A stretch of 64,000 nucleotides of DNA from Pseudonocardia oceani (GTDB taxonomy: Bacteria; Actinomycetota; Actinomycetes; Mycobacteriales; Pseudonocardiaceae), in the NCBI RefSeq assembly GCF_019263585.2, contig NZ_JADQDF010000001.1, positions 3,534,001-3,598,000 on the forward strand. The letters are read 5' to 3'. The notes under the pieces are model-generated. The model was not told the origin of the DNA, searched no databases, and saw nothing but the letters and a program-made list of their open reading frames with translations. Shown piece by piece: positions 1 to 64,000 of this stretch (positions are counted from its first letter, which is position 1; the number at the start of each line of letters is the position of its first letter). The translations under genes were made by a program, and so were the position numbers.

Positions 1-612
1 GCGCTGGTCGAGGATGGACCGCGCGAGACTGGTGCCGAGGGCCTGGTAGACCGCGTAGAGCGTCCGCGTGGAGACCGCGTTCGCCGCGGCGATGCGCGCC
101 GGGCTGAGATCGGGGTCGCGGAGGTGGGCGGCGACGTAGGCCTGGATGCGGGCGGTGGCCGATCCGCCCCGTGCGTCGCCGGGCGCCTGCGGATCGCCGA
201 CGACGGAGAGGATCAGGGCACGCACCAGGTCCACCGTCGTCGCGCCGAGCGCCGTGGCGGCGGCGCCGTGCGCGAGGGCGGGTGCCTCGACGGTCACGTG
301 GACGACGTGGTTGCGCACGAGCGGGTAGAGGGGGCTGGTGCGGAGCCGACCGGCCGCGACGCGCACCGCCTCGACGGGGACGCCCAGCTCGTCGAGGTCG
401 ATCCGGAGGACGTGGGACGCCCGACCGGCGGGCCCGCCGTCGCGGCGCGGGGCCAGGAGGACGAGGTGCACGACCCGCGACGTGCCCCGGGCCGGTGCGC
501 GGGCCCCCGCCACTGCGTCGACGCCCGGACCGGAGAGCGCGAGGGCGATCTCCCGGTCGACCCCCGGGCCGGGTTCCGGCGCGTCGGCGCAGCGGGTCAC
601 GCTGGTGTGCAC
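1..612 (-). CDS. AraC-family transcriptional regulator, partial (C-terminus beyond left edge)
   Basis: The minus-strand frame reads through the left edge of the window, so the last part of the second helix-turn-helix is missing. The first HTH of an AraC/XylS domain is visible near the edge: RIQAYVAAHLRDPDLSPARI, then ANAVSTRTLYAVYQ. It is preceded by an AraC_binding_2-like segment (LRTSPLYPLVRNHV). I chose the GTG at 612, but another in-frame GTG lies 12 bp downstream and the frame stays open upstream, so the start is uncertain. It follows the hydrolase at 677-1546 in the same direction and resembles the AraC gene at 2552-3541, so the two may be paralogues that control the hydrolases. That link is inference. 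Confidence 0.75.
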   Translation of the reverse strand, partial: MHTSVTRCADAPEPGPGVDREIALALSGPGVDAVAGARAPARGTSRVVHLVLLAPRRDGGPAGRASHVLRIDLDELGVPVEAVRVAAGRLRTSPLYPLVRNHVVHVTVEAPALAHGAAATALGATTVDLVRALILSVVGDPQAPGDARGGSATARIQAYVAAHLRDPDLSPARIAAANAVSTRTLYAVYQALGTSLARSILDQR

Positions 613-676
613 CGCTCCAGCGTGGAGGGGGTCGTCGAGGCGGTCAAGAGCGCCCGCGGCGCCGGCGGCGGCCCGG

Positions 677-1546
677 TCACACGCTAAGGGCCGCCGTGGG
701 CGGCGCCGGGGACCGGACGATCGGCGGCGGAGCCGTGGCGTGGCGCACCGCCCACGCCAGGACGAAGTCGGCGATCTCCTCCCAGCCGGGCGCGGCCGGC
801 AGGAGGTGGGGCTTGCTGCCGAACTCGACGACCTCGGTGAGGGTGCCCTCGGCCTCGTAGTGCGCGGCGTTGGACCACTGGACCTTCGGCGGCATGATGT
901 TGTCGCAGCTCCCGCCGACGAAGAGCAGCGGCACCCGGTCCTGGTTGCGGTAGTTCACCCAGGTGCCCTGGTGGCCGGGGGTCAGGTTGGCCAGGGCGCT
1001 CTCGAACAGGATGCGTCCCGACACCGGCACGGCGTAGCGCTCGTAGAGGGCGCGGGCCTCGGCCTCCGGGAAGGTGTTGGTGAACGCGTAGTTCCAGTGC
1101 GCGAAGTCGTAGCGCACGGCGCGGTGCCGGTTGGCCGGGTTCTTCAGCACCGGGAAGGTGGCCTTCACCTGGGACAGCGGCACGACGGGCACGCCCTCGG
1201 TCGGGGCCGAGTTCAGCGCCACCCCGGCGGCGCCGAAGCCGTGGTCGAGCAGGATCTGCGTGAACGCCCCGCCGGCGGAGTGCCCGATGATGATCGGTGG
1301 CGACGGGAGCTCGCGCAGGACCGATTCCAGGTGGGAGACGATCGCCGGGACCGTCACGGCCTCGACGGGGGAGGGGTCGGCGTTGAGGGACTCGACCTCG
1401 ACCTCGAAGCCGGGGTAGGCCGGCGCGATGACGCGGTAGCCCTTGGCCTCGTAGTGGGCGATCCACTGCTCCCACGACCTCGGGGTCACCCAGAAGCCGT
1501 GGACGAGGACGATGGTGTCGGGGCTGGGACGGGCTGCGGGGTTCAC
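677..1546 (-). CDS. Alpha/beta hydrolase
   Basis: This 289-residue protein has the alpha/beta-hydrolase fold. An oxyanion-hole motif VLVHGFWVTP sits near residue 15 and the nucleophile elbow GHSAGG near residue 95. A late Asp (SCDNIMPP) and a His (SKPHLLP) complete the likely Ser-Asp-His triad. There is no signal peptide, so it is probably cytosolic. Such enzymes cleave esters, lactones or C-C bonds, and the substrate cannot be told from sequence. It lies 21 bp downstream of a second hydrolase on the same strand and is probably co-transcribed with it. The divergent AraC gene at 2552 is a plausible regulator. Confidence 0.85.
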   Translation of the reverse strand: MNPAARPSPDTIVLVHGFWVTPRSWEQWIAHYEAKGYRVIAPAYPGFEVEVESLNADPSPVEAVTVPAIVSHLESVLRELPSPPIIIGHSAGGAFTQILLDHGFGAAGVALNSAPTEGVPVVPLSQVKATFPVLKNPANRHRAVRYDFAHWNYAFTNTFPEAEARALYERYAVPVSGRILFESALANLTPGHQGTWVNYRNQDRVPLLFVGGSCDNIMPPKVQWSNAAHYEAEGTLTEVVEFGSKPHLLPAAPGWEEIADFVLAWAVRHATAPPPIVRSPAPPTAALSV

Positions 1547-1567
1547 GGGCGGTGCCTTCCTCGGGTG

Positions 1568-2398
1568 TCAGAACGTCTTCAGGAACTCGAGCAGGTCGTG
1601 GGAGAGCTGCTCCTTGTGCGTGTCGGTGATGCCGTGCGGCGCGCCGGGGTAGACGAGGAGCCGGGCGCCGTCGACGAGCGCGGCCGACGCCCGCCCCCCT
1701 ACGGCGAAGGGGACGACCTGGTCGTCGTCGCCGTGGATGACCAGCGTCGGGACGTCGACCCTCGCGAGGTCGCCGCGGAAGTCGGTCTCGGAGAACGCCG
1801 CGATGCACTCCAGGGCGTTGCGGTGGCCCGACTGCAGGCCCTGCAGCCAGAAGGCTTCGCGGACGCCCGCGGAGACGGCCGCGCCCGGCCGCTCGTGACC
1901 GAAGAACGGCCCGTCGGCGAGGTCCCGGTAGGTCTGCGATCGGTCAGCGAGTGACCCGGCCCGGATGCCGTCGAACACCTCGACCGGCACTCCGTCCGGG
2001 TTGTCCTCGCGGCGGACCATGAGTGGTGGCACCGCGGACACCAGCACGAGCTGCGCCACCCGTCCGGTGCCGTGGCGACCGATGTAGCGGGTCACCTCCC
2101 CGCCACCGGTGGAGAACCCGACCAGCGTCACGTCGCGCAGGTCCAGCGCCTCGATCAGCGCCGCGAGGTCAGCCGCGTAGGTGTCCATGTCGTTGCCGTC
2201 CCACGTCTGCGTGGAGCGGCCGTGCCCGCGGCGGTCGTGCGCGATCACGCGGTAGCCGTTCGATGCGAGGAACAGCTGCTGGGCCTCCCAGCTGTCGGAG
2301 TTCAGGGGCCAGCCGTGGCTGAGGACGACGGGTCGGCCGCCACCCCAGTCCTTGTAGAAGATCTGCGTCCCCCGGTCGTCGACCTCGACGTGCGGCAT
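1568..2398 (-). CDS. Alpha/beta hydrolase of the non-heme haloperoxidase/arylesterase type
   Basis: The protein is 276 residues long and begins [19 protein letters not shown]. It shows [14 protein letters not shown] (oxyanion region), the nucleophile motif GFSTGGGE and a C-terminal [10 protein letters not shown] (Asp) and [10 protein letters not shown] (His). This pattern and length are typical of cofactor-free haloperoxidases and related arylesterases. The ATG at 2398 was chosen because a GGAGG ribosome-binding site lies just upstream; the reading frame is open further upstream without family similarity. It overlaps nothing and starts about 150 bp from the divergent AraC gene at 2552. The family usually acts on small esters, and peroxidase activity is often incidental. 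Confidence 0.88.
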
Positions 2399-2551
2399 CG
2401 TCGTCCTCCGTGCGGTCCTCGGCGCTGACGTGCTGGTGTCCGCCGAGACTGGCACCGCTGTGCGGGGGCGGATGTCGCCGTCGCGCACAGTCCTCCACTT
2501 CCCGTGCAGGTCGCGGTACGGTGCCGTCGGGTGCTCCGGAGGGGTCCGACG

Positions 2552-3541
2552 ATGCCTGTTCTGCTCGCCCTGCCGCCGGCTGACGGCCGAGCGAGCAGGC
2601 ACGAAGCCCGGGACCGCGCCGCGGCGACGATGGCGGCGCTGGCGCCGATGACCAGGATCACCGGTCTGGAGGTCCCGGCGGCGACGGCCGCCACGGTCAG
2701 CCGTCAGAGCCTGGGCCCGATCAGCGTCGTGCACCTCACGGGCTTCGAGTACGGCCAGGTCGCCACGACCCGGACGATCGACGGTGTGCCCGCGGGCATC
2801 TCCCTCGCCGTGCGGCCGCAGGGGCGCTGGACCCTGTCACAGGCCGGGGTCTCGAGGAGCGACGCGACCGGCGACGTCGTCAGCGTCGTCGACGTGACGC
2901 GGGCGATGAGCACGCGCGCGAGCGCGGGGACCGAGCTGCTGCAGGTCTACTTCTCGGCCGAGCAGCTGGGCCTGGGCGTCGACGCGCTCCGCGCCTGCGC
3001 GGCGGCGATCGAGCGCAGCCCGCTCCGGTCCCTGGTGGCCCGGCACGTGCTCGACCTGCCCCGGGACGATGGAGCGGTGCCGATCGGGGTCGTCCGTCGG
3101 AGCCTCGGGGACGCCACGATCGAGCTGGTCCGGGCGATGCTCATCAGCGCGTCCCGGCCAGGGGACCTGGTCGGGTCCGAGCTGGGCGCACCCCACCTGC
3201 GGCTGTGCATCGAGCGGTACGTCCGCCGGCACCTTCGCGATCCGGCGCTGAGCCCGGCGACGATCGCGCGGGCGCACGCGATCTCGGTCAGGCACCTCCA
3301 CGGCATCTGGCAGAACGAGCAGACGACCCTCTGGCAGTGGGTCGTCCGCCGTCGGCTGGAGGCGGCACGGGACAGTCTCGCCGATCCCGGGTCGGCCCAC
3401 CGGGCGGTCGCGGCGATCGCCCGCGAGTGGGGCTTCCCGAACCCGACGTACTTCGCCCGGCGCTTCCGGGCGGAGTACGGATTGGCGCCGCGGCAGTGGC
3501 GGAGCCTGAGCCTGGGGGAGGTGCGGCACCCGCTGGCCTGA
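2552..3541 (+). CDS. AraC-family transcriptional regulator with AraC_binding_2-like sensor domain
   Basis: The 329-residue protein has an N-terminal cupin-like ligand domain (about residues 30-200) and a C-terminal double HTH (about 225-325). The second HTH ends in the classic signature [20 protein letters not shown] followed by YGLAPRQWR. The start at 2552 is favoured by GGAGGGG about 7 bp upstream; an upstream ATG at 2504 lacks this. It is divergent from the hydrolase pair at 677-2398 and probably controls it in response to an aromatic or acid ligand, as in other members of this subfamily. The ligand cannot be inferred. Confidence 0.88.
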
Positions 3542-3566
3542 GCCGTGGCCGCCTCGCAGATCGTCC

Positions 3567-4091
3567 TCAGTCGAGGACGGCCTCGACGAACTGCCGCGCC
3601 CGCTCCCGCAGACCGGCGCGCCTCTCGGCCACATCGGTGCCCGGCGTCGACCGCAGCGCCGCGGTCGTCTTCTCGACGCGCACGTGCTCGGCGCACCGCA
3701 GGTCGCCGCACGGGTAGGTGCCGACGGTGTCCCCGTTGCGTCCCGCCGCCCCGGGGCGGCGCGCCACCAGCAGCTCGACCCGCCCGGGGGCGTGCGTGGT
3801 GCGGCACAGGGCGCACATGGCGGTGGCCCGGGCCGCTCGCTCCCCGGCCCGCAGCGCGATCCCCACGGGCCCGTCCGGCCCGGGGACGAGCAGGACGCCG
3901 CGGTCGGGCGCCTTCGGGTCGCGCCAGCCCAGCACGTCGTCGACGGTGTCGAGGTCGAGGTCACGCACCCACGCCGGGAGCGTCATCCGGGAGGCCTCGC
4001 CCTTGGTCGAGTTCGCCATGGCCCGGCGGATGCGGGAGTCGGTGGTCGGGTCGCTCACGAGAAGTGACGCTAGGGCGCCCGACCGCCGCAC
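3567..4091 (-). CDS. FBP-like zinc protein (C-terminal treble-clef domain of EF-G-binding proteins)
   Basis: The protein has up to 174 residues and contains two cysteine clusters, CALCRTTH near residue 94 and CGDLRC near residue 128. This matches the treble-clef zinc finger of the elongation-factor-G-binding (FBP) family of actinobacteria. Family members bind EF-G and some protect it from fusidic acid. The start is uncertain: the sequence conserved in the family begins around SDPTTDSRIRRAMANSTKGE, so a GTG about 33 bp downstream of 4091 is an alternative. It converges with the AraC gene at 2552-3541, leaving 25 bp between the two stops. Confidence 0.75.
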   Translation of the reverse strand: MRRSGALASLLVSDPTTDSRIRRAMANSTKGEASRMTLPAWVRDLDLDTVDDVLGWRDPKAPDRGVLLVPGPDGPVGIALRAGERAARATAMCALCRTTHAPGRVELLVARRPGAAGRNGDTVGTYPCGDLRCAEHVRVEKTTAALRSTPGTDVAERRAGLRERARQFVEAVLD

Positions 4092-4162
4092 GCAGCCGGA
4101 TTCGCCGCCCGTCGTCGCGGGCGGGAGGTGTCGGACGCCGCTGACCGGTCACCCCCGAACGC

Positions 4163-4642
4163 ATGCCGCCGTCCTCGTCCACCCCCGTCGGCCGGGGGCG
4201 GGACGTGCTGCGCCGGCCCGGGCGGCAGATCGAGATCGGGCTGGCCATGCCGGTCGACGCCGCCGCGGCGGCCTTCGCGCTCGTCTTCGGCGGGGTACTG
4301 CAGCGGCACCCGGGCCTGCGCGTCGCGCTCACCCACGGGTGCGGGGCGTTCCCGTGCGTCTACCCGCGGCTGCGGCTCGTCGGTCCCGCCGAGGAGTGGG
4401 GGGCGCTGGTCCGCCGGCTCGACGTCGAACCCCCGGTCGTCGATCCGGAGTACCTGCGGCTGCTCGTGCACCGGTTCGGGCCGGACCGCCTGCTCGTCGG
4501 CACCGACAGCCCGTTCATGCCCGAGCAGTTCGACGAGGCGGCCGGGATCGTGGACGCAGCCGTACGCGCGGGCGGAGTCGTCCTGGGCGGACGTGCTGGT
4601 GCGCAACGCCCTGGCCTTCCCCGGTCCCCCCGCTTCCGCATG
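4163..4642 (+). pseudogene. Remnant of an amidohydrolase_2 (ACMSD-like) gene
   Basis: About 150 codons match only the C-terminal half of an amidohydrolase_2/aminocarboxymuconate-semialdehyde-decarboxylase-type protein. The clear pieces are VFGGVLQRHPGLRVALTHG (metal-binding His) and RFGPDRLLVGTDSPF (metal-binding Asp). The N-terminal two thirds are absent. Near 4570-4590 the frame shifts: the natural C-terminus (VLVRNALAFPG) continues in another frame. Truncation and frameshift together mean no functional enzyme is made. The decayed LysR gene follows directly, so both may be relics of one lost catabolic locus. Confidence 0.75.
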
Positions 4643-4659
4643 ATCCATTCCGCGCGGGA

Positions 4660-5496
4660 ATGCTCCGGCGGCCGGCCCTGAGCAAGCAGGTGCAGGCGCT
4701 CGAGCGCGAGCTGGGCGTCGACCTCCTCGTGCGGCTGCCCGGCGGCGTACGGCCCACTCCCGCCGGCACCCGCCTCGACGAGCTGTCCCGGGCGCTGCTG
4801 GTGCAGGTGGACAACATCCGCTCGGCGGTCCGCGAGGCGGCGGCGTCGCTGGCGGGCACCGTCACCCTCGGCCTCTCGCCGTCGCTGGTGCCCGCGCTCG
4901 CGGGGCACCTGGAGCGGCGGTTCGCCCAGGAGCACCCCCAGGCCCGGCTCGCGATCGTCGAGGCCCTGCCCATGTTCCTCGCGGAACGGGTGGAGGAGGG
5001 CCGGCTCGACCTCGGTGTCTTCACCACCTCGCCGGACCAGGCGACGCCCGAGCTCTCCGTCGTCGGGGTCGGTACCGACGAGATGCTGCTGGTCGGCCGC
5101 CCCGACCTGCTCGCGGGCACCGACGGCCCCGCCACCGCCGACGTCCTCCGAACGCTCCGCCTCGTCCTGCCCCCCGGCTTCCGCGAGGTCCTCCAGCTCT
5201 CCGGCCCGCAGATGGAGCGGGCGACGCAGGACACGGCTACGCGATCGACTCCGTCAACATGGTCCGCGACCTGGTCCTGCGGGTGCGCACTGCTCGGTAC
5301 TGCCTACACGTTCGTGCGGGGGGACCTGGAGCGCGGCACGATCGCGGTGGCCGGGTTCGAGCCCCCGATCGAGCGGCAGTTGGTGGCGGCGACGCGGGCG
5401 GGGCGTCAGCCGTCGCCTGCGGCGCGGGCGGTCGTGGAGATGGTGCGGGGGCGGCTGGGTGAGCTCGCGGAGCTGCGTGGGGTGGGCCGGAGCTGA
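4660..5496 (+). pseudogene. Degenerate LysR-type regulator gene
   Basis: The frame resumes inside the LysR helix-turn-helix (PALSKQVQALERELGVDLLV), so the first 30 or so residues are missing. The substrate-binding domain follows (GTVTLGLSPSLVPALAGHLE). Between about 5230 and 5300 the natural sequence hops frames: GYAIDSVNMVRDLVL is encoded in a different frame from the flanking parts, and YTFVRGDLERGTIAVAGFEP returns to the original frame. A missing start and at least two indels make this a pseudogene. It abuts the amidohydrolase remnant without a spacer. Confidence 0.78.
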
Positions 5497-5536
5497 CCGA
5501 GCCCGCCAGGAGCCTCGCGGGCGGGGAGGGCGGTCG

Positions 5537-5612
5537 GTGCCCCGGCAGGATCCGAACCTGCGGCACCGGCTCCGTCTCCGGAGAACCGGGTCAGGCTCCA
5601 CCGGCGCCTACG
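5537..5612 (-). pseudogene. Degenerate tRNA-Arg(CCG)-like remnant
   Basis: Read on the minus strand, this stretch has a CTCCGGA loop-like block, a T-arm GCAGG-TTCGGAT-CCTGC and a CGGGGCAC 3' end, the order of an arginine tRNA with CCG anticodon. A CGTAG block lies where the 5' part should be. The 5' acceptor strand that should pair with CGGGGCA is absent and the anticodon stem is mispaired, so it is not a working tRNA. Its T-arm/acceptor part closely matches the remnant at 14125-14168 in the same orientation. Confidence 0.5.
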
Positions 5613-5652
5613 CTCCTTGTTCCGTCCTGCAGAAGCAGGGCACGGCCGTCGC

Positions 5653-6903
5653 TCAACTCGCCCGGTGGCACGCGAGGGCGAACCGCTTGTCGAGCCAGGT
5701 GAGGATCTGCCGTCCGGCGAGCAAGGAACCGGGGGTTGCGCCCTCCTCGACGGGCCCGCCGAAGTGAGTGCCGCGGACTCTCGCGGCGGTCAGGTCGGTC
5801 GAGCCCAGCGCGGTCAGCATCGCGTGGGAGTCGGAGGGGAAGGCGGCCTGGTCGCCAGTCAGCTCGACGAACAGGGTCGGTGCCGTGACCCCGGGGGCGC
5901 AGCGGACGAAGTCCGCGTTGGTGCTGAGCCCCGACCAGGTGGAGAGCCAGGCGTCCGGTGTCGTGAGGCGGCCGAACCCGACGAGGCCGTGGTTGATGAG
6001 GTCGGGCCGACGGCCGAACAGCGAGCCGTAGGGGCGTTCGTTGGGGTCGAGGGACAGGTCCACGGTGCGCGGGTCGGCGTCGGTGCGGTAGACGGTGATC
6101 AGGCGCGGGGCGAGTGCGGCACGCCGGTCTCGGAGGTCGCCGGTGGCCTTCCCGCGGGCGCGGGCCGCTGCGGCGTCGGCGACCCGCTCGCGGGCCACGG
6201 CGTCGATCCGGGCGACGCGGTCGTGCTGGGCGGCGCGGTAGCGGCGGAGGAACTCCGGGGAGTAGCGGGCGCTCGTCGGGGGGTCGGCGAAACCGTTGGC
6301 CGGGTCGTAGGGGTCGAGCTCCGGGATCCGGGAGAGCGGATCGCCCTCGTCGGCGACCGACGCGTCGATGCAGGCGAGCAGCAGCCGCCCCTGGCCGGGG
6401 TGCGGGGCGAGGAAGATCGCCGCGTCGGTCGGCGGCAGGTCGGCGTCGGGCAGGCCGCTCGGCCGGCCGGCCGGGGTGAGCGCCACGCGCTGGGCGGGGT
6501 CCAGCCCGGCCTGCTGGTGGTAGTAGGCGTAGAGGGTGCCGCCGCCGGAGTGGCCGAGGGTCACGACGTGGTCGAACCCGAGGTCGCGTAGGTGCCCGAG
6601 GCCCGCGGCGACGTCGAGGAGGGTCTGCTCGTGGACGAGCGCGATGTCGTTGTTCACCGACCGCGACACCTGCGTCCACACCGCAGCCCCGCCCCGTAGC
6701 AGGATCGGCACCAGCGGGTGGTGGGTCTGGTCCTGGCGCGGGTGCATGATGCAGACCACCGTGGTGGCACCGGGGACGGTCCGCAGCGTGCCGGTGACGG
6801 TGGCCCCGTCGGCCGTGCCCAGCTCGTACAGGCTCGTGCGCGTGGCCTCGGGCAGCGGTTCGCTGCGCACGTGGCGCCCCGCGCCGAGCCGCGCCGCCGT
6901 CAC
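5653..6903 (-). CDS. Alpha/beta hydrolase, last gene of the catabolic operon
   Basis: The 416-residue protein carries a nucleophile elbow GHSGGG at about residue 117, an acidic residue in FVELTGDQAAF near 355 and a His in RGTHFGGP near 383, consistent with a Ser-Asp/Glu-His triad. It is longer than usual, with a large cap insertion (about residues 150-320). Its GTG start overlaps the stop of the upstream 81-aa gene by 4 bp, so translation is probably coupled. In this operon it could hydrolyse a ring-cleavage product, an amide such as an N-formyl or maleamate-type intermediate, or a thioester. This role is inference from position. Confidence 0.82.
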   Translation of the reverse strand: MTAARLGAGRHVRSEPLPEATRTSLYELGTADGATVTGTLRTVPGATTVVCIMHPRQDQTHHPLVPILLRGGAAVWTQVSRSVNNDIALVHEQTLLDVAAGLGHLRDLGFDHVVTLGHSGGGTLYAYYHQQAGLDPAQRVALTPAGRPSGLPDADLPPTDAAIFLAPHPGQGRLLLACIDASVADEGDPLSRIPELDPYDPANGFADPPTSARYSPEFLRRYRAAQHDRVARIDAVARERVADAAAARARGKATGDLRDRRAALAPRLITVYRTDADPRTVDLSLDPNERPYGSLFGRRPDLINHGLVGFGRLTTPDAWLSTWSGLSTNADFVRCAPGVTAPTLFVELTGDQAAFPSDSHAMLTALGSTDLTAARVRGTHFGGPVEEGATPGSLLAGRQILTWLDKRFALACHRAS

Positions 6904-7145
6904 GACGGCTCCAGGCGCAGCGCGTCCTTGTCGTGCTGGACGACCGTGGCCGCGCCGAGCCCGGCGACGCAGCTGTACCAGACGGCGTGGCGGCAGCCGG
7001 TCGCGCGGCGGTCGATCGTGATGGTGCCGTCGGCGGTGATCGCGAAGTAGGGGCCGACGCGCTCGACGGTCACGGCCGGGTCCTCGTCGGCGACCTTCGG
7101 CACGCCGAGGTTCTCCGGGACGTCGAGGACGTAGAGGATGGTCAC
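6900..7145 (-). CDS. Small conserved-looking protein of unknown function (81 aa)
   Basis: I do not recognise this family. The frame begins with GTG at 7145, overlapping the stop of the VOC gene by 4 bp, and its own stop overlaps the GTG of the hydrolase by 4 bp. Double translational coupling inside the operon supports that it is real. It has two cysteines (GCRHAVWYSCVAGL), a core of short beta-like segments and no membrane segment. It could be an accessory subunit or a small binding protein of the pathway. Confidence 0.7.
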   Translation of the reverse strand: MTILYVLDVPENLGVPKVADEDPAVTVERVGPYFAITADGTITIDRRATGCRHAVWYSCVAGLGAATVVQHDKDALRLEPS

Positions 7146-7768
7146 GAGCGGACCCCTGCCGGCTCGGGCGCCCATCCCGGCGCGCGGGAGACGATCAGCT
7201 CGGCCTTGCGGGCGAGCAGCTTCGCGAGCGTGGGCTCGGGGCCGGACGCGACCTCGACGAGCGCCTCGATCGTCAGCTCGGCGTCGAGGTCCTCCTGCGG
7301 GGTGACCGGGCGCAGCGCCCGCGTGAGCTCGACCATGTAGCCGTTGGGGTCGTGGGTGTAGATCGACTCGATGGTCTCGTGCTGCACCTGCATCTCCACC
7401 GGCCACGCACTGGCGTCGAGCCGCCTGCGGTACTCGAGGAGGTCGTCCTCGGAGTCGACGTGCAGGGCCAGGTGGCGGGAGTTGACGAAGTAGCTGGGGA
7501 CCTCCGGGCCGAAGCCCGCGTACACGTCGCCCCGGTCCCGGGCGTGGAAGGGCTGCACGCCGAAGTAGTAGAAGAACGCGATGCGGTCGTCGTTGCCGAT
7601 GTCGAAGAAGAAGTGGATGAAGTCGGGGTGGTCCTCGGGTCCCCAGCCGGCCGCGCAGATCGAGTGGACGACGGGGAAGCCGAGCACATCGCGGTAGAAG
7701 CGCACGGTGGCGGCGGGGTCGAAGGTCGGGAACGCGGCGTGGTCGACGCCGTTGACGAGGTGGTCCAT
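7142..7768 (-). CDS. VOC-family protein (glyoxalase/extradiol-dioxygenase fold)
   Basis: The 208-residue protein starts VDHAAFPTFDPAATVRFYRD, the usual first beta-alpha unit of a vicinal-oxygen-chelate domain. It has HLALHV in the middle and YMVELTR near residue 137. The two His and the late Glu correspond to the metal ligands of the fold. Residues after about 145 form a helical C-terminal tail. It lies 9 bp downstream of the maleate isomerase gene. The fold is used for ring cleavage, isomerisation or thiol transfer. A metal-dependent step on the pathway's ring or diacid intermediate is likely, but the exact reaction is unknown. Confidence 0.8.
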   Translation of the reverse strand: MDHLVNGVDHAAFPTFDPAATVRFYRDVLGFPVVHSICAAGWGPEDHPDFIHFFFDIGNDDRIAFFYYFGVQPFHARDRGDVYAGFGPEVPSYFVNSRHLALHVDSEDDLLEYRRRLDASAWPVEMQVQHETIESIYTHDPNGYMVELTRALRPVTPQEDLDAELTIEALVEVASGPEPTLAKLLARKAELIVSRAPGWAPEPAGVRS

Positions 7769-7777
7769 GGGTCCCTC

Positions 7778-8542
7778 TCAGTGGGTGGTGGTGGCCGCGA
7801 CGGCGCGGTCGCGGGCGAGCAGGCTCCCCGCGCCGGGGAGGTCGACGGGCAGGCCGAGGCCGTCGAGCAGGGTGAACGCGCCGGCCGTCGCGGCGGAGAG
7901 CACAGGCATCCCGAGCTCCTGCTCGGCGTCGGTGACGAGGTCGAGCGACGGCATCTGGACGCACGCCGACAGCACGAGCGCGTCGGCCCCGGACAGGTGC
8001 AGCCCGCGGGCCGCCGACCGCACCTGCTCGCCGGGGATGCAGCCCACCTGGGCGTTGTCGCCGACCTCCAGCGCGGTCCAGGCGACGACGTCGAACCCCT
8101 CGGTCGCCAGGTAGTCGACGACGAGCCGGGCGATCGGCGCCAGGTAGGGCATGACCAGGCCGATCCGGCGGGCGTCCAGGGCGCGGAGCGCGGTCACGAG
8201 GGCGCCGGCGCTCGACGCGACGACCGGGTCGAGCCCCCGCTCGTGGAACTGCTGCCGCACCAGGGTCTCGGTGCGGGTGTGCTCGCCCGCGCCCTGAGCC
8301 ATCAGGGCGACCAGGCAGGCGTAGAGGACGGCGTCGACGCCCGCGTCGGCGATCTCGTCGACGCAGCGCCCGCGCTGGGCGTTCATCGCCCGCAGCTCCT
8401 CCTCGGACACCGAGTGCAGCCGCATGCGGCTCGCGTGGAAGGAGAACCCGGCGTCCGGGTGGCGGGCCAGCAGACGTGGCATCTCGGTCTCGACGGTCAC
8501 GTTGGAGCTCGGGACGACGAGCCCGATCCGGTGGTGGGTCAC
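7778..8542 (-). CDS. maiA: Maleate cis-trans isomerase (Asp/Glu racemase superfamily)
   Basis: The 254-residue protein begins RIGLVVPSSNVTVETEMP, the signature of actinobacterial maleate isomerases. Both catalytic cysteines fall where the Nocardia farcinica enzyme has them: Cys76 in YACLVALM and Cys194 in SACVQMPSL. The enzyme converts maleate to fumarate through a covalent Cys intermediate and needs no cofactor. The GTG start at 8542 overlaps the stop of the monooxygenase gene by 4 bp. Its presence implies that ring cleavage in this pathway yields maleate, as in nicotinate/hydroxypyridine or hydrolytic gentisate routes. This is the firmest functional clue in the operon. Confidence 0.9.
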   Translation of the reverse strand: MTHHRIGLVVPSSNVTVETEMPRLLARHPDAGFSFHASRMRLHSVSEEELRAMNAQRGRCVDEIADAGVDAVLYACLVALMAQGAGEHTRTETLVRQQFHERGLDPVVASSAGALVTALRALDARRIGLVMPYLAPIARLVVDYLATEGFDVVAWTALEVGDNAQVGCIPGEQVRSAARGLHLSGADALVLSACVQMPSLDLVTDAEQELGMPVLSAATAGAFTLLDGLGLPVDLPGAGSLLARDRAVAATTTH

Positions 8543-10059
8543 GGGTTGCCTCCGAGGGCGATCAGGTCGGTCCGGCCGGCGGCGAGGCCGGCGGCCAGGT
8601 CGGGCAGGAGCTCGGGCGGCCCCTCGGTGACGACGCGCTGCCCGCGAAGGCGCAGGCGCTCGGCGATGTCGAGGCGGGTGAGCAGGCCGGCGCGGTCGAC
8701 CGTGCCGGTGAGCCAGGCGGTGCGCCCGTCCTGGGAGAGCCGCCGGACGAGCGCGTCGGCCGCGGGGCCCCACGGGTCGTCGGGCACGGCGTCGACCTCC
8801 ACGAGCGCCCCCTCGGCGAACGACGTCCGGTCCACGAGCCGTCCGGGCAGGTCCCGGTGCGGCCGGGCGACCGTCCACGGCACGGGGGCGGCGAGGTCGA
8901 CCTCCTGCGGTGCGACGTCCGCGTACTGGGCCAGCCCCCGGCGCGTGACCTCGGGGCTGCTCGCGGCGAAGCGCTCCAGCGAGACGTTGCCGGCCCGGGT
9001 CATGTACGCGACGGTGAGCTGGTCGACGGGCAGGTGCGTGCGGGCGGGGAACGAGTCCCACCACCACTGGCTGCGCCGGGCGATCTGCTGCATGCGCGTC
9101 ACCGCGGGCTTGCGCTCGGCCTGGTACCGGGAGAAGGCGCGGTCGCGGTCGTCCTCGGCGGTGAGCGCGGAGCACAGCGCGATCGCGTCCTCCATGGCGA
9201 GCTTCGTCCCCGAGCCGACCGAGTAGTGCGCGGTGTGGGCGGCGTCACCGAGGAGCACGAGACCGCCGTGCGACCAGCGGTCGCAGGTGACGGTGCGGAA
9301 GCGCAGCCAGCGGGTGCGGTTGCCGATGAGCCGGTGCCCGCCCAGGTGCTCGGCGAACGCGTCGGTGAGGTACCCCAGCGCCTCCTCGTCGGAGTCCTCG
9401 GGCGCCGTGGCCGCGGTGGTGGCGTCGAACCCGGCGCGGCGCCAGGTGTCCTGGTCGACCTCGACGAGGAACGTGCTGCGGTCGGGTGCGTAGGGGTAGG
9501 CGTGCGCGACGAAGGTGCCGTGCGGCGTCCGCGCCGGGGCGAACACGGCCTCGTCGAGGGCGAATCCGGTGCCCGCCCACAGGTAGAGCCCGCGCCCCAC
9601 CTCGACGCGCTCACCGAGCTCGGCGGCCAGCGCGGTGCGGGTCGCGCTGTTCACGCCGTCGGCGACGACGACCACGTCGGCGTCGACGTCGCGGGCGTCG
9701 ACCCGCTCGCCGTACCGGAGGTCGACCCCGGCCTTCTCCGCGTGCCGGGTGAGGACGGCGAGGAGCTCGGTGCGGGCGATGGCGACGAGCCGCCCGCCCG
9801 GCACGCGGGCGACGTCGTCACCGACGCGCATGCTCATGTCGTGCGGGTGGGACGCGGCCAGGATGTCGCGCAACGAGTCGGGGTCGGCGACCTCCAGGTT
9901 GCGCTGGGTCCGAGCCCCGAGCGCGACCCCGAAGCCGAAGGTCGTCTCCGGCAGGCCCTGCTCGTACACGGTGACCTCGGCGTGCGGGTCCGCCAGCCGC
10001 AGGAGCCGGGCCGCGTACAACCCGCCGGGACCACCGCCGACGACGGCCACGCGCCTCAT
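8539..10059 (-). CDS. FAD-dependent aromatic hydroxylase, salicylyl/anthraniloyl-CoA monooxygenase-like
   Basis: The protein has 506 residues. The Rossmann motif VVGGGPGGLYAARLLRL opens it and the second FAD motif LLGDAAHTAHYSVGSGTKLA lies near residue 280. HTAHYSVGSGTKLAMEDA closely resembles the N-terminal monooxygenase halves of salicylyl-CoA 5-hydroxylase and anthraniloyl-CoA monooxygenase. The large old-yellow-enzyme half of the anthraniloyl enzyme is absent; only about 130 C-terminal residues follow the catalytic core. The ATG at 10059 overlaps the ligase stop by 4 bp. A substrate presented as a CoA thioester by the upstream ligase is likely, and this is inference. Confidence 0.85.
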   Translation of the reverse strand: MRRVAVVGGGPGGLYAARLLRLADPHAEVTVYEQGLPETTFGFGVALGARTQRNLEVADPDSLRDILAASHPHDMSMRVGDDVARVPGGRLVAIARTELLAVLTRHAEKAGVDLRYGERVDARDVDADVVVVADGVNSATRTALAAELGERVEVGRGLYLWAGTGFALDEAVFAPARTPHGTFVAHAYPYAPDRSTFLVEVDQDTWRRAGFDATTAATAPEDSDEEALGYLTDAFAEHLGGHRLIGNRTRWLRFRTVTCDRWSHGGLVLLGDAAHTAHYSVGSGTKLAMEDAIALCSALTAEDDRDRAFSRYQAERKPAVTRMQQIARRSQWWWDSFPARTHLPVDQLTVAYMTRAGNVSLERFAASSPEVTRRGLAQYADVAPQEVDLAAPVPWTVARPHRDLPGRLVDRTSFAEGALVEVDAVPDDPWGPAADALVRRLSQDGRTAWLTGTVDRAGLLTRLDIAERLRLRGQRVVTEGPPELLPDLAAGLAAGRTDLIALGGNP

Positions 10060-11711
10060 GCCGACACCGCCTCGGCCAGGCGGTCGCGCAGGTCCTTCTT
10101 GGACACCTTGCCCACGTTGGTCAGCGGGAGCTCCGCGACGACCTCGACCCGCTCCGGCCACTTGTACCGGGCGAGGCCCTCTCCCCTGAGGAACTCCCCG
10201 AGCCCGGCAACGTCGAGCGGCGGGGCCCCGGCGGCCAGGATCAGGAAGACGCACGCGCGCTCCCCGAGGACCGGATCGGGCATGGCGACCAGCGCCGCGG
10301 TGGTCACGTCCGGATGGCGCACGACGATCTCCTCGACCTCCTCGGCGTGGATCTTCTCCGCGCCGCGGTTGATGACGTCCTTGATGCGGCCCTCGATGGC
10401 GTAGTACGTGCGGCCGTCGACGACGTGCCGGACCGCGAGGTCACCGGTGCGGTAGAACCCGTCGCCGGTGAAGGTGGCGGCGTTGTGCGCGGCCGCCCGG
10501 TAGTAGCCCGGCACGGTGTACGGGCCCCGGCAGGCCAGCTCGCCCAGCTCCCCGTCGGGCACCTCGAGCTCGCCGCCGATCTCCAGCACTCGGATCTCGT
10601 CGCCCGCGGAGACGGGAGAGCCGACGGTCCGCTCCCGCACCCACGCGGGTGCGTCCGGGGGAGTGGCCAGGAACATCCCCTCGGCCATCCCGAACATCTG
10701 GGCGCACGGCACCCCCAGCACCGGTTCGATGCGCGCGGCGGCCTCCGCCGGCAGCTTCTGCCCGCCGACCAGCATCCGCTCGACCGGGCGCAGGTCCTCG
10801 CCGGTGACCGCGGCCCGCTCCAGCAGCCGGATGACGACCGCGGGCGGCAGCAGCGGGATGGTCGTCACCCGCTCCCGGTGCACGATCTCGAACACCGCTG
10901 CGGCGTCCGCCGACGCGCCCAGGACGAACGCCGCCCCCGCCCAGTGCGCCGGCTGCATGGCCGCGGCGATCCCCGCGTTGTGCATGATCGGCAGGACGTG
11001 CAGCACGACCGAGTCCGGCCCGATGCCGAGCGGGCCGGTGAAGGCTTCGGCGTTGTGGACGTACTCGCGGTGGCGGCGCGGCGCCACCTTCGGCAGGCCC
11101 GTCGTCCCTCCGGAGAGCTGGAACGCGACCAGCCCGTCGGGGTCGATCTCGACGGCCGCCAGTGCGGCGCGGGCGGGGGCCGAGGCTCCGGCCGCGAGGA
11201 TCTCGTCGTACCCGACCCCACCCGGCAGGTGCCCGCGCAGCGAGATCACGACGTCGAGTCCCACGGTCGCGGACAGGGCGGCGAGGTCCTGGCGCCCGAA
11301 GTCGGCCTGCACGACGTGGCCGCGGGCGCCGGTGTGCTCGGCGAGCAGCCCGATCTCGCGGTGCCCGTGCGCGGGCAGGGTGCAGACCGGCAGCAGGCCG
11401 GCCTTCACGCAGCCGTAGTAGGCGACGACGGTCTCGGCGACGTTGCCCGCCGAGAACATCACGCGGTCGCCGGGGCGCAGCGCGGTCGTCGCCAGGACAC
11501 CGGCGGCGAAGGCGTCGGTCATGTCGTCGAGCTCGCGGTAGCTCAGCTGCTGCTCGGCGGTGACGAGCGCGAGCCGTCCGGCGAAGCGCTCGGCCGAGTC
11601 GCGCAGCCGGTCGCCGACGGTGCGGCTGCCCCACAGCCCGTCCCGGAGGTACGCGGCGGCGCGGTCCGGGTCGAAGGGCGGGAGGTCGGTGGCCGTCTCG
11701 GGGGCGCTCAT
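10056..11711 (-). CDS. Acyl-AMP/acyl-CoA ligase, 2,3-dihydroxybenzoate/salicylate-AMP ligase-like
   Basis: The 551-residue protein is an ANL-family adenylating enzyme. The N-terminal motif DGLWGSRTVGDRL is typical of DhbE/EntE-like and salicylate-AMP ligases. The P-loop FQLSGGTTGLPKV lies near residue 200, the A8 hinge GRIKDVINRGAEKIHAEE near 440 and the C-terminal catalytic Lys in NVGKVSKKDL. It activates an aryl carboxylate with ATP and may hand it to CoA. No separate carrier or CoA-transferase is nearby. ATG at 11711 overlaps the transporter stop by 4 bp. In the Streptomyces salicylate pathway a similar ligase and monooxygenase pair act in sequence, which supports the assignment. Confidence 0.85.
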   Translation of the reverse strand: MSAPETATDLPPFDPDRAAAYLRDGLWGSRTVGDRLRDSAERFAGRLALVTAEQQLSYRELDDMTDAFAAGVLATTALRPGDRVMFSAGNVAETVVAYYGCVKAGLLPVCTLPAHGHREIGLLAEHTGARGHVVQADFGRQDLAALSATVGLDVVISLRGHLPGGVGYDEILAAGASAPARAALAAVEIDPDGLVAFQLSGGTTGLPKVAPRRHREYVHNAEAFTGPLGIGPDSVVLHVLPIMHNAGIAAAMQPAHWAGAAFVLGASADAAAVFEIVHRERVTTIPLLPPAVVIRLLERAAVTGEDLRPVERMLVGGQKLPAEAAARIEPVLGVPCAQMFGMAEGMFLATPPDAPAWVRERTVGSPVSAGDEIRVLEIGGELEVPDGELGELACRGPYTVPGYYRAAAHNAATFTGDGFYRTGDLAVRHVVDGRTYYAIEGRIKDVINRGAEKIHAEEVEEIVVRHPDVTTAALVAMPDPVLGERACVFLILAAGAPPLDVAGLGEFLRGEGLARYKWPERVEVVAELPLTNVGKVSKKDLRDRLAEAVSA

Positions 11712-12970
11712 CGGGCGACAGCCTCGGAGGAGGGCGCCGTGGTCGTCGGGCCCGGTGCGGCCGCCGGGGCGAGGACGGGGACGGCGACGGCGGCCAGAGC
11801 ACCGACGAGGGCGACGGCGGCGAACGCCGCGAAGTTCCAGCCCAGCGCGAGCCCGGACGCGATGAGGTAGCCGCCGAGGATCGGGCCGGCGGCGGCACCG
11901 AGGCGGCCCACGCCACTCGTGACGCCCAGGGCGGTGGCACGGTCGCGGAGCGCGAAGTGCGTCGCGACGTAGCCGTAGACGACGATCTGGGTGCCGACCG
12001 ACGCGGCGCCGGCCACGGCGATCAGGACGTAGAGCACGAGGGTCGGCAGGGGCAGCGCGAGCAGGGCGATCGACACGACGCCGATGCCGAACGCCGACGT
12101 GGCCACCGGGCGTGGGCCGTACCGGTCGGCGAGCGCGGACCCGGCCAGCCCGCCGGCGACTGCGCCCAGGTTGAACACGAGCAGGAACGCGATGGCGGAG
12201 CCGAGCGCGTAGCCGGCCTGCCGCATCAGCTGCGGAAGCCAGGTGTTCAGGCCGAACACGAGCAGGAACCCGGCGACGTTGGCCACGGCGAGCAGGGCGA
12301 GCGCGACAGCGGGCCGGCCGCGCAGGAGTCCGGCGGAGCGGACCTGACGCGGTCCGCCGGCGACGAATCCCGGGGACTCCGGGAGCAGCAGCAGGGCCAG
12401 CGGGACCAGCGTGACCAGCGGCAGCGCGCCGAGGGCGAACAGGGTCCGGAAGCCCGCCGGCTCCAGCAGCGCGATGCCCGCGAGCGCGGCGAGCACCCCG
12501 CCGATGGGGAAGCCGCAGAGCATCACGGCGTTGAGCAGGTTCCGCCGCCCGGGCGGCGCCCACTCGACGACCAGGGCGATGGCCACCGGCGCGATGCCGC
12601 CGAAACCGAGGCCGGCGAGGAACCGGGCCGCCCCCAGCAGCTCGGGCGTGGGAGCCGCCGCGACCGCCAGCATCATCACCGAGAACCAGGTGACGCAGGC
12701 GACGAACATCCGACGCCGACCGATCCGGTCGGTCAGCGCGCCGACACCGATCGCCCCGACGAACATGCCGAGCAGCGCGTAGCTCCCGATGGCGCCGACC
12801 TGGGGCGGCGTCAGGTTCCACTCGGGGTGCGCGAGCAGAGCCGGGACGGCCGAGCCGTAGACGATCAGGTCGTAGCCGTCGAACACGATGGCGGCGAAAC
12901 CCAGGGCCACGACGACCCAGGGCGAGCGGGTGCGCCGGTCCGTGCGGCGGGTGGTGAGCGGTGCAGTCAT
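11708..12970 (-). CDS. MFS transporter, aromatic acid:H+ symporter (AAHS) type
   Basis: The 420-residue membrane protein has about 12 hydrophobic segments. The diagnostic AAHS motif FDGYDLIVYG lies at residues 30-39 and the MFS loop LTDRIGRRRMF near residue 90. AAHS proteins such as PcaK and BenK import aromatic acids with protons. It is the first gene of the operon, preceded by GAGGAGG about 5 bp from the ATG, and it follows the TetR gene by about 80 bp. Being promoter-proximal fits inducible uptake of the pathway substrate. Confidence 0.9.
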   Translation of the reverse strand: MTAPLTTRRTDRRTRSPWVVVALGFAAIVFDGYDLIVYGSAVPALLAHPEWNLTPPQVGAIGSYALLGMFVGAIGVGALTDRIGRRRMFVACVTWFSVMMLAVAAAPTPELLGAARFLAGLGFGGIAPVAIALVVEWAPPGRRNLLNAVMLCGFPIGGVLAALAGIALLEPAGFRTLFALGALPLVTLVPLALLLLPESPGFVAGGPRQVRSAGLLRGRPAVALALLAVANVAGFLLVFGLNTWLPQLMRQAGYALGSAIAFLLVFNLGAVAGGLAGSALADRYGPRPVATSAFGIGVVSIALLALPLPTLVLYVLIAVAGAASVGTQIVVYGYVATHFALRDRATALGVTSGVGRLGAAAGPILGGYLIASGLALGWNFAAFAAVALVGALAAVAVPVLAPAAAPGPTTTAPSSEAVAR

Positions 12971-12999
12971 TGCGCCTCCTCGATGTGAGTCGACACAAC

Positions 13000-13016
13000 T
13001 GTCAGCTTCCTGACGT
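13000..13016 (-). promoter_or_regulatory. Candidate TetR operator upstream of the catabolic operon
   Basis: The 79-bp gap between the TetR stop and the transporter start contains the inverted repeat GTCAG-CTTC-CTGAC, with a related TGTCAG/TGACA halo on both sides. It lies about 30 bp upstream of the transporter ATG. This is the only obvious dyad in the gap and is well placed for repression by the TetR protein encoded next door. Confidence 0.5.
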
Positions 13017-13049
13017 GGATGTCACAAGCCGCCGAAAGGGTGATCCGAC

Positions 13050-13751
13050 CTACCTCTCGGTGTCGGGCAGCTCCGCGGACAACGTGCGCTCGAGGTGGGC
13101 CACGTCCTCCTTGAGCAGCGCGAGTGCGGCCCACGGGCCGGCATCGACCGAGCGTCCCGCGCTGCGCCGGACCCCGGTCATCGCGAGCTCGACCATCGCC
13201 GTGGCGACCTGCTCGGGCGGGTCGTCGACCTCGGCCCGGTACCACCAGGCGATCCAGTTGATCATTCCCAGCCAGGAGAGGGCGACCGTCCGGGCCGGCA
13301 GGGGCCGGATGTCGCCTGCCGTCACGGCGTCCTCGACGAGCCCCACGAGCAGCGCGAGCACCCGCCGTCGCGAGTCTCGGTGCCGGGCGGCCAGCTCCGG
13401 GGACAGGTGGGGCTCACTGCGGTCGAGCAGCCGGAAGCGGACGGCGTTGTGGCAGTTGTGCAGCGCCATCTCCCGCACGGCCTCGGTCAGCCGGTCGACA
13501 GGGGAGAGGTCGTCGCGCCCGCCGGTCTCCTCGAGGATCCGGACGGTGGGGTCCAGGACGTCGTGTACGAGCTCGGAGAGCAGCTCGTCCTTGTTCCGGA
13601 CGTAGGTGTAGATCGTCGGCCGGCTCACGCCCATCGAGTCTGCGATGTCCTGCAGGCTGGTGCCGGCGAACCCCCGCTCGGTGAACAGGCGGGCGGCGTG
13701 CTCGAGCAGCTCGTTCGACACCAGCTGACGGCGGCTGTTCGGGCTCGCCAT
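13050..13751 (-). CDS. TetR-family transcriptional regulator of the catabolic operon
   Basis: The 233-residue protein has an N-terminal TetR HTH: AARLFTERGFAGTSLQDIAD then SMGVSRPTIYTYVRNKDELL. The ligand-binding C-domain follows (about residues 75-225). I chose the ATG at 13751 because it is preceded by GGGGAG; the frame is open further upstream without similarity. The gene lies directly upstream of the transporter-ligase-hydroxylase operon on the same strand. The likely role is a repressor released by the aromatic substrate or its CoA ester. Confidence 0.88.
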   Translation of the reverse strand: MASPNSRRQLVSNELLEHAARLFTERGFAGTSLQDIADSMGVSRPTIYTYVRNKDELLSELVHDVLDPTVRILEETGGRDDLSPVDRLTEAVREMALHNCHNAVRFRLLDRSEPHLSPELAARHRDSRRRVLALLVGLVEDAVTAGDIRPLPARTVALSWLGMINWIAWWYRAEVDDPPEQVATAMVELAMTGVRRSAGRSVDAGPWAALALLKEDVAHLERTLSAELPDTER

Positions 13752-13892
13752 GGTTGCTCCCCTCGGTCGTCGTCGCTCTGCCTGGTCATCCTGCACCTGG
13801 GCGGATCCACCGACCCCGTTGCCTCGTCGGGTCGGGCAGTGCACTCGGTGGAAGAGAACGAGGATCAGCTGTGCATCCGCGCACCCAGCGGC

Positions 13893-14121
13893 TCAGCCGC
13901 CAGGATTCGAGACCACTGCTCTCCTGCCGCGAGCAACGTCGATCAGGCCCTCGGCGATCGTCTGGTATGGCCCACGGGGTACAGCTGGATCGCGTACCGG
14001 CCTCGGAACGATCGCAGCCATCGTGTCGGCCGCACGTCGGTCGGCTTCGTCGACCCAGTCCGCGTGCCATGCGGGGTGTCTGCTCGCGACATCGCGGGGC
14101 GCATCCCCCTGGTCAGCGCTT
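13893..14121 (-). other. Open-frame remnant abutting the tRNA-Arg 3' remnant; otherwise noncoding 13752-14125
   Basis: Between the TetR gene and the tRNA remnant, one minus-strand frame is open for about 76 codons with coding-like content (AWHADWVDEADRRAADTMAA, then RGPYQTIAEGLIDVARG). It has no convincing start and runs up against the tRNA 3' end. It may be the 3' end of a gene cut off by integration or recombination at the tRNA. I do not recognise the protein. Confidence 0.3.
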
Positions 14122-14124
14122 GTG

Positions 14125-14168
14125 CCCCCGGCAGGATTCGAACCTGCGGCACCCGCTTTAGGAGTGTC
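14125..14168 (-). other. 3' half of tRNA-Arg(CCT): attachment-site remnant
   Basis: On the minus strand this stretch reads as the end of an arginine tRNA: loop CTCCTAA (anticodon CCT), T-arm GCAGG-TTCGAAT-CCTGC, then CGGGGGCAC. The 5' half expected beyond 14168 (a GCCCCCG acceptor strand and intact D-arm) is degenerate. A conserved 3' half with a replaced 5' half is the usual scar of an integrative element at a tRNA gene. The accessory island begins immediately to the right. Confidence 0.6.
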
Positions 14169-14254
14169 AGCTCACTCCACTACTAAGTCATCTACGTGCG
14201 ACTTTTCGTAAGCGGAAGCAGCCATAGTAGCTCCACACCTCGCTGGCACTCGCA

Positions 14255-14279
14255 GTTTCGCTCCACGAACGGCTCCACG
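14255..14279 (+). repeat. 25-bp direct repeat, left copy
   Basis: This 25-bp block recurs at 53673-53697 in the same orientation with 23 of 25 positions identical. The core CCACGAACGG is exact, and an AGCTATC heptamer follows in both places a short distance downstream. It lies about 90 bp inside the tRNA-Arg remnant, so it may mark an element end. The interval 14190-14491 holds no convincing gene. Confidence 0.5.
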
Positions 14280-14491
14280 AGCCAGCTATCGAGGAGGCTG
14301 CGTCGACGGCATGCCACAAGCCTGCATCGGCCCGGACGGCGGCGTGCAGGCCTTCCGGCCGACACGCCGCCGCTCAAGACCTGGGTGCCGTGGCGGAGCC
14401 ACGGCAGGGACAACTCGTACCGTCATGTGGTGACGGCCCCAGGAGTTGCCAAAAGATCGTGTCGCAATCAGCGCTTCGGTGTCAATATCTG

Positions 14492-15289
14492 GTGGTGACG
14501 ACTATCGCTTCGTGGGCAGCCGTCGACTCGCGCGGAGTGTCTGCCATCTACATCGCCAGTGACAGCAAGATCACGTGGGGCTCCTCCGGGTCGTGGAGTC
14601 AGGGCCGAAAAACCTTCGCGAGCCAGCGTGAGGCCTTCGTTTTCGGCTACTGGGGCGACGTTGTCTTCCCTGCACTCGCACTTCCGGTGGTCGTTGAGCA
14701 GCTAGACAACTCCCTCATCGCCGTGAATCCTTCCCGTCCATACGGCGCGATAGGGAACGTTATTCGCACACTCTGGCTCGATTATCCTGTGATGCATCGA
14801 CATGACCTAGGTATTTTGATGGCGCATCGACTCGGAGTTGGAATGCGCTCAGTGTTCTCGCTATCGGTGCTGTTCTATGAAGCCCAAGTTAATAAGTGGA
14901 CGCGTAGATCGATTCCCATGCCTCCAAGATCTGCCGAGCTGACGATTGCGGGTAGTGGAGCCGCAAATGTCCGGAGTGCTCGAAAGTTGTGGGAGGAAAG
15001 TCGTCAGGGTGGAACGAGCCGAGCCATTTTTGGCGCGTTCTCGGAAGCCCTGGCTGAAGCAGCGGACCCACTAAGTGGTGGGGGCCCTCAGTTGGTAGGC
15101 CTTCATCGACAAGGCGCAGGTAAGTCGTTTGGGTTGGTCTACGAAGGGGAGCGGTACTTCAGTGGTCGACGAATCTCTAAGCGTGAGGCGTCGCAGGGTA
15201 ACGTGGGCTGGTTCAACGAGCTATTTGAGCGAGTCGATGTCAGGTCGATGCGCCGCCTATCTGGGGCGCAACGTCACATGCCTCGCTAG
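14492..15289 (+). CDS. Predicted proteasome-beta/HslV-like Ntn-hydrolase, orphan
   Basis: The 265-residue protein begins VVTTIASWAAVDSRG and continues IYIASDSKITWG. This resembles the start of proteasome beta and HslV subunits, where TT(I/V) supplies the N-terminal nucleophilic Thr and an (A/S)DSR-type motif follows near residue 25. FGYWGDVVFP near residue 55 is also Ntn-like. The assignment is by pattern and moderate. The start may be either of two adjacent GTGs. GC content is clearly lower than in the flanking chromosome, which indicates transfer. It converges on the broken AlbA_2 gene and might form a unit with it. Confidence 0.5.
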   Translation: MVTTIASWAAVDSRGVSAIYIASDSKITWGSSGSWSQGRKTFASQREAFVFGYWGDVVFPALALPVVVEQLDNSLIAVNPSRPYGAIGNVIRTLWLDYPVMHRHDLGILMAHRLGVGMRSVFSLSVLFYEAQVNKWTRRSIPMPPRSAELTIAGSGAANVRSARKLWEESRQGGTSRAIFGAFSEALAEAADPLSGGGPQLVGLHRQGAGKSFGLVYEGERYFSGRRISKREASQGNVGWFNELFERVDVRSMRRLSGAQRHMPR

Positions 15290-16330
15290 CTCTATCGCAA
15301 CTTGTCCCCGGGTGGGTAGCTGTCTGCGAGAGATTCGACCTTAGAGTGCGACGTGCAAGTATAGGTCTAGCTGATGCAGAAACGTGCGGTTCGCTTGAAT
15401 CATCTGGTCGCCACTGCTGAGGATCTCTGAGTACAAGGCCGTGGCAAGCTGTCTATCCTCGACCGCTTCTCGAATCCTCGCTTCGCGCCCCCCGGGAAGC
15501 CGTACAATTCCGTAGGCACGTCGAACATCAGAAAGGTAGGAAGGCCGGTCGGGGCTATCGCAGACTCTCCTCACTGCACCGCGGATTCCGTAGTCACTAG
15601 GAAGGAGCACTGAACGTTCTTCCCAAAAGAATGCGCCTACAATGTAGGGCACAATTGTACTTGCCGGATAGTCGTTGGTGGAAATCTTCTCAAGAAGAAG
15701 CGTGCGAAGTTGTTCGGGCTTAACCTTTGAGGCCTAGAACATCGGGAAGTCACTGCCGTCGATTGCTGATAAACACGCAAAAAGAGCGCCGTCCGACACG
15801 GCGTCGAAGTCGATCTCGTCATGAACGGAGTACCACCGGTGAAGGGTACTAGGCTTAACGCGGTGCCCGGCATCCATGCGCCATTGCCGAACCTGATTCG
15901 CAATCTCGTGTGTCGGGCCGCTGAGCGGAAAGTCGGGTAGAAGCGTCTCGTCGATCTTGATCGCCGTTGCCCCCTTCTCGGGCCCAACGATTGTCACCGG
16001 TATCCCTTCACCGCTCGCTGTCAGGACGTATCCAGTTTCTGACCCAGGGCTGGTCGCAACTAGCTGTGTTGCCACCGGCAGAGAAGCTACATGATCGATG
16101 CGGGCGATGAATGCCTTGAGGTTGCGAGTCAGTAGTCGATCCATCGCAGTGTTGACTTCGAGTTGCGTAGCCGGCCCGGTAGCGCTTTGGCGACGGACGT
16201 AGACGACTCCCTGCTGAATGGCCGTCTTGTTTGACCCCGGGTATTGGATCGTCTTGTCGAAAACAATCAAGCGCGAGCTAGGGTAAACCCAGAGAAAGCC
16301 CACGATTTTGTTATAGTACGACAGCTCTGA

Positions 16331-17253
16331 GAGCGTGTTTGAGAAGATCAAGTCGCGGGTGTGAAGACGTACTTCTGTTGGCGGGCGGCCGGCTTGCCGC
16401 GGGCGATGCGGCGGGTGATGGTGTTGATCGCGGCCCAGCGGATCATGGCCTCGGAGACGGCGGGGTGGCGTTCGTAGTCGCGGGCCAGACGGCGGTGTGC
16501 GGTCAGCCAGGCCAGTGTCCGCTCGACCACCCAGCGGCGCGGGAGGACGGCGAACCCGCGCTGCTCAGGCGGTTTGCGCACGACCTCGACGCTGGTGCGC
16601 AGGATCGTGTTCGCCCACTCCAGCAGGCGTCCGGCGAACCCGGCGTCGGCGTAGACGAACCGCACCCTGGTGCGCAGGTACAGGTCGAGCAGGATCGACT
16701 TCGCCCCGTCGCGGTCCTGCACCGACGCCGAGCACACCACCGTGGTCAACAGCAGGCCCAGGGTGTCGGTCACGATGAACCGCTTCCGGCCGTTGATCTT
16801 CTTCCCTGCGTCGAAGCCGCGCGAGTCCTGCCCGACGGTGTCGGCACCCTTCACCGACTGCGAGTCGATGATCCCCGCGCTCGGTTCCGGGTCCCGCCCC
16901 TCGTCGGCACGTAGCTGACGGCGCACGACCGGGAGGATCTTCTCGGTGACCTTCTGCTGTTCCCACCGGTTGAAATACCAGTAGACGGTCTGCCAGGGCG
17001 GGAAGTCCGCTGGTAGAGCCCGCCAAGCGCACCCCGCCCGCACGACGTAGAGGATCGCGTCGACCACGTCCCGGCGCGGGTGCTTCTCCGGACGCCCACC
17101 CGCCCCGGCCTCGGGCAACAGCGGTTCGATCAACGCCCACTGCTCATCGCTGGTGTCCGAGGGATACCGCCGCTGACGCCGAGCCACCCGTCCACGATGG
17201 ACCAGAGCGCGGCCCGCGCGGCGCAGACACGCCGACCCTTCTCAAACACGGTC
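16331..17253 (-). mobile_element. IS5-family insertion sequence, copy A (923 bp)
   Basis: The element is bounded by imperfect terminal inverted repeats (GAGCGTGTTTGAGAAG at one end, GACCGTGTTTGAGAAG at the other). It is flanked by a 3-bp target duplication TGA (16328-16330 and 17254-17256), which fits the TNA targets of this family. It carries one transposase gene on the minus strand and interrupts the AlbA_2-type gene. An equal-length copy with the same protein lies in the opposite orientation at 44824-45746. Confidence 0.92.
16348..17187 (-). CDS. IS5-family transposase (copy A)
   Basis: The 279-residue DDE transposase has an N-terminal DUF4096-type region (PSDTSDEQWALIEPLLPE) and the catalytic segments IIDSQSVKG (first Asp), VYADAGFAG (second Asp) and WVVERTLAWL (Glu). 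It is encoded in a single frame and looks intact. The protein is identical to that of copy B, so both copies are recent. Confidence 0.93.
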   Translation of the reverse strand: MARRQRRYPSDTSDEQWALIEPLLPEAGAGGRPEKHPRRDVVDAILYVVRAGCAWRALPADFPPWQTVYWYFNRWEQQKVTEKILPVVRRQLRADEGRDPEPSAGIIDSQSVKGADTVGQDSRGFDAGKKINGRKRFIVTDTLGLLLTTVVCSASVQDRDGAKSILLDLYLRTRVRFVYADAGFAGRLLEWANTILRTSVEVVRKPPEQRGFAVLPRRWVVERTLAWLTAHRRLARDYERHPAVSEAMIRWAAINTITRRIARGKPAARQQKYVFTPAT

Positions 17254-17604
17254 TGAGTATGCGGTTCGGACTGCCGAGTTTCCGCTGTACTTAGTAATTC
17301 GGCTGGCAACTTTGGTGGGATCGAACACTTGCAGTAATGACTCTGCCAGTCCGGTCCGTGTTCCATCATCCGAGACGCCGAGCACAAGAACGCCTCCGCC
17401 GGTATTTGCTAGGGCGACAGCATGTTTCACGAAGTCGAGCCACTGACTGTCGGACTGGTCAAATTCTCGCTTGAAGTCGAGGTGGTTATGCTCAACTCGA
17501 GAGCTGTTGCTTCCCAGCTCGCGCAGAAGGCGGCGCATCTCCTCGTCGGGCGCAATGCGGCCATCTAGTACGAAATTGTCGACCAGTTGTGCCGCAGACT
17601 GCAT

Positions 17605-17935
17605 CGGGTCTATCTCCTATCGCGTGAAGCGAACTGGCGGCGACGTTGCTGCCCAGTAACGGGCTCGAGAAGTGCTCTGTGGCCAGGTTGTGTTGATAAG
17701 GGTTTAGTCACTCGTTGCGTTCCTGTCAACTGCGATGCGCTATTCGCTGCGCAGCGCGGGCCGGGTTGGCGCTGCGGTCGATGGTGGTGGCGGGCAGGAT
17801 CGAGGTGGCCGAGCGTCTAGGTCCAGCTGTCAGCCGCAAGTGCTCGCCACTGAGCTATGGTCGCCTTGCGTGGGTGCGCTAGCGACGCCCTATACTCGCG
17901 TAGTAGTTGTACCCGGCCTGTGGGAGCGTGGGCGT
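17605..17935 (+). promoter_or_regulatory. Gene-free interval with the promoter of the GntR gene
   Basis: No convincing gene lies in these 331 bp. Near the right end TTGCGT (17866-17871) and TATACT (17891-17896), 19 bp apart, form a fair promoter pointing at the GntR gene. The left part is the divergent upstream region of the broken AlbA_2-type gene. Confidence 0.4.
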
Positions 17936-18373
17936 TTGAACCCCCGAGGCACTTCGCGGCGTATCGCCGGAGAACTGCGGGAGCGAGTTGTCTCCGGCCG
18001 GCTTGCCTCTGGAGCCTTTCTGCCCTCTGAGGGCATGTTGTCGGAAGAATTCGGCGCCTCCCGTGGCACCGTTCGATCGGCATTGGCCATCCTGACAGGA
18101 GAAGGGTTAATTGAGTCGGTCCGCGGTCGGGGGCGGCGCGTTGTGGGTGAGCCTCAAGTAATAGAAGGTTCAAATGCGTACGAGAAGATTGCGCTCGATC
18201 TCAAGGCTCGTGTAGCCGAGGGAGAGTTCTCCGCTGACGAGCCTCTCCCAAGTGAGGCAGAGTTGGTCGCCGCTTACGGTGTCTCCCGAAATACTGTTCG
18301 CCGGGCGTATCGATCGTTAACAGAGGACGGTATCGTGTTCGTTCGTCAGGGGGCGGGCGCGTTTCTGCGTTAG
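17936..18373 (+). CDS. Tandem GntR-type winged-helix regulator
   Basis: About 145 residues encode two consecutive GntR winged helices. The first contains LPSEGMLSEEFGASRGTVRS and the second LPSEAELVAAYGVSRNTVRR. No effector domain follows. The start is uncertain; the TTG at 17936 fits the first GntR helix and the GGGAG upstream, but the frame is open further left. In pSAM2-like integrative elements the GntR protein KorSA represses transfer and replication genes, and a NUDIX gene is also part of that system. By analogy this protein may control the transfer module to the right. The double-domain form is unusual. Confidence 0.7.
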   Translation: MNPRGTSRRIAGELRERVVSGRLASGAFLPSEGMLSEEFGASRGTVRSALAILTGEGLIESVRGRGRRVVGEPQVIEGSNAYEKIALDLKARVAEGEFSADEPLPSEAELVAAYGVSRNTVRRAYRSLTEDGIVFVRQGAGAFLR

Positions 18374-18427
18374 GTTGAGCAGTCATACACTCGGAATTCG
18401 GCACCTTAGCCTCGCTACAGTCAGGAT

Positions 18428-19006
18428 ATGGAGCACTCGTTGGATGAGAGTGGCAGCTGGTCTGTTCATGGTGGCAGGCCCGTGTACCGGAACGAGTGGG
18501 TGTCTGTCGACATTGCGGAGGTTGAGCTTCCTTCTGGCGAGCGATTCGAGCACCACGTCGTCACGCTCAAGCCGGCCGCGATGACCGTCGTGCTCGACGA
18601 CTCAAGCGAGCATGTACTGATGGCGTGGCGGCACCGGTTCGCGCCGGACCTGTGGAACTGGGAGTTGCCAGGCGGGTTGCTCGACCCGGGAGAGGCGCCG
18701 GCCGAGACGGCGGCGCGTGAGGTCGAGGAAGAGACTGGCTATCGGCCGCGGTCCGTCGAGCACCTCGTGACGTTCGAGCCCAACGTCGGGATGGTCCGCA
18801 ACGCGCACCACGTGTTTGTCGCGCGCGGCGCCGAGAAGGTGGCCGAGGCCACAGAGCTGAACGAAGGCACGTTCGAGTGGGTGCCGCTCGCCGAGGTTCC
18901 CGAGCTGATTCGCGCGCAGAAGATCGTCAACTCGGGGTCGCTCGTCGGGCTGCTGCACGTCCTCGCGCTCAGCGGGCCGGGCGCGCCGACGTCACGCGGC
19001 GAGTAG
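18428..19006 (+). CDS. NUDIX hydrolase (ADP-ribose pyrophosphatase-like, possible Pif-like immunity factor)
   Basis: The 192-residue protein has a complete Nudix box at residues 82-104 (it reads GGLLDPGEAPAETAAREVEE, then ETG), matching G-x5-E-x7-RE-x2-EE-x-G. The overall form resembles ADP-ribose/NDP-sugar pyrophosphatases. In pSAM2 the transfer-immunity protein Pif carries a Nudix motif, and the neighbouring GntR gene resembles the KorSA component of that system. A role in element immunity is therefore possible but is inference. It starts 55 bp after the GntR stop, and its end overlaps the convergent XRE gene by 15 bp. Confidence 0.82.
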   Translation: MEHSLDESGSWSVHGGRPVYRNEWVSVDIAEVELPSGERFEHHVVTLKPAAMTVVLDDSSEHVLMAWRHRFAPDLWNWELPGGLLDPGEAPAETAAREVEEETGYRPRSVEHLVTFEPNVGMVRNAHHVFVARGAEKVAEATELNEGTFEWVPLAEVPELIRAQKIVNSGSLVGLLHVLALSGPGAPTSRGE

Positions 19007-20107
19007 CTGCGCGATCCGTCGGCGCTGGCGCACCGAGCCGGTACGGCCGGCCAGTTCCGCGGCCCTGCGTGCGTGAGCCTGCGAGTCGCCGATGTCGCCG
19101 CGCGCGGCGAGGGCGAGCGCCAGGTCGACGCGCAGGCCGACCTCCGCACGCCCGTACTGACCCTCGCCCATTGCGTGGAGCGCGCTCGTCAGGTCGTCGA
19201 TTGCTCCGCCGTCGCCGAGCCGGGCGAGACAGTGGCCGCGCCAGCGGGCGAGGTGGCCGGCGCCGAGCATGACGTAGGGCAGCGAGTCGTCCTGCGCGTC
19301 GTTCGGGAGGAGGTCGGCTGCCGCGTCGAGCGCGCGCAGGGCGCCGTCACGCCGTCCGAGAGCTGCGAGCGACTCGCCCTCGGCGGCATGCAGCCACGCC
19401 AGCAGTACCGACGGAACGGCGGAGCCGGCTTGCGTCCGGGCACGCGCGATGAGGGCGTGCGCGTCGTCCGGCTGGCCCGCGTCGAGCAGGACGTAGCCCT
19501 GCTGTGCTGTGGCGTACGCGAGGCCGGCCGCCTGCCCGCTCTCCCGCGCGGCCGCCGTCGCGATCTCGTGAAGCCGCCACGCCTCGCGCACGTCGCCGCT
19601 GTCGAGCGCTTGCCAGCCGGCGAGAGCGGCGGCCTGGCCGAGCTCGTCGGCTGCCGCCTCCCGATGCGCGCCCGGCAGGGCGTGGCGGAGCAGGCCGTCG
19701 ATCTGCTCGACGTGCGCCACGGTCTGCTTGAACGTCAGTGCGCCGCCGAGCCGGCGGTCCAGCAGGCGGATGCTCTGCGTGTGGTCGCGGAGCAGTGTGA
19801 CGACGCCAGGATCGAGACGAGTGAAGGCAAGCGGTAGCGCATCGTCGAGGGCCGGCGCCGGTGGCGGAGGTGCCGGCTCGTCCGCGATGCCCAGCTCGAT
19901 GGCGCTGCGGCGGTAGGCCTTGCACAGCAGGTCCCGGTAGAAGGGGCTGACCGCCCCACCCTTGTTCTCCCACATCGCGATGCGGCGCTTGACGCTCTCG
20001 TCCGGCGGCAACGGGTTCTTGGTACCGGCGGCCCGGCGCAGCTCGTGGATCAGCTGCGCCTGCGTCCACTTCCGTTCTGCACGTGCCTGAGCAAGCCGGT
20101 TCGGCAT
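18992..20107 (-). CDS. XRE-family regulator with TPR-like C-terminus (complete copy)
   Basis: The 371-residue protein starts MPNRLAQARAERKWTQAQLI, an XRE-type HTH. A long alpha-helical, Ala/Leu-rich region with TPR-like repeats follows (GWQALDSGDVREAWRLHEIA near residue 165). Such HTH-TPR proteins are frequent in Streptomyces and relatives as regulators of differentiation genes or integrative elements. Most of the gene and 130 bp upstream are repeated exactly at 21681-22749. Only this copy has the true C-terminus. Confidence 0.82.
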   Translation of the reverse strand: MPNRLAQARAERKWTQAQLIHELRRAAGTKNPLPPDESVKRRIAMWENKGGAVSPFYRDLLCKAYRRSAIELGIADEPAPPPPAPALDDALPLAFTRLDPGVVTLLRDHTQSIRLLDRRLGGALTFKQTVAHVEQIDGLLRHALPGAHREAAADELGQAAALAGWQALDSGDVREAWRLHEIATAAARESGQAAGLAYATAQQGYVLLDAGQPDDAHALIARARTQAGSAVPSVLLAWLHAAEGESLAALGRRDGALRALDAAADLLPNDAQDDSLPYVMLGAGHLARWRGHCLARLGDGGAIDDLTSALHAMGEGQYGRAEVGLRVDLALALAARGDIGDSQAHARRAAELAGRTGSVRQRRRIAQLLAA

Positions 20108-20237
20108 CGCTCCTCCTGGTCCGACCCCTCCTCACCATGACGCGCTGACCTGCGGAGATCAACCCTGATGCGGAACTCGCGTCACCCCACGTCATCCCGC
20201 GTCATCTGCCGCCACACCCACCCTCGGCCGCACTCTC
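19169..20237. repeat. 1069-bp direct repeat, left copy
   Basis: This interval is repeated at 21681-22749 in the same orientation; all parts I compared, including every encoded peptide, are identical. It covers most of the XRE/TPR gene and its upstream region. The ISL3 element sits exactly between the two copies. Confidence 0.92.
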
Positions 20238-21680
20238 GGGGCTCATCCCAATCGGGGGTGTAGGAGTTGGGGTCTGAAGCCGCCGGTCTCGAGCAGGCTT
20301 CGGGCGATGTAGTTGGTCAGGTTGCGGAACCCGAGTGCGGAGCCGCGCAGGTGTTCGAGCCGTCCGTTGAGCGCCTCGGTCGGCCCGTTGCTGGTGCCGG
20401 GTCGTTCGAAGTAGGCGAGCACGTCAGCGGCTCGCTTCTTCAGGGTCCGGCCCAGGGTGGTGAGCTCGGTGAGCACCTTGGGGACGCCGGCGCTGAGGTC
20501 GGTGATCAGCTTCTCCATGAGCTCGCGGCCACGTTGCCGGTCCTCGTGGCGATAGGCGGCGATCATGCGCTGGTAGACACCCCAGGTCGCCTCGACCTCG
20601 ACGTGAGCGTCATCAACGAACAGCGCGCGTAGCCTGTCGCTCTGCTTGTCGGTGAGCAGGTCCGCGCCGGTGTGCAGCGTGCGCCGCGACTTGTAGAGCG
20701 GGTCGTCCCTGAACCCACGGTGCCCGTGGATCGCGAGTTGGACCCGGCGCCGGCACCTGTCGAGGGCGTCACCGGCCAAGCGCACGACGTGGAAGGGATC
20801 CATCACCGTGACCGCGTCCGGGATCTCCTCTGCAGCGGCGGTCTTGAACCCGGTGAAGCCGTCCATCGCGACCACCTCGACCGCGTCACGGAAGGCGTCG
20901 TCGCGGTCGGCGAGCCAGGTCTTGAACGCCGCCTTCGACCGGCCCTCGACCATGTCCAGCAGCCTTGCTGGGCCGGCGCCATCGCGGACCGGGGTGAGGT
21001 CGATGATCACGGTGACGTACTTGTCGCCACGCCTGGTGTGGCGCCAGACGTGCTCATCGACGCCAATGACCTTCACGCCCTCGAACCGCGTGGGGTCGTT
21101 GATCAGCAGCCGATTGCCTTCGGCCAGGACCGCGTTGTTGGCGGTGTCCCACGCGACCCCGAGTCCCTCGGCGACACGGGCGACGGTGAGGTGTGCGACC
21201 ACGATCCCTTCCAGCGCCCACCGCAACCCGGTGCGCGAGAGCTTCGCGCGTGGCTCCGCCGCGGCGCTGGTGTCTTGGCGCCACACGTGTCCGCAGTCGG
21301 CACAGCGGTAGCGGCGCACTACAACTTCCAGCACGGTCGGTCGCCAGCCCAGCGGCTCGTGGGCCAACCGCCGGATCACGGTGTCACGAGCAGCGCCTTC
21401 GCTGCCGCACCGTCGGCACCACTGATCTGGTTCCACCACGCGGCACGCGAGGACCGCACGATCCGGTTCAAGTCGTTGCCCGGTCACGCTCAGACCGAGG
21501 CCGTCGAGTCGAGCGAAGGCGGTCAGGTCAGGGCGGCCGAAGCCGGCCGGCGGGGTAGCGTCGGACACGTCGAGGTCTTTCGGATGGATGGCGTAGGAAC
21601 CTCCATCGTCGGGAGACCTCGACGTCTATCTGCGGACCGACGCGCCCGGCCGACCTACACCCTCATCTGGGAAGAGCCCC
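20238..21680 (-). mobile_element. ISL3-family insertion sequence (1443 bp) between long direct repeats
   Basis: The ends form imperfect inverted repeats: GGGGCTCATCCCA at the left and GGGGCTCTTCCCA at the right, each followed by GGGTGTAG about 5 bp further in. The flanking octamers (GCACTCTC and CATTGCGT) do not match, so no ordinary 8-bp target duplication is present. Instead the element joins two 1069-bp repeats, as expected after unequal recombination between two IS copies. Confidence 0.85.
20243..21568 (-). CDS. ISL3-family transposase
   Basis: The 441-residue protein has the N-terminal zinc-finger region of ISL3 transposases (CRVVEPDQWCRRCG, then RYRCADCGHVW). The DDE core contains VIGVDEHVWRHTR, VVAMDGFTGFKTAA and DPFHVVRLAGDALDRCRRRV. 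It ends with the usual SNGPTEALNGRLEHLRGSAL. It looks complete. Confidence 0.92.
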   Translation of the reverse strand: MSDATPPAGFGRPDLTAFARLDGLGLSVTGQRLEPDRAVLACRVVEPDQWCRRCGSEGAARDTVIRRLAHEPLGWRPTVLEVVVRRYRCADCGHVWRQDTSAAAEPRAKLSRTGLRWALEGIVVAHLTVARVAEGLGVAWDTANNAVLAEGNRLLINDPTRFEGVKVIGVDEHVWRHTRRGDKYVTVIIDLTPVRDGAGPARLLDMVEGRSKAAFKTWLADRDDAFRDAVEVVAMDGFTGFKTAAAEEIPDAVTVMDPFHVVRLAGDALDRCRRRVQLAIHGHRGFRDDPLYKSRRTLHTGADLLTDKQSDRLRALFVDDAHVEVEATWGVYQRMIAAYRHEDRQRGRELMEKLITDLSAGVPKVLTELTTLGRTLKKRAADVLAYFERPGTSNGPTEALNGRLEHLRGSALGFRNLTNYIARSLLETGGFRPQLLHPRLG

Positions 21681-22619
21681 CATTGCGTGGAGCGCGCTCG
21701 TCAGGTCGTCGATTGCTCCGCCGTCGCCGAGCCGGGCGAGACAGTGGCCGCGCCAGCGGGCGAGGTGGCCGGCGCCGAGCATGACGTAGGGCAGCGAGTC
21801 GTCCTGCGCGTCGTTCGGGAGGAGGTCGGCTGCCGCGTCGAGCGCGCGCAGGGCGCCGTCACGCCGTCCGAGAGCTGCGAGCGACTCGCCCTCGGCGGCA
21901 TGCAGCCACGCCAGCAGTACCGACGGAACGGCGGAGCCGGCTTGCGTCCGGGCACGCGCGATGAGGGCGTGCGCGTCGTCCGGCTGGCCCGCGTCGAGCA
22001 GGACGTAGCCCTGCTGTGCTGTGGCGTACGCGAGGCCGGCCGCCTGCCCGCTCTCCCGCGCGGCCGCCGTCGCGATCTCGTGAAGCCGCCACGCCTCGCG
22101 CACGTCGCCGCTGTCGAGCGCTTGCCAGCCGGCGAGAGCGGCGGCCTGGCCGAGCTCGTCGGCTGCCGCCTCCCGATGCGCGCCCGGCAGGGCGTGGCGG
22201 AGCAGGCCGTCGATCTGCTCGACGTGCGCCACGGTCTGCTTGAACGTCAGTGCGCCGCCGAGCCGGCGGTCCAGCAGGCGGATGCTCTGCGTGTGGTCGC
22301 GGAGCAGTGTGACGACGCCAGGATCGAGACGAGTGAAGGCAAGCGGTAGCGCATCGTCGAGGGCCGGCGCCGGTGGCGGAGGTGCCGGCTCGTCCGCGAT
22401 GCCCAGCTCGATGGCGCTGCGGCGGTAGGCCTTGCACAGCAGGTCCCGGTAGAAGGGGCTGACCGCCCCACCCTTGTTCTCCCACATCGCGATGCGGCGC
22501 TTGACGCTCTCGTCCGGCGGCAACGGGTTCTTGGTACCGGCGGCCCGGCGCAGCTCGTGGATCAGCTGCGCCTGCGTCCACTTCCGTTCTGCACGTGCCT
22601 GAGCAAGCCGGTTCGGCAT
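21663..22619 (-). pseudogene. XRE/TPR regulator, 3'-truncated second copy
   Basis: The first 313 or so residues are identical to the complete regulator at 18992-20107. The frame then runs into the ISL3 end and stops after a few foreign residues (ALPR), so about 55 C-terminal residues are lost. The upstream region joins the promoter of the excisionase-like gene at 22843, so this copy occupies the ancestral promoter context. Whether the truncated protein is active is unknown. Confidence 0.85.
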
Positions 22620-22749
22620 CGCTCCTCCTGGTCCGACCCCTCCTCACCATGACGCGCTGACCTGCGGAGATCAACCCTGATGCGGAACTCGCGTCACCCC
22701 ACGTCATCCCGCGTCATCTGCCGCCACACCCACCCTCGGCCGCACTCTC
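21681..22749. repeat. 1069-bp direct repeat, right copy
   Basis: This is the second copy of 19169-20237. It carries the upstream region and the 5' portion of the XRE/TPR gene. The junction with the ISL3 element is at 21680/21681. Confidence 0.92.
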
Positions 22750-22771
22750 GGTATCGCACGAGGTCACAGCG

Positions 22772-22825
22772 TTGACAAAGCGCCACTCGTGCCTACGCTG
22801 TCTAGTACACGTACCGTACGTGTAC
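22772..22825 (+). promoter_or_regulatory. Promoter with a perfect 21-bp palindromic operator
   Basis: TTGACA (22772-22777) and TACGCT (22794-22799), 16 bp apart, form a good promoter. Directly downstream (22805-22825) lies a perfect palindrome with 10-bp arms GTACACGTAC and GTACGTGTAC around a single C. A GAGGGAG ribosome-binding site and the ATG at 22843 follow. The position over the transcription start suits strong repression of the whole transfer operon. The GntR or XRE protein of the element is the likely ligand. Confidence 0.75.
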
Positions 22826-22842
22826 ATAACGAGGGAGTGGTC

Positions 22843-23106
22843 ATGCGAGGTTTGCAGTTGCGAACGGAACCGCCGGCCGGAGCGCCGCAGTTCTACAGCG
22901 TCGCCGAGGTGGCGCGGCTGCTCGGGATGTCGGCGATGACCGTCTATCGGGCCATCGCGGCGGGGGAGTTCCCGGCCGTGAAGATCCGCGGCCGGCTCAT
23001 CGTCCCGGCCCGCGCGCTCGAGGAGATGGTCGAGGCCGCCGTGGCGGACCGCAGCGTCGTCGACGCCGCGGAGTGGGTCCCCTTCCAGCCCGGCCGGGGG
23101 GTGTGA
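22843..23106 (+). CDS. Excisionase-like helix-turn-helix protein
   Basis: The 87-residue protein contains a MerR/excisionase-type HTH: FYSVAEVARLLGMSAMTVYR, then AIAAGEFPAVKIRGRLIVPA. This is the standard DNA-binding domain of the excisionase family. It is the first gene of a long plus-strand operon (to 31753) behind the palindromic operator. It could act in excision or as a small activator. No integrase is visible beside it. Confidence 0.8.
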   Translation: MRGLQLRTEPPAGAPQFYSVAEVARLLGMSAMTVYRAIAAGEFPAVKIRGRLIVPARALEEMVEAAVADRSVVDAAEWVPFQPGRGV

Positions 23107-23109
23107 GCG

Positions 23110-23331
23110 ATGCCCAGCGTCGGAGTCCTGATCTTCTTCGCCATCGTCGGCGCGATCATCTGCGCCAAGGCGCGGGTGCCCGGCGGGGCCGTGGTGTTCG
23201 CGCTCGTCGCCATCGTTCTCTTCGTCTCGACGCCGGTCGGTGCGGGCCTGCCCGGCGCTGTCGCGACGTTCCTCTCGACCCTCGACAACGCCGCGACGCC
23301 GGCCCTGTCCGGATCCGGAGCGGTCGGATGA
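23110..23331 (+). CDS. Small membrane protein, two hydrophobic segments
   Basis: The 73-residue protein has two hydrophobic stretches (VGVLIFFAIVGAIICA and AVVFALVAIVLFVS) and no recognised domain. It starts 3 bp after the excisionase-like gene and its stop overlaps the ATG of the WhiB-like gene, so it belongs to the operon. Small membrane proteins of this kind are common among the spread genes of actinomycete transfer elements. Confidence 0.65.
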   Translation: MPSVGVLIFFAIVGAIICAKARVPGGAVVFALVAIVLFVSTPVGAGLPGAVATFLSTLDNAATPALSGSGAVG

Positions 23332-23825
23332 ACGGCGAGTGGCGGGCCCGAGCGGAGTGCCGCTCGGTCGAGCCCGAGACGTTCTTTCCCACTGCCGAGG
23401 ACGGTCCGGTCTACGAGGCGCAGGTCGCCGTCGCCAAGGCCGTGTGCGCGCGGTGCCCCGTCCGGGCCGAGTGCCTGGCCGAGGCGCTGGTGCGCATCCC
23501 CTTCGGCATCGCCGGCGGGCTCACGCCGGAGGAGCGGCGGGGGCGCGGGTCGTCGGAGGCGGGGCGCGCCGTCGCCACGCTCGACGCCGGGCTGCGGCCG
23601 GGCGCGACGCGGGTGGAGGTCGAGGCCGCCGGGCAGGTCCTGCTGACGGCGGGACGGCCGGTCGTCGAGGTCGCCCACCGGTGCGGCGTCACCGCCCGCA
23701 CCGTCACCCGCTGGATCAGCAAGGCGGAGGGGAGCCGCGGCTGCAACCGGGCCCCCCTCCTGATCTCCCACACGCACAGCACCCAGGCAGGGACACAGAC
23801 GCAGGAAGGGCCCGATCCTAGATGA
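23328..23825 (+). CDS. WhiB-like iron-sulfur regulator with extra C-terminal HTH
   Basis: The 165-residue protein has the four WhiB cysteines (Cys11, Cys40, Cys43, Cys49: C-x2-C-x5-C at the last three) and a GIAGGLTPEERR turn motif, matching a [4Fe-4S]-binding Wbl domain. Unlike chromosomal WhiB proteins it extends about 85 residues further and includes a predicted HTH (VVEVAHRCGVTARTVTRWIS). ATG at 23328 overlaps the previous stop. It probably regulates genes of the element in response to redox state or a sigma-factor partner. Confidence 0.82.
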   Translation: MNGEWRARAECRSVEPETFFPTAEDGPVYEAQVAVAKAVCARCPVRAECLAEALVRIPFGIAGGLTPEERRGRGSSEAGRAVATLDAGLRPGATRVEVEAAGQVLLTAGRPVVEVAHRCGVTARTVTRWISKAEGSRGCNRAPLLISHTHSTQAGTQTQEGPDPR

Positions 23826-24208
23826 GCACCACCGCAACGACACCCACCGACGACGGCCGCGCGCCCGCGGTCGCCCGCGCCGAGCAGGCGACCGACGGGT
23901 GGGAGGACGTCGCCCGCCTGCAGCGCTGGGCCGGCCCGGACCACGCCGACTTCTACGCCCTCGCCGGCGAGCTGGTCCGCACCCTGCACGCGGTCGAGGA
24001 CCTGACGCAGGTGCTCGCCGCCCAGGTCGCCCGCTACGCCACCGGCCGCACCCTCTACGACGACACCCGCGCCGTCGACCCGGCCACCCGGCTCGCCGAC
24101 GCCGTCGAGCAGCTCCGCGCCGCCCGCGCCGGCGTCGCAGCGGCCGAGAGCCGGTTCAACGAGTTCTGGTCGATCATCGGCCACATCGGCGTCGAGGTGA
24201 CGACATGA
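23822..24208 (+). CDS. Hypothetical transfer-operon protein (128 aa)
   Basis: I do not recognise this family. The protein is acidic, mostly alpha-helical and has no membrane segment. The middle (DFYALAGELVRTLHAVEDLT) is likely a helical bundle. It overlaps both neighbours by 4 bp (ATGA), so it is translated as part of the WhiB-DUF2637-VirD4 operon. Confidence 0.65.
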   Translation: MSTTATTPTDDGRAPAVARAEQATDGWEDVARLQRWAGPDHADFYALAGELVRTLHAVEDLTQVLAAQVARYATGRTLYDDTRAVDPATRLADAVEQLRAARAGVAAAESRFNEFWSIIGHIGVEVTT

Positions 24209-24807
24209 GGGCCCGCGCTGTGCTCTACGGGCTGCTGCTGGTCGTCGCCACGGCCGCCGCCGTCCTCTCGTTCGCCGCCCTGCGCGATCTCGCCCTGCTG
24301 TGCGGGTTCTCGCCGGACTTGGCCTGGCTGCTGCCGGTCGTCGTCGACGCCGGCGCCGCGGCCGGGTCGCTCGTCTGGCTCGGCGGGGCCGTGTCGACGA
24401 GCGCCCGCCGGTTCGCCCGCTCGCTCGCGCTGGCGCTGCTCGGGCTGTCGGTCGCGGCGAACGCGCTCGGCCACGGGCTCGCCGCCTTCGGTCAGGGACC
24501 GGCCTGGTGGGTCGTCGTCATCGTGTCCGCCGTCGCACCGGCCGTGCTCGGCGCCGTCGTCCACCTGGCGGTGCTCGTCGGGCGTCCCGTGCCGGATATG
24601 GCTCCGGCCGAACCGGACGTCGACGACGACCGCGCGGCCGGCCTGATCGCCGAGGGCGCCGGCCGTCGCCGGATCGCCCGCGAGCTGGGTGTCTCGGAGT
24701 ACGAGGCCCGCCGGCTCCTCGACCGCGCCCGCACCACCACCCCACCGCCCGAACTCGCCCACGCCGCCACCAACGGCGCCCCGATCCGATCGGAGATCCA
24801 GCCGTGA
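24205..24807 (+). CDS. DUF2637 membrane protein (Spd-like)
   Basis: The 200-residue protein has four hydrophobic segments in its first 130 residues (starting VLYGLLLVVATAAAVLSFAA) and a cytosolic tail with a predicted HTH (RRRIARELGVSEYEARRLL). This is the layout of DUF2637 proteins, which occur in actinomycete plasmids and integrative elements beside transfer genes. Its end overlaps the GTG of the VirD4-type ATPase gene, which suggests a joint role in transfer. Confidence 0.78.
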   Translation: MRARAVLYGLLLVVATAAAVLSFAALRDLALLCGFSPDLAWLLPVVVDAGAAAGSLVWLGGAVSTSARRFARSLALALLGLSVAANALGHGLAAFGQGPAWWVVVIVSAVAPAVLGAVVHLAVLVGRPVPDMAPAEPDVDDDRAAGLIAEGAGRRRIARELGVSEYEARRLLDRARTTTPPPELAHAATNGAPIRSEIQP

Positions 24808-26657
24808 ACGGCTCCGCCCTGCTCGTCCTCGCCGTGTCCGCCGGGGTGGCCTGGGCCGCCTGGACCCGAGGCGCCCGCCTGGTCGCCGTCGCCTTCGGGG
24901 CGTTCGCCCTGCTGCCGGCGATCACCCTCTACTGGCAGACCCCCGGGTGGGTCCTCGCCCTGCTGCTCGCGCCGGCGGCCCTGCTGCTCTGGCACCGCTA
25001 CGCCCGCACGTCCGCGGTCGTCGTCCGCTGGGGTGCCCGCACCCGGCGCAAGGTCGGCGTCGCCTCCACTGCCGACATCGTCAAGGTGGCCGGCTCCCTG
25101 GCGATGCGCCGCCGGGCCGGGACCGTCCGGCCGTCCCTCGCCGCCGTCACCCGGTGGCAGCGGGTCGCGCGCTACTGGACCGTCCGCACCGCCGACGTCG
25201 CCGTGCTGCTCTGCCGCGCCGGGCTGATGCGCGTGTGGGCGTCCAGCGAGGACGTCGTGTGCATCTTCGGCGGTCCGCGTACCGGCAAGTCGCAGTACCT
25301 CGCCGGCCGCATCTTGGACGCACCCGGCGCCGTCCTGGTGACCTCGACCCGCACCGACCTCTATGACCTGACCGCGCCCCTGCGCCGCTCCCGCGGCCCG
25401 GTCTACGTGTTCAACCCGGTCGGTCTCGCGTCGCTCGGCTCGACGGTCACCTTCGACCCGCTCACCGGCTGCACCAACCCCGTGACGGCCGCCGAGCGCG
25501 CGGCCGACCTGCTCTCGGCCGGCACGTGGGGTGGCGGGTCGGGCGATCGGGAGTTCTGGGAGTCGCAGGCCCGGCGCGTCCTGGCCGCGCTGTTGCACGC
25601 CGCCGCCCTCGACCACGACCTGACGATGCACGACGTGCAGCGGTGGGTCACCGACCCGGACGACGCCAAGGCCGAGGTGGCGTCGCTGCTGCGCCGCTCG
25701 CCCCAGCCGGCGTTGCAGCAGGACGCTGCGCAGTTCCTCGCGACGAACGAGAAGACGCGCTCCTCGATCACGTCCACGATCATGCCCGCGCTCGGCTGGC
25801 TCACCCACGAGGCGGCGACCGCCGCGGCGACGGGCCCGCGCACCGGGGGAGCAGGGTTCGACGTCGCCGAGCTGCTCGACGCCCGCGCGACGGTCTACCT
25901 GCTCGGTGCCGAGGAGACGCAGACCGCGCCGCTCGTGTCCGCGCTCACCGGGCACATCGCCCGCGAGGCCCGACGGATCGCCGCACTGCGCAAGGGCGGT
26001 CGGCTGGACCCGCCGCTGACACTGGCGCTCGACGAGGCGGCGCTGATCTGCCCGGTGCCGCTGCATCAGTGGACGGCCGACATGGGCGGGCGCGGCGTGA
26101 CCATCATCGGCGCGTTCCAGTCCCGCGCGCAGCTGCTCGATCGCTGGGGCGACGCCAAGGCCGAGGTCATCCTCAACAACACCGCCGCCGTCATGGTGTT
26201 CGGTGGCACCCGCTCCCGCGACGACCTCAACTATTGGTCGACGTTGGGTGGCGACCGCGACGAGCCGATCACCACGACCGACCTGCACGGACGCGTCGCG
26301 TCCCGGACGGTCCGCCGGGTCCCGGTGCTCGCGCCGGCGCAGATCGCGAACCTGCCCGCCGAGACCGTCGTCGCCTTCCGTCGCGGGATGCCGCCGGTGA
26401 TCGGCCGCGTGGAGATGGCCTACCGGCGCCCCGACGTCCGCGCGTGGCAGTACCCGGACGCGCCCGACGTCCGTCTCCGCGCCGCCGCCCGCACGGCCCG
26501 CGGGTGGCTGGCGGTCCACGCCGCCCGGCCGGTCGCGTGGGTGGCGAGTGTCCTCCGTCGGGCGGCCGAGCCGTGGCGCGCCGTCGAGGTCGTGCCGATC
26601 GAGGAGCGTCCGCTGCTCCGCGTGGTGCCCGGTGAGGGCGACCGGTGGCCGCGATGA
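24804..26657 (+). CDS. VirD4/TraG-type conjugative coupling ATPase
   Basis: The 617-residue protein has N-terminal membrane segments (about residues 1-60). The Walker A motif is FGGPRTGKSQ near residue 155, followed by VLVTSTRTDLYDLT. LALDEAALICPVPLHQW near residue 410 contains Walker B and the TraG-like region, and GAFQSRAQLLDRWG the sensor. Coupling proteins of this group bring the relaxase-DNA complex to a type IV secretion channel. No VirB4 or other channel genes are in the window, so the element is probably mobilizable rather than self-sufficient. The GTG at 24804 overlaps the DUF2637 stop by 4 bp. Confidence 0.88.
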   Translation: MNGSALLVLAVSAGVAWAAWTRGARLVAVAFGAFALLPAITLYWQTPGWVLALLLAPAALLLWHRYARTSAVVVRWGARTRRKVGVASTADIVKVAGSLAMRRRAGTVRPSLAAVTRWQRVARYWTVRTADVAVLLCRAGLMRVWASSEDVVCIFGGPRTGKSQYLAGRILDAPGAVLVTSTRTDLYDLTAPLRRSRGPVYVFNPVGLASLGSTVTFDPLTGCTNPVTAAERAADLLSAGTWGGGSGDREFWESQARRVLAALLHAAALDHDLTMHDVQRWVTDPDDAKAEVASLLRRSPQPALQQDAAQFLATNEKTRSSITSTIMPALGWLTHEAATAAATGPRTGGAGFDVAELLDARATVYLLGAEETQTAPLVSALTGHIAREARRIAALRKGGRLDPPLTLALDEAALICPVPLHQWTADMGGRGVTIIGAFQSRAQLLDRWGDAKAEVILNNTAAVMVFGGTRSRDDLNYWSTLGGDRDEPITTTDLHGRVASRTVRRVPVLAPAQIANLPAETVVAFRRGMPPVIGRVEMAYRRPDVRAWQYPDAPDVRLRAAARTARGWLAVHAARPVAWVASVLRRAAEPWRAVEVVPIEERPLLRVVPGEGDRWPR

Positions 26658-27277
26658 GCGCGCCCGAGGACGAGCAGCTCGCCGCCGTGGCGAAGGCCGT
26701 GGAGCGCAACAGCCGCCGGGTATCCGCGCTCGACGCGCTGGTCCGCCAGCTCGCCGGGGACCTCGCCGAGGTAGCCGCCGCGCTCACCCCGGCCGGGGAG
26801 GCGCCGACCGCGGTCCGGTCCTGGATGCTCGCGCAGGACCCCGAGCAGGCCGTCACCGACCTCGCCGATCTCATCGCGTGGACCCGCCGCGTCTACCTCC
26901 GCTACCCGGACGCCGTGCTCTCCGCCTGCTGGCTCTGGCACCCGGACGTGATCGAGGAGCTGTGGTGGCTGCGCCGCGCGCACGCCGAGGCGTTCGACCC
27001 CCAGGCGGGCACCTGGCCCCGCGTCGGCGACTGGCACGAGCGCCAGCGCCCCGGCGTCGCCAAACGCGTCCGCGCCGCGATCGGGACGTGCGAGCTGTCC
27101 CTGCACCGCACCGGCACCGCGAACGCCCGACCCGCCGCACCCGCGCCGCTCGCCGACCACGCCGAGCTGATCGCCATCGCCTGGACGAAGGACGCACTCG
27201 CCCCACGACCCGAACCGACCGACGAGCAGCTCCACGAAGCCGACATCCACACCCGCCAGCAACACCGACGCACCTGA
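26654..27277 (+). CDS. DUF4913-like protein
   Basis: The 207-residue protein contains WHPDVIEELWWLRRAHAEAF and, further on, DWHERQRPGVAKRV, matching the DUF4913 pattern found in actinomycete plasmids and integrative elements. It begins with a coiled, charged N-terminus. It overlaps the VirD4-type gene by 4 bp and precedes the relaxase by 129 bp. An accessory role in DNA processing at the transfer origin is possible but unproven. Confidence 0.7.
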   Translation: MSAPEDEQLAAVAKAVERNSRRVSALDALVRQLAGDLAEVAAALTPAGEAPTAVRSWMLAQDPEQAVTDLADLIAWTRRVYLRYPDAVLSACWLWHPDVIEELWWLRRAHAEAFDPQAGTWPRVGDWHERQRPGVAKRVRAAIGTCELSLHRTGTANARPAAPAPLADHAELIAIAWTKDALAPRPEPTDEQLHEADIHTRQQHRRT

Positions 27278-27290
27278 CAGAAGCGCATCA

Positions 27291-27371
27291 CCGCCAGGAC
27301 GAGCAGAAGAACCAAGGACGAAGCACACCGAGGCATCACGATCCCGTGGTGATCTTCGCTCGCCCTGGCGG
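27291..27371 (+). other. Candidate origin of transfer (oriT) upstream of the relaxase gene
   Basis: The 129-bp gap before the relaxase holds nested dyads. Outer arms 27291-27304 and 27358-27371 (CCGCCAGGACGAGC and GCTCGCCCTGGCGG) pair at 13 of 14 positions. An inner dyad around 27335-27353 reads ATCACG-ATCC-CGTGGTGAT. Nested inverted repeats directly upstream of a MobF relaxase gene are where an oriT is expected. No nic site can be assigned from one sequence. Confidence 0.4.
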
Positions 27372-27406
27372 GCTCGCTCGATGGCAAGATCGACAAGGAG
27401 ACTGCC

Positions 27407-30400
27407 GTGCTCAGCATCGCCACCGGACACTCCGTCCGCTACCTCACCGACGCCGTCGCCAAGGGCCGCGAGAACTACTACACCGGCGCCGTCGCCGCGG
27501 GCGAACCGCCGGGGCGTTGGTATGGCGCCGGCGCCGAGGCCCTCGGGCTCGACGGCCACGTCGACCCGCACCTGATGGAGGCGCTCTACTCGCACCTGCG
27601 GGACCCGCGCGACCCGCGCTCGCGCTCGCCGGAGACCTGGGACGAGGCCGACGCGCTCGCGCCGGGACACCGCAAGTACCGCAGCGCGGACGAGATCTAC
27701 ACCGGGCTGCTGGAGTCGCACCCGGACGCCGGACCCGAGGAGCGGGCCGAGCTGCGCGCGCAGGCCGAGCGTTCCTCCCGTCAGGCCGTCGCGTTCCTCG
27801 ACCTGACGTTCTCCGCGCCCAAGAGCGTCACCGTGCTCGCCGTCGCCTTCGAGCGGGCGGCCAACGACGCGCGCGCCGCCGGCGACGAGGAGGCCGCGCA
27901 GGCGTGGGAGGCGCACGCGCAGGCCGTCGAGGAGGCCGTGATGGCCGGTGCCCGCGCCGTGATCGACTACCTGCAGGACGAGGCCGGCTACTCGCGCGTC
28001 GGGCACCACGGCGGCGGCGCCGGCCGTTGGGTGGACGCGCACGAGTGGGTCGTCGCGCAGTTCCTGCAGCACGACTCCCGCGACAAGGACCCGCAGCTGC
28101 ACGTCCACCAGGCTGTGCTCAACCGGGTCCCGTGCGCGGACGGGACGTGGCGCACGCTCGACTCCCGCGCCATCCACGCCCTGCGCGGCGCGGCCGGCGC
28201 GATCGCCGAGCGGGTCATGGAGGCCCACATGACGCGCTCGCTCGGCGTCGAGTTCGCCACCCGTCCCGACGGGCGGGCGCGGGAGGTGGTCGGCGTGTCG
28301 GCCGAGGTGATGGACCTGTTCTCCTCGCGCCGGCGCGCGGTCACCGGTCGGACGGCGGAGATGCTCGGCGAGTTCCGCCGGACCTACGGGCGCGAACCGT
28401 CGTCGGCGGAGCGGTTCTACATCGCCCGGCAGGCCACGCTCGCCACCCGCGCGGCGAAGTCGCACGTGGGGGAGACCCGCGCCGAGCAGCTCGCCCGGTG
28501 GACCGAGCGGTGCGCGAGCACGATCGGGACCGGGCTCGGGCAGGTCGCCCACGACGTGCGGGCCCGCGCTCAGCAGGCGAGCGAGGCGGCCGCGTGGTCG
28601 GTGCGTGACGTCGTCGACCGCGCGCTCGCCGGGGTGTCGGAGACGAAGCAGGCGTGGACCCGGTCGGGGCTCCTGCGGGCCGTCTCCGACGCGCTGCCGG
28701 GCAACCTGCGCATACGGCCCGAGGACGTCCGCCCGTTGCTCGACGGGCTCACCGACGCCGCGCTCGACGGCGCGGTCCCGGTGACCCGCCCGGGCGACAC
28801 GACGAACCTGCCGGCGTCGGAGCTGCTCGCCAACGGCCAGTCGCCCTACACCGCGCCCGCCGTCGCCCTGTTCACCACCGAGGGCCAGGTCTCGGCGGAG
28901 CACGCGCTGCGCGCGGCAATGGTCCGCCGCGGCACGGCCCGGTTCACCACGGACGCCGCGGACGCGCTGGTCGCCCGGTTCGCCACGTCCGGGCGCCCGC
29001 TGGGCGTCGACCAGGCGGCGGCGCTGCGCGGCGTCCTGACGTCCGGCGCGCAGGTCGAGGTCCTGTCGGCCGCGCCCGGCACCGGCAAGTCGTTCGTCGT
29101 CGGTGCGCTGTCCGAGGCATGGGCCGGCGTCGACGACCGGCGCGTCTTCGGGCTCACCCCGTCGCAGGTGGCGGCCGGGGTGCTCGCCCAGGAGGGCGTC
29201 ACCGCCGCGACGAACACGGCCGCGTGGCTCGGCGCACAGACCCGGCTCCGCACCGGCTCCGCGGCCGACGAGCGGTGGCGGCTGCGACCCGACGATCTCG
29301 TGGTCGTCGACGAGGCGAACATGGCCGGGACCGACCAGCTCGCCGAGATCCAGGCCCGGTGCGCCGAGGCCGGCGCGAAGCTGCTGCTCGTCGGCGACCC
29401 GCGCCAGCTCGGCGCCGTCGGGCCCGGCGGGGCGATGGCCGACGTCGCCGAGCACGGCATCCGCTACGAGCTCGCCGACGTCCGCCGCTTCCATTCGCAG
29501 TGGGAGCGCGCCGCGTCGCTGCGGCTGCGCGACGGGGACACGGGCGTGCTCGCCGAGTACGCCAAGCACGGTCGGCTTCGCGAGGGCGGTACGCCCGAGC
29601 AGGCCGAGACCGCCGCGTCCCGGGCGTGGCTCGCCGACACCCTCGCCGGCCGTGAGTCGCTGCTGATGGTCCGCGACAACGCCGCCGCCGCACGGGTGTC
29701 GGCCGCGCTGCGCGCCGAGCTGGTCGCGCTCGGCCGCGTCGACGAGCACGGCGTGCCGCTGGCTCGTGAGGGTTGGGAGGGCGTGGTGGCCGGCGTCGGG
29801 GATCTCGTGCAGGCCCGCCGCAACGGCTGGGAGCTGATCGGCGTCGACGGCAACACCCGCGCCCCGATCAACCGCGACACCTACCGCGTCACCGCGCTGC
29901 GCCCGGACGGCGGGCTCACCGTGGCGCCGGTGGTCGAGCGCCGCCCGGACGGGGAGGTGCTCGGCGACCCGCTCGCCCTGCCACCCACCTACGTGGCCGC
30001 CGACCTGACGCTCGGCTACGCCTCCACCGTCCACGCCGCCGAGGGCCGCACCGTCGACACCGCCCACTGCGTGCCCGGAGCCGGGACGGACCTTCCCGGG
30101 CTGCTGGTGCCGATGACCCGCGGTCGGGACAGCAACACCGCGTGGGTGGTCACCACCGCCACCGTGGCGGACGCCGACACCGGGCAGACGTTCGAGATCG
30201 AACCGCGCAGTGCCGCCGCGGTGCTCGCCGACGTGCTCGACGGCTACGTGCACGAACGGTCGGCACTGGCCGAGCGTGAGCAGGACGAGATCGCCGCGCG
30301 CTCGACGATGACCCACGTCGACCAGCTCGCCGACGTCATCGGCCGCACCGTCACCGCCGGCCGAACCGCCGCCACGCTCGACCGGCTCACTGCCGAAGGC

Positions 30401-31753
30401 GCCATCACTTCCGACCAGCGCGCCGCGCTCGCCGCCGACGAGGCGTTCGGCTCGCTGGAGCGGCTGCTGCGCACCGCCGAACTCGCCGGCCACGACCCCG
30501 ACGCAATGCTGTCCGGCGTGCTCGCCGACCGGGACCTGACCGGCTCACGCTCGCCCGCCCAGGTACTCCACAGCCGCATCACCACCGCGTACGCCGGTCG
30601 GCTCACCCCGCACCTAACGACGATGAGCGACCTCATCCCGTCCCGGGTGCCGGAGGAGTGGGCCGCGTGGATGCACGACCGGGCCGAGGCGGCCGACACC
30701 CGCCGACACGAACTCGGCGCCGAGGTCGCTGAGCAGCCGCCGCGGTGGGCCCTCGACGCGCTCGGCCCCGTCCCGGCCGACGACGACGTGCTCGCCCGCC
30801 AGGAGTGGGAGCACCGCGCCGGCTGGGCCGCGGCCTACCGCGAACTCGCCGGCTACACCGACGACCGCGACCCGCTCGGCTTCGCGCCGGCCCCCGGCCT
30901 CGCCGAGAAGGCTGCGGTCTACCGGGCCGCCCACGAGGCCCTCGGTCTGCTCGACGCCGGCGCCGAGGAGGCCGACCTGACCGACGGCCAGCTCCGCGCC
31001 CGGTACGTCGCGTACCAGCGGGAGGAGCAGTGGGCGCCGCGCGATGTCGCCGACGAACTCGACGCCCTCCACCAGGCCCTCGCCCAGGCGCGCACCGACG
31101 CCGAGGTGTGGGCCGCCCACGCCGACGCCCCGGGCGTCGACGAGGCCGACGGCGCCCGGCTCCGCGCCGATGCCGCCGCGGCCGCGCACGAGGCGGAGCA
31201 GCTCGCCGCCCGCGCCGCCGTACTCGAGGACGCCGACGAGGCCCGCGGCCGGTGGTACGTACACACCGCCGTCACGCGGGACGAGGCCCACCGCTCCGGC
31301 GCCGAACTCCGCGCCCGCGGCATCGACCCCGACGAGCCCGATGACCGTGTGACTGGGGACGAGTGGCTCGCGGCCCACCTCGCCGAGCAGACCGACGCCG
31401 ACCGCGACCGCACGATCCACGACGAGCACGAGCTGCACGACCCGGCGGCCGAGCGACTCGACGAGCCGGTCGACGCGGTCGAGACCGCCGTGCCCGACGC
31501 CCGTGAGGCCAGTACCGCGCACCCGAGCGAGCGGACCGACCCGGCTGAACGTCGACGCATCCCGACGGTCGATGAGACCGCCGAGACCGTCGAGCGCGCG
31601 CAGGCCGCCCTCGCCGAGATCACGGCCCGGCAGCAGGCCGAGGCTGCCCGCGCCGCGCGGGCTGCCGAGGACGAGCAGCTGATCGAGCTGGGCCGGCAGG
31701 CCGAACCGGTCGTCGAGCTGGACGACGGCGCGGAGCTGGTGCGCGATCGCTGA
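27407..31753 (+). CDS. MobF-family relaxase-helicase (TrwC/TraA-like)
   Basis: The 1448-residue protein begins with a TrwC relaxase domain. Tyrosines lie at RYLTDAV and ENYYTGAV near the N-terminus, and the metal-binding histidines in DPQLHVHQAVLNR near residue 230. A RecD/TraI-type helicase follows, with Walker A SAAPGTGKSFVVG near residue 555 and VVVDEANMAGTDQL near 640. The C-terminal 400 residues are helical, acidic and repetitive. The GTG at 27407 has AGGAG 6 bp upstream. It nicks the element at oriT, stays bound to the strand and unwinds it during transfer through the VirD4-type ATPase. Confidence 0.9.
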   Translation: MLSIATGHSVRYLTDAVAKGRENYYTGAVAAGEPPGRWYGAGAEALGLDGHVDPHLMEALYSHLRDPRDPRSRSPETWDEADALAPGHRKYRSADEIYTGLLESHPDAGPEERAELRAQAERSSRQAVAFLDLTFSAPKSVTVLAVAFERAANDARAAGDEEAAQAWEAHAQAVEEAVMAGARAVIDYLQDEAGYSRVGHHGGGAGRWVDAHEWVVAQFLQHDSRDKDPQLHVHQAVLNRVPCADGTWRTLDSRAIHALRGAAGAIAERVMEAHMTRSLGVEFATRPDGRAREVVGVSAEVMDLFSSRRRAVTGRTAEMLGEFRRTYGREPSSAERFYIARQATLATRAAKSHVGETRAEQLARWTERCASTIGTGLGQVAHDVRARAQQASEAAAWSVRDVVDRALAGVSETKQAWTRSGLLRAVSDALPGNLRIRPEDVRPLLDGLTDAALDGAVPVTRPGDTTNLPASELLANGQSPYTAPAVALFTTEGQVSAEHALRAAMVRRGTARFTTDAADALVARFATSGRPLGVDQAAALRGVLTSGAQVEVLSAAPGTGKSFVVGALSEAWAGVDDRRVFGLTPSQVAAGVLAQEGVTAATNTAAWLGAQTRLRTGSAADERWRLRPDDLVVVDEANMAGTDQLAEIQARCAEAGAKLLLVGDPRQLGAVGPGGAMADVAEHGIRYELADVRRFHSQWERAASLRLRDGDTGVLAEYAKHGRLREGGTPEQAETAASRAWLADTLAGRESLLMVRDNAAAARVSAALRAELVALGRVDEHGVPLAREGWEGVVAGVGDLVQARRNGWELIGVDGNTRAPINRDTYRVTALRPDGGLTVAPVVERRPDGEVLGDPLALPPTYVAADLTLGYASTVHAAEGRTVDTAHCVPGAGTDLPGLLVPMTRGRDSNTAWVVTTATVADADTGQTFEIEPRSAAAVLADVLDGYVHERSALAEREQDEIAARSTMTHVDQLADVIGRTVTAGRTAATLDRLTAEGAITSDQRAALAADEAFGSLERLLRTAELAGHDPDAMLSGVLADRDLTGSRSPAQVLHSRITTAYAGRLTPHLTTMSDLIPSRVPEEWAAWMHDRAEAADTRRHELGAEVAEQPPRWALDALGPVPADDDVLARQEWEHRAGWAAAYRELAGYTDDRDPLGFAPAPGLAEKAAVYRAAHEALGLLDAGAEEADLTDGQLRARYVAYQREEQWAPRDVADELDALHQALAQARTDAEVWAAHADAPGVDEADGARLRADAAAAAHEAEQLAARAAVLEDADEARGRWYVHTAVTRDEAHRSGAELRARGIDPDEPDDRVTGDEWLAAHLAEQTDADRDRTIHDEHELHDPAAERLDEPVDAVETAVPDAREASTAHPSERTDPAERRRIPTVDETAETVERAQAALAEITARQQAEAARAARAAEDEQLIELGRQAEPVVELDDGAELVRDR

Positions 31754-31774
31754 CGCCGGCGCGCGGGTCGGTGT

Positions 31775-32374
31775 CTACGCCGTGGCGTCGACCCGCGCCC
31801 GCACGTGTTCCCAGTGGCGCCGCGCGTCGGCCCGCGCCTGATCCCGGGCCGCCTGCTCGGCAGCGCGCCAAGCCGCATCCCGCTCGGCGGGCCGGCGGCC
31901 GTAAAGGTGCCGTCGATCGCGCCGGATGCTCGCGGCCCGGTGCCAGCTCGTGTAGATCGGGAAGTCCTCCCGGACACCGAGCAGCCACGCCAGCGTCCGC
32001 CAGGCGCCATAGGCGAACTCCGCGTCGTCGATGGCCGCCGGCGCCGGCTCGACGCCGAGCCGGCGCCAGTCCTCCTCCGTCGGCGTCAGCGCGCCGGCCG
32101 CGACGCACAGCGCCACCCACGACTCCGCCCGCACCAGCTCCCACGTGGCGCCCGGCGTCCACGAGCCGTCCGGGTGAAGCGTGCCCGGCACCGCACGATG
32201 GGTCAGCGGCGACACCTCGCCGATCGTGAGCCACGCCAGCGCAGCGGCCACGCCAGCATCGCGGGCGGTCACCGCGCGCGGGCCGAGCCCGAGTCGGCGC
32301 ACGCTCACCCGCTCGCACTCCCGCACCGCGTCGACGTCCGGGACCACCCACGACGGCAGGACCAGTGTGGACAC
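31775..32374 (-). CDS. Hypothetical protein convergent with the relaxase gene (~199 aa)
   Basis: I do not recognise the family. The coding part reads from about STLVLPSWVVPDVDAVRECE through LAWLTIGEVSPLTHRAVPGT to an Arg-rich helical C-terminus (AWRAAEQAARDQARADARRH). The GTG at 32374 is a guess; the frame is open upstream, but that part overlaps a structured repeat region and lacks protein-like content. Its stop lies 21 bp from the relaxase stop. Confidence 0.5.
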   Translation of the reverse strand: MSTLVLPSWVVPDVDAVRECERVSVRRLGLGPRAVTARDAGVAAALAWLTIGEVSPLTHRAVPGTLHPDGSWTPGATWELVRAESWVALCVAAGALTPTEEDWRRLGVEPAPAAIDDAEFAYGAWRTLAWLLGVREDFPIYTSWHRAASIRRDRRHLYGRRPAERDAAWRAAEQAARDQARADARRHWEHVRARVDATA

Positions 32375-32499
32375 GACCTGAGTATGCGACCGGCCCCCGA
32401 CGATTTGAAGCACGAGCTCCCCGGGCTCCGCCCGGACCCGGCCCTTCCTCCAGCGGAGCCGGCCAAGGACGAATGCTGCGGTAGGAGGGTGGTGGGGGA

Positions 32500-32626
32500 G
32501 GCTCCGCCGTCGCTCGGTCGCCCGGAGGGATGCCACACCGGCGGCGGGCGCCGCAAGCGAAGAACGTGCTTGCACCGCCCACCGCCGGCGTGGCGTTGCT
32601 GCGCACGCCCGACCGACGGCGGAGCC
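32500..32626. other. 127-bp three-tier imperfect hairpin between transfer and defence modules
   Basis: Three nested arm pairs share one centre. The outer pair is 32500-32519 with 32611-32626 (16 bp, one 4-nt bulge). The middle pair is 32532-32550 with 32576-32594 (17 of 19 paired). The inner pair is GCAAGC with GCTTGC around a 9-nt loop. No protein-like reading lies here. Possible roles are a single-strand origin, an oriT, a structured RNA or a small inverted-repeat element. Confidence 0.6.
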
Positions 32627-32696
32627 ACACCCGCATCTCTGCTGGGTAAGGCGGCAGAGCCAGCTCACAGTTCACTTCCGGATGTGCCGCCTAGCT

Positions 32697-35600
32697 CTAG
32701 CTCGGCTCAAAGCCGGAGTCGGAGAACCTGAGCACCGTCGCGTTCTCCCGAATCGTGCGCATCTTGGCCTCGTCGAAGCCCCCCGGGGCGTGGGCTGTGA
32801 TCTCGACCCGAACCTCAAGGTGTACGCCCTCGACGGCAGCGAGTTGAGCTACGACCTCCTGGGCGAGCTTTGCGAAGTCACCCGCGTAGCGCTCCGCGTT
32901 GAGCTCTTTCACGCCGTAGTAGCGGGTAAACCGGGTCGGGGTGGGCGCCGGTTGTCCACCGCCGGGCCTCGGTCCGGGTCCGACCGTACCGCCGGGTCCG
33001 GTATCGACGACCGGATCGGCGGGACCGGGTCCGCCGCCGGCCGCGGCCTCGCGCCGCTCTTCGTCTGCGCGCAGTTGCGCCAACGCCCGATCGGGTTGCA
33101 CTAGGAGGACGGAGTCGGTGATCTCGGGAGCGCGCCCGGCGCTGCCGGGAACAACAAGTCCGGAGTACCGTTCCCCGTCCCATCCAGTGGCTAGCGCGAA
33201 ACCGGTGTCCTGCCAGAAGAGCTCGCTGTCGATCACGGCAGCCACCCCATCGGCGAGTACCGAGCGATCACGTAGCCGAGCCAAGTAGGGGTAGGTGGTG
33301 TAGTAGCCCCACAGTTCGCCGAACGTGATGTGTCCGGCCTTGTCCCATGCGGGGCGCAGCGGACCGTCGAGGTCCAGGCGTATCACATTCGCGGCGCGTT
33401 GCAATGATAGGTCGTCGCCTGCGCGCAGCTTGGCCGCCGTGCGGTCGGCGACGTCGTCGGTCGTGCCGTCCGCCTTAACGGGCTTAATCGTTACCGGTTG
33501 GTCCTGCGGCAGCAGTGCCCAGTGGAACGTGGCGGGGAGCCGGTCACGAACGGTCTGGTCGGCGCGGTCCCGGCGGTCCTCGGCCTGGGCGCGCTGCGCG
33601 GCGGTGAGCCCGAGGGCCTTGTCGGCGTTGTCGCGCACGTACTTCCACGCCAGGAACTGGCGGATGGAGTCGTCCAGTTCCTTCCACCGGGTTGCGTCGG
33701 CCGCGAGGAAGACCACCATGTTCTGGTGCACCCGCGCTGCAGAGCCGCGGCGTTGCGCCACGTTGAGCGCCCACACCGCGGCAGGTGACTCGTCTTTCTG
33801 CTTGCGGTCGTAGGTCTCCTTGCACGGCACGATCACCAGCCGCACGTCAGCGGTGTCCGGCACGTCCGCCGAGCTGTCCGGGGTGACGTGCACGGCGGCG
33901 AACCCGCGGGGCGAGTTCTTCTTGACCGGGTCGAGCCTGCGTTTGACCTCGGCCCAGACGTCTTCGGGGTGCAATCGCTCGGCGTGGTCGCGTGCCGTGC
34001 GGGTGGTGTTGGCCTGCGTGTCGTACCAGTAGGCGGACCCGGAGCTGTAGAAGTACGTCGCCCGGTTGGCCAGGTGGTTCAGGGCCGAGTGGAAGTTTCC
34101 GGGCACGTCGCCGGGCAGCGCGGTACCCAGGAACAACCGGGCCCGGTCCAACCCCTTGTGGGCGGTGCTCAGCGTCGGGGTGGCGCCGACGAACACCGTC
34201 CGGGCAAGCCGCTGCGTGGTGTGCCGGGCGCCGAGCAGCGGGTGCTCGTTGTCGACCTGGGCTGGGGCGGAGGTGGGACCGTCCACGTCGGCGTCGACGA
34301 TCGGCTTCCACCGGTCGTCGAGGTATTGGGAGATTTCGGTGAGCACCAGGTCGGTGTCCAGTGGCACGGAACCGGGCATGATCAGCGGGGCGGTGTCGCC
34401 CTCTCGCCAGAGCTGGCCGACCACGGTATTCATCAGCCGAAGCACACCGCGGGTGCGTTGGAAGCGGTCGAGGGTGGACCAGTCTTCATAGAGTCGGTCG
34501 AACAGCTCGGGATGAACTGGGTAGGAGCGACGGATCCGGTCGCCGTACGCGGAGTCGGTCACCGCCTTGGGGAAGTCGCCAGAGTTCTTGCGGTAGAAGG
34601 CGACCATCGCGTCCGCGGTGGCGGCAATCTGGGCGAGCTGAGCGCCGTCGGGGGTGGCGAACAGGCGGCGCCGCACGATCTCGAAGCTCTCGTCCGCGCT
34701 GGCCGCGCGCCACTGGTCGGCGGTGCGACGCACGACGTTCTGCAGCCGGCGTAGCGCCTCGCGCCCGTTCTCCCCACCCACTTCCTCATCACTGGCCCCG
34801 TCGGCGCCGTCGGTGGTGGCGGCATCAGACGAGGCCGGGATGGAGATCACGACGAGCACGCCGGGCACAGCCTTGGCGGTCTCGGTCAGGGACTGGGCGA
34901 AGGTGAACTGGGTGTCGAAACTGCCGCCAGCGAGGTCGTCGCGCCCGTAGAGCCCGCGCGCGTAGGCCACCCACTCGTCGATGAGGATCACGGCGGGGCC
35001 GTAGCGGAGGAACAGCTCGCGGAGCGCCTCACCGGGGTTTGTGGAGGTGCGGTCGGCCTCGGCGACAATCGCGAAGCCGTCGCGGCCGCCGAGCTGCCAG
35101 GCCAGCTCGCCCCAGAGCGTGCGAACGACGGTGCCGTCGGCCTTGGTCTCCAGCCCAGACGGGGCAATCTGGTTGCCCACCAGCGCGACTCGGCGTACGG
35201 ACGCGGGAAGGCTGAGTCCAGCAAGCAGGTCCTGTACCTCTTGTGGATAGTCGACCAGCGGCCGGCCTGATGCCAAATGCCACAGCGACAGCATCGAGTG
35301 GGTCTTGCCGCCGCCGAAGTTGGTCTGGAGGTTAATGACCGGCGACGCGTTCAGGTCTCCGGATAGGCGGCGAGTGGCGCGTTTGATCAGGTCCTTCAAG
35401 CCCGTGGTGAGGAAGGTGCGGCGGAAGAACTCGATAGGGTCGGTGTACTCGGCGTCGCCCTCACCGCGCGCCACCATCGAGAGGTCGGCTGCGAACTCGG
35501 CCGCGTGAAAATTGCCGCTCGCTACGTCGTCGTGGGGGCGCAGCACTTCCCGCCACGGAATCAGCCCGGTCGAGCGCAGGTCGGCCGAGCTGCCGCTGCG

Positions 35601-36077
35601 GACCACCTTCCGGTCTTCCTGCTCGGCGGAGACCCGCCGAAGGTCGATCCGCTGGCGTTTGACCTCCTCAGCTTGGGCGGGGGTGCCCGCGGCCCGTAGT
35701 AACCGCTCAACTGAGTCGAGCGCCCGGTAGGCGTCGTCGGCGGTGAACGAAGCGTTGTGTGCCCAGTTGTTGCGGGTCTCACGAAGCTCACTGGCCAGCG
35801 ACTGCTCGGAGCGAGACAGGTGAGGATTGAATGGGAACCACCCGTCCTTCACCGCACCGGTGACGTTTTCGCTGAGCATTCGCAGGCTGCACTGCGGGTC
35901 GAGCCGGCTGTAGACCCCGGGACGGCCACCGCGCTGGGCGTCCTTAGCGGCCAGCACCAGCGTCCAGTCCGACCCCTCGGCGAGGTCGGGGGCCAGTACG
36001 CGGGTGATGAACTCGTCTAGCCCGACGGCCAGCTGCTCGAACGCCTGGCCCACCCGCTCACGGTTGCTCGGTGCCAT
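32697..36077 (-). CDS. HEPN-DUF499 AAA ATPase of a defence operon
   Basis: The 1126-residue protein opens with a Swt1-like HEPN domain (about residues 1-130). The ETRNNWAH segment supplies an R-x4-H motif typical of HEPN ribonucleases. The DUF499/COG1483 ATPase core follows, with NFGGGKTHSML (Walker A, about 253-263) and VILIDEWVAYARGLY (Walker B). The tail is Pro/Gly-rich, then a globular end. DUF499 ATPases occur with DUF1156 methylases and helicases in anti-phage and restriction-like loci. The ATG at 36077 lies 4 bp after the GmrSD stop, making it the last gene of a four-gene operon. A toxic RNase activity triggered by infection is possible and is inference. Confidence 0.85.
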   Translation of the reverse strand: MAPSNRERVGQAFEQLAVGLDEFITRVLAPDLAEGSDWTLVLAAKDAQRGGRPGVYSRLDPQCSLRMLSENVTGAVKDGWFPFNPHLSRSEQSLASELRETRNNWAHNASFTADDAYRALDSVERLLRAAGTPAQAEEVKRQRIDLRRVSAEQEDRKVVRSGSSADLRSTGLIPWREVLRPHDDVASGNFHAAEFAADLSMVARGEGDAEYTDPIEFFRRTFLTTGLKDLIKRATRRLSGDLNASPVINLQTNFGGGKTHSMLSLWHLASGRPLVDYPQEVQDLLAGLSLPASVRRVALVGNQIAPSGLETKADGTVVRTLWGELAWQLGGRDGFAIVAEADRTSTNPGEALRELFLRYGPAVILIDEWVAYARGLYGRDDLAGGSFDTQFTFAQSLTETAKAVPGVLVVISIPASSDAATTDGADGASDEEVGGENGREALRRLQNVVRRTADQWRAASADESFEIVRRRLFATPDGAQLAQIAATADAMVAFYRKNSGDFPKAVTDSAYGDRIRRSYPVHPELFDRLYEDWSTLDRFQRTRGVLRLMNTVVGQLWREGDTAPLIMPGSVPLDTDLVLTEISQYLDDRWKPIVDADVDGPTSAPAQVDNEHPLLGARHTTQRLARTVFVGATPTLSTAHKGLDRARLFLGTALPGDVPGNFHSALNHLANRATYFYSSGSAYWYDTQANTTRTARDHAERLHPEDVWAEVKRRLDPVKKNSPRGFAAVHVTPDSSADVPDTADVRLVIVPCKETYDRKQKDESPAAVWALNVAQRRGSAARVHQNMVVFLAADATRWKELDDSIRQFLAWKYVRDNADKALGLTAAQRAQAEDRRDRADQTVRDRLPATFHWALLPQDQPVTIKPVKADGTTDDVADRTAAKLRAGDDLSLQRAANVIRLDLDGPLRPAWDKAGHITFGELWGYYTTYPYLARLRDRSVLADGVAAVIDSELFWQDTGFALATGWDGERYSGLVVPGSAGRAPEITDSVLLVQPDRALAQLRADEERREAAAGGGPGPADPVVDTGPGGTVGPGPRPGGGQPAPTPTRFTRYYGVKELNAERYAGDFAKLAQEVVAQLAAVEGVHLEVRVEITAHAPGGFDEAKMRTIRENATVLRFSDSGFEPS

Positions 36078-36081
36078 GGGT

Positions 36082-37983
36082 TCAGGCCTCCTCGTCGGTC
36101 GGGTTCTCGTCGGCGCCGTCCTCGACGTCGTCGGGTTCGTCGGCGAACTGGTCGGGGGTCTCGAAGCCGCCAACGAGCTCGTCAGCCTCGACGTCGCGCT
36201 GCGCCGGTTTGCCCATCGCGGCCTCGACCAGTTCGAGGAGTGCCCGGCGACGTCGTAGGAAGTAGGTCTCGAAATCAGCCTCGCGCAGCGTCGACGGGTC
36301 GATGAGGTGAGCGGCGATCACCGCGTCCAACTCATCGGAGGTCAGCCCGGCGGTTGCTTCCAGCTTCGACATGTACGCGGCCGGTGACGCGCCCCCGACC
36401 ATCTGGTTCGTCTTGCGCGCCAGCGGGGTCTTGTTGACGATGCTCTCGCGCATCCAGCTCTCGACCTCGTTCGCGATGCACCACTTCCGCGGGAAGACGT
36501 GGTGGATGTCGACCCGGAGCGCGATGTACTGGTTGTGGTCAAAGGTCTTCTGGAACCGCCAGTCCTTGCAGCCGCGGGCCATCAGCAGCGCGTGGATCCC
36601 CTTAAAGGCGGCGGACTGCCGTGAGCGCAGAGTCAGCAGGCGGGACTCGGTGAAGCTCGCTCCTGCGACGGTGCTTGGCGTCGCCCGGTCTCGTTCTCCG
36701 GCCGCGGCCCCCACGGCGGCCAGAGCCCAGGAGGGGACCTGGTCCAGGTCACGAGCGAAGCGCGTCTCGGTTGCGCCGCCGTACTGCTCGCCGAGGACGC
36801 CGCTCCAGTACCAGCGGCGCAGCCGGGCGCGAACCGCGTACACGTCGGCGTCCTCACCCAGCACGACACGCATCGCGGCGAGCGGGATGAGCTGGGTCTG
36901 GTACGGGATGTCGTCCTGACGGTGGATGTGTTCGTCGTGCAGGAACTGCGCGACCCACACCAGCGCCCGGCGCACGGGCTCGGCCCAGCGCAGGTAGTCG
37001 ACGAGATCGAGCTTGAGGATGTCCTCCTTGCGCGCGTACGTGGCGCCGGGCCCGTGGCTGGTGGCCAGCAGCGTCACGGCCTGCAGGAACGCGGTGCTAT
37101 CGAACTTCTTCAGCACCGGGTGCGCGTCGATCACGGCCTGGGTGCGGGCCCAGTCGTCGTTGAGCCGGAAATCGACGCCGTGCTCGGCGAAGTAGGCGCC
37201 GTCGCCCGCGAAGATCGACGTCAGCAACTCGAAGACGTTCAGCGGCAGCCCGCCGGTGTTTACTTTCTCGAAGACCGTTGCGACGGCCGCCTTCGTGGTG
37301 GTCTTGTCCAGCTCGATCGCGGGGATCTCGTAGCTCTGCAGCGGGGTGACCACCTCAGCCTGGAAGCGCTGGATCAGCGCGGTCCGCTCGGCCAGGTCGC
37401 CAGTGGCGGAGGGGAAAGTCCACAGCCAGTCGAGCAGGTTCGGCGAGTCGTAGACGAGCCGGAACGGGAAGAGGCCGTGCTCGCGCTCCCGCTCCGGGGT
37501 GGACACGTCGAGGATGATGTCGCGACCGAAGTTGGTGCGCTCGATGCCGTCGCCGGGCAGGATCCGGATGGCGTCGTCCAGGCGCGACGGGTCGATCATC
37601 GCGCGCTCGATGTCGATGTAGAAGCGGCGCCGCACCTGCTTCTTGCGTACGTCCTCGGTGTCGACCACACCGTCGCCGGTGAGCGACTGGACCAGCGACG
37701 TCAGACGCTGCTGCCCGTCGAGGAGCAGGTGCTCGGGAGACACCGTCGCCGTGCCGTCGGGCGTGCCTTCGAGCGGCTTCGGCTTGAAGCGGACTTGGTC
37801 GCTGCCGGTCTGCAACAGCATGATGACGCCGAGTGGGTGGCCCAGGGTGATGGTTGCCAGCAGGGCGCGGATGCGCTCCTCGTCCCACTTGTAGCCGCGC
37901 TGGAAGTCCGGCAGCTGGATGCGGCCGTTGTTGGCCCGCTCCAGCAGCGTCGAGAGCTTGTGCTGCGGCGTCAGGAAGCCCAT
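36082..37983 (-). CDS. GmrSD-type DUF262/DUF1524 restriction endonuclease
   Basis: The 633-residue protein has an N-terminal DUF262 (GmrS-like) domain with QLPDFQRGYKWDEERIRALL and the nucleotide-binding DGQQR motif at residues 89-93. Its C-terminal DUF1524 (GmrD-like) HNH domain contains VDIHHVFPRKW near residue 490. Fused GmrSD enzymes are modification-dependent (type IV) nucleases that cut phage DNA with modified cytosines, driven by NTP. Start and stop lie 4 bp from the neighbouring genes, so co-expression with the methyltransferase and DUF499 ATPase is certain in practice. It may serve as the cutting component of the cassette. Confidence 0.88.
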   Translation of the reverse strand: MGFLTPQHKLSTLLERANNGRIQLPDFQRGYKWDEERIRALLATITLGHPLGVIMLLQTGSDQVRFKPKPLEGTPDGTATVSPEHLLLDGQQRLTSLVQSLTGDGVVDTEDVRKKQVRRRFYIDIERAMIDPSRLDDAIRILPGDGIERTNFGRDIILDVSTPEREREHGLFPFRLVYDSPNLLDWLWTFPSATGDLAERTALIQRFQAEVVTPLQSYEIPAIELDKTTTKAAVATVFEKVNTGGLPLNVFELLTSIFAGDGAYFAEHGVDFRLNDDWARTQAVIDAHPVLKKFDSTAFLQAVTLLATSHGPGATYARKEDILKLDLVDYLRWAEPVRRALVWVAQFLHDEHIHRQDDIPYQTQLIPLAAMRVVLGEDADVYAVRARLRRWYWSGVLGEQYGGATETRFARDLDQVPSWALAAVGAAAGERDRATPSTVAGASFTESRLLTLRSRQSAAFKGIHALLMARGCKDWRFQKTFDHNQYIALRVDIHHVFPRKWCIANEVESWMRESIVNKTPLARKTNQMVGGASPAAYMSKLEATAGLTSDELDAVIAAHLIDPSTLREADFETYFLRRRRALLELVEAAMGKPAQRDVEADELVGGFETPDQFADEPDDVEDGADENPTDEEA

Positions 37984-37987
37984 GTGT

Positions 37988-40807
37988 TCAGTCCCCCGTG
38001 TAGTCGAAGGTGCCCTGCTCGGCCGACGGACCCACGCCGGCCACGATGTCGTTCCAAGCGGTGCCCAGAGCGTTGAACTCGACGGCGACCTTCGTGCGCT
38101 TGGCATCCCCGGCCAATGCGAACAATAGGAACGCCAGCTCCTTGCAGAGATCGCGGTCGATCGACTCGGGCACCCGCGTGAGCAGCGCGGACGCGGCGAC
38201 CACCCCGTTCTCGGTAAGGGCGCGGGCCAGGTGCATTACCACCTCCCACGCACTGATCGACCGGTCGGCCGCCGGATTCCACTCCGGGTCCAGGCTCGAT
38301 GGGGCGAGCAACGTCACCTTGCCGCGGGTGCCGCGGAGGCTGAGGATCCCGGCCCGGTCGAGGTGCTCCAGCGACGCGTTGCGGGCGCGCGCGAGGTTGT
38401 CTGCGTCGCCGAAGTCTCCGGAGTCGAAGCCGTGCTGGCGGAACCAGGCGAGCGCGAACCGGGTGTCCGGGTCGAAGTCCCCCTCCTGCTCGGAGAGCAC
38501 CTCGTCCAATACCTCATTGATGAGCGACAGCGCCGCCCGCACTCCCATCGGTGTGCCGTCGTCGCTCAGGACCGCTGAGTACCGACTGAACACAGCCATC
38601 CCAGGCCCGATGGCGGCCTGGGGGAGGTCGACCGGCGCGATCGCTCCCTGCTGCAACTCGCGGAGTGCGGTCGGTAGTTCGGCTTTGAGGGCTGCTACGA
38701 ATCCGCGTCGCGCCGTGCGCGCCGCTGAATCGGGCCGGGGACGCAACGCGAGCACGATAGAGGAGGCGAGTGCGTTGGTACCCAGACTAATCATCCGCCC
38801 CCCCCTTTCGCTCCGCATCGGCCACGTTGCAGTGATTGTCCAGCCAGATCGGACCATCCCGTCCAAAAGAGTTTCCCAGCCAGTCGAGGCTACGCCTTCG
38901 CTGGTTGTTTCGGCCTGCTTGAAAGCGTAGTAGACGGTAATCGGGTAGGCGTCGAGTGCAGTCTCGCGTGCTCGCCGGAAAACACTGTTGAATCCCGATT
39001 CGAAGAACTGACGGGCTCCGGCTTTGCCATCGTGGCGGTAAGCATTCGCCACCAACTCTTCTGCTTTTGGTACAAGCATAGAAGAGAAAATGTCCGGATG
39101 GTTCTTACGCAGAGTTTTTCGGAGCCATACGTAGAAGAAGTCGGAAAGATCCGAGTAGACGATGTTGTCGTAGTATGGGGGGTCAGTTGAAATTAGGGCG
39201 CCGGCTTGGTCATGCGCGATTGCGTTACGCTGCGTGGCTGTTCCTGGAACTGAAGCGGGTATCGCTTCGAGCGCTCGCGCGACTGCCGCAGTCATTATAG
39301 AGATCGTGCCGGACGATTCCCCGAAGGGGTTGCCCTCGGCGTAGTCCCATGCCATAGGGATCGCCTGCCGCGAGAAGACGTTCCGAAGAATCTCGTTCTT
39401 CGGATTGCTGGCCCATGTCGTAATCGCAGACTGGTAGTCAGCTAATCTACTTACAACAAGACCGAGGTAGGTCGCAATGGCGGCGCCGTAGGCCTGAGCC
39501 GCCCCTGCTTCGTTCGACGTACGAGTCGCAAGAAAGTCCTTCACCGCCAGGTCTTGTGCTTCGCCGACGAGATCGCTCAGACTGGTGAGTAGCAGGAGCT
39601 GGCGGTCAGTGAAATAGTCTGCAAATGTGAAGAACCCGTATCGACGACCCTGTGCATTTCCCCCAAACGTGCCCCGGGCATCGGCAAGCAGTGTGTCTGT
39701 TCCTGTGCGAATCGCACTGGCGTCGACAGATGTGGCGGCCGCAAGATGCTCTGGCGTTGGGGGCGCGTAGATTCTGCGCCTATTTCCTTCGGCCACGATT
39801 GCAATCAGATCGGCTGCATGGCCTCCAGGATGATCTAGTTGCAAGTGTACATCTTTCGCGGAGATCGACTTTGCGCAGTTTAGGCAGATTGCTCCAGCTG
39901 AACCGGAGACGGTTCCATCATCTGTGCCCTCCGGTGCTGTAGCTGGATCGTGACCAATCGAGTAGGATATTCGCATTCCGCTGGGGTGGCTTGGGTCGGA
40001 GACGACGTTGGGGATAACATATGCCTCTTTCCCCTTCTTTCGTCCCAGCCACCATGATCTGGCAAGAGGAATAGAGATTCGACATGCCGGATTGGAGCAG
40101 GTAATAGTACGCGACCATATCCATGCCACCACCTGGGCTGTGGACCCATCAGAAAGGGTCACTCTGGGATAGTGGCCTCCAATGCGCTCTTCGGCCTGCG
40201 TGCGCATCCATTTCCCGTAGTAGCGGATGTCCTCGGCGAGTCCTGTTGCGCGTGGCCAGGTCCCGCTGCGAATGTTTGACGCGTCGGGGTTCACTGGCTG
40301 TTGACGCGCGAAATGCGAAGGGATGTCAATTAGGGCGCGATTGATGAGCACGGCTACAGGGTTAAGGTCGCTGGCGTGGGCTTCGAGGCCGAGACGCTGG
40401 GCCTCCAGCGGAATTGTGCCGCCGCCAGCGAAAGGGTCGAGAATGGGCGGGGGGTTGCCGCCCGTGGAGTCAAGGATCTCCTGGTGGGCCTGCCGGAATA
40501 GGTCCTCGTCGCCCGAGTTTTCCCACACGGCCATCCGCTCGATCAGGTCGTGCAGGCGCTTGCGCTCGGTCACCACGTCGGCCTCAGTCGGGAAGCGATC
40601 GGGGTGGGAAGAGGGGTCGTCAACGAGCTGCGCGAACAGCACAGCGCGGGCGGCCGCGAGGGGTCGGCGAGCCCACCACAAGTGCAGGGTGGACGGATGG
40701 CCGTGGCGAATGGACTTCTCGCGGGCAGACTCGCGGTTGATGGCCTCCAGCGGCAGCGCCACCTCGATGAGCTTGCGCTTCTGCGCGGGTGATGGTGCAT
40801 CAGTCAC
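37988..40807 (-). CDS. DUF1156 adenine-specific DNA methyltransferase (COG1743)
   Basis: The 939-residue protein starts with a DUF1156 domain (LIEVALPLEAINRESAREKS, then LHLWWARRPLAAARAVLF). The SAM-binding motif is DPFAGGGTIPLEAQRLGLEA near residue 125, a zinc-ribbon region has paired cysteines (CSNPAC, then CLNC), and the catalytic DPPY motif (STDPPYYDNIVY) lies near residue 540. It probably marks host DNA as self. GTG at 40807 overlaps the helicase stop by 4 bp. The part from about 38800 to 40300 has visibly lower GC and different codon use than the two ends, as if the central, probably sequence-recognising, segment had been exchanged. Confidence 0.88.
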   Translation of the reverse strand: MTDAPSPAQKRKLIEVALPLEAINRESAREKSIRHGHPSTLHLWWARRPLAAARAVLFAQLVDDPSSHPDRFPTEADVVTERKRLHDLIERMAVWENSGDEDLFRQAHQEILDSTGGNPPPILDPFAGGGTIPLEAQRLGLEAHASDLNPVAVLINRALIDIPSHFARQQPVNPDASNIRSGTWPRATGLAEDIRYYGKWMRTQAEERIGGHYPRVTLSDGSTAQVVAWIWSRTITCSNPACRISIPLARSWWLGRKKGKEAYVIPNVVSDPSHPSGMRISYSIGHDPATAPEGTDDGTVSGSAGAICLNCAKSISAKDVHLQLDHPGGHAADLIAIVAEGNRRRIYAPPTPEHLAAATSVDASAIRTGTDTLLADARGTFGGNAQGRRYGFFTFADYFTDRQLLLLTSLSDLVGEAQDLAVKDFLATRTSNEAGAAQAYGAAIATYLGLVVSRLADYQSAITTWASNPKNEILRNVFSRQAIPMAWDYAEGNPFGESSGTISIMTAAVARALEAIPASVPGTATQRNAIAHDQAGALISTDPPYYDNIVYSDLSDFFYVWLRKTLRKNHPDIFSSMLVPKAEELVANAYRHDGKAGARQFFESGFNSVFRRARETALDAYPITVYYAFKQAETTSEGVASTGWETLLDGMVRSGWTITATWPMRSERGGRMISLGTNALASSIVLALRPRPDSAARTARRGFVAALKAELPTALRELQQGAIAPVDLPQAAIGPGMAVFSRYSAVLSDDGTPMGVRAALSLINEVLDEVLSEQEGDFDPDTRFALAWFRQHGFDSGDFGDADNLARARNASLEHLDRAGILSLRGTRGKVTLLAPSSLDPEWNPAADRSISAWEVVMHLARALTENGVVAASALLTRVPESIDRDLCKELAFLLFALAGDAKRTKVAVEFNALGTAWNDIVAGVGPSAEQGTFDYTGD

Positions 40808-43800
40808 TGCGGGGGTCCCCCTTGGTTCCACATGGCGTTCCAGTCCCCACGGATGCCGGTAGCGGTGAAGCCGCCCAGGTCCGTGCTGCGGAACGGGTTG
40901 GTGAGGTAGCGCAGCTCGTCGTGCTCGGGCCCGTCCGGGCTGACCGAGACGAGGGCGAGGCGGTGGTTGTCTCCGGCGTTCTTGCCGAACAGCACTTCGT
41001 TGTAAGTCACGAAGAAGTCATCGGCGCCGGCCTCCCGGCCTTTGACCTCAATGAACACGGTCGGGGCCCCGGCCGTGGTGGTCCGGACGTCGTAGCCGGG
41101 GTTGTTGTGCGGCATCTCCTCCGGGTCACGGCCCAGCGCAACCTCCGCGGCCAGGACGGCGTCGACCGCACGTCGTTCGCTGACCGTGGTATCCACCGGG
41201 TGTTGTCCGGTCGAACCCGTCACCAGGCCAGCCGGGATGATCAGCGCCGCCCCGACCACGGTAGGGGCCCTGGCGGCGAGCTGGGCCTCGGCCGAGAGTG
41301 CCGCCGTGCGGGCGTCGAGGCGGGCCTCCAGCTCCCGGGCTCGGGACTCCATCCGGTCGGGGCTCTGCCGGGACTTCCCGCCCTTGCCTGCAGCGATCTC
41401 GTCACGGAGCCGAGCGGCCTCGCTGTGGTGCCAATTAACCTGCTGCAACAGGCGCTGCCGCACCGCCCCGGTGGTCTTCTTCAGCAACGGCAGCATCCGG
41501 GCGCGCACGTCGTCGAGGTGCTCGGGCTGTTGGTGGGTGACCGCCCACGTACCGGCGAGCGCCTCCACACCGCCGTCGAGCCACGGCTGGGCCAGCACCT
41601 TCTTAGCTGCCGAGCGGGCATGTTCAGGCAGCGGTTCGGTGTCGAGGTACGGGGCCGGTCCGCCTGTAGAAGCCTCACCGTCGGGGGTAAGGGTGACGAA
41701 CACGAACCGCTTGCTCACCACCCGGCCCGTGCCGTCGACGACCTCGCCTGTCAACGCCACGACTAGGCGCGGGACGGTGCCTTGGTCGTGCGGGTCGAAG
41801 AGCAGGGCACCCCGTTCCAGCGCCGTGCGGTGGGCCTCGGCGGTGGCGTCGAGGACGGTGTCCATCAGCGGGTGTCCGGGCGCCAGCAGCTCCGCCCGCT
41901 TGCCGAGTCCCTCGACGCGGCCGGGCTCGAAGGTCACCCGCTCGTACCGGGTGGTGAGCGGGGTGCGGGCGCCGGGTCGCTGCCGGGCGCGCAGGGTCGC
42001 GGGCACGTTGCTGATCTCGTGTCGGCCTACCTCGCGCCGCGACATCCTGCCACCGAGGCGGGCAAACGCATCGCGGAAGAACAGCTCCACGTAGTGCGGC
42101 TGCAGGCGCCGAGCCGCGGCCTCGTCCATCTCCTGACGCAGTCGCGCCAGCTCGTGCGGATCGAGCGCCTCCTGGGCCAAGGCCCGTTCGATGAGCAACT
42201 CAGTGAGCCCGTTGGACACCTGCGCATCGACGACCTGGAACATCTCCTTTCGCCGCTTTGGGTCGTCTCCATAGCGGACGGCGTCCATAAGCAGGTCGCG
42301 CAACGAGGTCTCGGTGAAGGCGTCACCGAGCACGTCGAACAGGCGACCGCCGTAGGCCTTGCGCTGTTCCTCCATCTTCGTCAGCAGCCGGGCGAACACC
42401 TGGCCCTCACGGGTGTCCTCGGCGACCAGATTCCACAACCTGCAGACGTTCTCCTGACCGATGCGGTGGATGCGTCCAAAGCGCTGCTCCAGCCGGTTCG
42501 GGTTCCACGGCAGATCGTAGTTGATCATCAGGTGGGCGGCCTGGAGGTTCATGCCCTCACCGGCTGCGTCAGTGGCCACCAGCACGGTGCGGGCCGGGTC
42601 GTGGGTGAACTCCTCCCGCGCCCGGCGGCGGTCATCGCGCTTAGTCCCGCCATGGATGACGAGCACGGCATCATCGCGGCCGAGCACGTTACGGATCTGG
42701 TCGACCAGGTAGTACAGCGTGTCCTTGTGCTCGGTGAACACGATCAACTTTCGGGGAGCGCCGTCCGGGTCTCGGAGCAAGGCCTCGTCGAGCAGCAGCC
42801 TGCGCAACTCAGCCCACTTGCGGTCCTGTCCGGAGTCGCGGACCTGCGTCGCGAGGGTGACGAGATCGTCCAGCTGCGAGATCTCGTAGGCGAGTTCTAC
42901 GGCCGACTGCGCGGCGGTCGCCGCGTCGACGATGTTCTCCTCCAACGCCTCGGCCTGCTCGGCGTCGAGCTCGTCGGACTCGAAGTCGTCGATGTCGTTG
43001 GCACGAAGGGTGTAGTCGAGGCGCTCCTCGACGACTGAGGCGTGGGTAGCGTCGAGCATCTCCTGTCGCTTCGCCTTCAGCCGGTCACGTCGGCGCTCCA
43101 GCGAGCGGAGGATCGCGTGGGTGCTGGACGCCAGACGGCGCTGCAGCACGGTGAGGGCGAAACCGACCGTGCGGGTGCGACCCGCGTCCAACGACTCCGC
43201 ACGGTTCATCTCCTCCCGCACGTACTGCGTGACCCGCTCATAGAGGTTCTTCTCGCCGCCCGACAGCTCGTAGGGCACGGTCTCGGCGATCCGCTCGGGG
43301 AACAGCGGCCGGCCTTCGAAGGTCAGCAGGTCCTCCTTGACCATGCGCCGCATCAGCCCGGTGGTGTCGGTGGAGTGCACGCCGTCGCGGAAGCGACCCT
43401 CGAAGCGGTCTGGGTCGAGCAAGGCCAGGAACAGCTGGTAGTTCTCTTCGCTGCCGGCGTGAGGCGTGGCGGTCATTAGCAGCAGGTGCCGTGCAACGGT
43501 GCCCAGCTCCTGGCCGAGTTCGTACCGGCGGGTGGTGCGCAGCTCGCCGGTCCACCATCGGGCCGACATGCGGTGCGCCTCGTCGACGATCACAAGGTCC
43601 CATTCGCTGGTGGCCAGGTGCGCCCGCAGATCCTCCGAGCGAGCGAGTTGATCCATTCGGGCGATGAGCAGCGGGTGGCGGGTGAAGGGGTTCCCGTCCG
43701 GGGCGGTGGCGGCCATGTCGGGGGAGAGAATCTCGGCATCGATGCCGAACTTGGCGGCCAGCTCGTCCTGCCACTGCTCGACCAAGCTGCCCGGGGCCAC

Positions 43801-44295
43801 GATCAGCATCCGAGCGAGGTCGCCGCGGAGGATCAGTTCCTTCGCGTACAGGCCAGCCATGATGGTCTTGCCGGCGCCCGGATCATCAGCGAGCAGGAAG
43901 CGCAGGGGCGTCTTGGGAAGCAGCTCGCCGTAGACCGCCCGGATCTGGTGCGGCAGTGGACGCACGTTTGACGACGACACCGCAAGCATCGGATCGTGCA
44001 GCCCCGCCATGCGGATCCGTAGTGCCTCGGCAGCGAGCCGGAACGTCGCCCCGTCAGCGTCGAAGCTCCAACGGGAACCGGGTTGCTCCACCGTCAGGCG
44101 CGCTAGGTCGGCCGGGTAGAGCAACTGCGTGTCCGTGGCGCCTGCGCTGTCGCGGAAGACCAGCTCGAGAGTATCGACGCCGTGCGGGATGTTCGCCAGG
44201 ACAGAGACGGGGGAGGGCCGTAGCCCGTGCACCGTGACTCCAGCCGTCAGGTCGCTCGCGCGCACAGGGCGTGATGAAGGTGTCGCTCGTGCCAC
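40804..44295 (-). CDS. SNF2/RapA-type helicase with C-terminal DUF3883 domain
   Basis: The 1163-residue protein has the SF2 motifs ADDPGAGKT (Walker A, residues 136-144), VIVDEAHRM (DEAH, 238-241), LMTATPHAGSEENY, VATDAAGEGMNLQ and RFGRIHRIGQ (motif VI). The last 150 residues contain VFIEVKGREAG and FFVTYNEVLFGKN, a DUF3883 domain with a PD-(D/E)xK-like E-x-K core. DNA translocases of this type scan or remodel foreign DNA in DISARM-like and related systems. It is the promoter-proximal gene of the cassette and starts with GTG. The stop overlaps the methyltransferase start by 4 bp. Confidence 0.88.
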   Translation of the reverse strand: MARATPSSRPVRASDLTAGVTVHGLRPSPVSVLANIPHGVDTLELVFRDSAGATDTQLLYPADLARLTVEQPGSRWSFDADGATFRLAAEALRIRMAGLHDPMLAVSSSNVRPLPHQIRAVYGELLPKTPLRFLLADDPGAGKTIMAGLYAKELILRGDLARMLIVAPGSLVEQWQDELAAKFGIDAEILSPDMAATAPDGNPFTRHPLLIARMDQLARSEDLRAHLATSEWDLVIVDEAHRMSARWWTGELRTTRRYELGQELGTVARHLLLMTATPHAGSEENYQLFLALLDPDRFEGRFRDGVHSTDTTGLMRRMVKEDLLTFEGRPLFPERIAETVPYELSGGEKNLYERVTQYVREEMNRAESLDAGRTRTVGFALTVLQRRLASSTHAILRSLERRRDRLKAKRQEMLDATHASVVEERLDYTLRANDIDDFESDELDAEQAEALEENIVDAATAAQSAVELAYEISQLDDLVTLATQVRDSGQDRKWAELRRLLLDEALLRDPDGAPRKLIVFTEHKDTLYYLVDQIRNVLGRDDAVLVIHGGTKRDDRRRAREEFTHDPARTVLVATDAAGEGMNLQAAHLMINYDLPWNPNRLEQRFGRIHRIGQENVCRLWNLVAEDTREGQVFARLLTKMEEQRKAYGGRLFDVLGDAFTETSLRDLLMDAVRYGDDPKRRKEMFQVVDAQVSNGLTELLIERALAQEALDPHELARLRQEMDEAAARRLQPHYVELFFRDAFARLGGRMSRREVGRHEISNVPATLRARQRPGARTPLTTRYERVTFEPGRVEGLGKRAELLAPGHPLMDTVLDATAEAHRTALERGALLFDPHDQGTVPRLVVALTGEVVDGTGRVVSKRFVFVTLTPDGEASTGGPAPYLDTEPLPEHARSAAKKVLAQPWLDGGVEALAGTWAVTHQQPEHLDDVRARMLPLLKKTTGAVRQRLLQQVNWHHSEAARLRDEIAAGKGGKSRQSPDRMESRARELEARLDARTAALSAEAQLAARAPTVVGAALIIPAGLVTGSTGQHPVDTTVSERRAVDAVLAAEVALGRDPEEMPHNNPGYDVRTTTAGAPTVFIEVKGREAGADDFFVTYNEVLFGKNAGDNHRLALVSVSPDGPEHDELRYLTNPFRSTDLGGFTATGIRGDWNAMWNQGGPPQ

Positions 44296-44643
44296 AAACG
44301 GACACTAGTGGAACGTCAACAACCGCTCCTGGTTGCCGCTCGGTAATGGCCCTGATGGGACGTCACTCTCCCGCCCTCCGATGCTGCTCGGCACGCCGTC
44401 GCCAGCAGGTGGTCCGGCCGGTCAGGGTCCGCTGGCTCGGGCTCGAGAAGGCCGACGACATCATGATCGACTTACTTGATCCGGTCCGGGAGCATCTCGC
44501 GGAGGAGTCCGCCGCGGTTGAGCGGCCCCGGTCGAGACTCGGAGCTCGGTACCTTCGGCGCCAGCGCCAAGACTTTGGAGGCGGAACGGATCGTGAGAGT
44601 AACCGTGCAGAACGAAGCTCTAACACCGTAGCGCGTTCTTCAG
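44296..44643. other. Gene-free interval upstream of the defence operon
   Basis: No convincing gene lies here. The left end must hold the defence-operon promoter reading leftward, and a TTGACG hexamer is present about 25 bp upstream of the helicase GTG without a clear -10. There is no good ribosome-binding site before that GTG. The remainder has weak open frames without protein-like content. Confidence 0.35.
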
Positions 44644-44823
44644 CTAAGCTTTCGTGAGCAACTGAACCGCTTCCGCGATCGCAAGGAGCGTCGTCGCGGT
44701 CGTGTTGTCCCACGCGTCCAGTCCTGCGCGGGCTATGTCCGGGTCGTCCGAATAACCCCAGCCGCCCGAACCCGTCTTCTCCAGAAAGACGAGGCGCACG
44801 CCACGGCCGATCACCAGAGCTGA
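44644..44823 (-). pseudogene. C-terminal fragment of an unknown gene cut by IS5 copy B
   Basis: About 59 codons remain (VRLVFLEKTGSGGWGYSDDP, then ending AIAEAVQLLTKA). The frame enters directly from the IS end, so the start and N-terminus are gone. The N-terminal part does not appear on the other side of the IS, which points to an IS-adjacent deletion. I do not recognise the protein. Confidence 0.6.
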
Positions 44824-45746
44824 GACCGTGTTTGAGAAGGGTCGGCGTGTCTGCGCCGCGCGGGCCGCGCTCTGGTCCATCGTGGACGGGTGGCTCGGCG
44901 TCAGCGGCGGTATCCCTCGGACACCAGCGATGAGCAGTGGGCGTTGATCGAACCGCTGTTGCCCGAGGCCGGGGCGGGTGGGCGTCCGGAGAAGCACCCG
45001 CGCCGGGACGTGGTCGACGCGATCCTCTACGTCGTGCGGGCGGGGTGCGCTTGGCGGGCTCTACCAGCGGACTTCCCGCCCTGGCAGACCGTCTACTGGT
45101 ATTTCAACCGGTGGGAACAGCAGAAGGTCACCGAGAAGATCCTCCCGGTCGTGCGCCGTCAGCTACGTGCCGACGAGGGGCGGGACCCGGAACCGAGCGC
45201 GGGGATCATCGACTCGCAGTCGGTGAAGGGTGCCGACACCGTCGGGCAGGACTCGCGCGGCTTCGACGCAGGGAAGAAGATCAACGGCCGGAAGCGGTTC
45301 ATCGTGACCGACACCCTGGGCCTGCTGTTGACCACGGTGGTGTGCTCGGCGTCGGTGCAGGACCGCGACGGGGCGAAGTCGATCCTGCTCGACCTGTACC
45401 TGCGCACCAGGGTGCGGTTCGTCTACGCCGACGCCGGGTTCGCCGGACGCCTGCTGGAGTGGGCGAACACGATCCTGCGCACCAGCGTCGAGGTCGTGCG
45501 CAAACCGCCTGAGCAGCGCGGGTTCGCCGTCCTCCCGCGCCGCTGGGTGGTCGAGCGGACACTGGCCTGGCTGACCGCACACCGCCGTCTGGCCCGCGAC
45601 TACGAACGCCACCCCGCCGTCTCCGAGGCCATGATCCGCTGGGCCGCGATCAACACCATCACCCGCCGCATCGCCCGCGGCAAGCCGGCCGCCCGCCAAC
45701 AGAAGTACGTCTTCACACCCGCGACTTGATCTTCTCAAACACGCTC
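44824..45746 (+). mobile_element. IS5-family insertion sequence, copy B (923 bp)
   Basis: The element has the same ends and length as copy A at 16331-17253 but the opposite orientation. Its flanks are TGA on the left and TTA on the right. They do not match, so it lacks a target duplication and has probably suffered an adjacent deletion or rearrangement. Its right end lies 15 bp from the start of the Shedu gene. Confidence 0.9.
44890..45729 (+). CDS. IS5-family transposase (copy B)
   Basis: The 279-residue protein is identical to the transposase of copy A, including IIDSQSVKG, VYADAGFAG and WVVERTLAWL. It appears intact and could mobilise either copy. Confidence 0.93.
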   Translation: MARRQRRYPSDTSDEQWALIEPLLPEAGAGGRPEKHPRRDVVDAILYVVRAGCAWRALPADFPPWQTVYWYFNRWEQQKVTEKILPVVRRQLRADEGRDPEPSAGIIDSQSVKGADTVGQDSRGFDAGKKINGRKRFIVTDTLGLLLTTVVCSASVQDRDGAKSILLDLYLRTRVRFVYADAGFAGRLLEWANTILRTSVEVVRKPPEQRGFAVLPRRWVVERTLAWLTAHRRLARDYERHPAVSEAMIRWAAINTITRRIARGKPAARQQKYVFTPAT

Positions 45747-46437
45747 TTATGGAGGGGCTTCGTGCCTCTCGAGCCTCAGAACGAAGTGACGTGGGCCCGG
45801 AATCGCTCGCCGGACCGCACATACTTCCACCGGACCTTTGAACTGGATATCCGGGCATCGCAGGACTTCGGTCACCCTGCTCGATTCATCGTCAAGGTCT
45901 TCGATGAGCCCGATGACACTGCGGGCGTGCTGTCAGAGGGGCTCGAGTACTTGGAGGAAGTCGTGCACACCACGCCCGGAGGGCGCAAGCAGGTCAAGAT
46001 CCAGATCGCTCGGGAAGCCGGGCTCGTTCGAGAGATTCAGATTCAGCGGGTGCCCACCAACGGCGACGCAACGAAGCTTGAGACTCTGCTGACCCTCGGG
46101 CGTGACGCGGCCGGTCGACTCATCGACCTGGTGCAGACCCTCCAGTACATCCCGCTTGAAGGGGGAGAGCACACCGTCCGCCTCGACGACCAGACGATCC
46201 GGGACTTCTTCGCCGATCCGGAGGGTATGGCCCGGGCGTACCAACGTCGGCCGGAGACCTTTCGCAACCTCATCGAGAACGACCCGTCGGCTGAGGACCT
46301 CGTGGCAATCGCCCATCGCAGAGAGCCCGGGTTCCGCAGCTGATGTCGGTGCTGGACACGGAATCTGGGGGTTGACCTGCGAGAACGCCGAAGGCCGCCC
46401 GGACGGGCGTGTGTCCAGGCGGTGAGGTTCGTGCTGG

Positions 46438-48198
<1,761 letters not shown>

Positions 48199-49084
48199 GT
48201 GTCCAGACGTTACATGAGTTCCAGCAGCTCAACAGTTCGAACACCGATCGAACGTGTGTCCAGTATTTTCGCCGCTTCCGGACCTGCTCCCGCTCGCTGA
48301 CCTGGGAGAATACCGCGGCGTGTGTCCAGATCCGCCCATCAGCTGCGGAACGCGGGGAGAGGTCGTCGCTCGATTTCGCAGGCTTCTTGATGACCCCGAC
48401 TACTTCGAGGCCGAGCGCCTAGAGCTCATCGCCCGCACCAGCAGACAGACGGCCGGCAAGGAGGCTGTGTGGCAGGACCTCCTTGAAAGCGAGCCGTGGA
48501 TCCTCGGCGTTTCCCTGACGGGTCAGCTCCTGACCTCTTGGGATCAGCGGAAACTTGAGCAAGTCGTGGCCGGCTATTCTGTCGCTGGCAGAGCGAAGCG
48601 AACCGACGCGCTCATGCACACAAACGGCCAGATCCGTTCGCTCGTCTTCGCCGAAATCAAGCACCACGAGACACCGCTCCTCAGCAACGAGCAGTACAAG
48701 TCCGGCGCGGAGTACCGCCCCGGGTGCTGGCCGCCGTCGACGGAGCTCGCGGGCGGCGTGACCCAGCTCCAGCAGACTGTCCTCCTTGCCCGAGAAGACA
48801 TCGGCGAGGTGCTCAACAAGCTCGATGATGACGGCGCCGAGACCGGCGAAGCCGCCTACGTGGTCCGCCCGAGGTCGTATCTGATTGCCGGGCACCTCCG
48901 GAAGCTGAGAGGTGCCAACGGTGTTCACAGGGACAAGTACCGCTCGTTTGAGCTATACCGCCGCAACCTCTACGAGCCAGACGTCATCACATTCGACGAA
49001 CTCCTTGCTCGGGCCGAGTGGCACGTCCAGGCAGCACAGCCGCACGACGTGGAGGAGTAGGCACGACCGCCGAGCACCGGTTGG

Positions 49085-49105
49085 GGCCTCGACCATGACG
49101 AGGCC
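49085..49105 (+). terminator. Hairpin after the Shedu gene
   Basis: GGCCTCG and CGAGGCC form a perfect 7-bp stem with a 7-nt loop, 25 bp after the Shedu stop. No T-run follows, so it would be a non-canonical terminator or RNA-stabilising hairpin. Confidence 0.4.
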
Positions 49106-49155
49106 GGGCGTATGACCGCACGACCATCGCAACAGCCAAACGAGAGGGCGCACTC

Positions 49156-49638
49156 ATGACGACCTACCCACCGCAAGATGACGCCCACTTCCCAGCTGGC
49201 CGCTATGTCCTCACCTACGCAGATGAGCTCCCCCAAGGGGCCGTGGTGTTCCTCGAGCGATGGGAGGGTGGCTGCCCGGTGGTCCGCGGCGCCACCGGGA
49301 CGTGGCCGCTGGCCCTCCCCGCCGTCCGGATGGCGAGCAGCCATGCCACATATGCGCAGGGGCAGGCGGCGCGGCTCGCGGCGTGCAGTGAGGAGCTCAT
49401 GTCCGAGGGGGAGCTTCGGGTCCGGGTCGCCGCGGCCGGGCGCGAGCTGCCGTGGGCGCCACCCGTGGGCGACGTCGAGGCGTACCGCGCTTGGTACGCA
49501 CGCACGGCGGACATCCGGGCTGCCGCCGAGCGGGCCGACGCCGAGCTGAAGTCCCGCGGGATCGACCTGGCCGCCGAGCCGAAGGTCACCGCGGTCGAAT
49601 GGCTCGACGCGCACCGCGACGGGCAACACACCGACTGA
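49156..49638 (+). CDS. Unknown protein with a tail motif shared with the MobF relaxase
   Basis: The 160-residue protein has no domain I recognise. The N-terminal half (HFPAGRYVLTYADELPQGAV) looks globular. The C-terminus (DAELKSRGIDLAAEPKVTAV, then EWLDAH) resembles a segment near the end of the relaxase (GAELRARGIDPDEPDDRVTG, then DEWLAAH), with the same spacing of the GID and EWL elements. This suggests descent from, or a shared partner with, the transfer machinery. It follows the broken Shedu gene by about 95 bp. Confidence 0.6.
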   Translation: MTTYPPQDDAHFPAGRYVLTYADELPQGAVVFLERWEGGCPVVRGATGTWPLALPAVRMASSHATYAQGQAARLAACSEELMSEGELRVRVAAAGRELPWAPPVGDVEAYRAWYARTADIRAAAERADAELKSRGIDLAAEPKVTAVEWLDAHRDGQHTD

Positions 49639-49791
49639 CCCACAGAACCATCGACATCCCCGGCCGAGACGCCAGGCCGACCAGAGCACATCCTCGCTTC
49701 ACTCAGCGGCCCCGCCCGATGACGATGCGCGTCGCGGACTCCCCGGCCAGGACGGCCCCGGGCAGGCCACACCGGGAAGCGAGAACGGGTC

Positions 49792-50130
49792 TCACCGACC
49801 TGCAGCCGTCTCCTGGGCTACGCGGCGGGCGATCTGTTCGACCTGCTCGACGGTGAGCACGGGAGCATGGCGCCCGTACACAGCGCTGTTCAGCAGCCGG
49901 CGCACCAGCGCCGAGGTCGGGATCTGCTCGGCCGCGGCCCGCCGCCGCAACTCGCCGTCCAGCTCCCTGGTGATGCGCAGCGACAACGGCACATCCAGCG
50001 CCGCCGCGTTCTCCGCCGCCTCGATCTCGGCGGCCTCAGCCTCCTCGTCGGCGTACTCCTCGCGGACCGCCCGCACCTCGGCCTCGACCACCGCGTCATC
50101 GGCTCGGTCGGTGATCCCACCCTCGGTCAT
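49792..50130 (-). CDS. Ribbon-helix-helix antitoxin-like protein
   Basis: The 112-residue protein has an acidic helical N-terminus and a CopG/RHH-type segment (DVPLSLRITRELDGELRRRA, then IPTSALVRRLLNSAV). Its ATG at 50130 overlaps the stop of the upstream toxin-like gene by 4 bp. Gene order and overlap fit a toxin-antitoxin pair. With the toxin frameshifted, the antitoxin may be free of its partner and act only as a DNA-binding protein. Confidence 0.7.
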   Translation of the reverse strand: MTEGGITDRADDAVVEAEVRAVREEYADEEAEAAEIEAAENAAALDVPLSLRITRELDGELRRRAAAEQIPTSALVRRLLNSAVYGRHAPVLTVEQVEQIARRVAQETAAGR

Positions 50131-50428
50131 GACCTGCCCTGCCCCTCGCAGTCCCGAAGATCGGCCCCGCTGCTCTTCCACGCCGTCACCCCGGCATGGG
50201 CTCCACCGGTCGCGATGACGGTGATGACGAACCCGGCGGCGGGCGAGTAGCCGATGATCCGGATGGCGTCGCTACGGCTCTTCGGGTCCGGATCGCGCAC
50301 GATCCGCCACGGATCGGCCGCTGCGTCGAGCGTCCACTCCGCTCGATGTTCGTCGCGCCGGGATAGCGGTCAGCCCGCCGCCGGATGTAGTCGGCGTCCG
50401 CGTCGCGCCACCACAGATCGTCCCCCAC
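50127..50428 (-). pseudogene. Toxin-like partner gene with a single-base frameshift
   Basis: The frame starts MGDDLWWRDADADYIRRRAD and reaches YPGATNIE, then shifts. In the next frame EWTLDAAADPWRIVRDPDPK, RIIGYSPAAGFVITVIATGG and GVTAWKSSGADLRDCE continue to a stop overlapping the antitoxin ATG. Restoring one C near 50340 would read NIEPEWTLDAA and yield a continuous protein of about 100 residues. The form is that of small toxins paired with RHH antitoxins. Confidence 0.7.
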
Positions 50429-50498
50429 GTAACACAGCGTCTCACATTGTCTGACACAGGTCGATCAGCCGCGCAGCCGTCGGCCAGTGCGCTGGATT

Positions 50499-50524
50499 GT
50501 CTCGCAAACGATCGTTCACGAGAC
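50499..50524. promoter_or_regulatory. 26-bp dyad, candidate resolvase res subsite
   Basis: The outer arms GTCTCG and CGAGAC enclose the palindrome AACGATCGTT with two spacer bases on each side, giving a dyad of 26 bp with only the spacer bases asymmetric. It lies about 100 bp upstream of the serine resolvase start, where resolvase binding sites are usually found. The stretch 50429-50622 contains no gene. Confidence 0.5.
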
Positions 50525-50622
50525 GCTCCCAACGACCGGGCGTTTCCGCAGGTGAAGGTTGTAACAAGACTCGTGTCCGCGCCTAAGTCACGCACAACTG
50601 GGTTTGCGATACATTCCACGGC

Positions 50623-51225
50623 GTGCGGATCGGTTATGGACGGGTCTCCACCCGCGACCAACATCCCGAGGCCCAAGCCGACGCGCTGAGTGCGGCCGGT
50701 TGCGAGCGGGTGTTCATCGACACCGCGTCGGGGAAGCTGGCGCGCCGGCCCGAGCTCGACGAGGCCCTGCGGACGCTGCGTGCGGGGGACCAGCTCGTGG
50801 TCACCAAGCTCGATCGCCTCGGCCGGTCGCTGGAGCACCTGATCGACCTCTCCGGCCGGCTGCAGGACGAGGGGGTGGATCTGGTGGTGCTCGATCAGGG
50901 CATCGACACCTCGACCGCGGTCGGGCGGATGTTCTTCCAGATTCTGGGTGCGATCGCCGAGTTCGAACACGCCCTGATGTCCGAGCGCACCCGCGACGGG
51001 CTCGCCGCCGCCCGGGCGCGGGGGAGGACGGGCGGGCAGAAGCCGAAGCTGGGGGAGCGCCAAGCCCGGCTGGCGCGGGAGATGTACGAGGCTGGGGAAC
51101 TCACCGTCGCCCAGATCGCCGCCGAGTTCGGCGTCACCCGGGCGACGATCTACCGCCATCTCGACCGCCTCGACGAGCTCGAGGCGAGTCGGCGGGAGAC
51201 GCCGCCGGCGCGGGGCAGCAGCTGA
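50623..51225 (+). CDS. Serine recombinase (resolvase/invertase family)
   Basis: The 200-residue protein begins MRIGYGRVSTRDQ with the nucleophilic Ser at position 9. It has KLDRLGRSLEHLI, the helix E-like MSERTRDGLAAARARGR and a C-terminal HTH (TVAQIAAEFGVTRATIYRHL). The length is that of Tn3-type resolvases and DNA invertases. The GTG start at 50623 fits the family N-terminus exactly. It may resolve multimers or cointegrates of the element. Confidence 0.92.
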   Translation: MRIGYGRVSTRDQHPEAQADALSAAGCERVFIDTASGKLARRPELDEALRTLRAGDQLVVTKLDRLGRSLEHLIDLSGRLQDEGVDLVVLDQGIDTSTAVGRMFFQILGAIAEFEHALMSERTRDGLAAARARGRTGGQKPKLGERQARLAREMYEAGELTVAQIAAEFGVTRATIYRHLDRLDELEASRRETPPARGSS

Positions 51226-51313
51226 CCTCCGCTCCGGTCGGGCGCCGAACTCGATCAAACGCGTCAGGCCCGTCGCCGCAGGCGGTCGGCGCGCCATGAG
51301 GAGTCCGGGCGGG

Positions 51314-51505
51314 TTACTCCCCGCGAAACATGCGAGCGCCGAAACGCAACTGCCGGGCGCTGCCCCCGCAGGCCGAGCAAAGTCGGAAGGACTTCGTCGC
51401 CACCGAACCGTAGTGGCGGGGCGAGCCCTTGCAGGCCGAGCAGGCCGTCCAGGGGTGTAGCACCAGCGAAACCAGCCAGCCCAGCACCACGACGACCACG
51501 ACCAC
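51314..51505 (-). CDS. Small membrane-anchored zinc-ribbon protein
   Basis: About 63 residues encode one hydrophobic segment (MVVVVVVLGWLVSLVL) followed by two C-x2-C pairs (CSACKG and CSACGG) and an Arg-rich end (RQLRFGARMFRGE). This is a plausible zinc ribbon on a membrane anchor, a type common in actinomycete mobile elements. The start may be one of several neighbouring GTGs. An overlapping frame (VSGQLQRMDPLRKLLHLAGT near 51654) also looks partly coding, so one of the two may be decayed. Confidence 0.5.
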   Translation of the reverse strand: MVVVVVVLGWLVSLVLHPWTACSACKGSPRHYGSVATKSFRLCSACGGSARQLRFGARMFRGE

Positions 51506-51966
51506 CAGCAGTGCGGTGTTCCCGGAGCCGCGAGATCCGCGCCAGCAGCGCGGTCGGCGGTGGGTCGTCGTGTGCGGCGAGCAGCGCGCGTCGCGTCCCG
51601 GCGAGGTGCAGGAGCTTGCGCAGCGGGTCCATCCGCTGTAGCTGCCCGGACACCTCCCCCGCCGAGGTCAGGGAGGACCAGGCCGCCGAGAGCCCGGCCG
51701 AGGAGCCCGCGGCCGCCGCGGCCTAGCCGGGTGGCGGAGACGTCGCGGGCCGGATCGACCGGCCCGCGACGTCCACCCCGCTCACCTGCCGCCCGCCCCT
51801 CATCAGGCGCCGGCGTACCTCTCCCGGCGCCCCAGTGAACGGAACCGCGCCCGATGAACCACCAAACGCCCGCCCAGATACGAGCCGCGGAACTAGCAGC
51901 CCGCACGAGCCGTCCGGGAGCCTGGGCGCTCCGGAGGTCGCGGCCGTGGAGGCTGTCATGCTGCTC

Positions 51967-52053
51967 ATGACAGAAACGTTTCAACCCGAAGAGGTTGCGA
52001 GGGCCACCTGCAGATATTGACAGTGATTGGGATCACGATGATAGAAACGTATC
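51967..52053. promoter_or_regulatory. Paired GAAACGTTTC-type sites with an additional dyad
   Basis: ATGACAGAAACGTTTCA (51967) and ATGATAGAAACGTATCT (52038) are near-identical 17-mers. The first contains the perfect palindrome GAAACGTTTC at 51973-51982 and the second a one-mismatch version. Between them GTGAT-TGGG-ATCAC (52023-52036) is another perfect dyad. This looks like an operator region. The surrounding 51726-52217 has no gene I can support. Confidence 0.45.
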
Positions 52054-52217
52054 TTGCAGTACGGTCTCGATCAAGGCCTCGACGCACGTTCTTCATCAGG
52101 GCCACTGTCAGCTAGCACATCGTGCGACCTTCGGCCGGGGCCCAGGTTTGGGCTGTCCAAGCGGCAGGGCTGCGTTTTTGAAACGGTTCACCCAAGGACG
52201 GAGGCCTCCCACGGTCA

Positions 52218-52462
52218 TGGTTCCGCCGCCGAGTGCACTCGCACCTCTGCGCGTCGAACTCCTCGCCACCCGCCCCGCAGCGGAGTGGGCCACGGCCTGC
52301 ATGGCGGCCGGGGCGCCGGCCGGAGTACTCGACGATGTCGCGGCGCCTTCCAGTCGGCCACCGATCTCGGCCTGGAGCCCGTGGGCACGCTCCCCCGCCC
52401 CGACGGGACCCGGATTTCGACACCGCGCGCCCAACGAGTTGGGCCCGAGAGAGAGGTTCTGC
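52218..52462 (+). pseudogene. C-terminal fragment of a CaiB/BaiF CoA-transferase gene
   Basis: VELLATRPAAEWATACMAAG followed by APAGVLDDVA is the late CaiB segment seen in the intact gene at 61975-63180. After a one-base shift near 52345 the match continues in the next frame (AFQSATDLGLEPVGTLPRPD, then GTRISTPRAQRVG). The first three quarters of the gene are absent. The fragment runs directly into the LOG-family gene. Confidence 0.6.
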
Positions 52463-52464
52463 AG

Positions 52465-53052
52465 ATGAGGTCCTTGTGCGTGTTCTGCGGCTCCAGCCGG
52501 GGTCGCCAACCCGTCTATCTGCACGCCGTCGGTGAACTGGCGGGGATTCTCGCCTCCGACGGGATTCGGCTCGTCTTCGGCGGTAACTCGACGGGGACGA
52601 TGGGGGCGTTGGCCGACGGCGTCCTGGAAGCCGGCGGTCAGGTCGTCGGCGTCATCCCCAAATACGACTTCGACCAGGGGTGGGCGCACGAGGGCCTGAC
52701 CGAGCTGCATGTCGTCGACTCGATGCACGAGCGCAAGGCGCGCATGGCCGAGCTTTCCGACGGCTTCATCGCCCTGCCCGGCGGGCTCGGAACCCTCGAG
52801 GAGTTCGCCGAGGCGATCACCTGGTTGCAGCTGGGGCTGCACCACAAGCCGACCGGGCTGTTGAACACCGCCGGGTACTACGAGGCGCTGCTCCGGTTCT
52901 TCGACCACGCCGTGGCGGAGCGCTTCCTCCGAGAGGAGGACCGAGCGTTGATCCTGGCCGAGACCGAGGTGCGCCCGCTGCTGGACCTCATGCGGGCCTG
53001 GACACCCCGACAGGATCAGGGCTGGGTGTCTGCGGACGGCCCCGCTGCGTGA
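52465..53052 (+). CDS. LOG-family (TIGR00730) Rossmann protein, cytokinin riboside 5'-monophosphate phosphoribohydrolase-like
   Basis: The 195-residue protein starts MRSLCVFCGSSRGRQPVYL and contains LVFGGNSTGTMGALADGVLE, HERKARMAELSDGFIALPGG and the diagnostic PGGLGTLEEFAE. LOG proteins hydrolyse nucleoside monophosphates such as cytokinin nucleotides to base and ribose phosphate. The common GGGxxGLM motif appears here as GGNSTGTM. GAGAGAGG precedes the ATG. It stands alone among decayed genes and is probably functional. Confidence 0.88.
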   Translation: MRSLCVFCGSSRGRQPVYLHAVGELAGILASDGIRLVFGGNSTGTMGALADGVLEAGGQVVGVIPKYDFDQGWAHEGLTELHVVDSMHERKARMAELSDGFIALPGGLGTLEEFAEAITWLQLGLHHKPTGLLNTAGYYEALLRFFDHAVAERFLREEDRALILAETEVRPLLDLMRAWTPRQDQGWVSADGPAA

Positions 53053-53162
53053 CCATGACCGACGCTCTCGCCGATCCGTGTGCGCCGCGACTCCCCCTTC
53101 CGAGGCGGCGTTGCGGCGCGTGCGGGACGGGTGCCTCACCGCTCACCGGGGGCCGGCCGGGC

Positions 53163-53357
53163 CTACGGCGCGACGTCGACATCCTCGACGACCCACGTCG
53201 TGCCGCCGATCCCGGGCTGGGCGCGCACACCCGTGCTGTCCTCGCGCCTGCGCCGGAGATCGAACCTGCGCCGGTCCTTCACCACGGCGGGCGACCCGGG
53301 CGGTCGCGGCCGGGCGACAACCCGCGCCGTAACTGACGTGAGGGATGACGCGGCCAT
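53163..53357 (-). other. Possible gene fragment (64 codons), unrecognised
   Basis: A minus-strand frame reads SPAVVKDRRRFDLRRRREDS followed by TGVRAQPGIGGTTWVVEDVD with coding-like composition. It may be the tail of a lost gene. No start or neighbours support expression. The rest of 53053-53344 shows nothing else. Confidence 0.25.
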
Positions 53358-53521
53358 CAGAGGCCGTACCAGCCTTGTCGACGGGTAACTGTCATAATCT
53401 GAATTATCGGCATATCGCGATAGCTCTGCGATATGTCAGTGAGGACATTTTCGTCTACACCGACATCCCGGTCGAACTGTGGGACCGCATCCGCGAGCAC
53501 GCAGTCGTACTTACCCGCTGA
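53345..53521 (+). CDS. Short open frame (58 aa), possible small protein
   Basis: The frame starts at ATG 53345 and ends with a protein-like segment (VSEDIFVYTDIPVELWDRIR, then EHAVVLTR). The first half is poorly conserved in appearance and contains the inverted repeat at 53411-53435. It could be a small protein or the 3' end of a decayed gene. I do not recognise it. Confidence 0.35.
   Translation: MTRPSEAVPALSTGNCHNLNYRHIAIALRYVSEDIFVYTDIPVELWDRIREHAVVLTR
53411..53435. repeat. Perfect 8-bp inverted repeat around a 9-bp spacer
   Basis: CATATCGC and its exact complement GCGATATG flank a 9-bp spacer. Arm length and spacing resemble an operator or a tyrosine-recombinase core site. It lies in an AT-richer patch at the right end of the island, about 240 bp left of the 25-bp direct repeat. 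Confidence 0.45.
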
Positions 53522-53672
53522 GCGCTGGCACGCGGGTCCTCTGCGTACAGCAGCCTGTCGGTGACCACCGCGATCGCCCAAAAGGGCTGACGGGGGTCAC
53601 TTCAGGCCTCTACCAGCCACCTTGTCCACGTCGTGGGTCACTGGAGCAGCTCAAGCCACACCGTTCGACCGT

Positions 53673-53697
53673 GTTTCGCCCCACGAACGGCCCCACG
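53673..53697 (+). repeat. 25-bp direct repeat, right copy
   Basis: This block matches 14255-14279 at 23 of 25 positions in the same orientation. The two copies bracket about 39.4 kb that contains all transfer, IS and defence genes, and only debris follows to the right. The stretch 53522-54082 otherwise contains no gene I can support. Confidence 0.5.
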
Positions 53698-54082
53698 GCG
53701 TCCGAAATGCGGCAGCTATCCCAACGCGCTGTGTCCGATGGCCCGCTCGCCAGCCTCAACCACACGCCAGCCGGCCGAACGGAAGTTAGGTCGGCTGGTG
53801 TCCAGCACCGGAACGAGGGCGAGGTACACATCGTCGCCACCTGACACGCTGCCCATCGTCGCAGCAGCTACCGACCGGCAGCTTGGAAGACCGCCGATCC
53901 GAGTAGACCAGAGCCTCTATCTGCAACTATCGGCACACACCCGGCCACCCCAGCCACTCCGGGCGCCGCCAAACGACTCCGGCTCGTGTCACAAGCCGTG
54001 TCACGCCCCCTGCTGGCGGGGCCACCGAGCGAGGCGCGGCCCCGTCGCAACAGCCGCGTGTGGAGCGGAAGCCTCCAATGAG

Positions 54083-54165
54083 GCGGCTGTGGTCGAGGAT
54101 CTTGTCCCGGACTCGCTCTGGGAGCAGGTCGCACCGCTGCTACGGCCCGCCCTCCGAGGCGGCAG
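54083..54165 (+). pseudogene. N-terminal remnant of an IS5-type transposase
   Basis: About 25 codons read VVEDLVPDSLWEQVAPLLRP, the typical first segment of IS5/IS4811-like transposases. The frame then loses similarity. No inverted repeats or further transposase sequence are visible, so this is a scrap of an old insertion. Confidence 0.5.
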
Positions 54166-54296
54166 CGACGATGGGCAAGTTCGAACGCGTGTGCGATCCT
54201 CTGCGAGTCATCGAGGTCGCTTCCCCCGACCCCGGCTACCGGGCAGTCGCACCGCGGCCCCGGTGTCGGCACGTCCTTGGAGGAGGAGCAAGGCCC

Positions 54297-54614
54297 GTGT
54301 ACAAGCCGTGGTTGTCGACGACGAGCGCGCCGCTGAGGCCGCTGGACCGGCCGGTCTGGGTAGACCTCGACAAGCTCTACGGTGAACCCGACGACTCCAC
54401 GGCTGGCGTCGACGACCCGGATCCGGGCGGCTACCTGAAGGCCACCGGGCGGGTTCCGGGGACGCTGAAGTGGTGGAACCGCGCGGTGGACGGGCGCTGG
54501 TTCGGCCGGGTTGACTTCGCCGTCTGCGACTCCTACGGCGCCGTCCAGGCGTATCACCAGGGCGTGCTGGTGCCAGCCGCCGCGCTCAGCCCCCGCCACA
54601 GCGAGCCCCGCTAG
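54297..54614 (+). CDS. Hypothetical protein (~105 aa)
   Basis: A GTG at 54297 follows GGAGGAGG. The protein reads RPLDRPVWVDLDKLYGEPDD, then VPGTLKWWNRAVDGRWFGRV and DFAVCDSYGAVQAYHQGVLV, with conserved-looking Trp and Asp residues and no membrane segment. I do not recognise the family. Codon use is that of the host, and the ribosome-binding site supports expression. Confidence 0.55.
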   Translation: MYKPWLSTTSAPLRPLDRPVWVDLDKLYGEPDDSTAGVDDPDPGGYLKATGRVPGTLKWWNRAVDGRWFGRVDFAVCDSYGAVQAYHQGVLVPAAALSPRHSEPR

Positions 54615-54710
54615 GCCACACCCGCCCGTGGGCGCCAACTGCGCTGCTCAACGAGGTGGACTCCCTGGCCGGGCACCGCCGAACCCAGCCGCCTCGGCGA
54701 CACTGCTGGA

Positions 54711-55034
54711 GTGGACGAGGCGGACCCTCCCGACCTCCCTGACGACTCGCGGTCCCCCGGTCGAGGGGAGGCCCCGGCTGGGGTGCCGGATGCGGCAGCG
54801 ATTCGGCGTGCTCTGTCCGAGTGCATGACTCTGGCCGACGTCGATGACGCGATGGGCTGGGCGCGGGGCACCGCTCGGCGGCGCCGCTGGCGCGAGCAGG
54901 AGGTGACCCCGGGGACGGCCCGCGGCGGCCGTCACGGACCACCGCGATGCGCGCGCCCCGCGGCGCCGACCGAAGGGACGTGTGTGACCGGCCCCCCGGG
55001 CGGCTCGGTGACCATGTGCACCGGCGTGGGGTAG
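54711..55034 (+). CDS. Hypothetical small basic protein (107 aa)
   Basis: The central part (AAIRRALSECMTLADVDDAM, then GWARGTARRRRWREQE) looks like a short DNA-binding helix-turn-helix with a basic tail. The last third is low-complexity and the stop may lie beyond the real protein. Neighbouring sequence is debris, so expression is doubtful. Confidence 0.35.
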   Translation: MDEADPPDLPDDSRSPGRGEAPAGVPDAAAIRRALSECMTLADVDDAMGWARGTARRRRWREQEVTPGTARGGRHGPPRCARPAAPTEGTCVTGPPGGSVTMCTGVG

Positions 55035-55094
55035 GGCATCACCGTCCTGCTCGAAACCGCTTGACACCGGAGAACCCGATAACCGACTTGGCTC

Positions 55095-55200
55095 ACGACC
55101 ACCTTCGACCTCGACAGCCTGCTCTCGCCCGAGGAGCGCACTGCGCGGGCGCGTGCGCGCGTTCGTCGACGAGCGGATCCGCCCGAACATGTGGGCGCCG
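55095..55200 (+). pseudogene. N-terminal scrap of an acyl-CoA dehydrogenase (glutaryl-CoA dehydrogenase-like)
   Basis: TTFDLDSLLSPEERTARAR is followed after a frame change by VRAFVDERIRPNM, the usual start of a glutaryl-CoA dehydrogenase-type protein. The rest of the enzyme is missing. It sits next to the HMG-CoA-lyase-like gene, so the present right-hand catabolic block may have lost a dehydrogenase here. Confidence 0.55.
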
Positions 55201-55337
55201 AGTCGTGTCCCGCAGGCCGAGCACCTCGTCGACCGTGAGGCGCCAGCTCCAGGCGTACCGACGCCGGCACACGCCGCAGGTCCTGGGTGCGGTATGGCTC
55301 CCGGACGTCGAAATAGGCAGGTGGGTGTATCAGCGAG

Positions 55338-56219
55338 CTATGGGGGTGGAAAGGGGCCGACGCGATACAGCTGGCCGGTGAGCCGGCGGCCGAGGATCGA
55401 CTCCAGCCACTCGGCGACATGGATGACCTCGTCGATGTCGACGCCGGTGTCCACGCCTTCCTTGTCGAGCATGTAGAGCAGGTCCTCGGTGGCGATGTTG
55501 CCGGTGGCCCGGGGCGCGAACGGGCAGCCGCCGATGCCGCCGACGGAGGCGTCGAGGACCGCCACGCCGGCCTCGACGGCGGCGTAGGCGTTGGCGTAGC
55601 CGGTGTTGCGTGTGTTGTGCAGGTGCAGGCCGAGCGGGGTGCCGAGGTGCTCTGCGCCGGCGAGCAGCTTCTTGACCTGGCTCGGGACGCCGACCCCGAT
55701 GGTGTCGGCGAAGACGATCTCGTCGGCGTCGGTGAGCTGCTCGGCGAGGCCGAGCACGCGCGCGGGGTCGACCTGTCCTTCGAAGGGACATCCGAAGGAG
55801 GCAGCCAGGGTCACGGTGGCGCGTCGTCCGTCCTCGTGGGCAGCGGTGACGATGGTGCGGGCCTGCTGCAGGGACTCCTGCACCGAGCGGCCCTGGTTGC
55901 GCTGGTTGAAGGTCTCGGTCACGCAGAAGGCGACATGGACCTCCTCGCAGGAGGTCGCGCGCAGCCGCTCGTAGCCTCGGTCGTTGAGGACGAGCGCCGC
56001 CCGGGTCAGGTTCTCCCCGGGGGTGACCGCGGCGAGGACCTCCTCGGCGCCGGCCATCTGCGGGACGCGCTCGGGATTGACGAAGCTCGCTGCTTCGACC
56101 CGGGGGACCCCGGTGCGGGCCATCCGGTTCGCGAGTTCGGCGCGGATGTCGGGGGCGAGTACGTCGGGCTCGTTCTGCAGCCCGTCGCGGGGTCCAACTT
56201 CACAGATCGCTACGGCCAT
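55338..56219 (-). CDS. Hydroxymethylglutaryl-CoA lyase family protein
   Basis: The 293-residue protein has the HMGL-like TIM-barrel signatures GPRDGLQNE (metal and catalytic residues, from residue 9), GLHLHNTRNTGYAN (metal-binding His near 199-201) and the active-site loop GGIGGCPFAPRATGN with Cys232. These enzymes cleave 3-hydroxy-3-methylglutaryl-CoA-type substrates to acetyl-CoA or a related thioester plus a ketone or keto acid. The ATG at 56219 was chosen by the family start. It is the last gene of the SDR-RibBA-reductase-monooxygenase group. With the CaiB CoA-transferase nearby, it probably finishes degradation of a branched hydroxy acid. The true substrate may differ from HMG-CoA. Confidence 0.88.
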   Translation of the reverse strand: MAVAICEVGPRDGLQNEPDVLAPDIRAELANRMARTGVPRVEAASFVNPERVPQMAGAEEVLAAVTPGENLTRAALVLNDRGYERLRATSCEEVHVAFCVTETFNQRNQGRSVQESLQQARTIVTAAHEDGRRATVTLAASFGCPFEGQVDPARVLGLAEQLTDADEIVFADTIGVGVPSQVKKLLAGAEHLGTPLGLHLHNTRNTGYANAYAAVEAGVAVLDASVGGIGGCPFAPRATGNIATEDLLYMLDKEGVDTGVDIDEVIHVAEWLESILGRRLTGQLYRVGPFPPP

Positions 56220-56348
56220 GGGGCTCTCCTCCGCCGAGGGGGCCGGCAGCGCCACCCGGCGCTGTGTGACCGGGTGCCGCGGCCGAGGACGACGGCGACC
56301 ACACCGTGGCCGCCGTCGTCGGTCGGATGTGTCGATGCCGGATGCGGC

Positions 56349-57524
56349 TCAGTGGCGCAGGCCGGCCTGCTTGAGCAGCGGCATGACGTTGTCGCCGAAG
56401 TAGTCCATCTCCTCGTGGTAGTCGAGCATTCCCATGATCATCCCGTCCATGCCGCCGGTCTCGTGGAGGCGCTGCATCTCCTCGGCGACCTGCTCCGGGG
56501 TGCCGACGATCGGGTAGCCGCCCCAGCCGGCGATGAAGCGCTCCTGGTAGGTCTCGATCTGCGAGGTGAAGGACTCGCTCTGCATGCCGAGCACCTTCAT
56601 GACGTTGTTCGCGCAGTCCCGGTCGCCCATGTCGACGATGTGCTGGAAGTCCCGCTTGGCCTCGTCCTCGGTGTCCCGGCAGACGATCAGGCCGTAGGTC
56701 ATGGTCTGGATCTCGCGCTGGTAGTCCTCGCGCGCCTTGGCCTTGAGCTGGGAGGTGTAGTCGTTCATCGTCTCGACGGTGTCCAGCGCGGCGAAGTTGA
56801 CGTCGACGTTGCGGGCGGAGAACTCGATGCCCGACTTCGAGTTGCCCGCGTTGATCAGCGCGGGCCGCGGTGCCTGGTACGGCTTGGGGTAGGACTCGAC
56901 GTCGAGGCTGTTGAAGTCCTCGGTGACGAAGTCGAAGGAGCCCTCTTCGGTCCACAGCTTCAGGACGAAGTCGAGCCACTGCTGGCCGTAGCCGTAGCGG
57001 TCGTCGTGCTCCCGCTGCTCGGCCCCGAACATCTCCATCTCGGGGGTGAACCAGCCCATGACGAGGTTGAGGCCGAAGCGGCCCCGGGAGACGTGGTCCG
57101 CGGTGGCGGCCATCTTGGCCGCGACGATCGGGTGCACGGTCGGCAGGTGGGAGGTGGCGAAGATGCCGATGTTCTCGGTGAGGGCGGCGAGGCCGGTCGC
57201 CCAGGTGTAGGTCTCGAAGCAGGTGCCGTTGAAGTTGGAGGTGCTGCCGAAACCCCGCCAGCGCGCGACCGGGACGAGGGCCTCGAAGCCGAGCCGGTCG
57301 GCCTTCTGCGCGATCTTGAGCGTGTGCTCCCAGGTCGCCTCGTAGGTGGTTTCGGCGTGGCTGATGGTCATGCCGTAGGAGCAGTTGGAGGCGAACAGCC
57401 CGAGCTTGAGGGGCTGGTCGTTGAAGATGGGGTGGGTGGTGCGTCCGTCGACCAGCGGCTTGCGCTGGTTCTCCGGGCGCTGGGTGGCGGGGACGAGGCC
57501 CAATCGTTCGGCGGCGCTGGTCAC
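56349..57524 (-). CDS. LLM-class flavin-dependent monooxygenase (RutA/SfnG-like group)
   Basis: The 391-residue protein shows the luciferase-like TIM-barrel pattern: LKLGLFASNCSYGMTISHAE, then ADRLGFEALVPVARWRGFG, LTENIGIFATSHLPTVHPIV and GRFGLNLVMGWFTPEMEMFG. It most resembles the FMNH2-dependent group that includes pyrimidine and sulfone monooxygenases. It needs reduced flavin, which the flavin reductase 156 bp upstream can supply. It probably carries out the oxygenation or ring/C-S/C-N cleavage that opens the pathway. The substrate is unknown. Confidence 0.88.
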   Translation of the reverse strand: MTSAAERLGLVPATQRPENQRKPLVDGRTTHPIFNDQPLKLGLFASNCSYGMTISHAETTYEATWEHTLKIAQKADRLGFEALVPVARWRGFGSTSNFNGTCFETYTWATGLAALTENIGIFATSHLPTVHPIVAAKMAATADHVSRGRFGLNLVMGWFTPEMEMFGAEQREHDDRYGYGQQWLDFVLKLWTEEGSFDFVTEDFNSLDVESYPKPYQAPRPALINAGNSKSGIEFSARNVDVNFAALDTVETMNDYTSQLKAKAREDYQREIQTMTYGLIVCRDTEDEAKRDFQHIVDMGDRDCANNVMKVLGMQSESFTSQIETYQERFIAGWGGYPIVGTPEQVAEEMQRLHETGGMDGMIMGMLDYHEEMDYFGDNVMPLLKQAGLRH

Positions 57525-57680
57525 GGGTGCTCCTCGGGATGTCGGTCGTGTGAAGTCGTGTGTGTGAACTGGTCGTCGGGGGTGCGCTGGTGGATCAGGT
57601 CTGCGGCTGCAGGGCGGCTTCCGGGTCCGGGCCGGCGTCGGCGTCGGGGTCGGCCCCGACGCCCGGTCCGGATGCCGGGG

Positions 57681-58196
57681 TCATGACGCCTCTTCCACCC
57701 GGAGGGCGCTCTGCAACCCGTAGGCACCGCGGTGGAACAGCAGCGGGGTTCGGGCGGTGTCAGTGCCGAGGTCGATCACCGACGAGACGACCACGGTGTG
57801 GTCGCCGCCGTCGTACTCGGCCCACAGCTCACAGTCGATCCAGGCCACGACCCCGCCGAGGACCGGAGCGCCCTGCAGGCTCGGACGCCACTCGATCCCG
57901 GCGAACTTGTCGGTGCCGGACCGGGCGAAGGCGTTCGACACGTCGGCCTGGTCGTCGGCGAGCACGTTGATGCAGAAGCGGTGTGCGTCGCGGACCCTGG
58001 GCCAGCTGCTCGAGGTGCGCGCCGGGGCGAAGCTCACCAGCGGCGGGTCCAGGGACAGCGACGCGAAGGACTGGCAGGTGAAGCCGACCGGCCCGTCCGG
58101 GCCGATCGCGGTGATCACCGTGACGCCGGAGCAGAAGTGACCGAGGACGTCGCGCATCGATGCGGCATCGACGAGGGGTGGCTGCGGGTGGGTCAT
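57681..58196 (-). CDS. Flavin reductase (HpaC/DIM6-NTAB family)
   Basis: The 171-residue protein has the split-barrel motifs FCSGVTVITAIGPDGPVGFT, CQSFASLSLDPPLVSFAP and RFCINVLADDQADVSNAFA of NAD(P)H:flavin oxidoreductases. These supply FMNH2 or FADH2 to two-component monooxygenases. It lies between RibBA and the LLM monooxygenase on the same strand, which fits exactly. Its ATG overlaps the stop of a 14-codon leader frame. Confidence 0.9.
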   Translation of the reverse strand: MTHPQPPLVDAASMRDVLGHFCSGVTVITAIGPDGPVGFTCQSFASLSLDPPLVSFAPARTSSSWPRVRDAHRFCINVLADDQADVSNAFARSGTDKFAGIEWRPSLQGAPVLGGVVAWIDCELWAEYDGGDHTVVVSSVIDLGTDTARTPLLFHRGAYGLQSALRVEEAS

Positions 58197-58240
58197 CAGG
58201 CCTCCGCACAGTCGCGGAGGCGCAGGACGGAGGTGCTCAT
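58196..58240 (-). other. Possible 14-codon leader peptide with hairpin upstream of the flavin reductase
   Basis: A short frame MSTSVLRLRDCAEA ends in TGATG, sharing one base with the ATG of the flavin reductase. A GAAGGGA ribosome-binding sequence precedes it. Inside it CCTCCGC and GCGGAGG (58201-58207, 58214-58220) form a perfect 7-bp stem. It could be a translational leader or merely an intercistronic hairpin. Confidence 0.35.
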
Positions 58241-58266
58241 CGCGGGCTGTCCCTTCACAGGAGTCG

Positions 58267-59493
58267 TCAGGCGCCGGTGGCGGTCGGGGGCAGGTGCAGC
58301 AGGTGGCCCATCCGGTCCCGCTTGGTGCGCAGGTAGGCGAGGTTGTCCGGGGTGACGGCGGTGGGGGAGCCGACGCGGCCGACGACCTCGAGGCCGAAGC
58401 CGTCGAGGCCCCCGTACTTGTGCGGGTTGTTGGTGATCAGCCGCAGCCGGGTCACGCCGAGGTCGGCGAGGACCGCGGCACCGATGCCGTACTCGCGGCT
58501 GTCGACGGGTAGCCCCAGCTCGAGGTTGGCGTCGACGGTGTCGCGACCGTGCTCCTGGAGTGCGTAGGCGCGCAGCTTGTGCCCGAGCCCGATCCCGCGC
58601 CCCTCGTGGCCGCGCAGGTAGACCAGCACCCCGACCCCCGCGTCGGCGATCATCTCCAGTGACTGCTCCAGCTGGGCGCCGCAGTCGCAACGCCGTGATC
58701 CGAACAGATCGCCGGTGAGGCACTCGCTGTGCACCCGCACGAGCGCGCCCTCGGCCCGGGCGACGCCGGAGGTCGGGTCGCCGTGCACCAGTGCGAGGTG
58801 CTCGATCCCGTCGAGCAGCGATTCGTAGGCGACGGCCCGGAACGTGCCGGCGTCGGTGGGCAGCGTGGCTTCACCGCTGCGCCGGACGAGCGCCTCGGTG
58901 GTGCGGCGGTGGCCGATCAGCTCGGCGACCGACAGGACGGGAAGTTCGTGGCGGGCGGCGAACGCGGCGATCGCGTCCCCGGCCAGCGGGACGCCGTTGT
59001 CATCGACGAGCTCGGTGATGACGCCGACGTCGTCGCGGCCGGCCAGGCGCAGCAGATCGACCGCCGCCTCGGTGTGACCGGGCCGCTTCAGGACACCACC
59101 TCGCCGGGCCCGCAGCGGGAAGACGTGGCCCGGTCGGCGCAGCTCCTCGGGGCGGGTCCCGACGTCGGCGAGCGCCGTGACGGTCGTGCAGCGGTCGGCC
59201 GCCGAGATCCCCGTACCGACCGAGACGTGGTCGACCGTCACCGTGAACGCAGTCCGGTGGAGGTCGGTGCTGTCCTCGACCATCAACGGCAGGCCGAGCG
59301 TGTCGGCCCGCTCGTCGGTGAGCGCCACGCACACGATCCCGCTGCCGTACCGCAGGAAGAACGCCATGGCCTGCGCGGTCATGGCGTCGGCGGCCATGAC
59401 GAGGTCGCCCTCGTTCTCCCGGTCGCTGTCGTCGGCGACCACGACCATCTGCCCGGCCGCCAGGGCGGTCAGTGCTGCGGCGATGCGGCTCAC
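58267..59493 (-). CDS. ribBA: Bifunctional RibBA: 3,4-dihydroxy-2-butanone-4-phosphate synthase / GTP cyclohydrolase II
   Basis: The 408-residue protein has an N-terminal RibB domain with DDSDRENEGD (residues 21-30) and RRPGHVFPLRAR. The C-terminal RibA domain contains the zinc site SECLTGDLFGSRRCDCGAQL and RGHEGRGIGLGHK. It provides both entry steps of riboflavin synthesis. The GTG at 59493 has GAGGAG just upstream; a GTG at 59505 is the alternative. Embedding a riboflavin-precursor enzyme beside a flavin reductase and a flavin monooxygenase suggests that the pathway raises its own flavin supply. Confidence 0.92.
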   Translation of the reverse strand: MSRIAAALTALAAGQMVVVADDSDRENEGDLVMAADAMTAQAMAFFLRYGSGIVCVALTDERADTLGLPLMVEDSTDLHRTAFTVTVDHVSVGTGISAADRCTTVTALADVGTRPEELRRPGHVFPLRARRGGVLKRPGHTEAAVDLLRLAGRDDVGVITELVDDNGVPLAGDAIAAFAARHELPVLSVAELIGHRRTTEALVRRSGEATLPTDAGTFRAVAYESLLDGIEHLALVHGDPTSGVARAEGALVRVHSECLTGDLFGSRRCDCGAQLEQSLEMIADAGVGVLVYLRGHEGRGIGLGHKLRAYALQEHGRDTVDANLELGLPVDSREYGIGAAVLADLGVTRLRLITNNPHKYGGLDGFGLEVVGRVGSPTAVTPDNLAYLRTKRDRMGHLLHLPPTATGA

Positions 59494-59617
59494 GGGGCTC
59501 CTCACGGACGATGAGTGATAGCGGGGCGGTGTGCCCTACGGAGGACTGGTCGGATGCAGCGCTGCGGAGCGCGGCCGCGCGGCACCGGGCCGGCCGCCGC
59601 GTGGCCGCGGGCACACC

Positions 59618-60376
59618 TCAGCGGGTGGAGTAGCCGCCGTCGACGTTGATGACCGCGCCGGTCATGAACCCGGCCTCGTCACTGGCGAGCCACAGTGCCA
59701 GCGAGACGACCTCCTCCGGCCGGCCGAGCCGGCCGGTGAGGTGCTCGTGGTTCCAGGTCTCGAAGATCTCGTCGCGGTTGGACATGTCCTTCGTGAAGTT
59801 GCGCGGCATCGAGGTGTCGACGACGCCGGGGCAGATCGCGTTGACGCGGATGTCCGGCGCGAGCTCGACGGCCGCGACCCGGGAGAAGTGTGCGGCCGCG
59901 GCCTTCGCCGCGCCGTAGGCGCCCATGTTCTCGAACGCGACGACTCCCCCGATGGAGGACACGTTGATGATCGAGCCCTTCCGCCCGCTCATCAGCGGGA
60001 CGAAGGCCTTCGTGGCGAGGAAGATGCTCTTGGAGTTGATCCTCTCGACGAAGGCCCACTCCTCCTCGCTGGTCTCCAGGATCGGCTTGCCCATGATGAT
60101 CCCGGCGTTGTTGTAGAGCACGTCGACCGCGCCGAACTCGGCCTTCGCGGTCTCCGCCAACGCGGAGATGCTCGCGGCCGAGGTCACGTCGACCTCGGCG
60201 AAGCGGAAGTCGAGGCCCTCGTCCTTCAGCGTGGCTTCCAGCTCCTTGCCGGCCGCGCCGTTGAGGTCCGCGCCGAGCACTCGCGCGCCTTCCCCGCAGA
60301 ACATGCGGGAGGCGGCCTGCCCCATGCCGCCGGCGGCGCCGGTGATCACAATGTTCTTGCCGTCCAGCTTGCCCAT
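59618..60376 (-). CDS. SDR-family oxidoreductase
   Basis: The 252-residue protein has the cofactor motif TGAAGGMGQA (residues 12-21), NNAG at about 89-92, catalytic Ser in INVSSIGG and the Tyr154/Lys158 pair in YGAAK, ending ALWLASDEAGFMTGAVINVD. An Asp at the end of the second strand (GADLNG) favours NAD(H). It is the first gene of the minus-strand group and probably oxidises an alcohol intermediate. Confidence 0.9.
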   Translation of the reverse strand: MGKLDGKNIVITGAAGGMGQAASRMFCGEGARVLGADLNGAAGKELEATLKDEGLDFRFAEVDVTSAASISALAETAKAEFGAVDVLYNNAGIIMGKPILETSEEEWAFVERINSKSIFLATKAFVPLMSGRKGSIINVSSIGGVVAFENMGAYGAAKAAAAHFSRVAAVELAPDIRVNAICPGVVDTSMPRNFTKDMSNRDEIFETWNHEHLTGRLGRPEEVVSLALWLASDEAGFMTGAVINVDGGYSTR

Positions 60377-60792
60377 CTTCGCCTCGAATCCTCAGTGCCG
60401 ATGTCCTCTGTGGATGCGCCTGCCGATGGGACTCGTATTACACGCGGCCCCTGCGACGCGATCATGTGTATGCAACAGGTTGCTCGGTGCCGTGTCAACC
60501 GCCACTCTCCTGAGAGGTACTTCTTGGGGTAGCGGCTCGTGTGTGCACATCAGGCAGGGCTTGGCTGGAACGCAGGTCTCGCGCCCCAGGATTCAGGGCG
60601 CACATTCGTGCACTTCAAAGGGCTTTGCTCGTCCGGGGGCGTCCGGGGGCGATTGGATCTAGATGTCGCATTGCTGCATACATCGCGCACCTCACGGCCG
60701 TCCGACTTGACAGATCATCTGTGGACGGTTTGCATACATCTCACCAACCGAGGCTCAAGTCACACACCCCGATGTCGAGGAGATCCACAGCT
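60377..60792. promoter_or_regulatory. Divergent promoter region with TGCATAC operators for the GntR/FCD regulator
   Basis: This 416-bp gap separates the two divergent operons. TGTATGCA (60467-60474) and TGCATACAT (60675-60683 and 60731-60739) repeat a motif of the kind bound by FCD-type GntR regulators. TTGACA (60707-60712) lies 17 bp before TTGCAT (60730-60735), so the third site covers the -10 region of the GlcG-like gene. On the minus strand a TAATAC -10-like hexamer precedes the SDR gene. No gene is seen here. Confidence 0.6.
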
Positions 60793-61230
60793 ATGGCGAA
60801 CACCTACAACCGACCCTCGATCACGCTCGAGCTGGCCCAGGAGATCGTGAACCGGGCGGTCGCCCAGGCCGTCGAGGACGGCGGTGCGTTCGTCGTGTCC
60901 GTCGTCGACGAGTCCGGCGTCCAGAAGGCATTCGCCCGGATGGATGGCGCTCCGCTGCTCTCGGTGCAGGTCGCCCAGGACAAGGCCTACACCGCGGCCG
61001 GCTTCGCCATGCCCACCGACGGCTGGTTTGATTTCATCAAGGGCGACGAGCCGCTGCGCGTCGGAGCCCCGACCGGCATCGATCGCCTGGTCATCTTCGG
61101 CGGCGGGTACCCCCTCACGATCGACGGCGCGGTCATCGGGGGCATCGGCGTGAGCGGAGGCCACTACAGCCAGGACATGGCCGTCGCCCAGGCCGGGTTG
61201 CGCGCACTCGAAGCCGCGACCACCGCCTGA
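60793..61230 (+). CDS. GlcG/HbpS-family protein
   Basis: The 145-residue protein begins with ITLELAQEIVNRAVAQAVED and contains VVSVVDESGVQKAFARMDGA, AYTAAGFAMPT and GGYPLTIDGAVIGGIGVSGG, the standard GlcG (DUF336) pattern. The family includes heme-binding HbpS and many small proteins beside catabolic genes. GGAG lies upstream of the ATG at 60793. It opens the plus-strand operon. Its biochemical role is unknown. Confidence 0.88.
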   Translation: MANTYNRPSITLELAQEIVNRAVAQAVEDGGAFVVSVVDESGVQKAFARMDGAPLLSVQVAQDKAYTAAGFAMPTDGWFDFIKGDEPLRVGAPTGIDRLVIFGGGYPLTIDGAVIGGIGVSGGHYSQDMAVAQAGLRALEAATTA

Positions 61231-61309
61231 GCGCGGCGCCCGGCCCCGGGACAAGAGGGGCCGAGCACCGGGGCACCGACGCAGACGAGAGCCAGACCGA
61301 GGAGACGAT

Positions 61310-61975
61310 GTGGTAGCCGCGACCGAACAGACCGTGACGCGGCTACGCCAGTTCATCCTGGACGGCGATCTGGAACCCGGTGCCCGGATCCAGGAGGTCG
61401 AGCTCGCAGCGCAGCTCGGGGTGAGCCGCACCCCGGTCCGCGAGGCACTGCGAACGCTCTCCTCGCAAGGGCTCGTCGAGCTCCTGCCCAATCGCGGGGC
61501 TCGCGTCGCGCGGTGGTCGGTCAAGGACCTCGATGAGATCTACGAGCTGCGCGTGATGCTCGAGAGCCATGCCGCCCAGCGCGCGGCCACCCGCATGAGC
61601 CCCACCGACGCCGACGCACTCACCGAGTTGTGCGAGCAGATGGAGGCCCGCGCCCAGCGCGGCAGCAAAGCTGATCTCCTGGAACTCAGCCAGCTCAACT
61701 CCCGTTTCCACGGGTGCGTCCTGGACGCCGCCGACAGCCCGCGACTGGCCACGATGCTCGCCACCGTGGTACAGGTGCCGCTCGTCATGCGCACCTTCGT
61801 GCGCTACAGCCCCGACGCGCTCGCCCGCAGCATGGGCCACCACCGCGAACTGGTCGCCGCCATGCGCGCCGGCGCACCGGAATGGGCCGGGGCGGTCATG
61901 CAATCCCACATCATCGCTGCCCGCACCGTCCTCGTGAACTCCGGCGGTGCGGCGGCCCCCGAAGGAGAAACCTGA
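61310..61975 (+). CDS. GntR-family regulator with FCD domain
   Basis: The 221-residue protein has an N-terminal winged helix (ELAAQLGVSRTPVREALRTL) and an all-helical FCD domain with the conserved pattern EIYELRVMLESHAAQRAATR and late His residues (FHGCVLD, MGHHRELVAAM, QSHIIAART) for metal and ligand binding. GTG at 61310 follows GAGGAG. FCD regulators usually repress neighbouring organic-acid genes until their acid ligand binds. The TGCATAC sites at 60467-60739 are the likely targets. Confidence 0.9.
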   Translation: MVAATEQTVTRLRQFILDGDLEPGARIQEVELAAQLGVSRTPVREALRTLSSQGLVELLPNRGARVARWSVKDLDEIYELRVMLESHAAQRAATRMSPTDADALTELCEQMEARAQRGSKADLLELSQLNSRFHGCVLDAADSPRLATMLATVVQVPLVMRTFVRYSPDALARSMGHHRELVAAMRAGAPEWAGAVMQSHIIAARTVLVNSGGAAAPEGET

Positions 61976-63180
61976 TGTCTCCCGAGTCCCCCGCGGGTGC
62001 GCTGACCGGCATCCGCGTGGTCGAGATGGGCCAGCTGATCGCTGGGCCCTTCTGCGGCCAGCTTCTCGGCGACCTGGGCGCGGACGTCGTCAAGGTCGAG
62101 TCCCCCGGCGTCGGTGACCCCATGCGCCTGTGGGGACAGGCCAATGCCGATGGCGCCTCACTCACCTGGCCGGTGATCGCCCGCAACAAGAGGTCGATCA
62201 CGCTCAACCTGCGCGGTGAAGCCGGCCAGGAGGTCGCCCGGCGGCTCCTCGACCAGGCCGACATCCTCATCGAGAACTTCCGGCCCGGGACCCTGGAACG
62301 CTGGAACCTGTCCCCCGAACGGTTGTGGGAGACCAATCCCGGACTGATCATCGTCCGGGTCACCGGATTCGGGCAGACCGGCCCCTACGCCCCCCGTGCC
62401 GGCTACGGCTCGATCGGCGAGGCGATGGGCGGTCTGCGCTACCTCACCGGCGAGCCCGACCGGCCCCCGTCGCGCGCCGGTATCAGCATCGGCGACTCCC
62501 TCGCCGGCACCTACGCTGCCCTCGGAGCCCTCGCCGCGCTCAACTCCCGTCGGACGACCGGCCGCGGCCAGATCGTCGACTCGGCGATCTACGAGGCGGT
62601 GCTCGCCATGATGGAGGCCTCGCTGACCGAGTGGGACGCCATTCGCTACCAGCGCGAACGCACCGGAGCGATCTTGCCCAAGATCGCGCCCAGCAACGTC
62701 TATCCCACCGCCGACGGCAGCAGCATCCTCATCGCCGCCAACCAGGACACCGTCTTCCGCCGCCTTGCCGACGTCATGGGGCGGCCCGAACTCGCAACCG
62801 ACGAGCGCTATGCCACCCACCACGCGCGCGGCGAACGCCAGCAGGAGCTCGACGGCCTCATCGCCGGGTGGTCGGCCGAATACGACGCCACCGAGCTTCT
62901 GGAGCTGCTGCACGGGGGTGGCGTCCCCGCCGGCCGCGTCTACCGCGCCGAGGACATGTTCGCCGACGAGCACTTCGTCGCCCGCAACGCCATCGTGCGG
63001 GCCCGCAACAGTCAGGGCCATGAGTTCGCCATGCAGAACGTGGCCCCGCGCCTGTCGGACACGCCCGGCGGCGTTCGGTGGAGCGGACCCGAACTCGGTG
63101 AACACACCGACGAGGTGCTCACCGACCTGGGGTACGACGCCGCCGCCATCGGGCGACTACGCAACGATTCGATCATTTAG
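61975..63180 (+). CDS. CaiB/BaiF family (class III) CoA-transferase
   Basis: The 401-residue protein has the family N-terminus RVVEMGQLIAGPFCGQLLGD, then LGADVVKVESPG and NKRSITLNLRGEAGQEV. At the position of the catalytic Asp the sequence reads DSAIYEAVLAMME, so Glu207 replaces Asp. This is seen in some subfamilies but deserves attention. It moves CoA between carboxylic acids and probably activates the pathway acid for cleavage by the HMG-CoA-lyase-like enzyme. Its ATG overlaps the GntR stop (TGATG). Confidence 0.88.
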   Translation: MSPESPAGALTGIRVVEMGQLIAGPFCGQLLGDLGADVVKVESPGVGDPMRLWGQANADGASLTWPVIARNKRSITLNLRGEAGQEVARRLLDQADILIENFRPGTLERWNLSPERLWETNPGLIIVRVTGFGQTGPYAPRAGYGSIGEAMGGLRYLTGEPDRPPSRAGISIGDSLAGTYAALGALAALNSRRTTGRGQIVDSAIYEAVLAMMEASLTEWDAIRYQRERTGAILPKIAPSNVYPTADGSSILIAANQDTVFRRLADVMGRPELATDERYATHHARGERQQELDGLIAGWSAEYDATELLELLHGGGVPAGRVYRAEDMFADEHFVARNAIVRARNSQGHEFAMQNVAPRLSDTPGGVRWSGPELGEHTDEVLTDLGYDAAAIGRLRNDSII

Positions 63181-63275
63181 GTCGTCAAGGGCACGGGCCC
63201 GGGCAGGTGGCGCACGGTCCGGGAAGCGGACTGCGCGGCCGGCCCCGGACGACATTCTTCGACGGGGAGGCGCAC

Positions 63276-63800
63276 GTGGACAGGGGTACCGCCGACTACA
63301 TGGACGAGCGCGGTGAGGGCGTGGACAGCTGCGACCTGCAGCTACGACAGTACGGTGGCCGCGCCGAGTTCGAAGGGCCGATCCGTACCCTCCGCTGCCA
63401 CGAGGACATCGGGCTGCTCCGGCAACTCGTGGCCGAGCCGGGCAGCGGTGCGGTACTCGTCGTCGACGGCGGAGCGTCGTTGCACTGTGCCCTTGTCGGC
63501 GACCAACTCGCGGACCGCGCCGCGCGGAACGGATGGGCCGGGATGGTCATCGCCGGCGCCGTGCGAGACACCCGCGTGCTGACCGCTATCGATCTGGGGA
63601 TCAAGGCCCTGGGAACGAATCCTCGAAGAGGGGCCACACGCGGCACCGGCGAGATCGACGTCCCTGTCACCTTCGGCGGCACGAGCTTCGTGCCCGGGCA
63701 GTACCTCTGGAGCGACGATGACGGCATCGTGGTGACCCGTCCGGGATACGACGACGCAGATCCGCCGCACCTACACCGTGCCGGCGTACCCGGGTCGTAG
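63276..63800 (+). CDS. RraA-like protein / possible HMG (4-hydroxy-4-methyl-2-oxoglutarate) aldolase family
   Basis: The 174-residue protein shows the RraA fold motifs DLQLRQYGGRAEFEGPI, VLVVDGGASLHCALVGDQLA, GWAGMVIAGAVRDTRVL and GIKALGTNPRRG. Family members include RNase E inhibitors and class II pyruvate aldolases for HMG/CHA. GTG at 63276 is favoured by GGGGAGG 5 bp upstream and by the family start TADYMDERG. Next to CoA-transferase and lyase genes an aldolase role is more likely than RNase regulation. Confidence 0.82.
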   Translation: MDRGTADYMDERGEGVDSCDLQLRQYGGRAEFEGPIRTLRCHEDIGLLRQLVAEPGSGAVLVVDGGASLHCALVGDQLADRAARNGWAGMVIAGAVRDTRVLTAIDLGIKALGTNPRRGATRGTGEIDVPVTFGGTSFVPGQYLWSDDDGIVVTRPGYDDADPPHLHRAGVPGS

Positions 63801-63890
63801 CTCCTCCTCGCTCCCCCGCTCCCTATGAACGCTCTCCGCTTTGTAAGGCGCCGCGGGTCAGCAAACAGTGAGAGATGCTTCTATGACTGT

Positions 63891-64000
63891 GGGTCTGTCC
63901 CAAGATCGGTGTTTTCGGCCCGACACGCCGGGCTGAGGTCCGGCGGGATGGGCACTGTGAGTGATGACATCGGATCTTGTGAGTGCACGCAGGGATGACT
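63891..64000 (+). mobile_element. Probable left end of an insertion sequence (IS256-like), running off the window
   Basis: GGGTCTGTCCCAAGATC resembles the terminal repeat of IS256-type elements. About 70 bp inside, an ATG near 63964 opens a frame (MTSDLVSARRDD) that continues past the right edge. Without the rest this is a tentative call. Confidence 0.35.

What the first reader, a model, noticed from the sequence alone, without database searches (positions are those of the whole stretch)
32697..44295. Intact four-gene defence cassette: SNF2-DUF3883 helicase, DUF1156 methyltransferase, GmrSD nuclease, HEPN-DUF499 ATPase
Four large genes are read as one operon with 4-bp overlaps or 4-bp gaps. 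Seen: SF2 motifs with a DUF3883 E-x-K core, a DPPY methylase with zinc ribbon, DGQQR and HHVFP motifs of a fused GmrSD, and an R-x4-H HEPN motif plus Walker A in the DUF499 protein. Known: COG1483 (DUF499) and COG1743 (DUF1156) co-occur with helicases in restriction-like, DISARM-related loci, and GmrSD cuts modified phage DNA. Inference: this is one system in which the methylase marks self, the helicase scans, and GmrSD or the HEPN domain is the effector. A type IV-like nuclease welded into a self-methylating operon is unusual, because it should attack modified rather than unmodified DNA.
Basis: partly seen in the sequence, partly recalled or inferred. Interest (0 to 1): 0.85.

Follow-up and report, generated by a model that had tools for sequence, protein, structure and literature searches.

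The report
Hma phage-defence operon with embedded GmrSD
Four bacterial genes form a known three-gene anti-virus system with a fourth, add-on enzyme gene slotted in that probably destroys viruses whose chemically altered DNA would escape the first three.

Summary
The four genes are real, intact and tightly packed (4-nt overlap, then two 4-nt gaps). Three are a textbook Hma system (helicase-nuclease, methylase, ATPase; also called Type-1 BREX-related): PADLOC 1363, 983 and 853 bits. The fourth is a GmrSD-type (type IV) enzyme between hmaB and hmaC. It recurs: 7 of 32 close Hma loci found through HmaB (window included) have it in that slot. It is neither fixed nor one lineage: grouping the Hma-linked copies is rejected in reduced GmrSD and HmaC trees. 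The window's GmrSD is nearest a Micromonospora gene without Hma nearby; its HmaC is nearest Rhodococcus plasmid copies without GmrSD. In four close pairs (two clusters) HmaB is 51-74% identical while GmrSD stays 93-96%, so GmrSD is not matched to the methylase's target. GmrSD inside Hma, working independently, is already reported (Payne 2024 preprint, seen only as described in PMC11411939). Verdict: new member of a known kind, a complementary second layer. Small additions: repeated recruitment into one slot, independence from methylase specificity, recurrent loss of hmaB.

The parts
40804..44295 (-). hmaA: SNF2-family helicase with C-terminal NOV_C (DUF3883) PD-(D/E)xK-like nuclease domain; predicted primary effector
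   Evidence: PADLOC HmaA 1363 bits; Pfam SNF2-rel_dom, Helicase_C, NOV_C; DEAH and GYD..IEVK motifs
41041..41097 (-). catalytic core of NOV_C (GYD...IEVK, D..ExK)
   Evidence: read from sequence; the pattern is found in 61 of 66 tabulated loci; the misses are L007 and L054 (no HmaA in the DNA held), L026 and L069 (HmaA not or hardly covered) and L052
37988..40807 (-). hmaB: DUF1156 DNA methyltransferase with internal zinc-ribbon/target-recognition insert; predicted N6-adenine, gives the system its target sequence
   Evidence: PADLOC HmaB 983 bits; DUF1156; motif I DPFAGGG 40438-40418 and DPPY 39184-39173; GC 0.62 against 0.68 for its neighbours
36082..37983 (-). gmrSD: fused type IV (modification-dependent) restriction enzyme, accessory gene in the hmaB-hmaC slot
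   Evidence: GmrSD_N 101 bits; DGQQR 37719-37705, HHVFP 36504-36490; nearest solved structure by sequence profile BrxU 7p9k, E 1.1e-5, N-terminal part only
32697..36077 (-). hmaC: Swt1-type HEPN domain fused to DUF499 AAA+ ATPase
   Evidence: PADLOC HmaC 853 bits; HEPN_Swt1 100 bits, DUF499 75 bits; Walker A GGGKTH and Walker B ILIDE
35757..35774 (-). HEPN R-x4-H motif (RNNWAH)
   Evidence: read from sequence

Best explanation
This is an Hma (Type-1 BREX-related) restriction-like system with a type IV enzyme embedded in its operon, giving two complementary layers of phage defence. Layer one: HmaB marks the host's own copies of its target sequence (predicted N6-adenine methylation) and gives the system its specificity; HmaC (ATPase) and HmaA (helicase-nuclease) attack DNA carrying the unmarked sequence, with HEPN as a possible last-resort RNase. 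Layer two: GmrSD on its own cuts DNA with modified cytosines, which phages use to hide from layer one. The methylase is probably needed for attack as well as for marking, as in BREX and type I R-M. SHOWN here: gene content, motifs, recurrence, repeated gain or loss in one slot, HmaB divergence with GmrSD little changed. INFERRED: all activities, and the independence of the two layers in this organism.
For: Core identity. GmrSD lies in the same slot and strand in 14 of 59 close Hma loci tabulated; 7 of those 14 came from a GmrSD-led search, and the less biased figure is 7 of 32, window included. Distances between alignment edges are 7-75 nt on the hmaB side in 14 of 14 and 4-106 nt on the hmaC side in 12 of 14. 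It comes and goes: at least 10 and 9 changes of state in the full and reduced GmrSD trees (8 and 7 forced by starred branches), 9 and 9 in the HmaC trees; one clade rejected in the reduced sets (AU p 6e-6 for 36 of 102 GmrSD rows, 8e-14 for 34 of 46 HmaC rows). It also lives apart: 26 of the 30 class genomes with GmrSD have no HmaB at E<=1e-40, and its nearest relative found (71%) is a Micromonospora gene with no Hma hit in its 6-kb flanks. GmrSD is not tuned to HmaB: in 4 of 4 GmrSD-bearing close pairs (five loci, two clusters) GmrSD is 93-96% identical and HmaB 51-74%. Precedents with tests: BrxU between brxC and pglX works without pglX, cuts 5mC/5hmC/glc-5hmC DNA, and N6mA-bearing hosts are unaffected (PMC8565348, passages); TgvAB inside a type I R-M operon; Hma-embedded GmrSD-like proteins said to work independently (PMC11411939, passages).
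Against: No function was tested here. The window GmrSD matches the Hma-embedded profile HEC-05 weakly (50 bits, N-terminal part), so its substrate cannot be read across with confidence, and its C-terminal nuclease half is supported only by motif and relatives. Tight packing in one slot could also mean a physical link to the Hma complex. The methylated base is inferred: PMC8565338 called HmaB a predicted m5C enzyme (passage), PMC12839542 an N6-adenine enzyme (passages). If HmaB made m5C, a GmrSD in the same cell would risk attacking the host. One close pair (L143/L144) has HmaB 100% identical with HmaA 97% and HmaC 96%, so HmaB is not the faster-changing gene in every pair.
Confidence: 0.74

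Rival explanations
1. GmrSD is an integral effector of the Hma complex: HmaB/HmaC recognise unmarked foreign DNA and hand it to GmrSD, and the hmaB-hmaC junction is a port that allows co-translational assembly.
For: Same slot and strand in 14 of 59 loci, short spacers on both sides in 12 of 14; other gene types also enter the slot: a NERD-domain gene in L008, SLFN_AlbA/HATPase in L052, a HEC-07-like gene in L056, a canonical DUF262/DUF1524 gene in L149.
Against: 25 of the 32 HmaB-found close loci lack it, and the DUF3883 core is seen in 61 of 66 tabulated loci; 87 of 102 GmrSD tree rows have no HmaB or HmaC hit within 3 kb in the DNA held (some contigs end sooner); Hma-embedded GmrSD-like proteins are reported to act independently (PMC11411939, passages).
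Confidence: 0.12
2. GmrSD is a passenger: a mobile defence gene that landed at a permissive junction of a frequently transferred operon, with no functional tie.
For: Repeated gain or loss; mobile surroundings: MobF relaxase, coupling protein and several transposases; GmrSD in L052 carries an early stop.
Against: Same orientation and close packing in 14 of 14 close loci that have it; DGQQR and other positions invariant in the aligned copies; close pairs keep GmrSD at 93-96%.
Confidence: 0.08
3. GmrSD reads the mark made by HmaB-type methylases and so polices self/non-self directly, as one system.
For: Co-location only.
Against: In L005/L020 HmaB is 51% identical (39% around residues 250-550) while GmrSD is 95% identical; 26 of 30 class genomes with GmrSD have no HmaB at E<=1e-40; a GmrSD cutting HmaB-marked DNA would cut the host.
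Confidence: 0.04

Closest known systems
Hma system (Payne 2021, PMC8565338) / Type-1 DUF499-centred BREX-related system (PMC12839542)
   Same: helicase with C-terminal PD-(D/E)xK nuclease, DUF1156 methylase, DUF499 ATPase with N-terminal HEPN (1370 of 2446 taxa in PMC12839542)
   Different: extra gmrSD gene between hmaB and hmaC
GmrSD-like genes embedded in Hma clusters (HEC-05, HEC-06; Payne 2024 preprint, known here only through PMC11411939 passages)
   Same: GmrSD-like gene inside an Hma operon, reported to work independently
   Different: the window protein is only a weak match to HEC-05 (50 bits) and a marginal one to HEC-06 (17 bits): probably a separate branch of the family
BREX with BrxU on pEFER (PMC8565348)
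   Same: GmrSD-family type IV enzyme inserted between the genes of the ATPase (brxC) and the methylase (pglX)
   Different: BREX is a six-gene system with PglZ; here the order is methylase, GmrSD, ATPase and the nuclease is on the helicase
TgvAB inside a type I R-M operon (PMC11411939)
   Same: GmrSD-related type IV genes nested in a self-marking restriction operon
   Different: two-protein system, type I R-M host operon

Membership tests
Hma / Type-1 BREX-related system | HmaA, HmaB and HmaC together in one operon | tested here: met
   1363, 983 and 853 bits against PADLOC models; same strand, one gene (gmrSD) between B and C
Hma / Type-1 BREX-related system | C-terminal nuclease domain on the helicase | tested here: met
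   NOV_C 57.6 bits over the 22.1 cut-off, D..ExK core present; activity not tested
Hma / Type-1 BREX-related system | anti-phage activity and site-specific DNA methylation | not testable with these tools
   needs phage challenge and methylome sequencing
GmrSD family (type IV restriction) | DUF262/GmrS domain with DGQQR | tested here: met
   GmrSD_N 101 bits (cut-off 33.2), DGQQR invariant in the 39 rows of A2
GmrSD family (type IV restriction) | DUF1524/GmrD HNH-type domain | tested here: inconclusive
GmrSD family (type IV restriction) | cleavage of DNA with modified cytosine | not testable with these tools
   biochemistry needed
BREX | PglZ in the operon | tested here: not met
   none of the four operon genes is matched as PglZ; the rest of the window was not scanned for it
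DISARM | its own gene set (DrmA/DrmB core; recalled) | tested here: not met
   none of the four operon genes is best matched by a Drm model: HmaA scores 1363 bits with the HmaA model against 393 with DrmD
Hma-embedded candidate HEC-05/HEC-06 | match to the HEC profiles along the protein | tested here: inconclusive
   HEC-05 50 bits over residues 39-166 of the 674-aa ORF only, HEC-06 17 bits; position inside an Hma operon agrees

The most novel reading that the evidence does not exclude
The hmaB-hmaC junction is a dedicated plug-in port of Hma systems: lineages repeatedly and independently insert interchangeable effectors there (at least two GmrSD subfamilies, a NERD nuclease, a Schlafen-type gene), co-translated with the methylase and ATPase and thereby coupled to the complex, while the methylase's target-recognition region is exchanged on its own clock. 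HmaB would then be the specificity subunit needed for attack, so its loss disarms the system harmlessly, which would explain why, in this sample, transposons are found in hmaB and not in hmaA or hmaC.
Probability: 0.15. Interest if true: 0.6.

Novelty: new member of a known kind. Interest (0 to 1): 0.3.

Why it matters
It shows, by comparison rather than by one example, that a type IV enzyme has come and gone many times in the same slot of a self-marking defence operon, and that it does not follow the methylase's changing specificity. The natural hmaB knock-outs make a question on BREX-like systems testable: is the methylase only an antidote, or also part of the weapon?

Tried and rejected
Considered and rejected: (1) a new four-gene system: PADLOC and the literature identify the core as Hma, and GmrSD-in-Hma is in print. 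(2) DISARM or BREX membership: see membership rows. (3) GmrSD as a single-origin, co-inherited member: rejected by AU tests on reduced sets. (4) GmrSD tuned to HmaB: contradicted by close pairs. (6) Promoter/terminator scan: promoter-like count at chance level (1 found, 0.9 expected), terminator-like 9 against 5.9 (sd 2.5); not used.

Limits and results against my reading. 7 of the 14 GmrSD-bearing loci came from a GmrSD-led search. The plasmid loci were picked through HmaC, 20 opened of 100 matching records, all from the best 30 listed; 0 of 20 carried this GmrSD and 1 of 20 another DUF262 gene in the slot. Of 42 loci opened from the HmaB searches (every listed HmaB genome), 31 plus the window were counted; set aside were L019 and L057 (no HmaC in the DNA held), L046-L049, L058 and L060 (HmaC under 40%), and L059, L061 and L062 (more distant). 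L110 (GmrSD between A and B) was dropped from the 59-locus counts for the same reason. Duplicates L066, L094, L101 and L118 were removed. The tests of one clade used 36 of 102 GmrSD rows (14 of 15 linked; L110 left out) and 34 of 46 HmaC rows, chosen by me after the full trees had shown long branches; trees are of the quick kind, still with long rows flagged, and the counts cannot tell gain from loss. The labels are only weakly clustered in the reduced sets (45 and 63 of 500 shuffles as low). The close-pair test has 11 pairs; the twelfth, L143/L144, was compared only and goes the other way (HmaB 100%, HmaA 97%, HmaC 96%). The excess of transposons in hmaB (5 of 58 against 0 of 45 for hmaA and 0 of 58 for hmaC) is not significant by Fisher's test for B against A (p 0.066); the length-weighted chance that all five fall in hmaB is 0.003; HmaC-led sampling favours intact hmaC. 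Two of 45 hmaA were flagged and not counted as broken: L010 (in-frame extra 360 nt) and L159 (stop near the end of the match). The HEPN pattern is narrow and missed many loci, so it is not used. The 2024 preprint on embedded defences and the supplements of PMC12839542 were not available, so how much of the slot pattern is already in print cannot be said; searches on this.
Full report
WHAT IS THERE. Four ORFs on the minus strand fill 32697-44295. With starts re-read from the sequence they are hmaA 44295-40804, hmaB 40807-37988 (4-nt overlap), gmrSD 37983-36082 (4-nt gap) and hmaC 36077-32697 (4-nt gap). Pfam gives SNF2-rel_dom/Helicase_C/NOV_C, DUF1156, GmrSD_N, and HEPN_Swt1 plus DUF499. PADLOC names three of them HmaA (1363 bits), HmaB (983 and 963 bits for two models) and HmaC (853 bits; that profile starts after the HEPN domain); the fourth hits several DUF262-type defence models weakly, best PDC-M55C at 71 bits and HEC-05 at 50 bits.

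WHAT THE CORE IS. Hma was named in PMC8565338 (passages: 1,638 instances, 26 phyla). PMC12839542 (passages) treats the same systems as DUF499-centred, Type-1 BREX-related, in 2446 taxa, 1370 with the HEPN fusion and 1921 with a C-terminal nuclease on the helicase, and predicts that nuclease to be the effector with HEPN as backup. It also says that HNH and other nucleases can lie near or within such loci. PMC3710099 (passages) had already noted HEPN-DUF499 in an operon with a SNF2-DUF3883 helicase. The window matches in these features.

IS GMRSD A FIXED MEMBER? HmaB was found in 28 of 394 genomes of the class, 6 of 249 of the family and 17 of 397 of the order (overlapping sets, different E limits). 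Of the 42 loci opened from these searches, 31 had HmaB and a close HmaC (at least 40% identity); with the window 32, of which 7 have GmrSD between them. Two of the nine (L094, L101) are loci already in hand (L026, L052; equal contig lengths). Over the 59 close loci tabulated, 14 carry GmrSD in the slot, all on the operon's strand. Distances between alignment edges are 7-75 nt to hmaB, and 4-106 nt to hmaC save in L052 and L056, where a further gene lies between GmrSD and hmaC. In the 45 loci without this GmrSD the B-C distance is 7-202 nt in 39 and 728-1769 nt in 6. So it is a recurrent, minority accessory.

ONE RECRUITMENT OR MANY? In a tree of 102 GmrSD rows, 15 Hma-linked, the label needs at least 10 changes (8 forced by starred branches); in a tree of 46 HmaC rows, 14 with GmrSD, at least 9. 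Reduced sets with fewer long rows (36 and 34 rows) give 9 and 9, and holding the linked rows as one clade is rejected (AU p 6e-6 and 8e-14). These counts cannot tell gains from losses. The window's GmrSD pairs with a Micromonospora gene (71%) that has no Hma hit in its 6-kb flanks, while its HmaC is closest to Rhodococcus plasmid copies (61-66%), of which the seven opened (L143-L147, L151, L163) have no GmrSD between B and C. The two genes have different histories.

DOES GMRSD FOLLOW THE METHYLASE? In the 11 close pairs compared with interrupted pieces kept apart, HmaB is less conserved than HmaA and HmaC, and lower around residues 250-550, the target-recognition insert, than elsewhere. A twelfth pair, L143/L144, seen only, is an exception: HmaB 100%, HmaA 97%, HmaC 96%. 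In the four pairs with GmrSD (five loci, two clusters), GmrSD is 93-96% identical and HmaB 51-74%; in L005/L020 HmaA, GmrSD and HmaC are 95-96% and HmaB 51%. In L097/L133 GmrSD (96%) is even closer than HmaA (88%) and HmaC (89%). GmrSD therefore does not appear to depend on which sequence HmaB marks. The window's hmaB is also the low-GC gene of the operon (0.62; 0.56 in part of the insert).

IS HMAB ONLY AN ANTIDOTE? hmaB is interrupted or frame-shifted in 9 of 58 loci with near-complete hmaB: long insertions in L020, L021, L151, L152 and L159 (transposase genes identified in or beside them), frameshifts in L016, L045 and L145, an early stop in L017. No such insertion was seen in hmaA (0 of 45) or hmaC (0 of 58; one C-terminal frameshift, L008). 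In these nine loci the DEAH and D..ExK patterns of hmaA and the Walker A of hmaC remain, and the genomes of L020 and L021 show no second HmaB at E<=1e-40. This favours a methylase that is also needed for attack, as in BREX, where pglX-deleted constructs could be propagated and lost the BREX layer while BrxU still worked (PMC8565348, passages). It is suggestive, not proven: the B-against-A Fisher test gives p 0.066, and sampling was not neutral.

HOW IT PROBABLY WORKS. Layer one is the Hma core; layer two is GmrSD against cytosine-modified DNA. The strongest support is by analogy: brxU sits between brxC and pglX, gives protection without pglX, cuts 5mC, 5hmC and glc-5hmC DNA, and its authors infer that it does not recognise N6mA; TgvAB is nested in a type I R-M operon; and GmrSD-like genes embedded in Hma were reported by Payne and colleagues, acting independently (PMC11411939, passages; the preprint itself was not seen; PMC12255303 also cites it for embedding, passages). 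By sequence the GmrSD profile reaches BrxU 7p9k at E 1.1e-5 over the N-terminal part only.

NOVELTY. New member of a known kind. What I did not find in the passages read is the repeated gain or loss in one slot, the contrast between changing HmaB and little-changed GmrSD, and the recurrent loss of hmaB; the supplements of PMC12839542 and the 2024 preprint could hold parts of this. The slot also takes other genes: NERD in L008, a canonical DUF262/DUF1524 gene in L149, a SLFN_AlbA/HATPase gene in L052, a HEC-07-like gene in L056.

CONTEXT. The cassette lies next to a MobF (TrwC) relaxase and a type IV coupling protein, between two nearly identical inverted copies of an IS5-type element, with a Shedu gene beyond, and HmaC relatives are found in 100 plasmid records: it looks like mobile defence cargo.

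Noticed in passing
window 16330-17257 and 44820-45747: Two inverted copies (928 bp, 99.9% identical) of an IS5-type element enclose the relaxase, the coupling protein and the Hma-GmrSD cassette.
   Followed up: partly
window 19167-20239 and 21679-22751: An exact 1073-bp direct repeat on both sides of an ISL3-type transposase gene (20243-21568); looks like a recent duplication or insertion event, or an assembly effect.
   Followed up: no
window 48254-49060: A Shedu (SduA) defence gene, 298 bits to a PADLOC SduA model over its C-terminal part, separated from the cassette by transposase genes.
   Followed up: partly
L042, L043, L044, L045, L006, L009, L003, L013: A small DUF1643-type gene family lies just after hmaA in these 8 Hma loci (a further, more distant copy lies downstream in L010); none of them carries GmrSD.
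   Followed up: partly
L011, L052, L056, L057: A Schlafen AlbA_2 plus HATPase_c_4 gene (in L011 a partial match) sits between hmaA and hmaB in L011, L056 and L057, but between GmrSD and hmaC in L052.
   Followed up: partly
L020, L021, L151, L152, L159: hmaB interrupted at different sites, with different transposase genes, while hmaA and hmaC keep their motifs.
   Followed up: partly
L007 and L054: HmaB and HmaC side by side with no HmaA hit in the 17 kb held.
   Followed up: no
L052 GmrSD: An in-frame stop at codon 23 of the embedded GmrSD in a Nakamurella metagenome contig.
   Followed up: no
L008 11112-12179: A SMODS-type nucleotidyltransferase gene inside the hmaA-hmaB interval.
   Followed up: no
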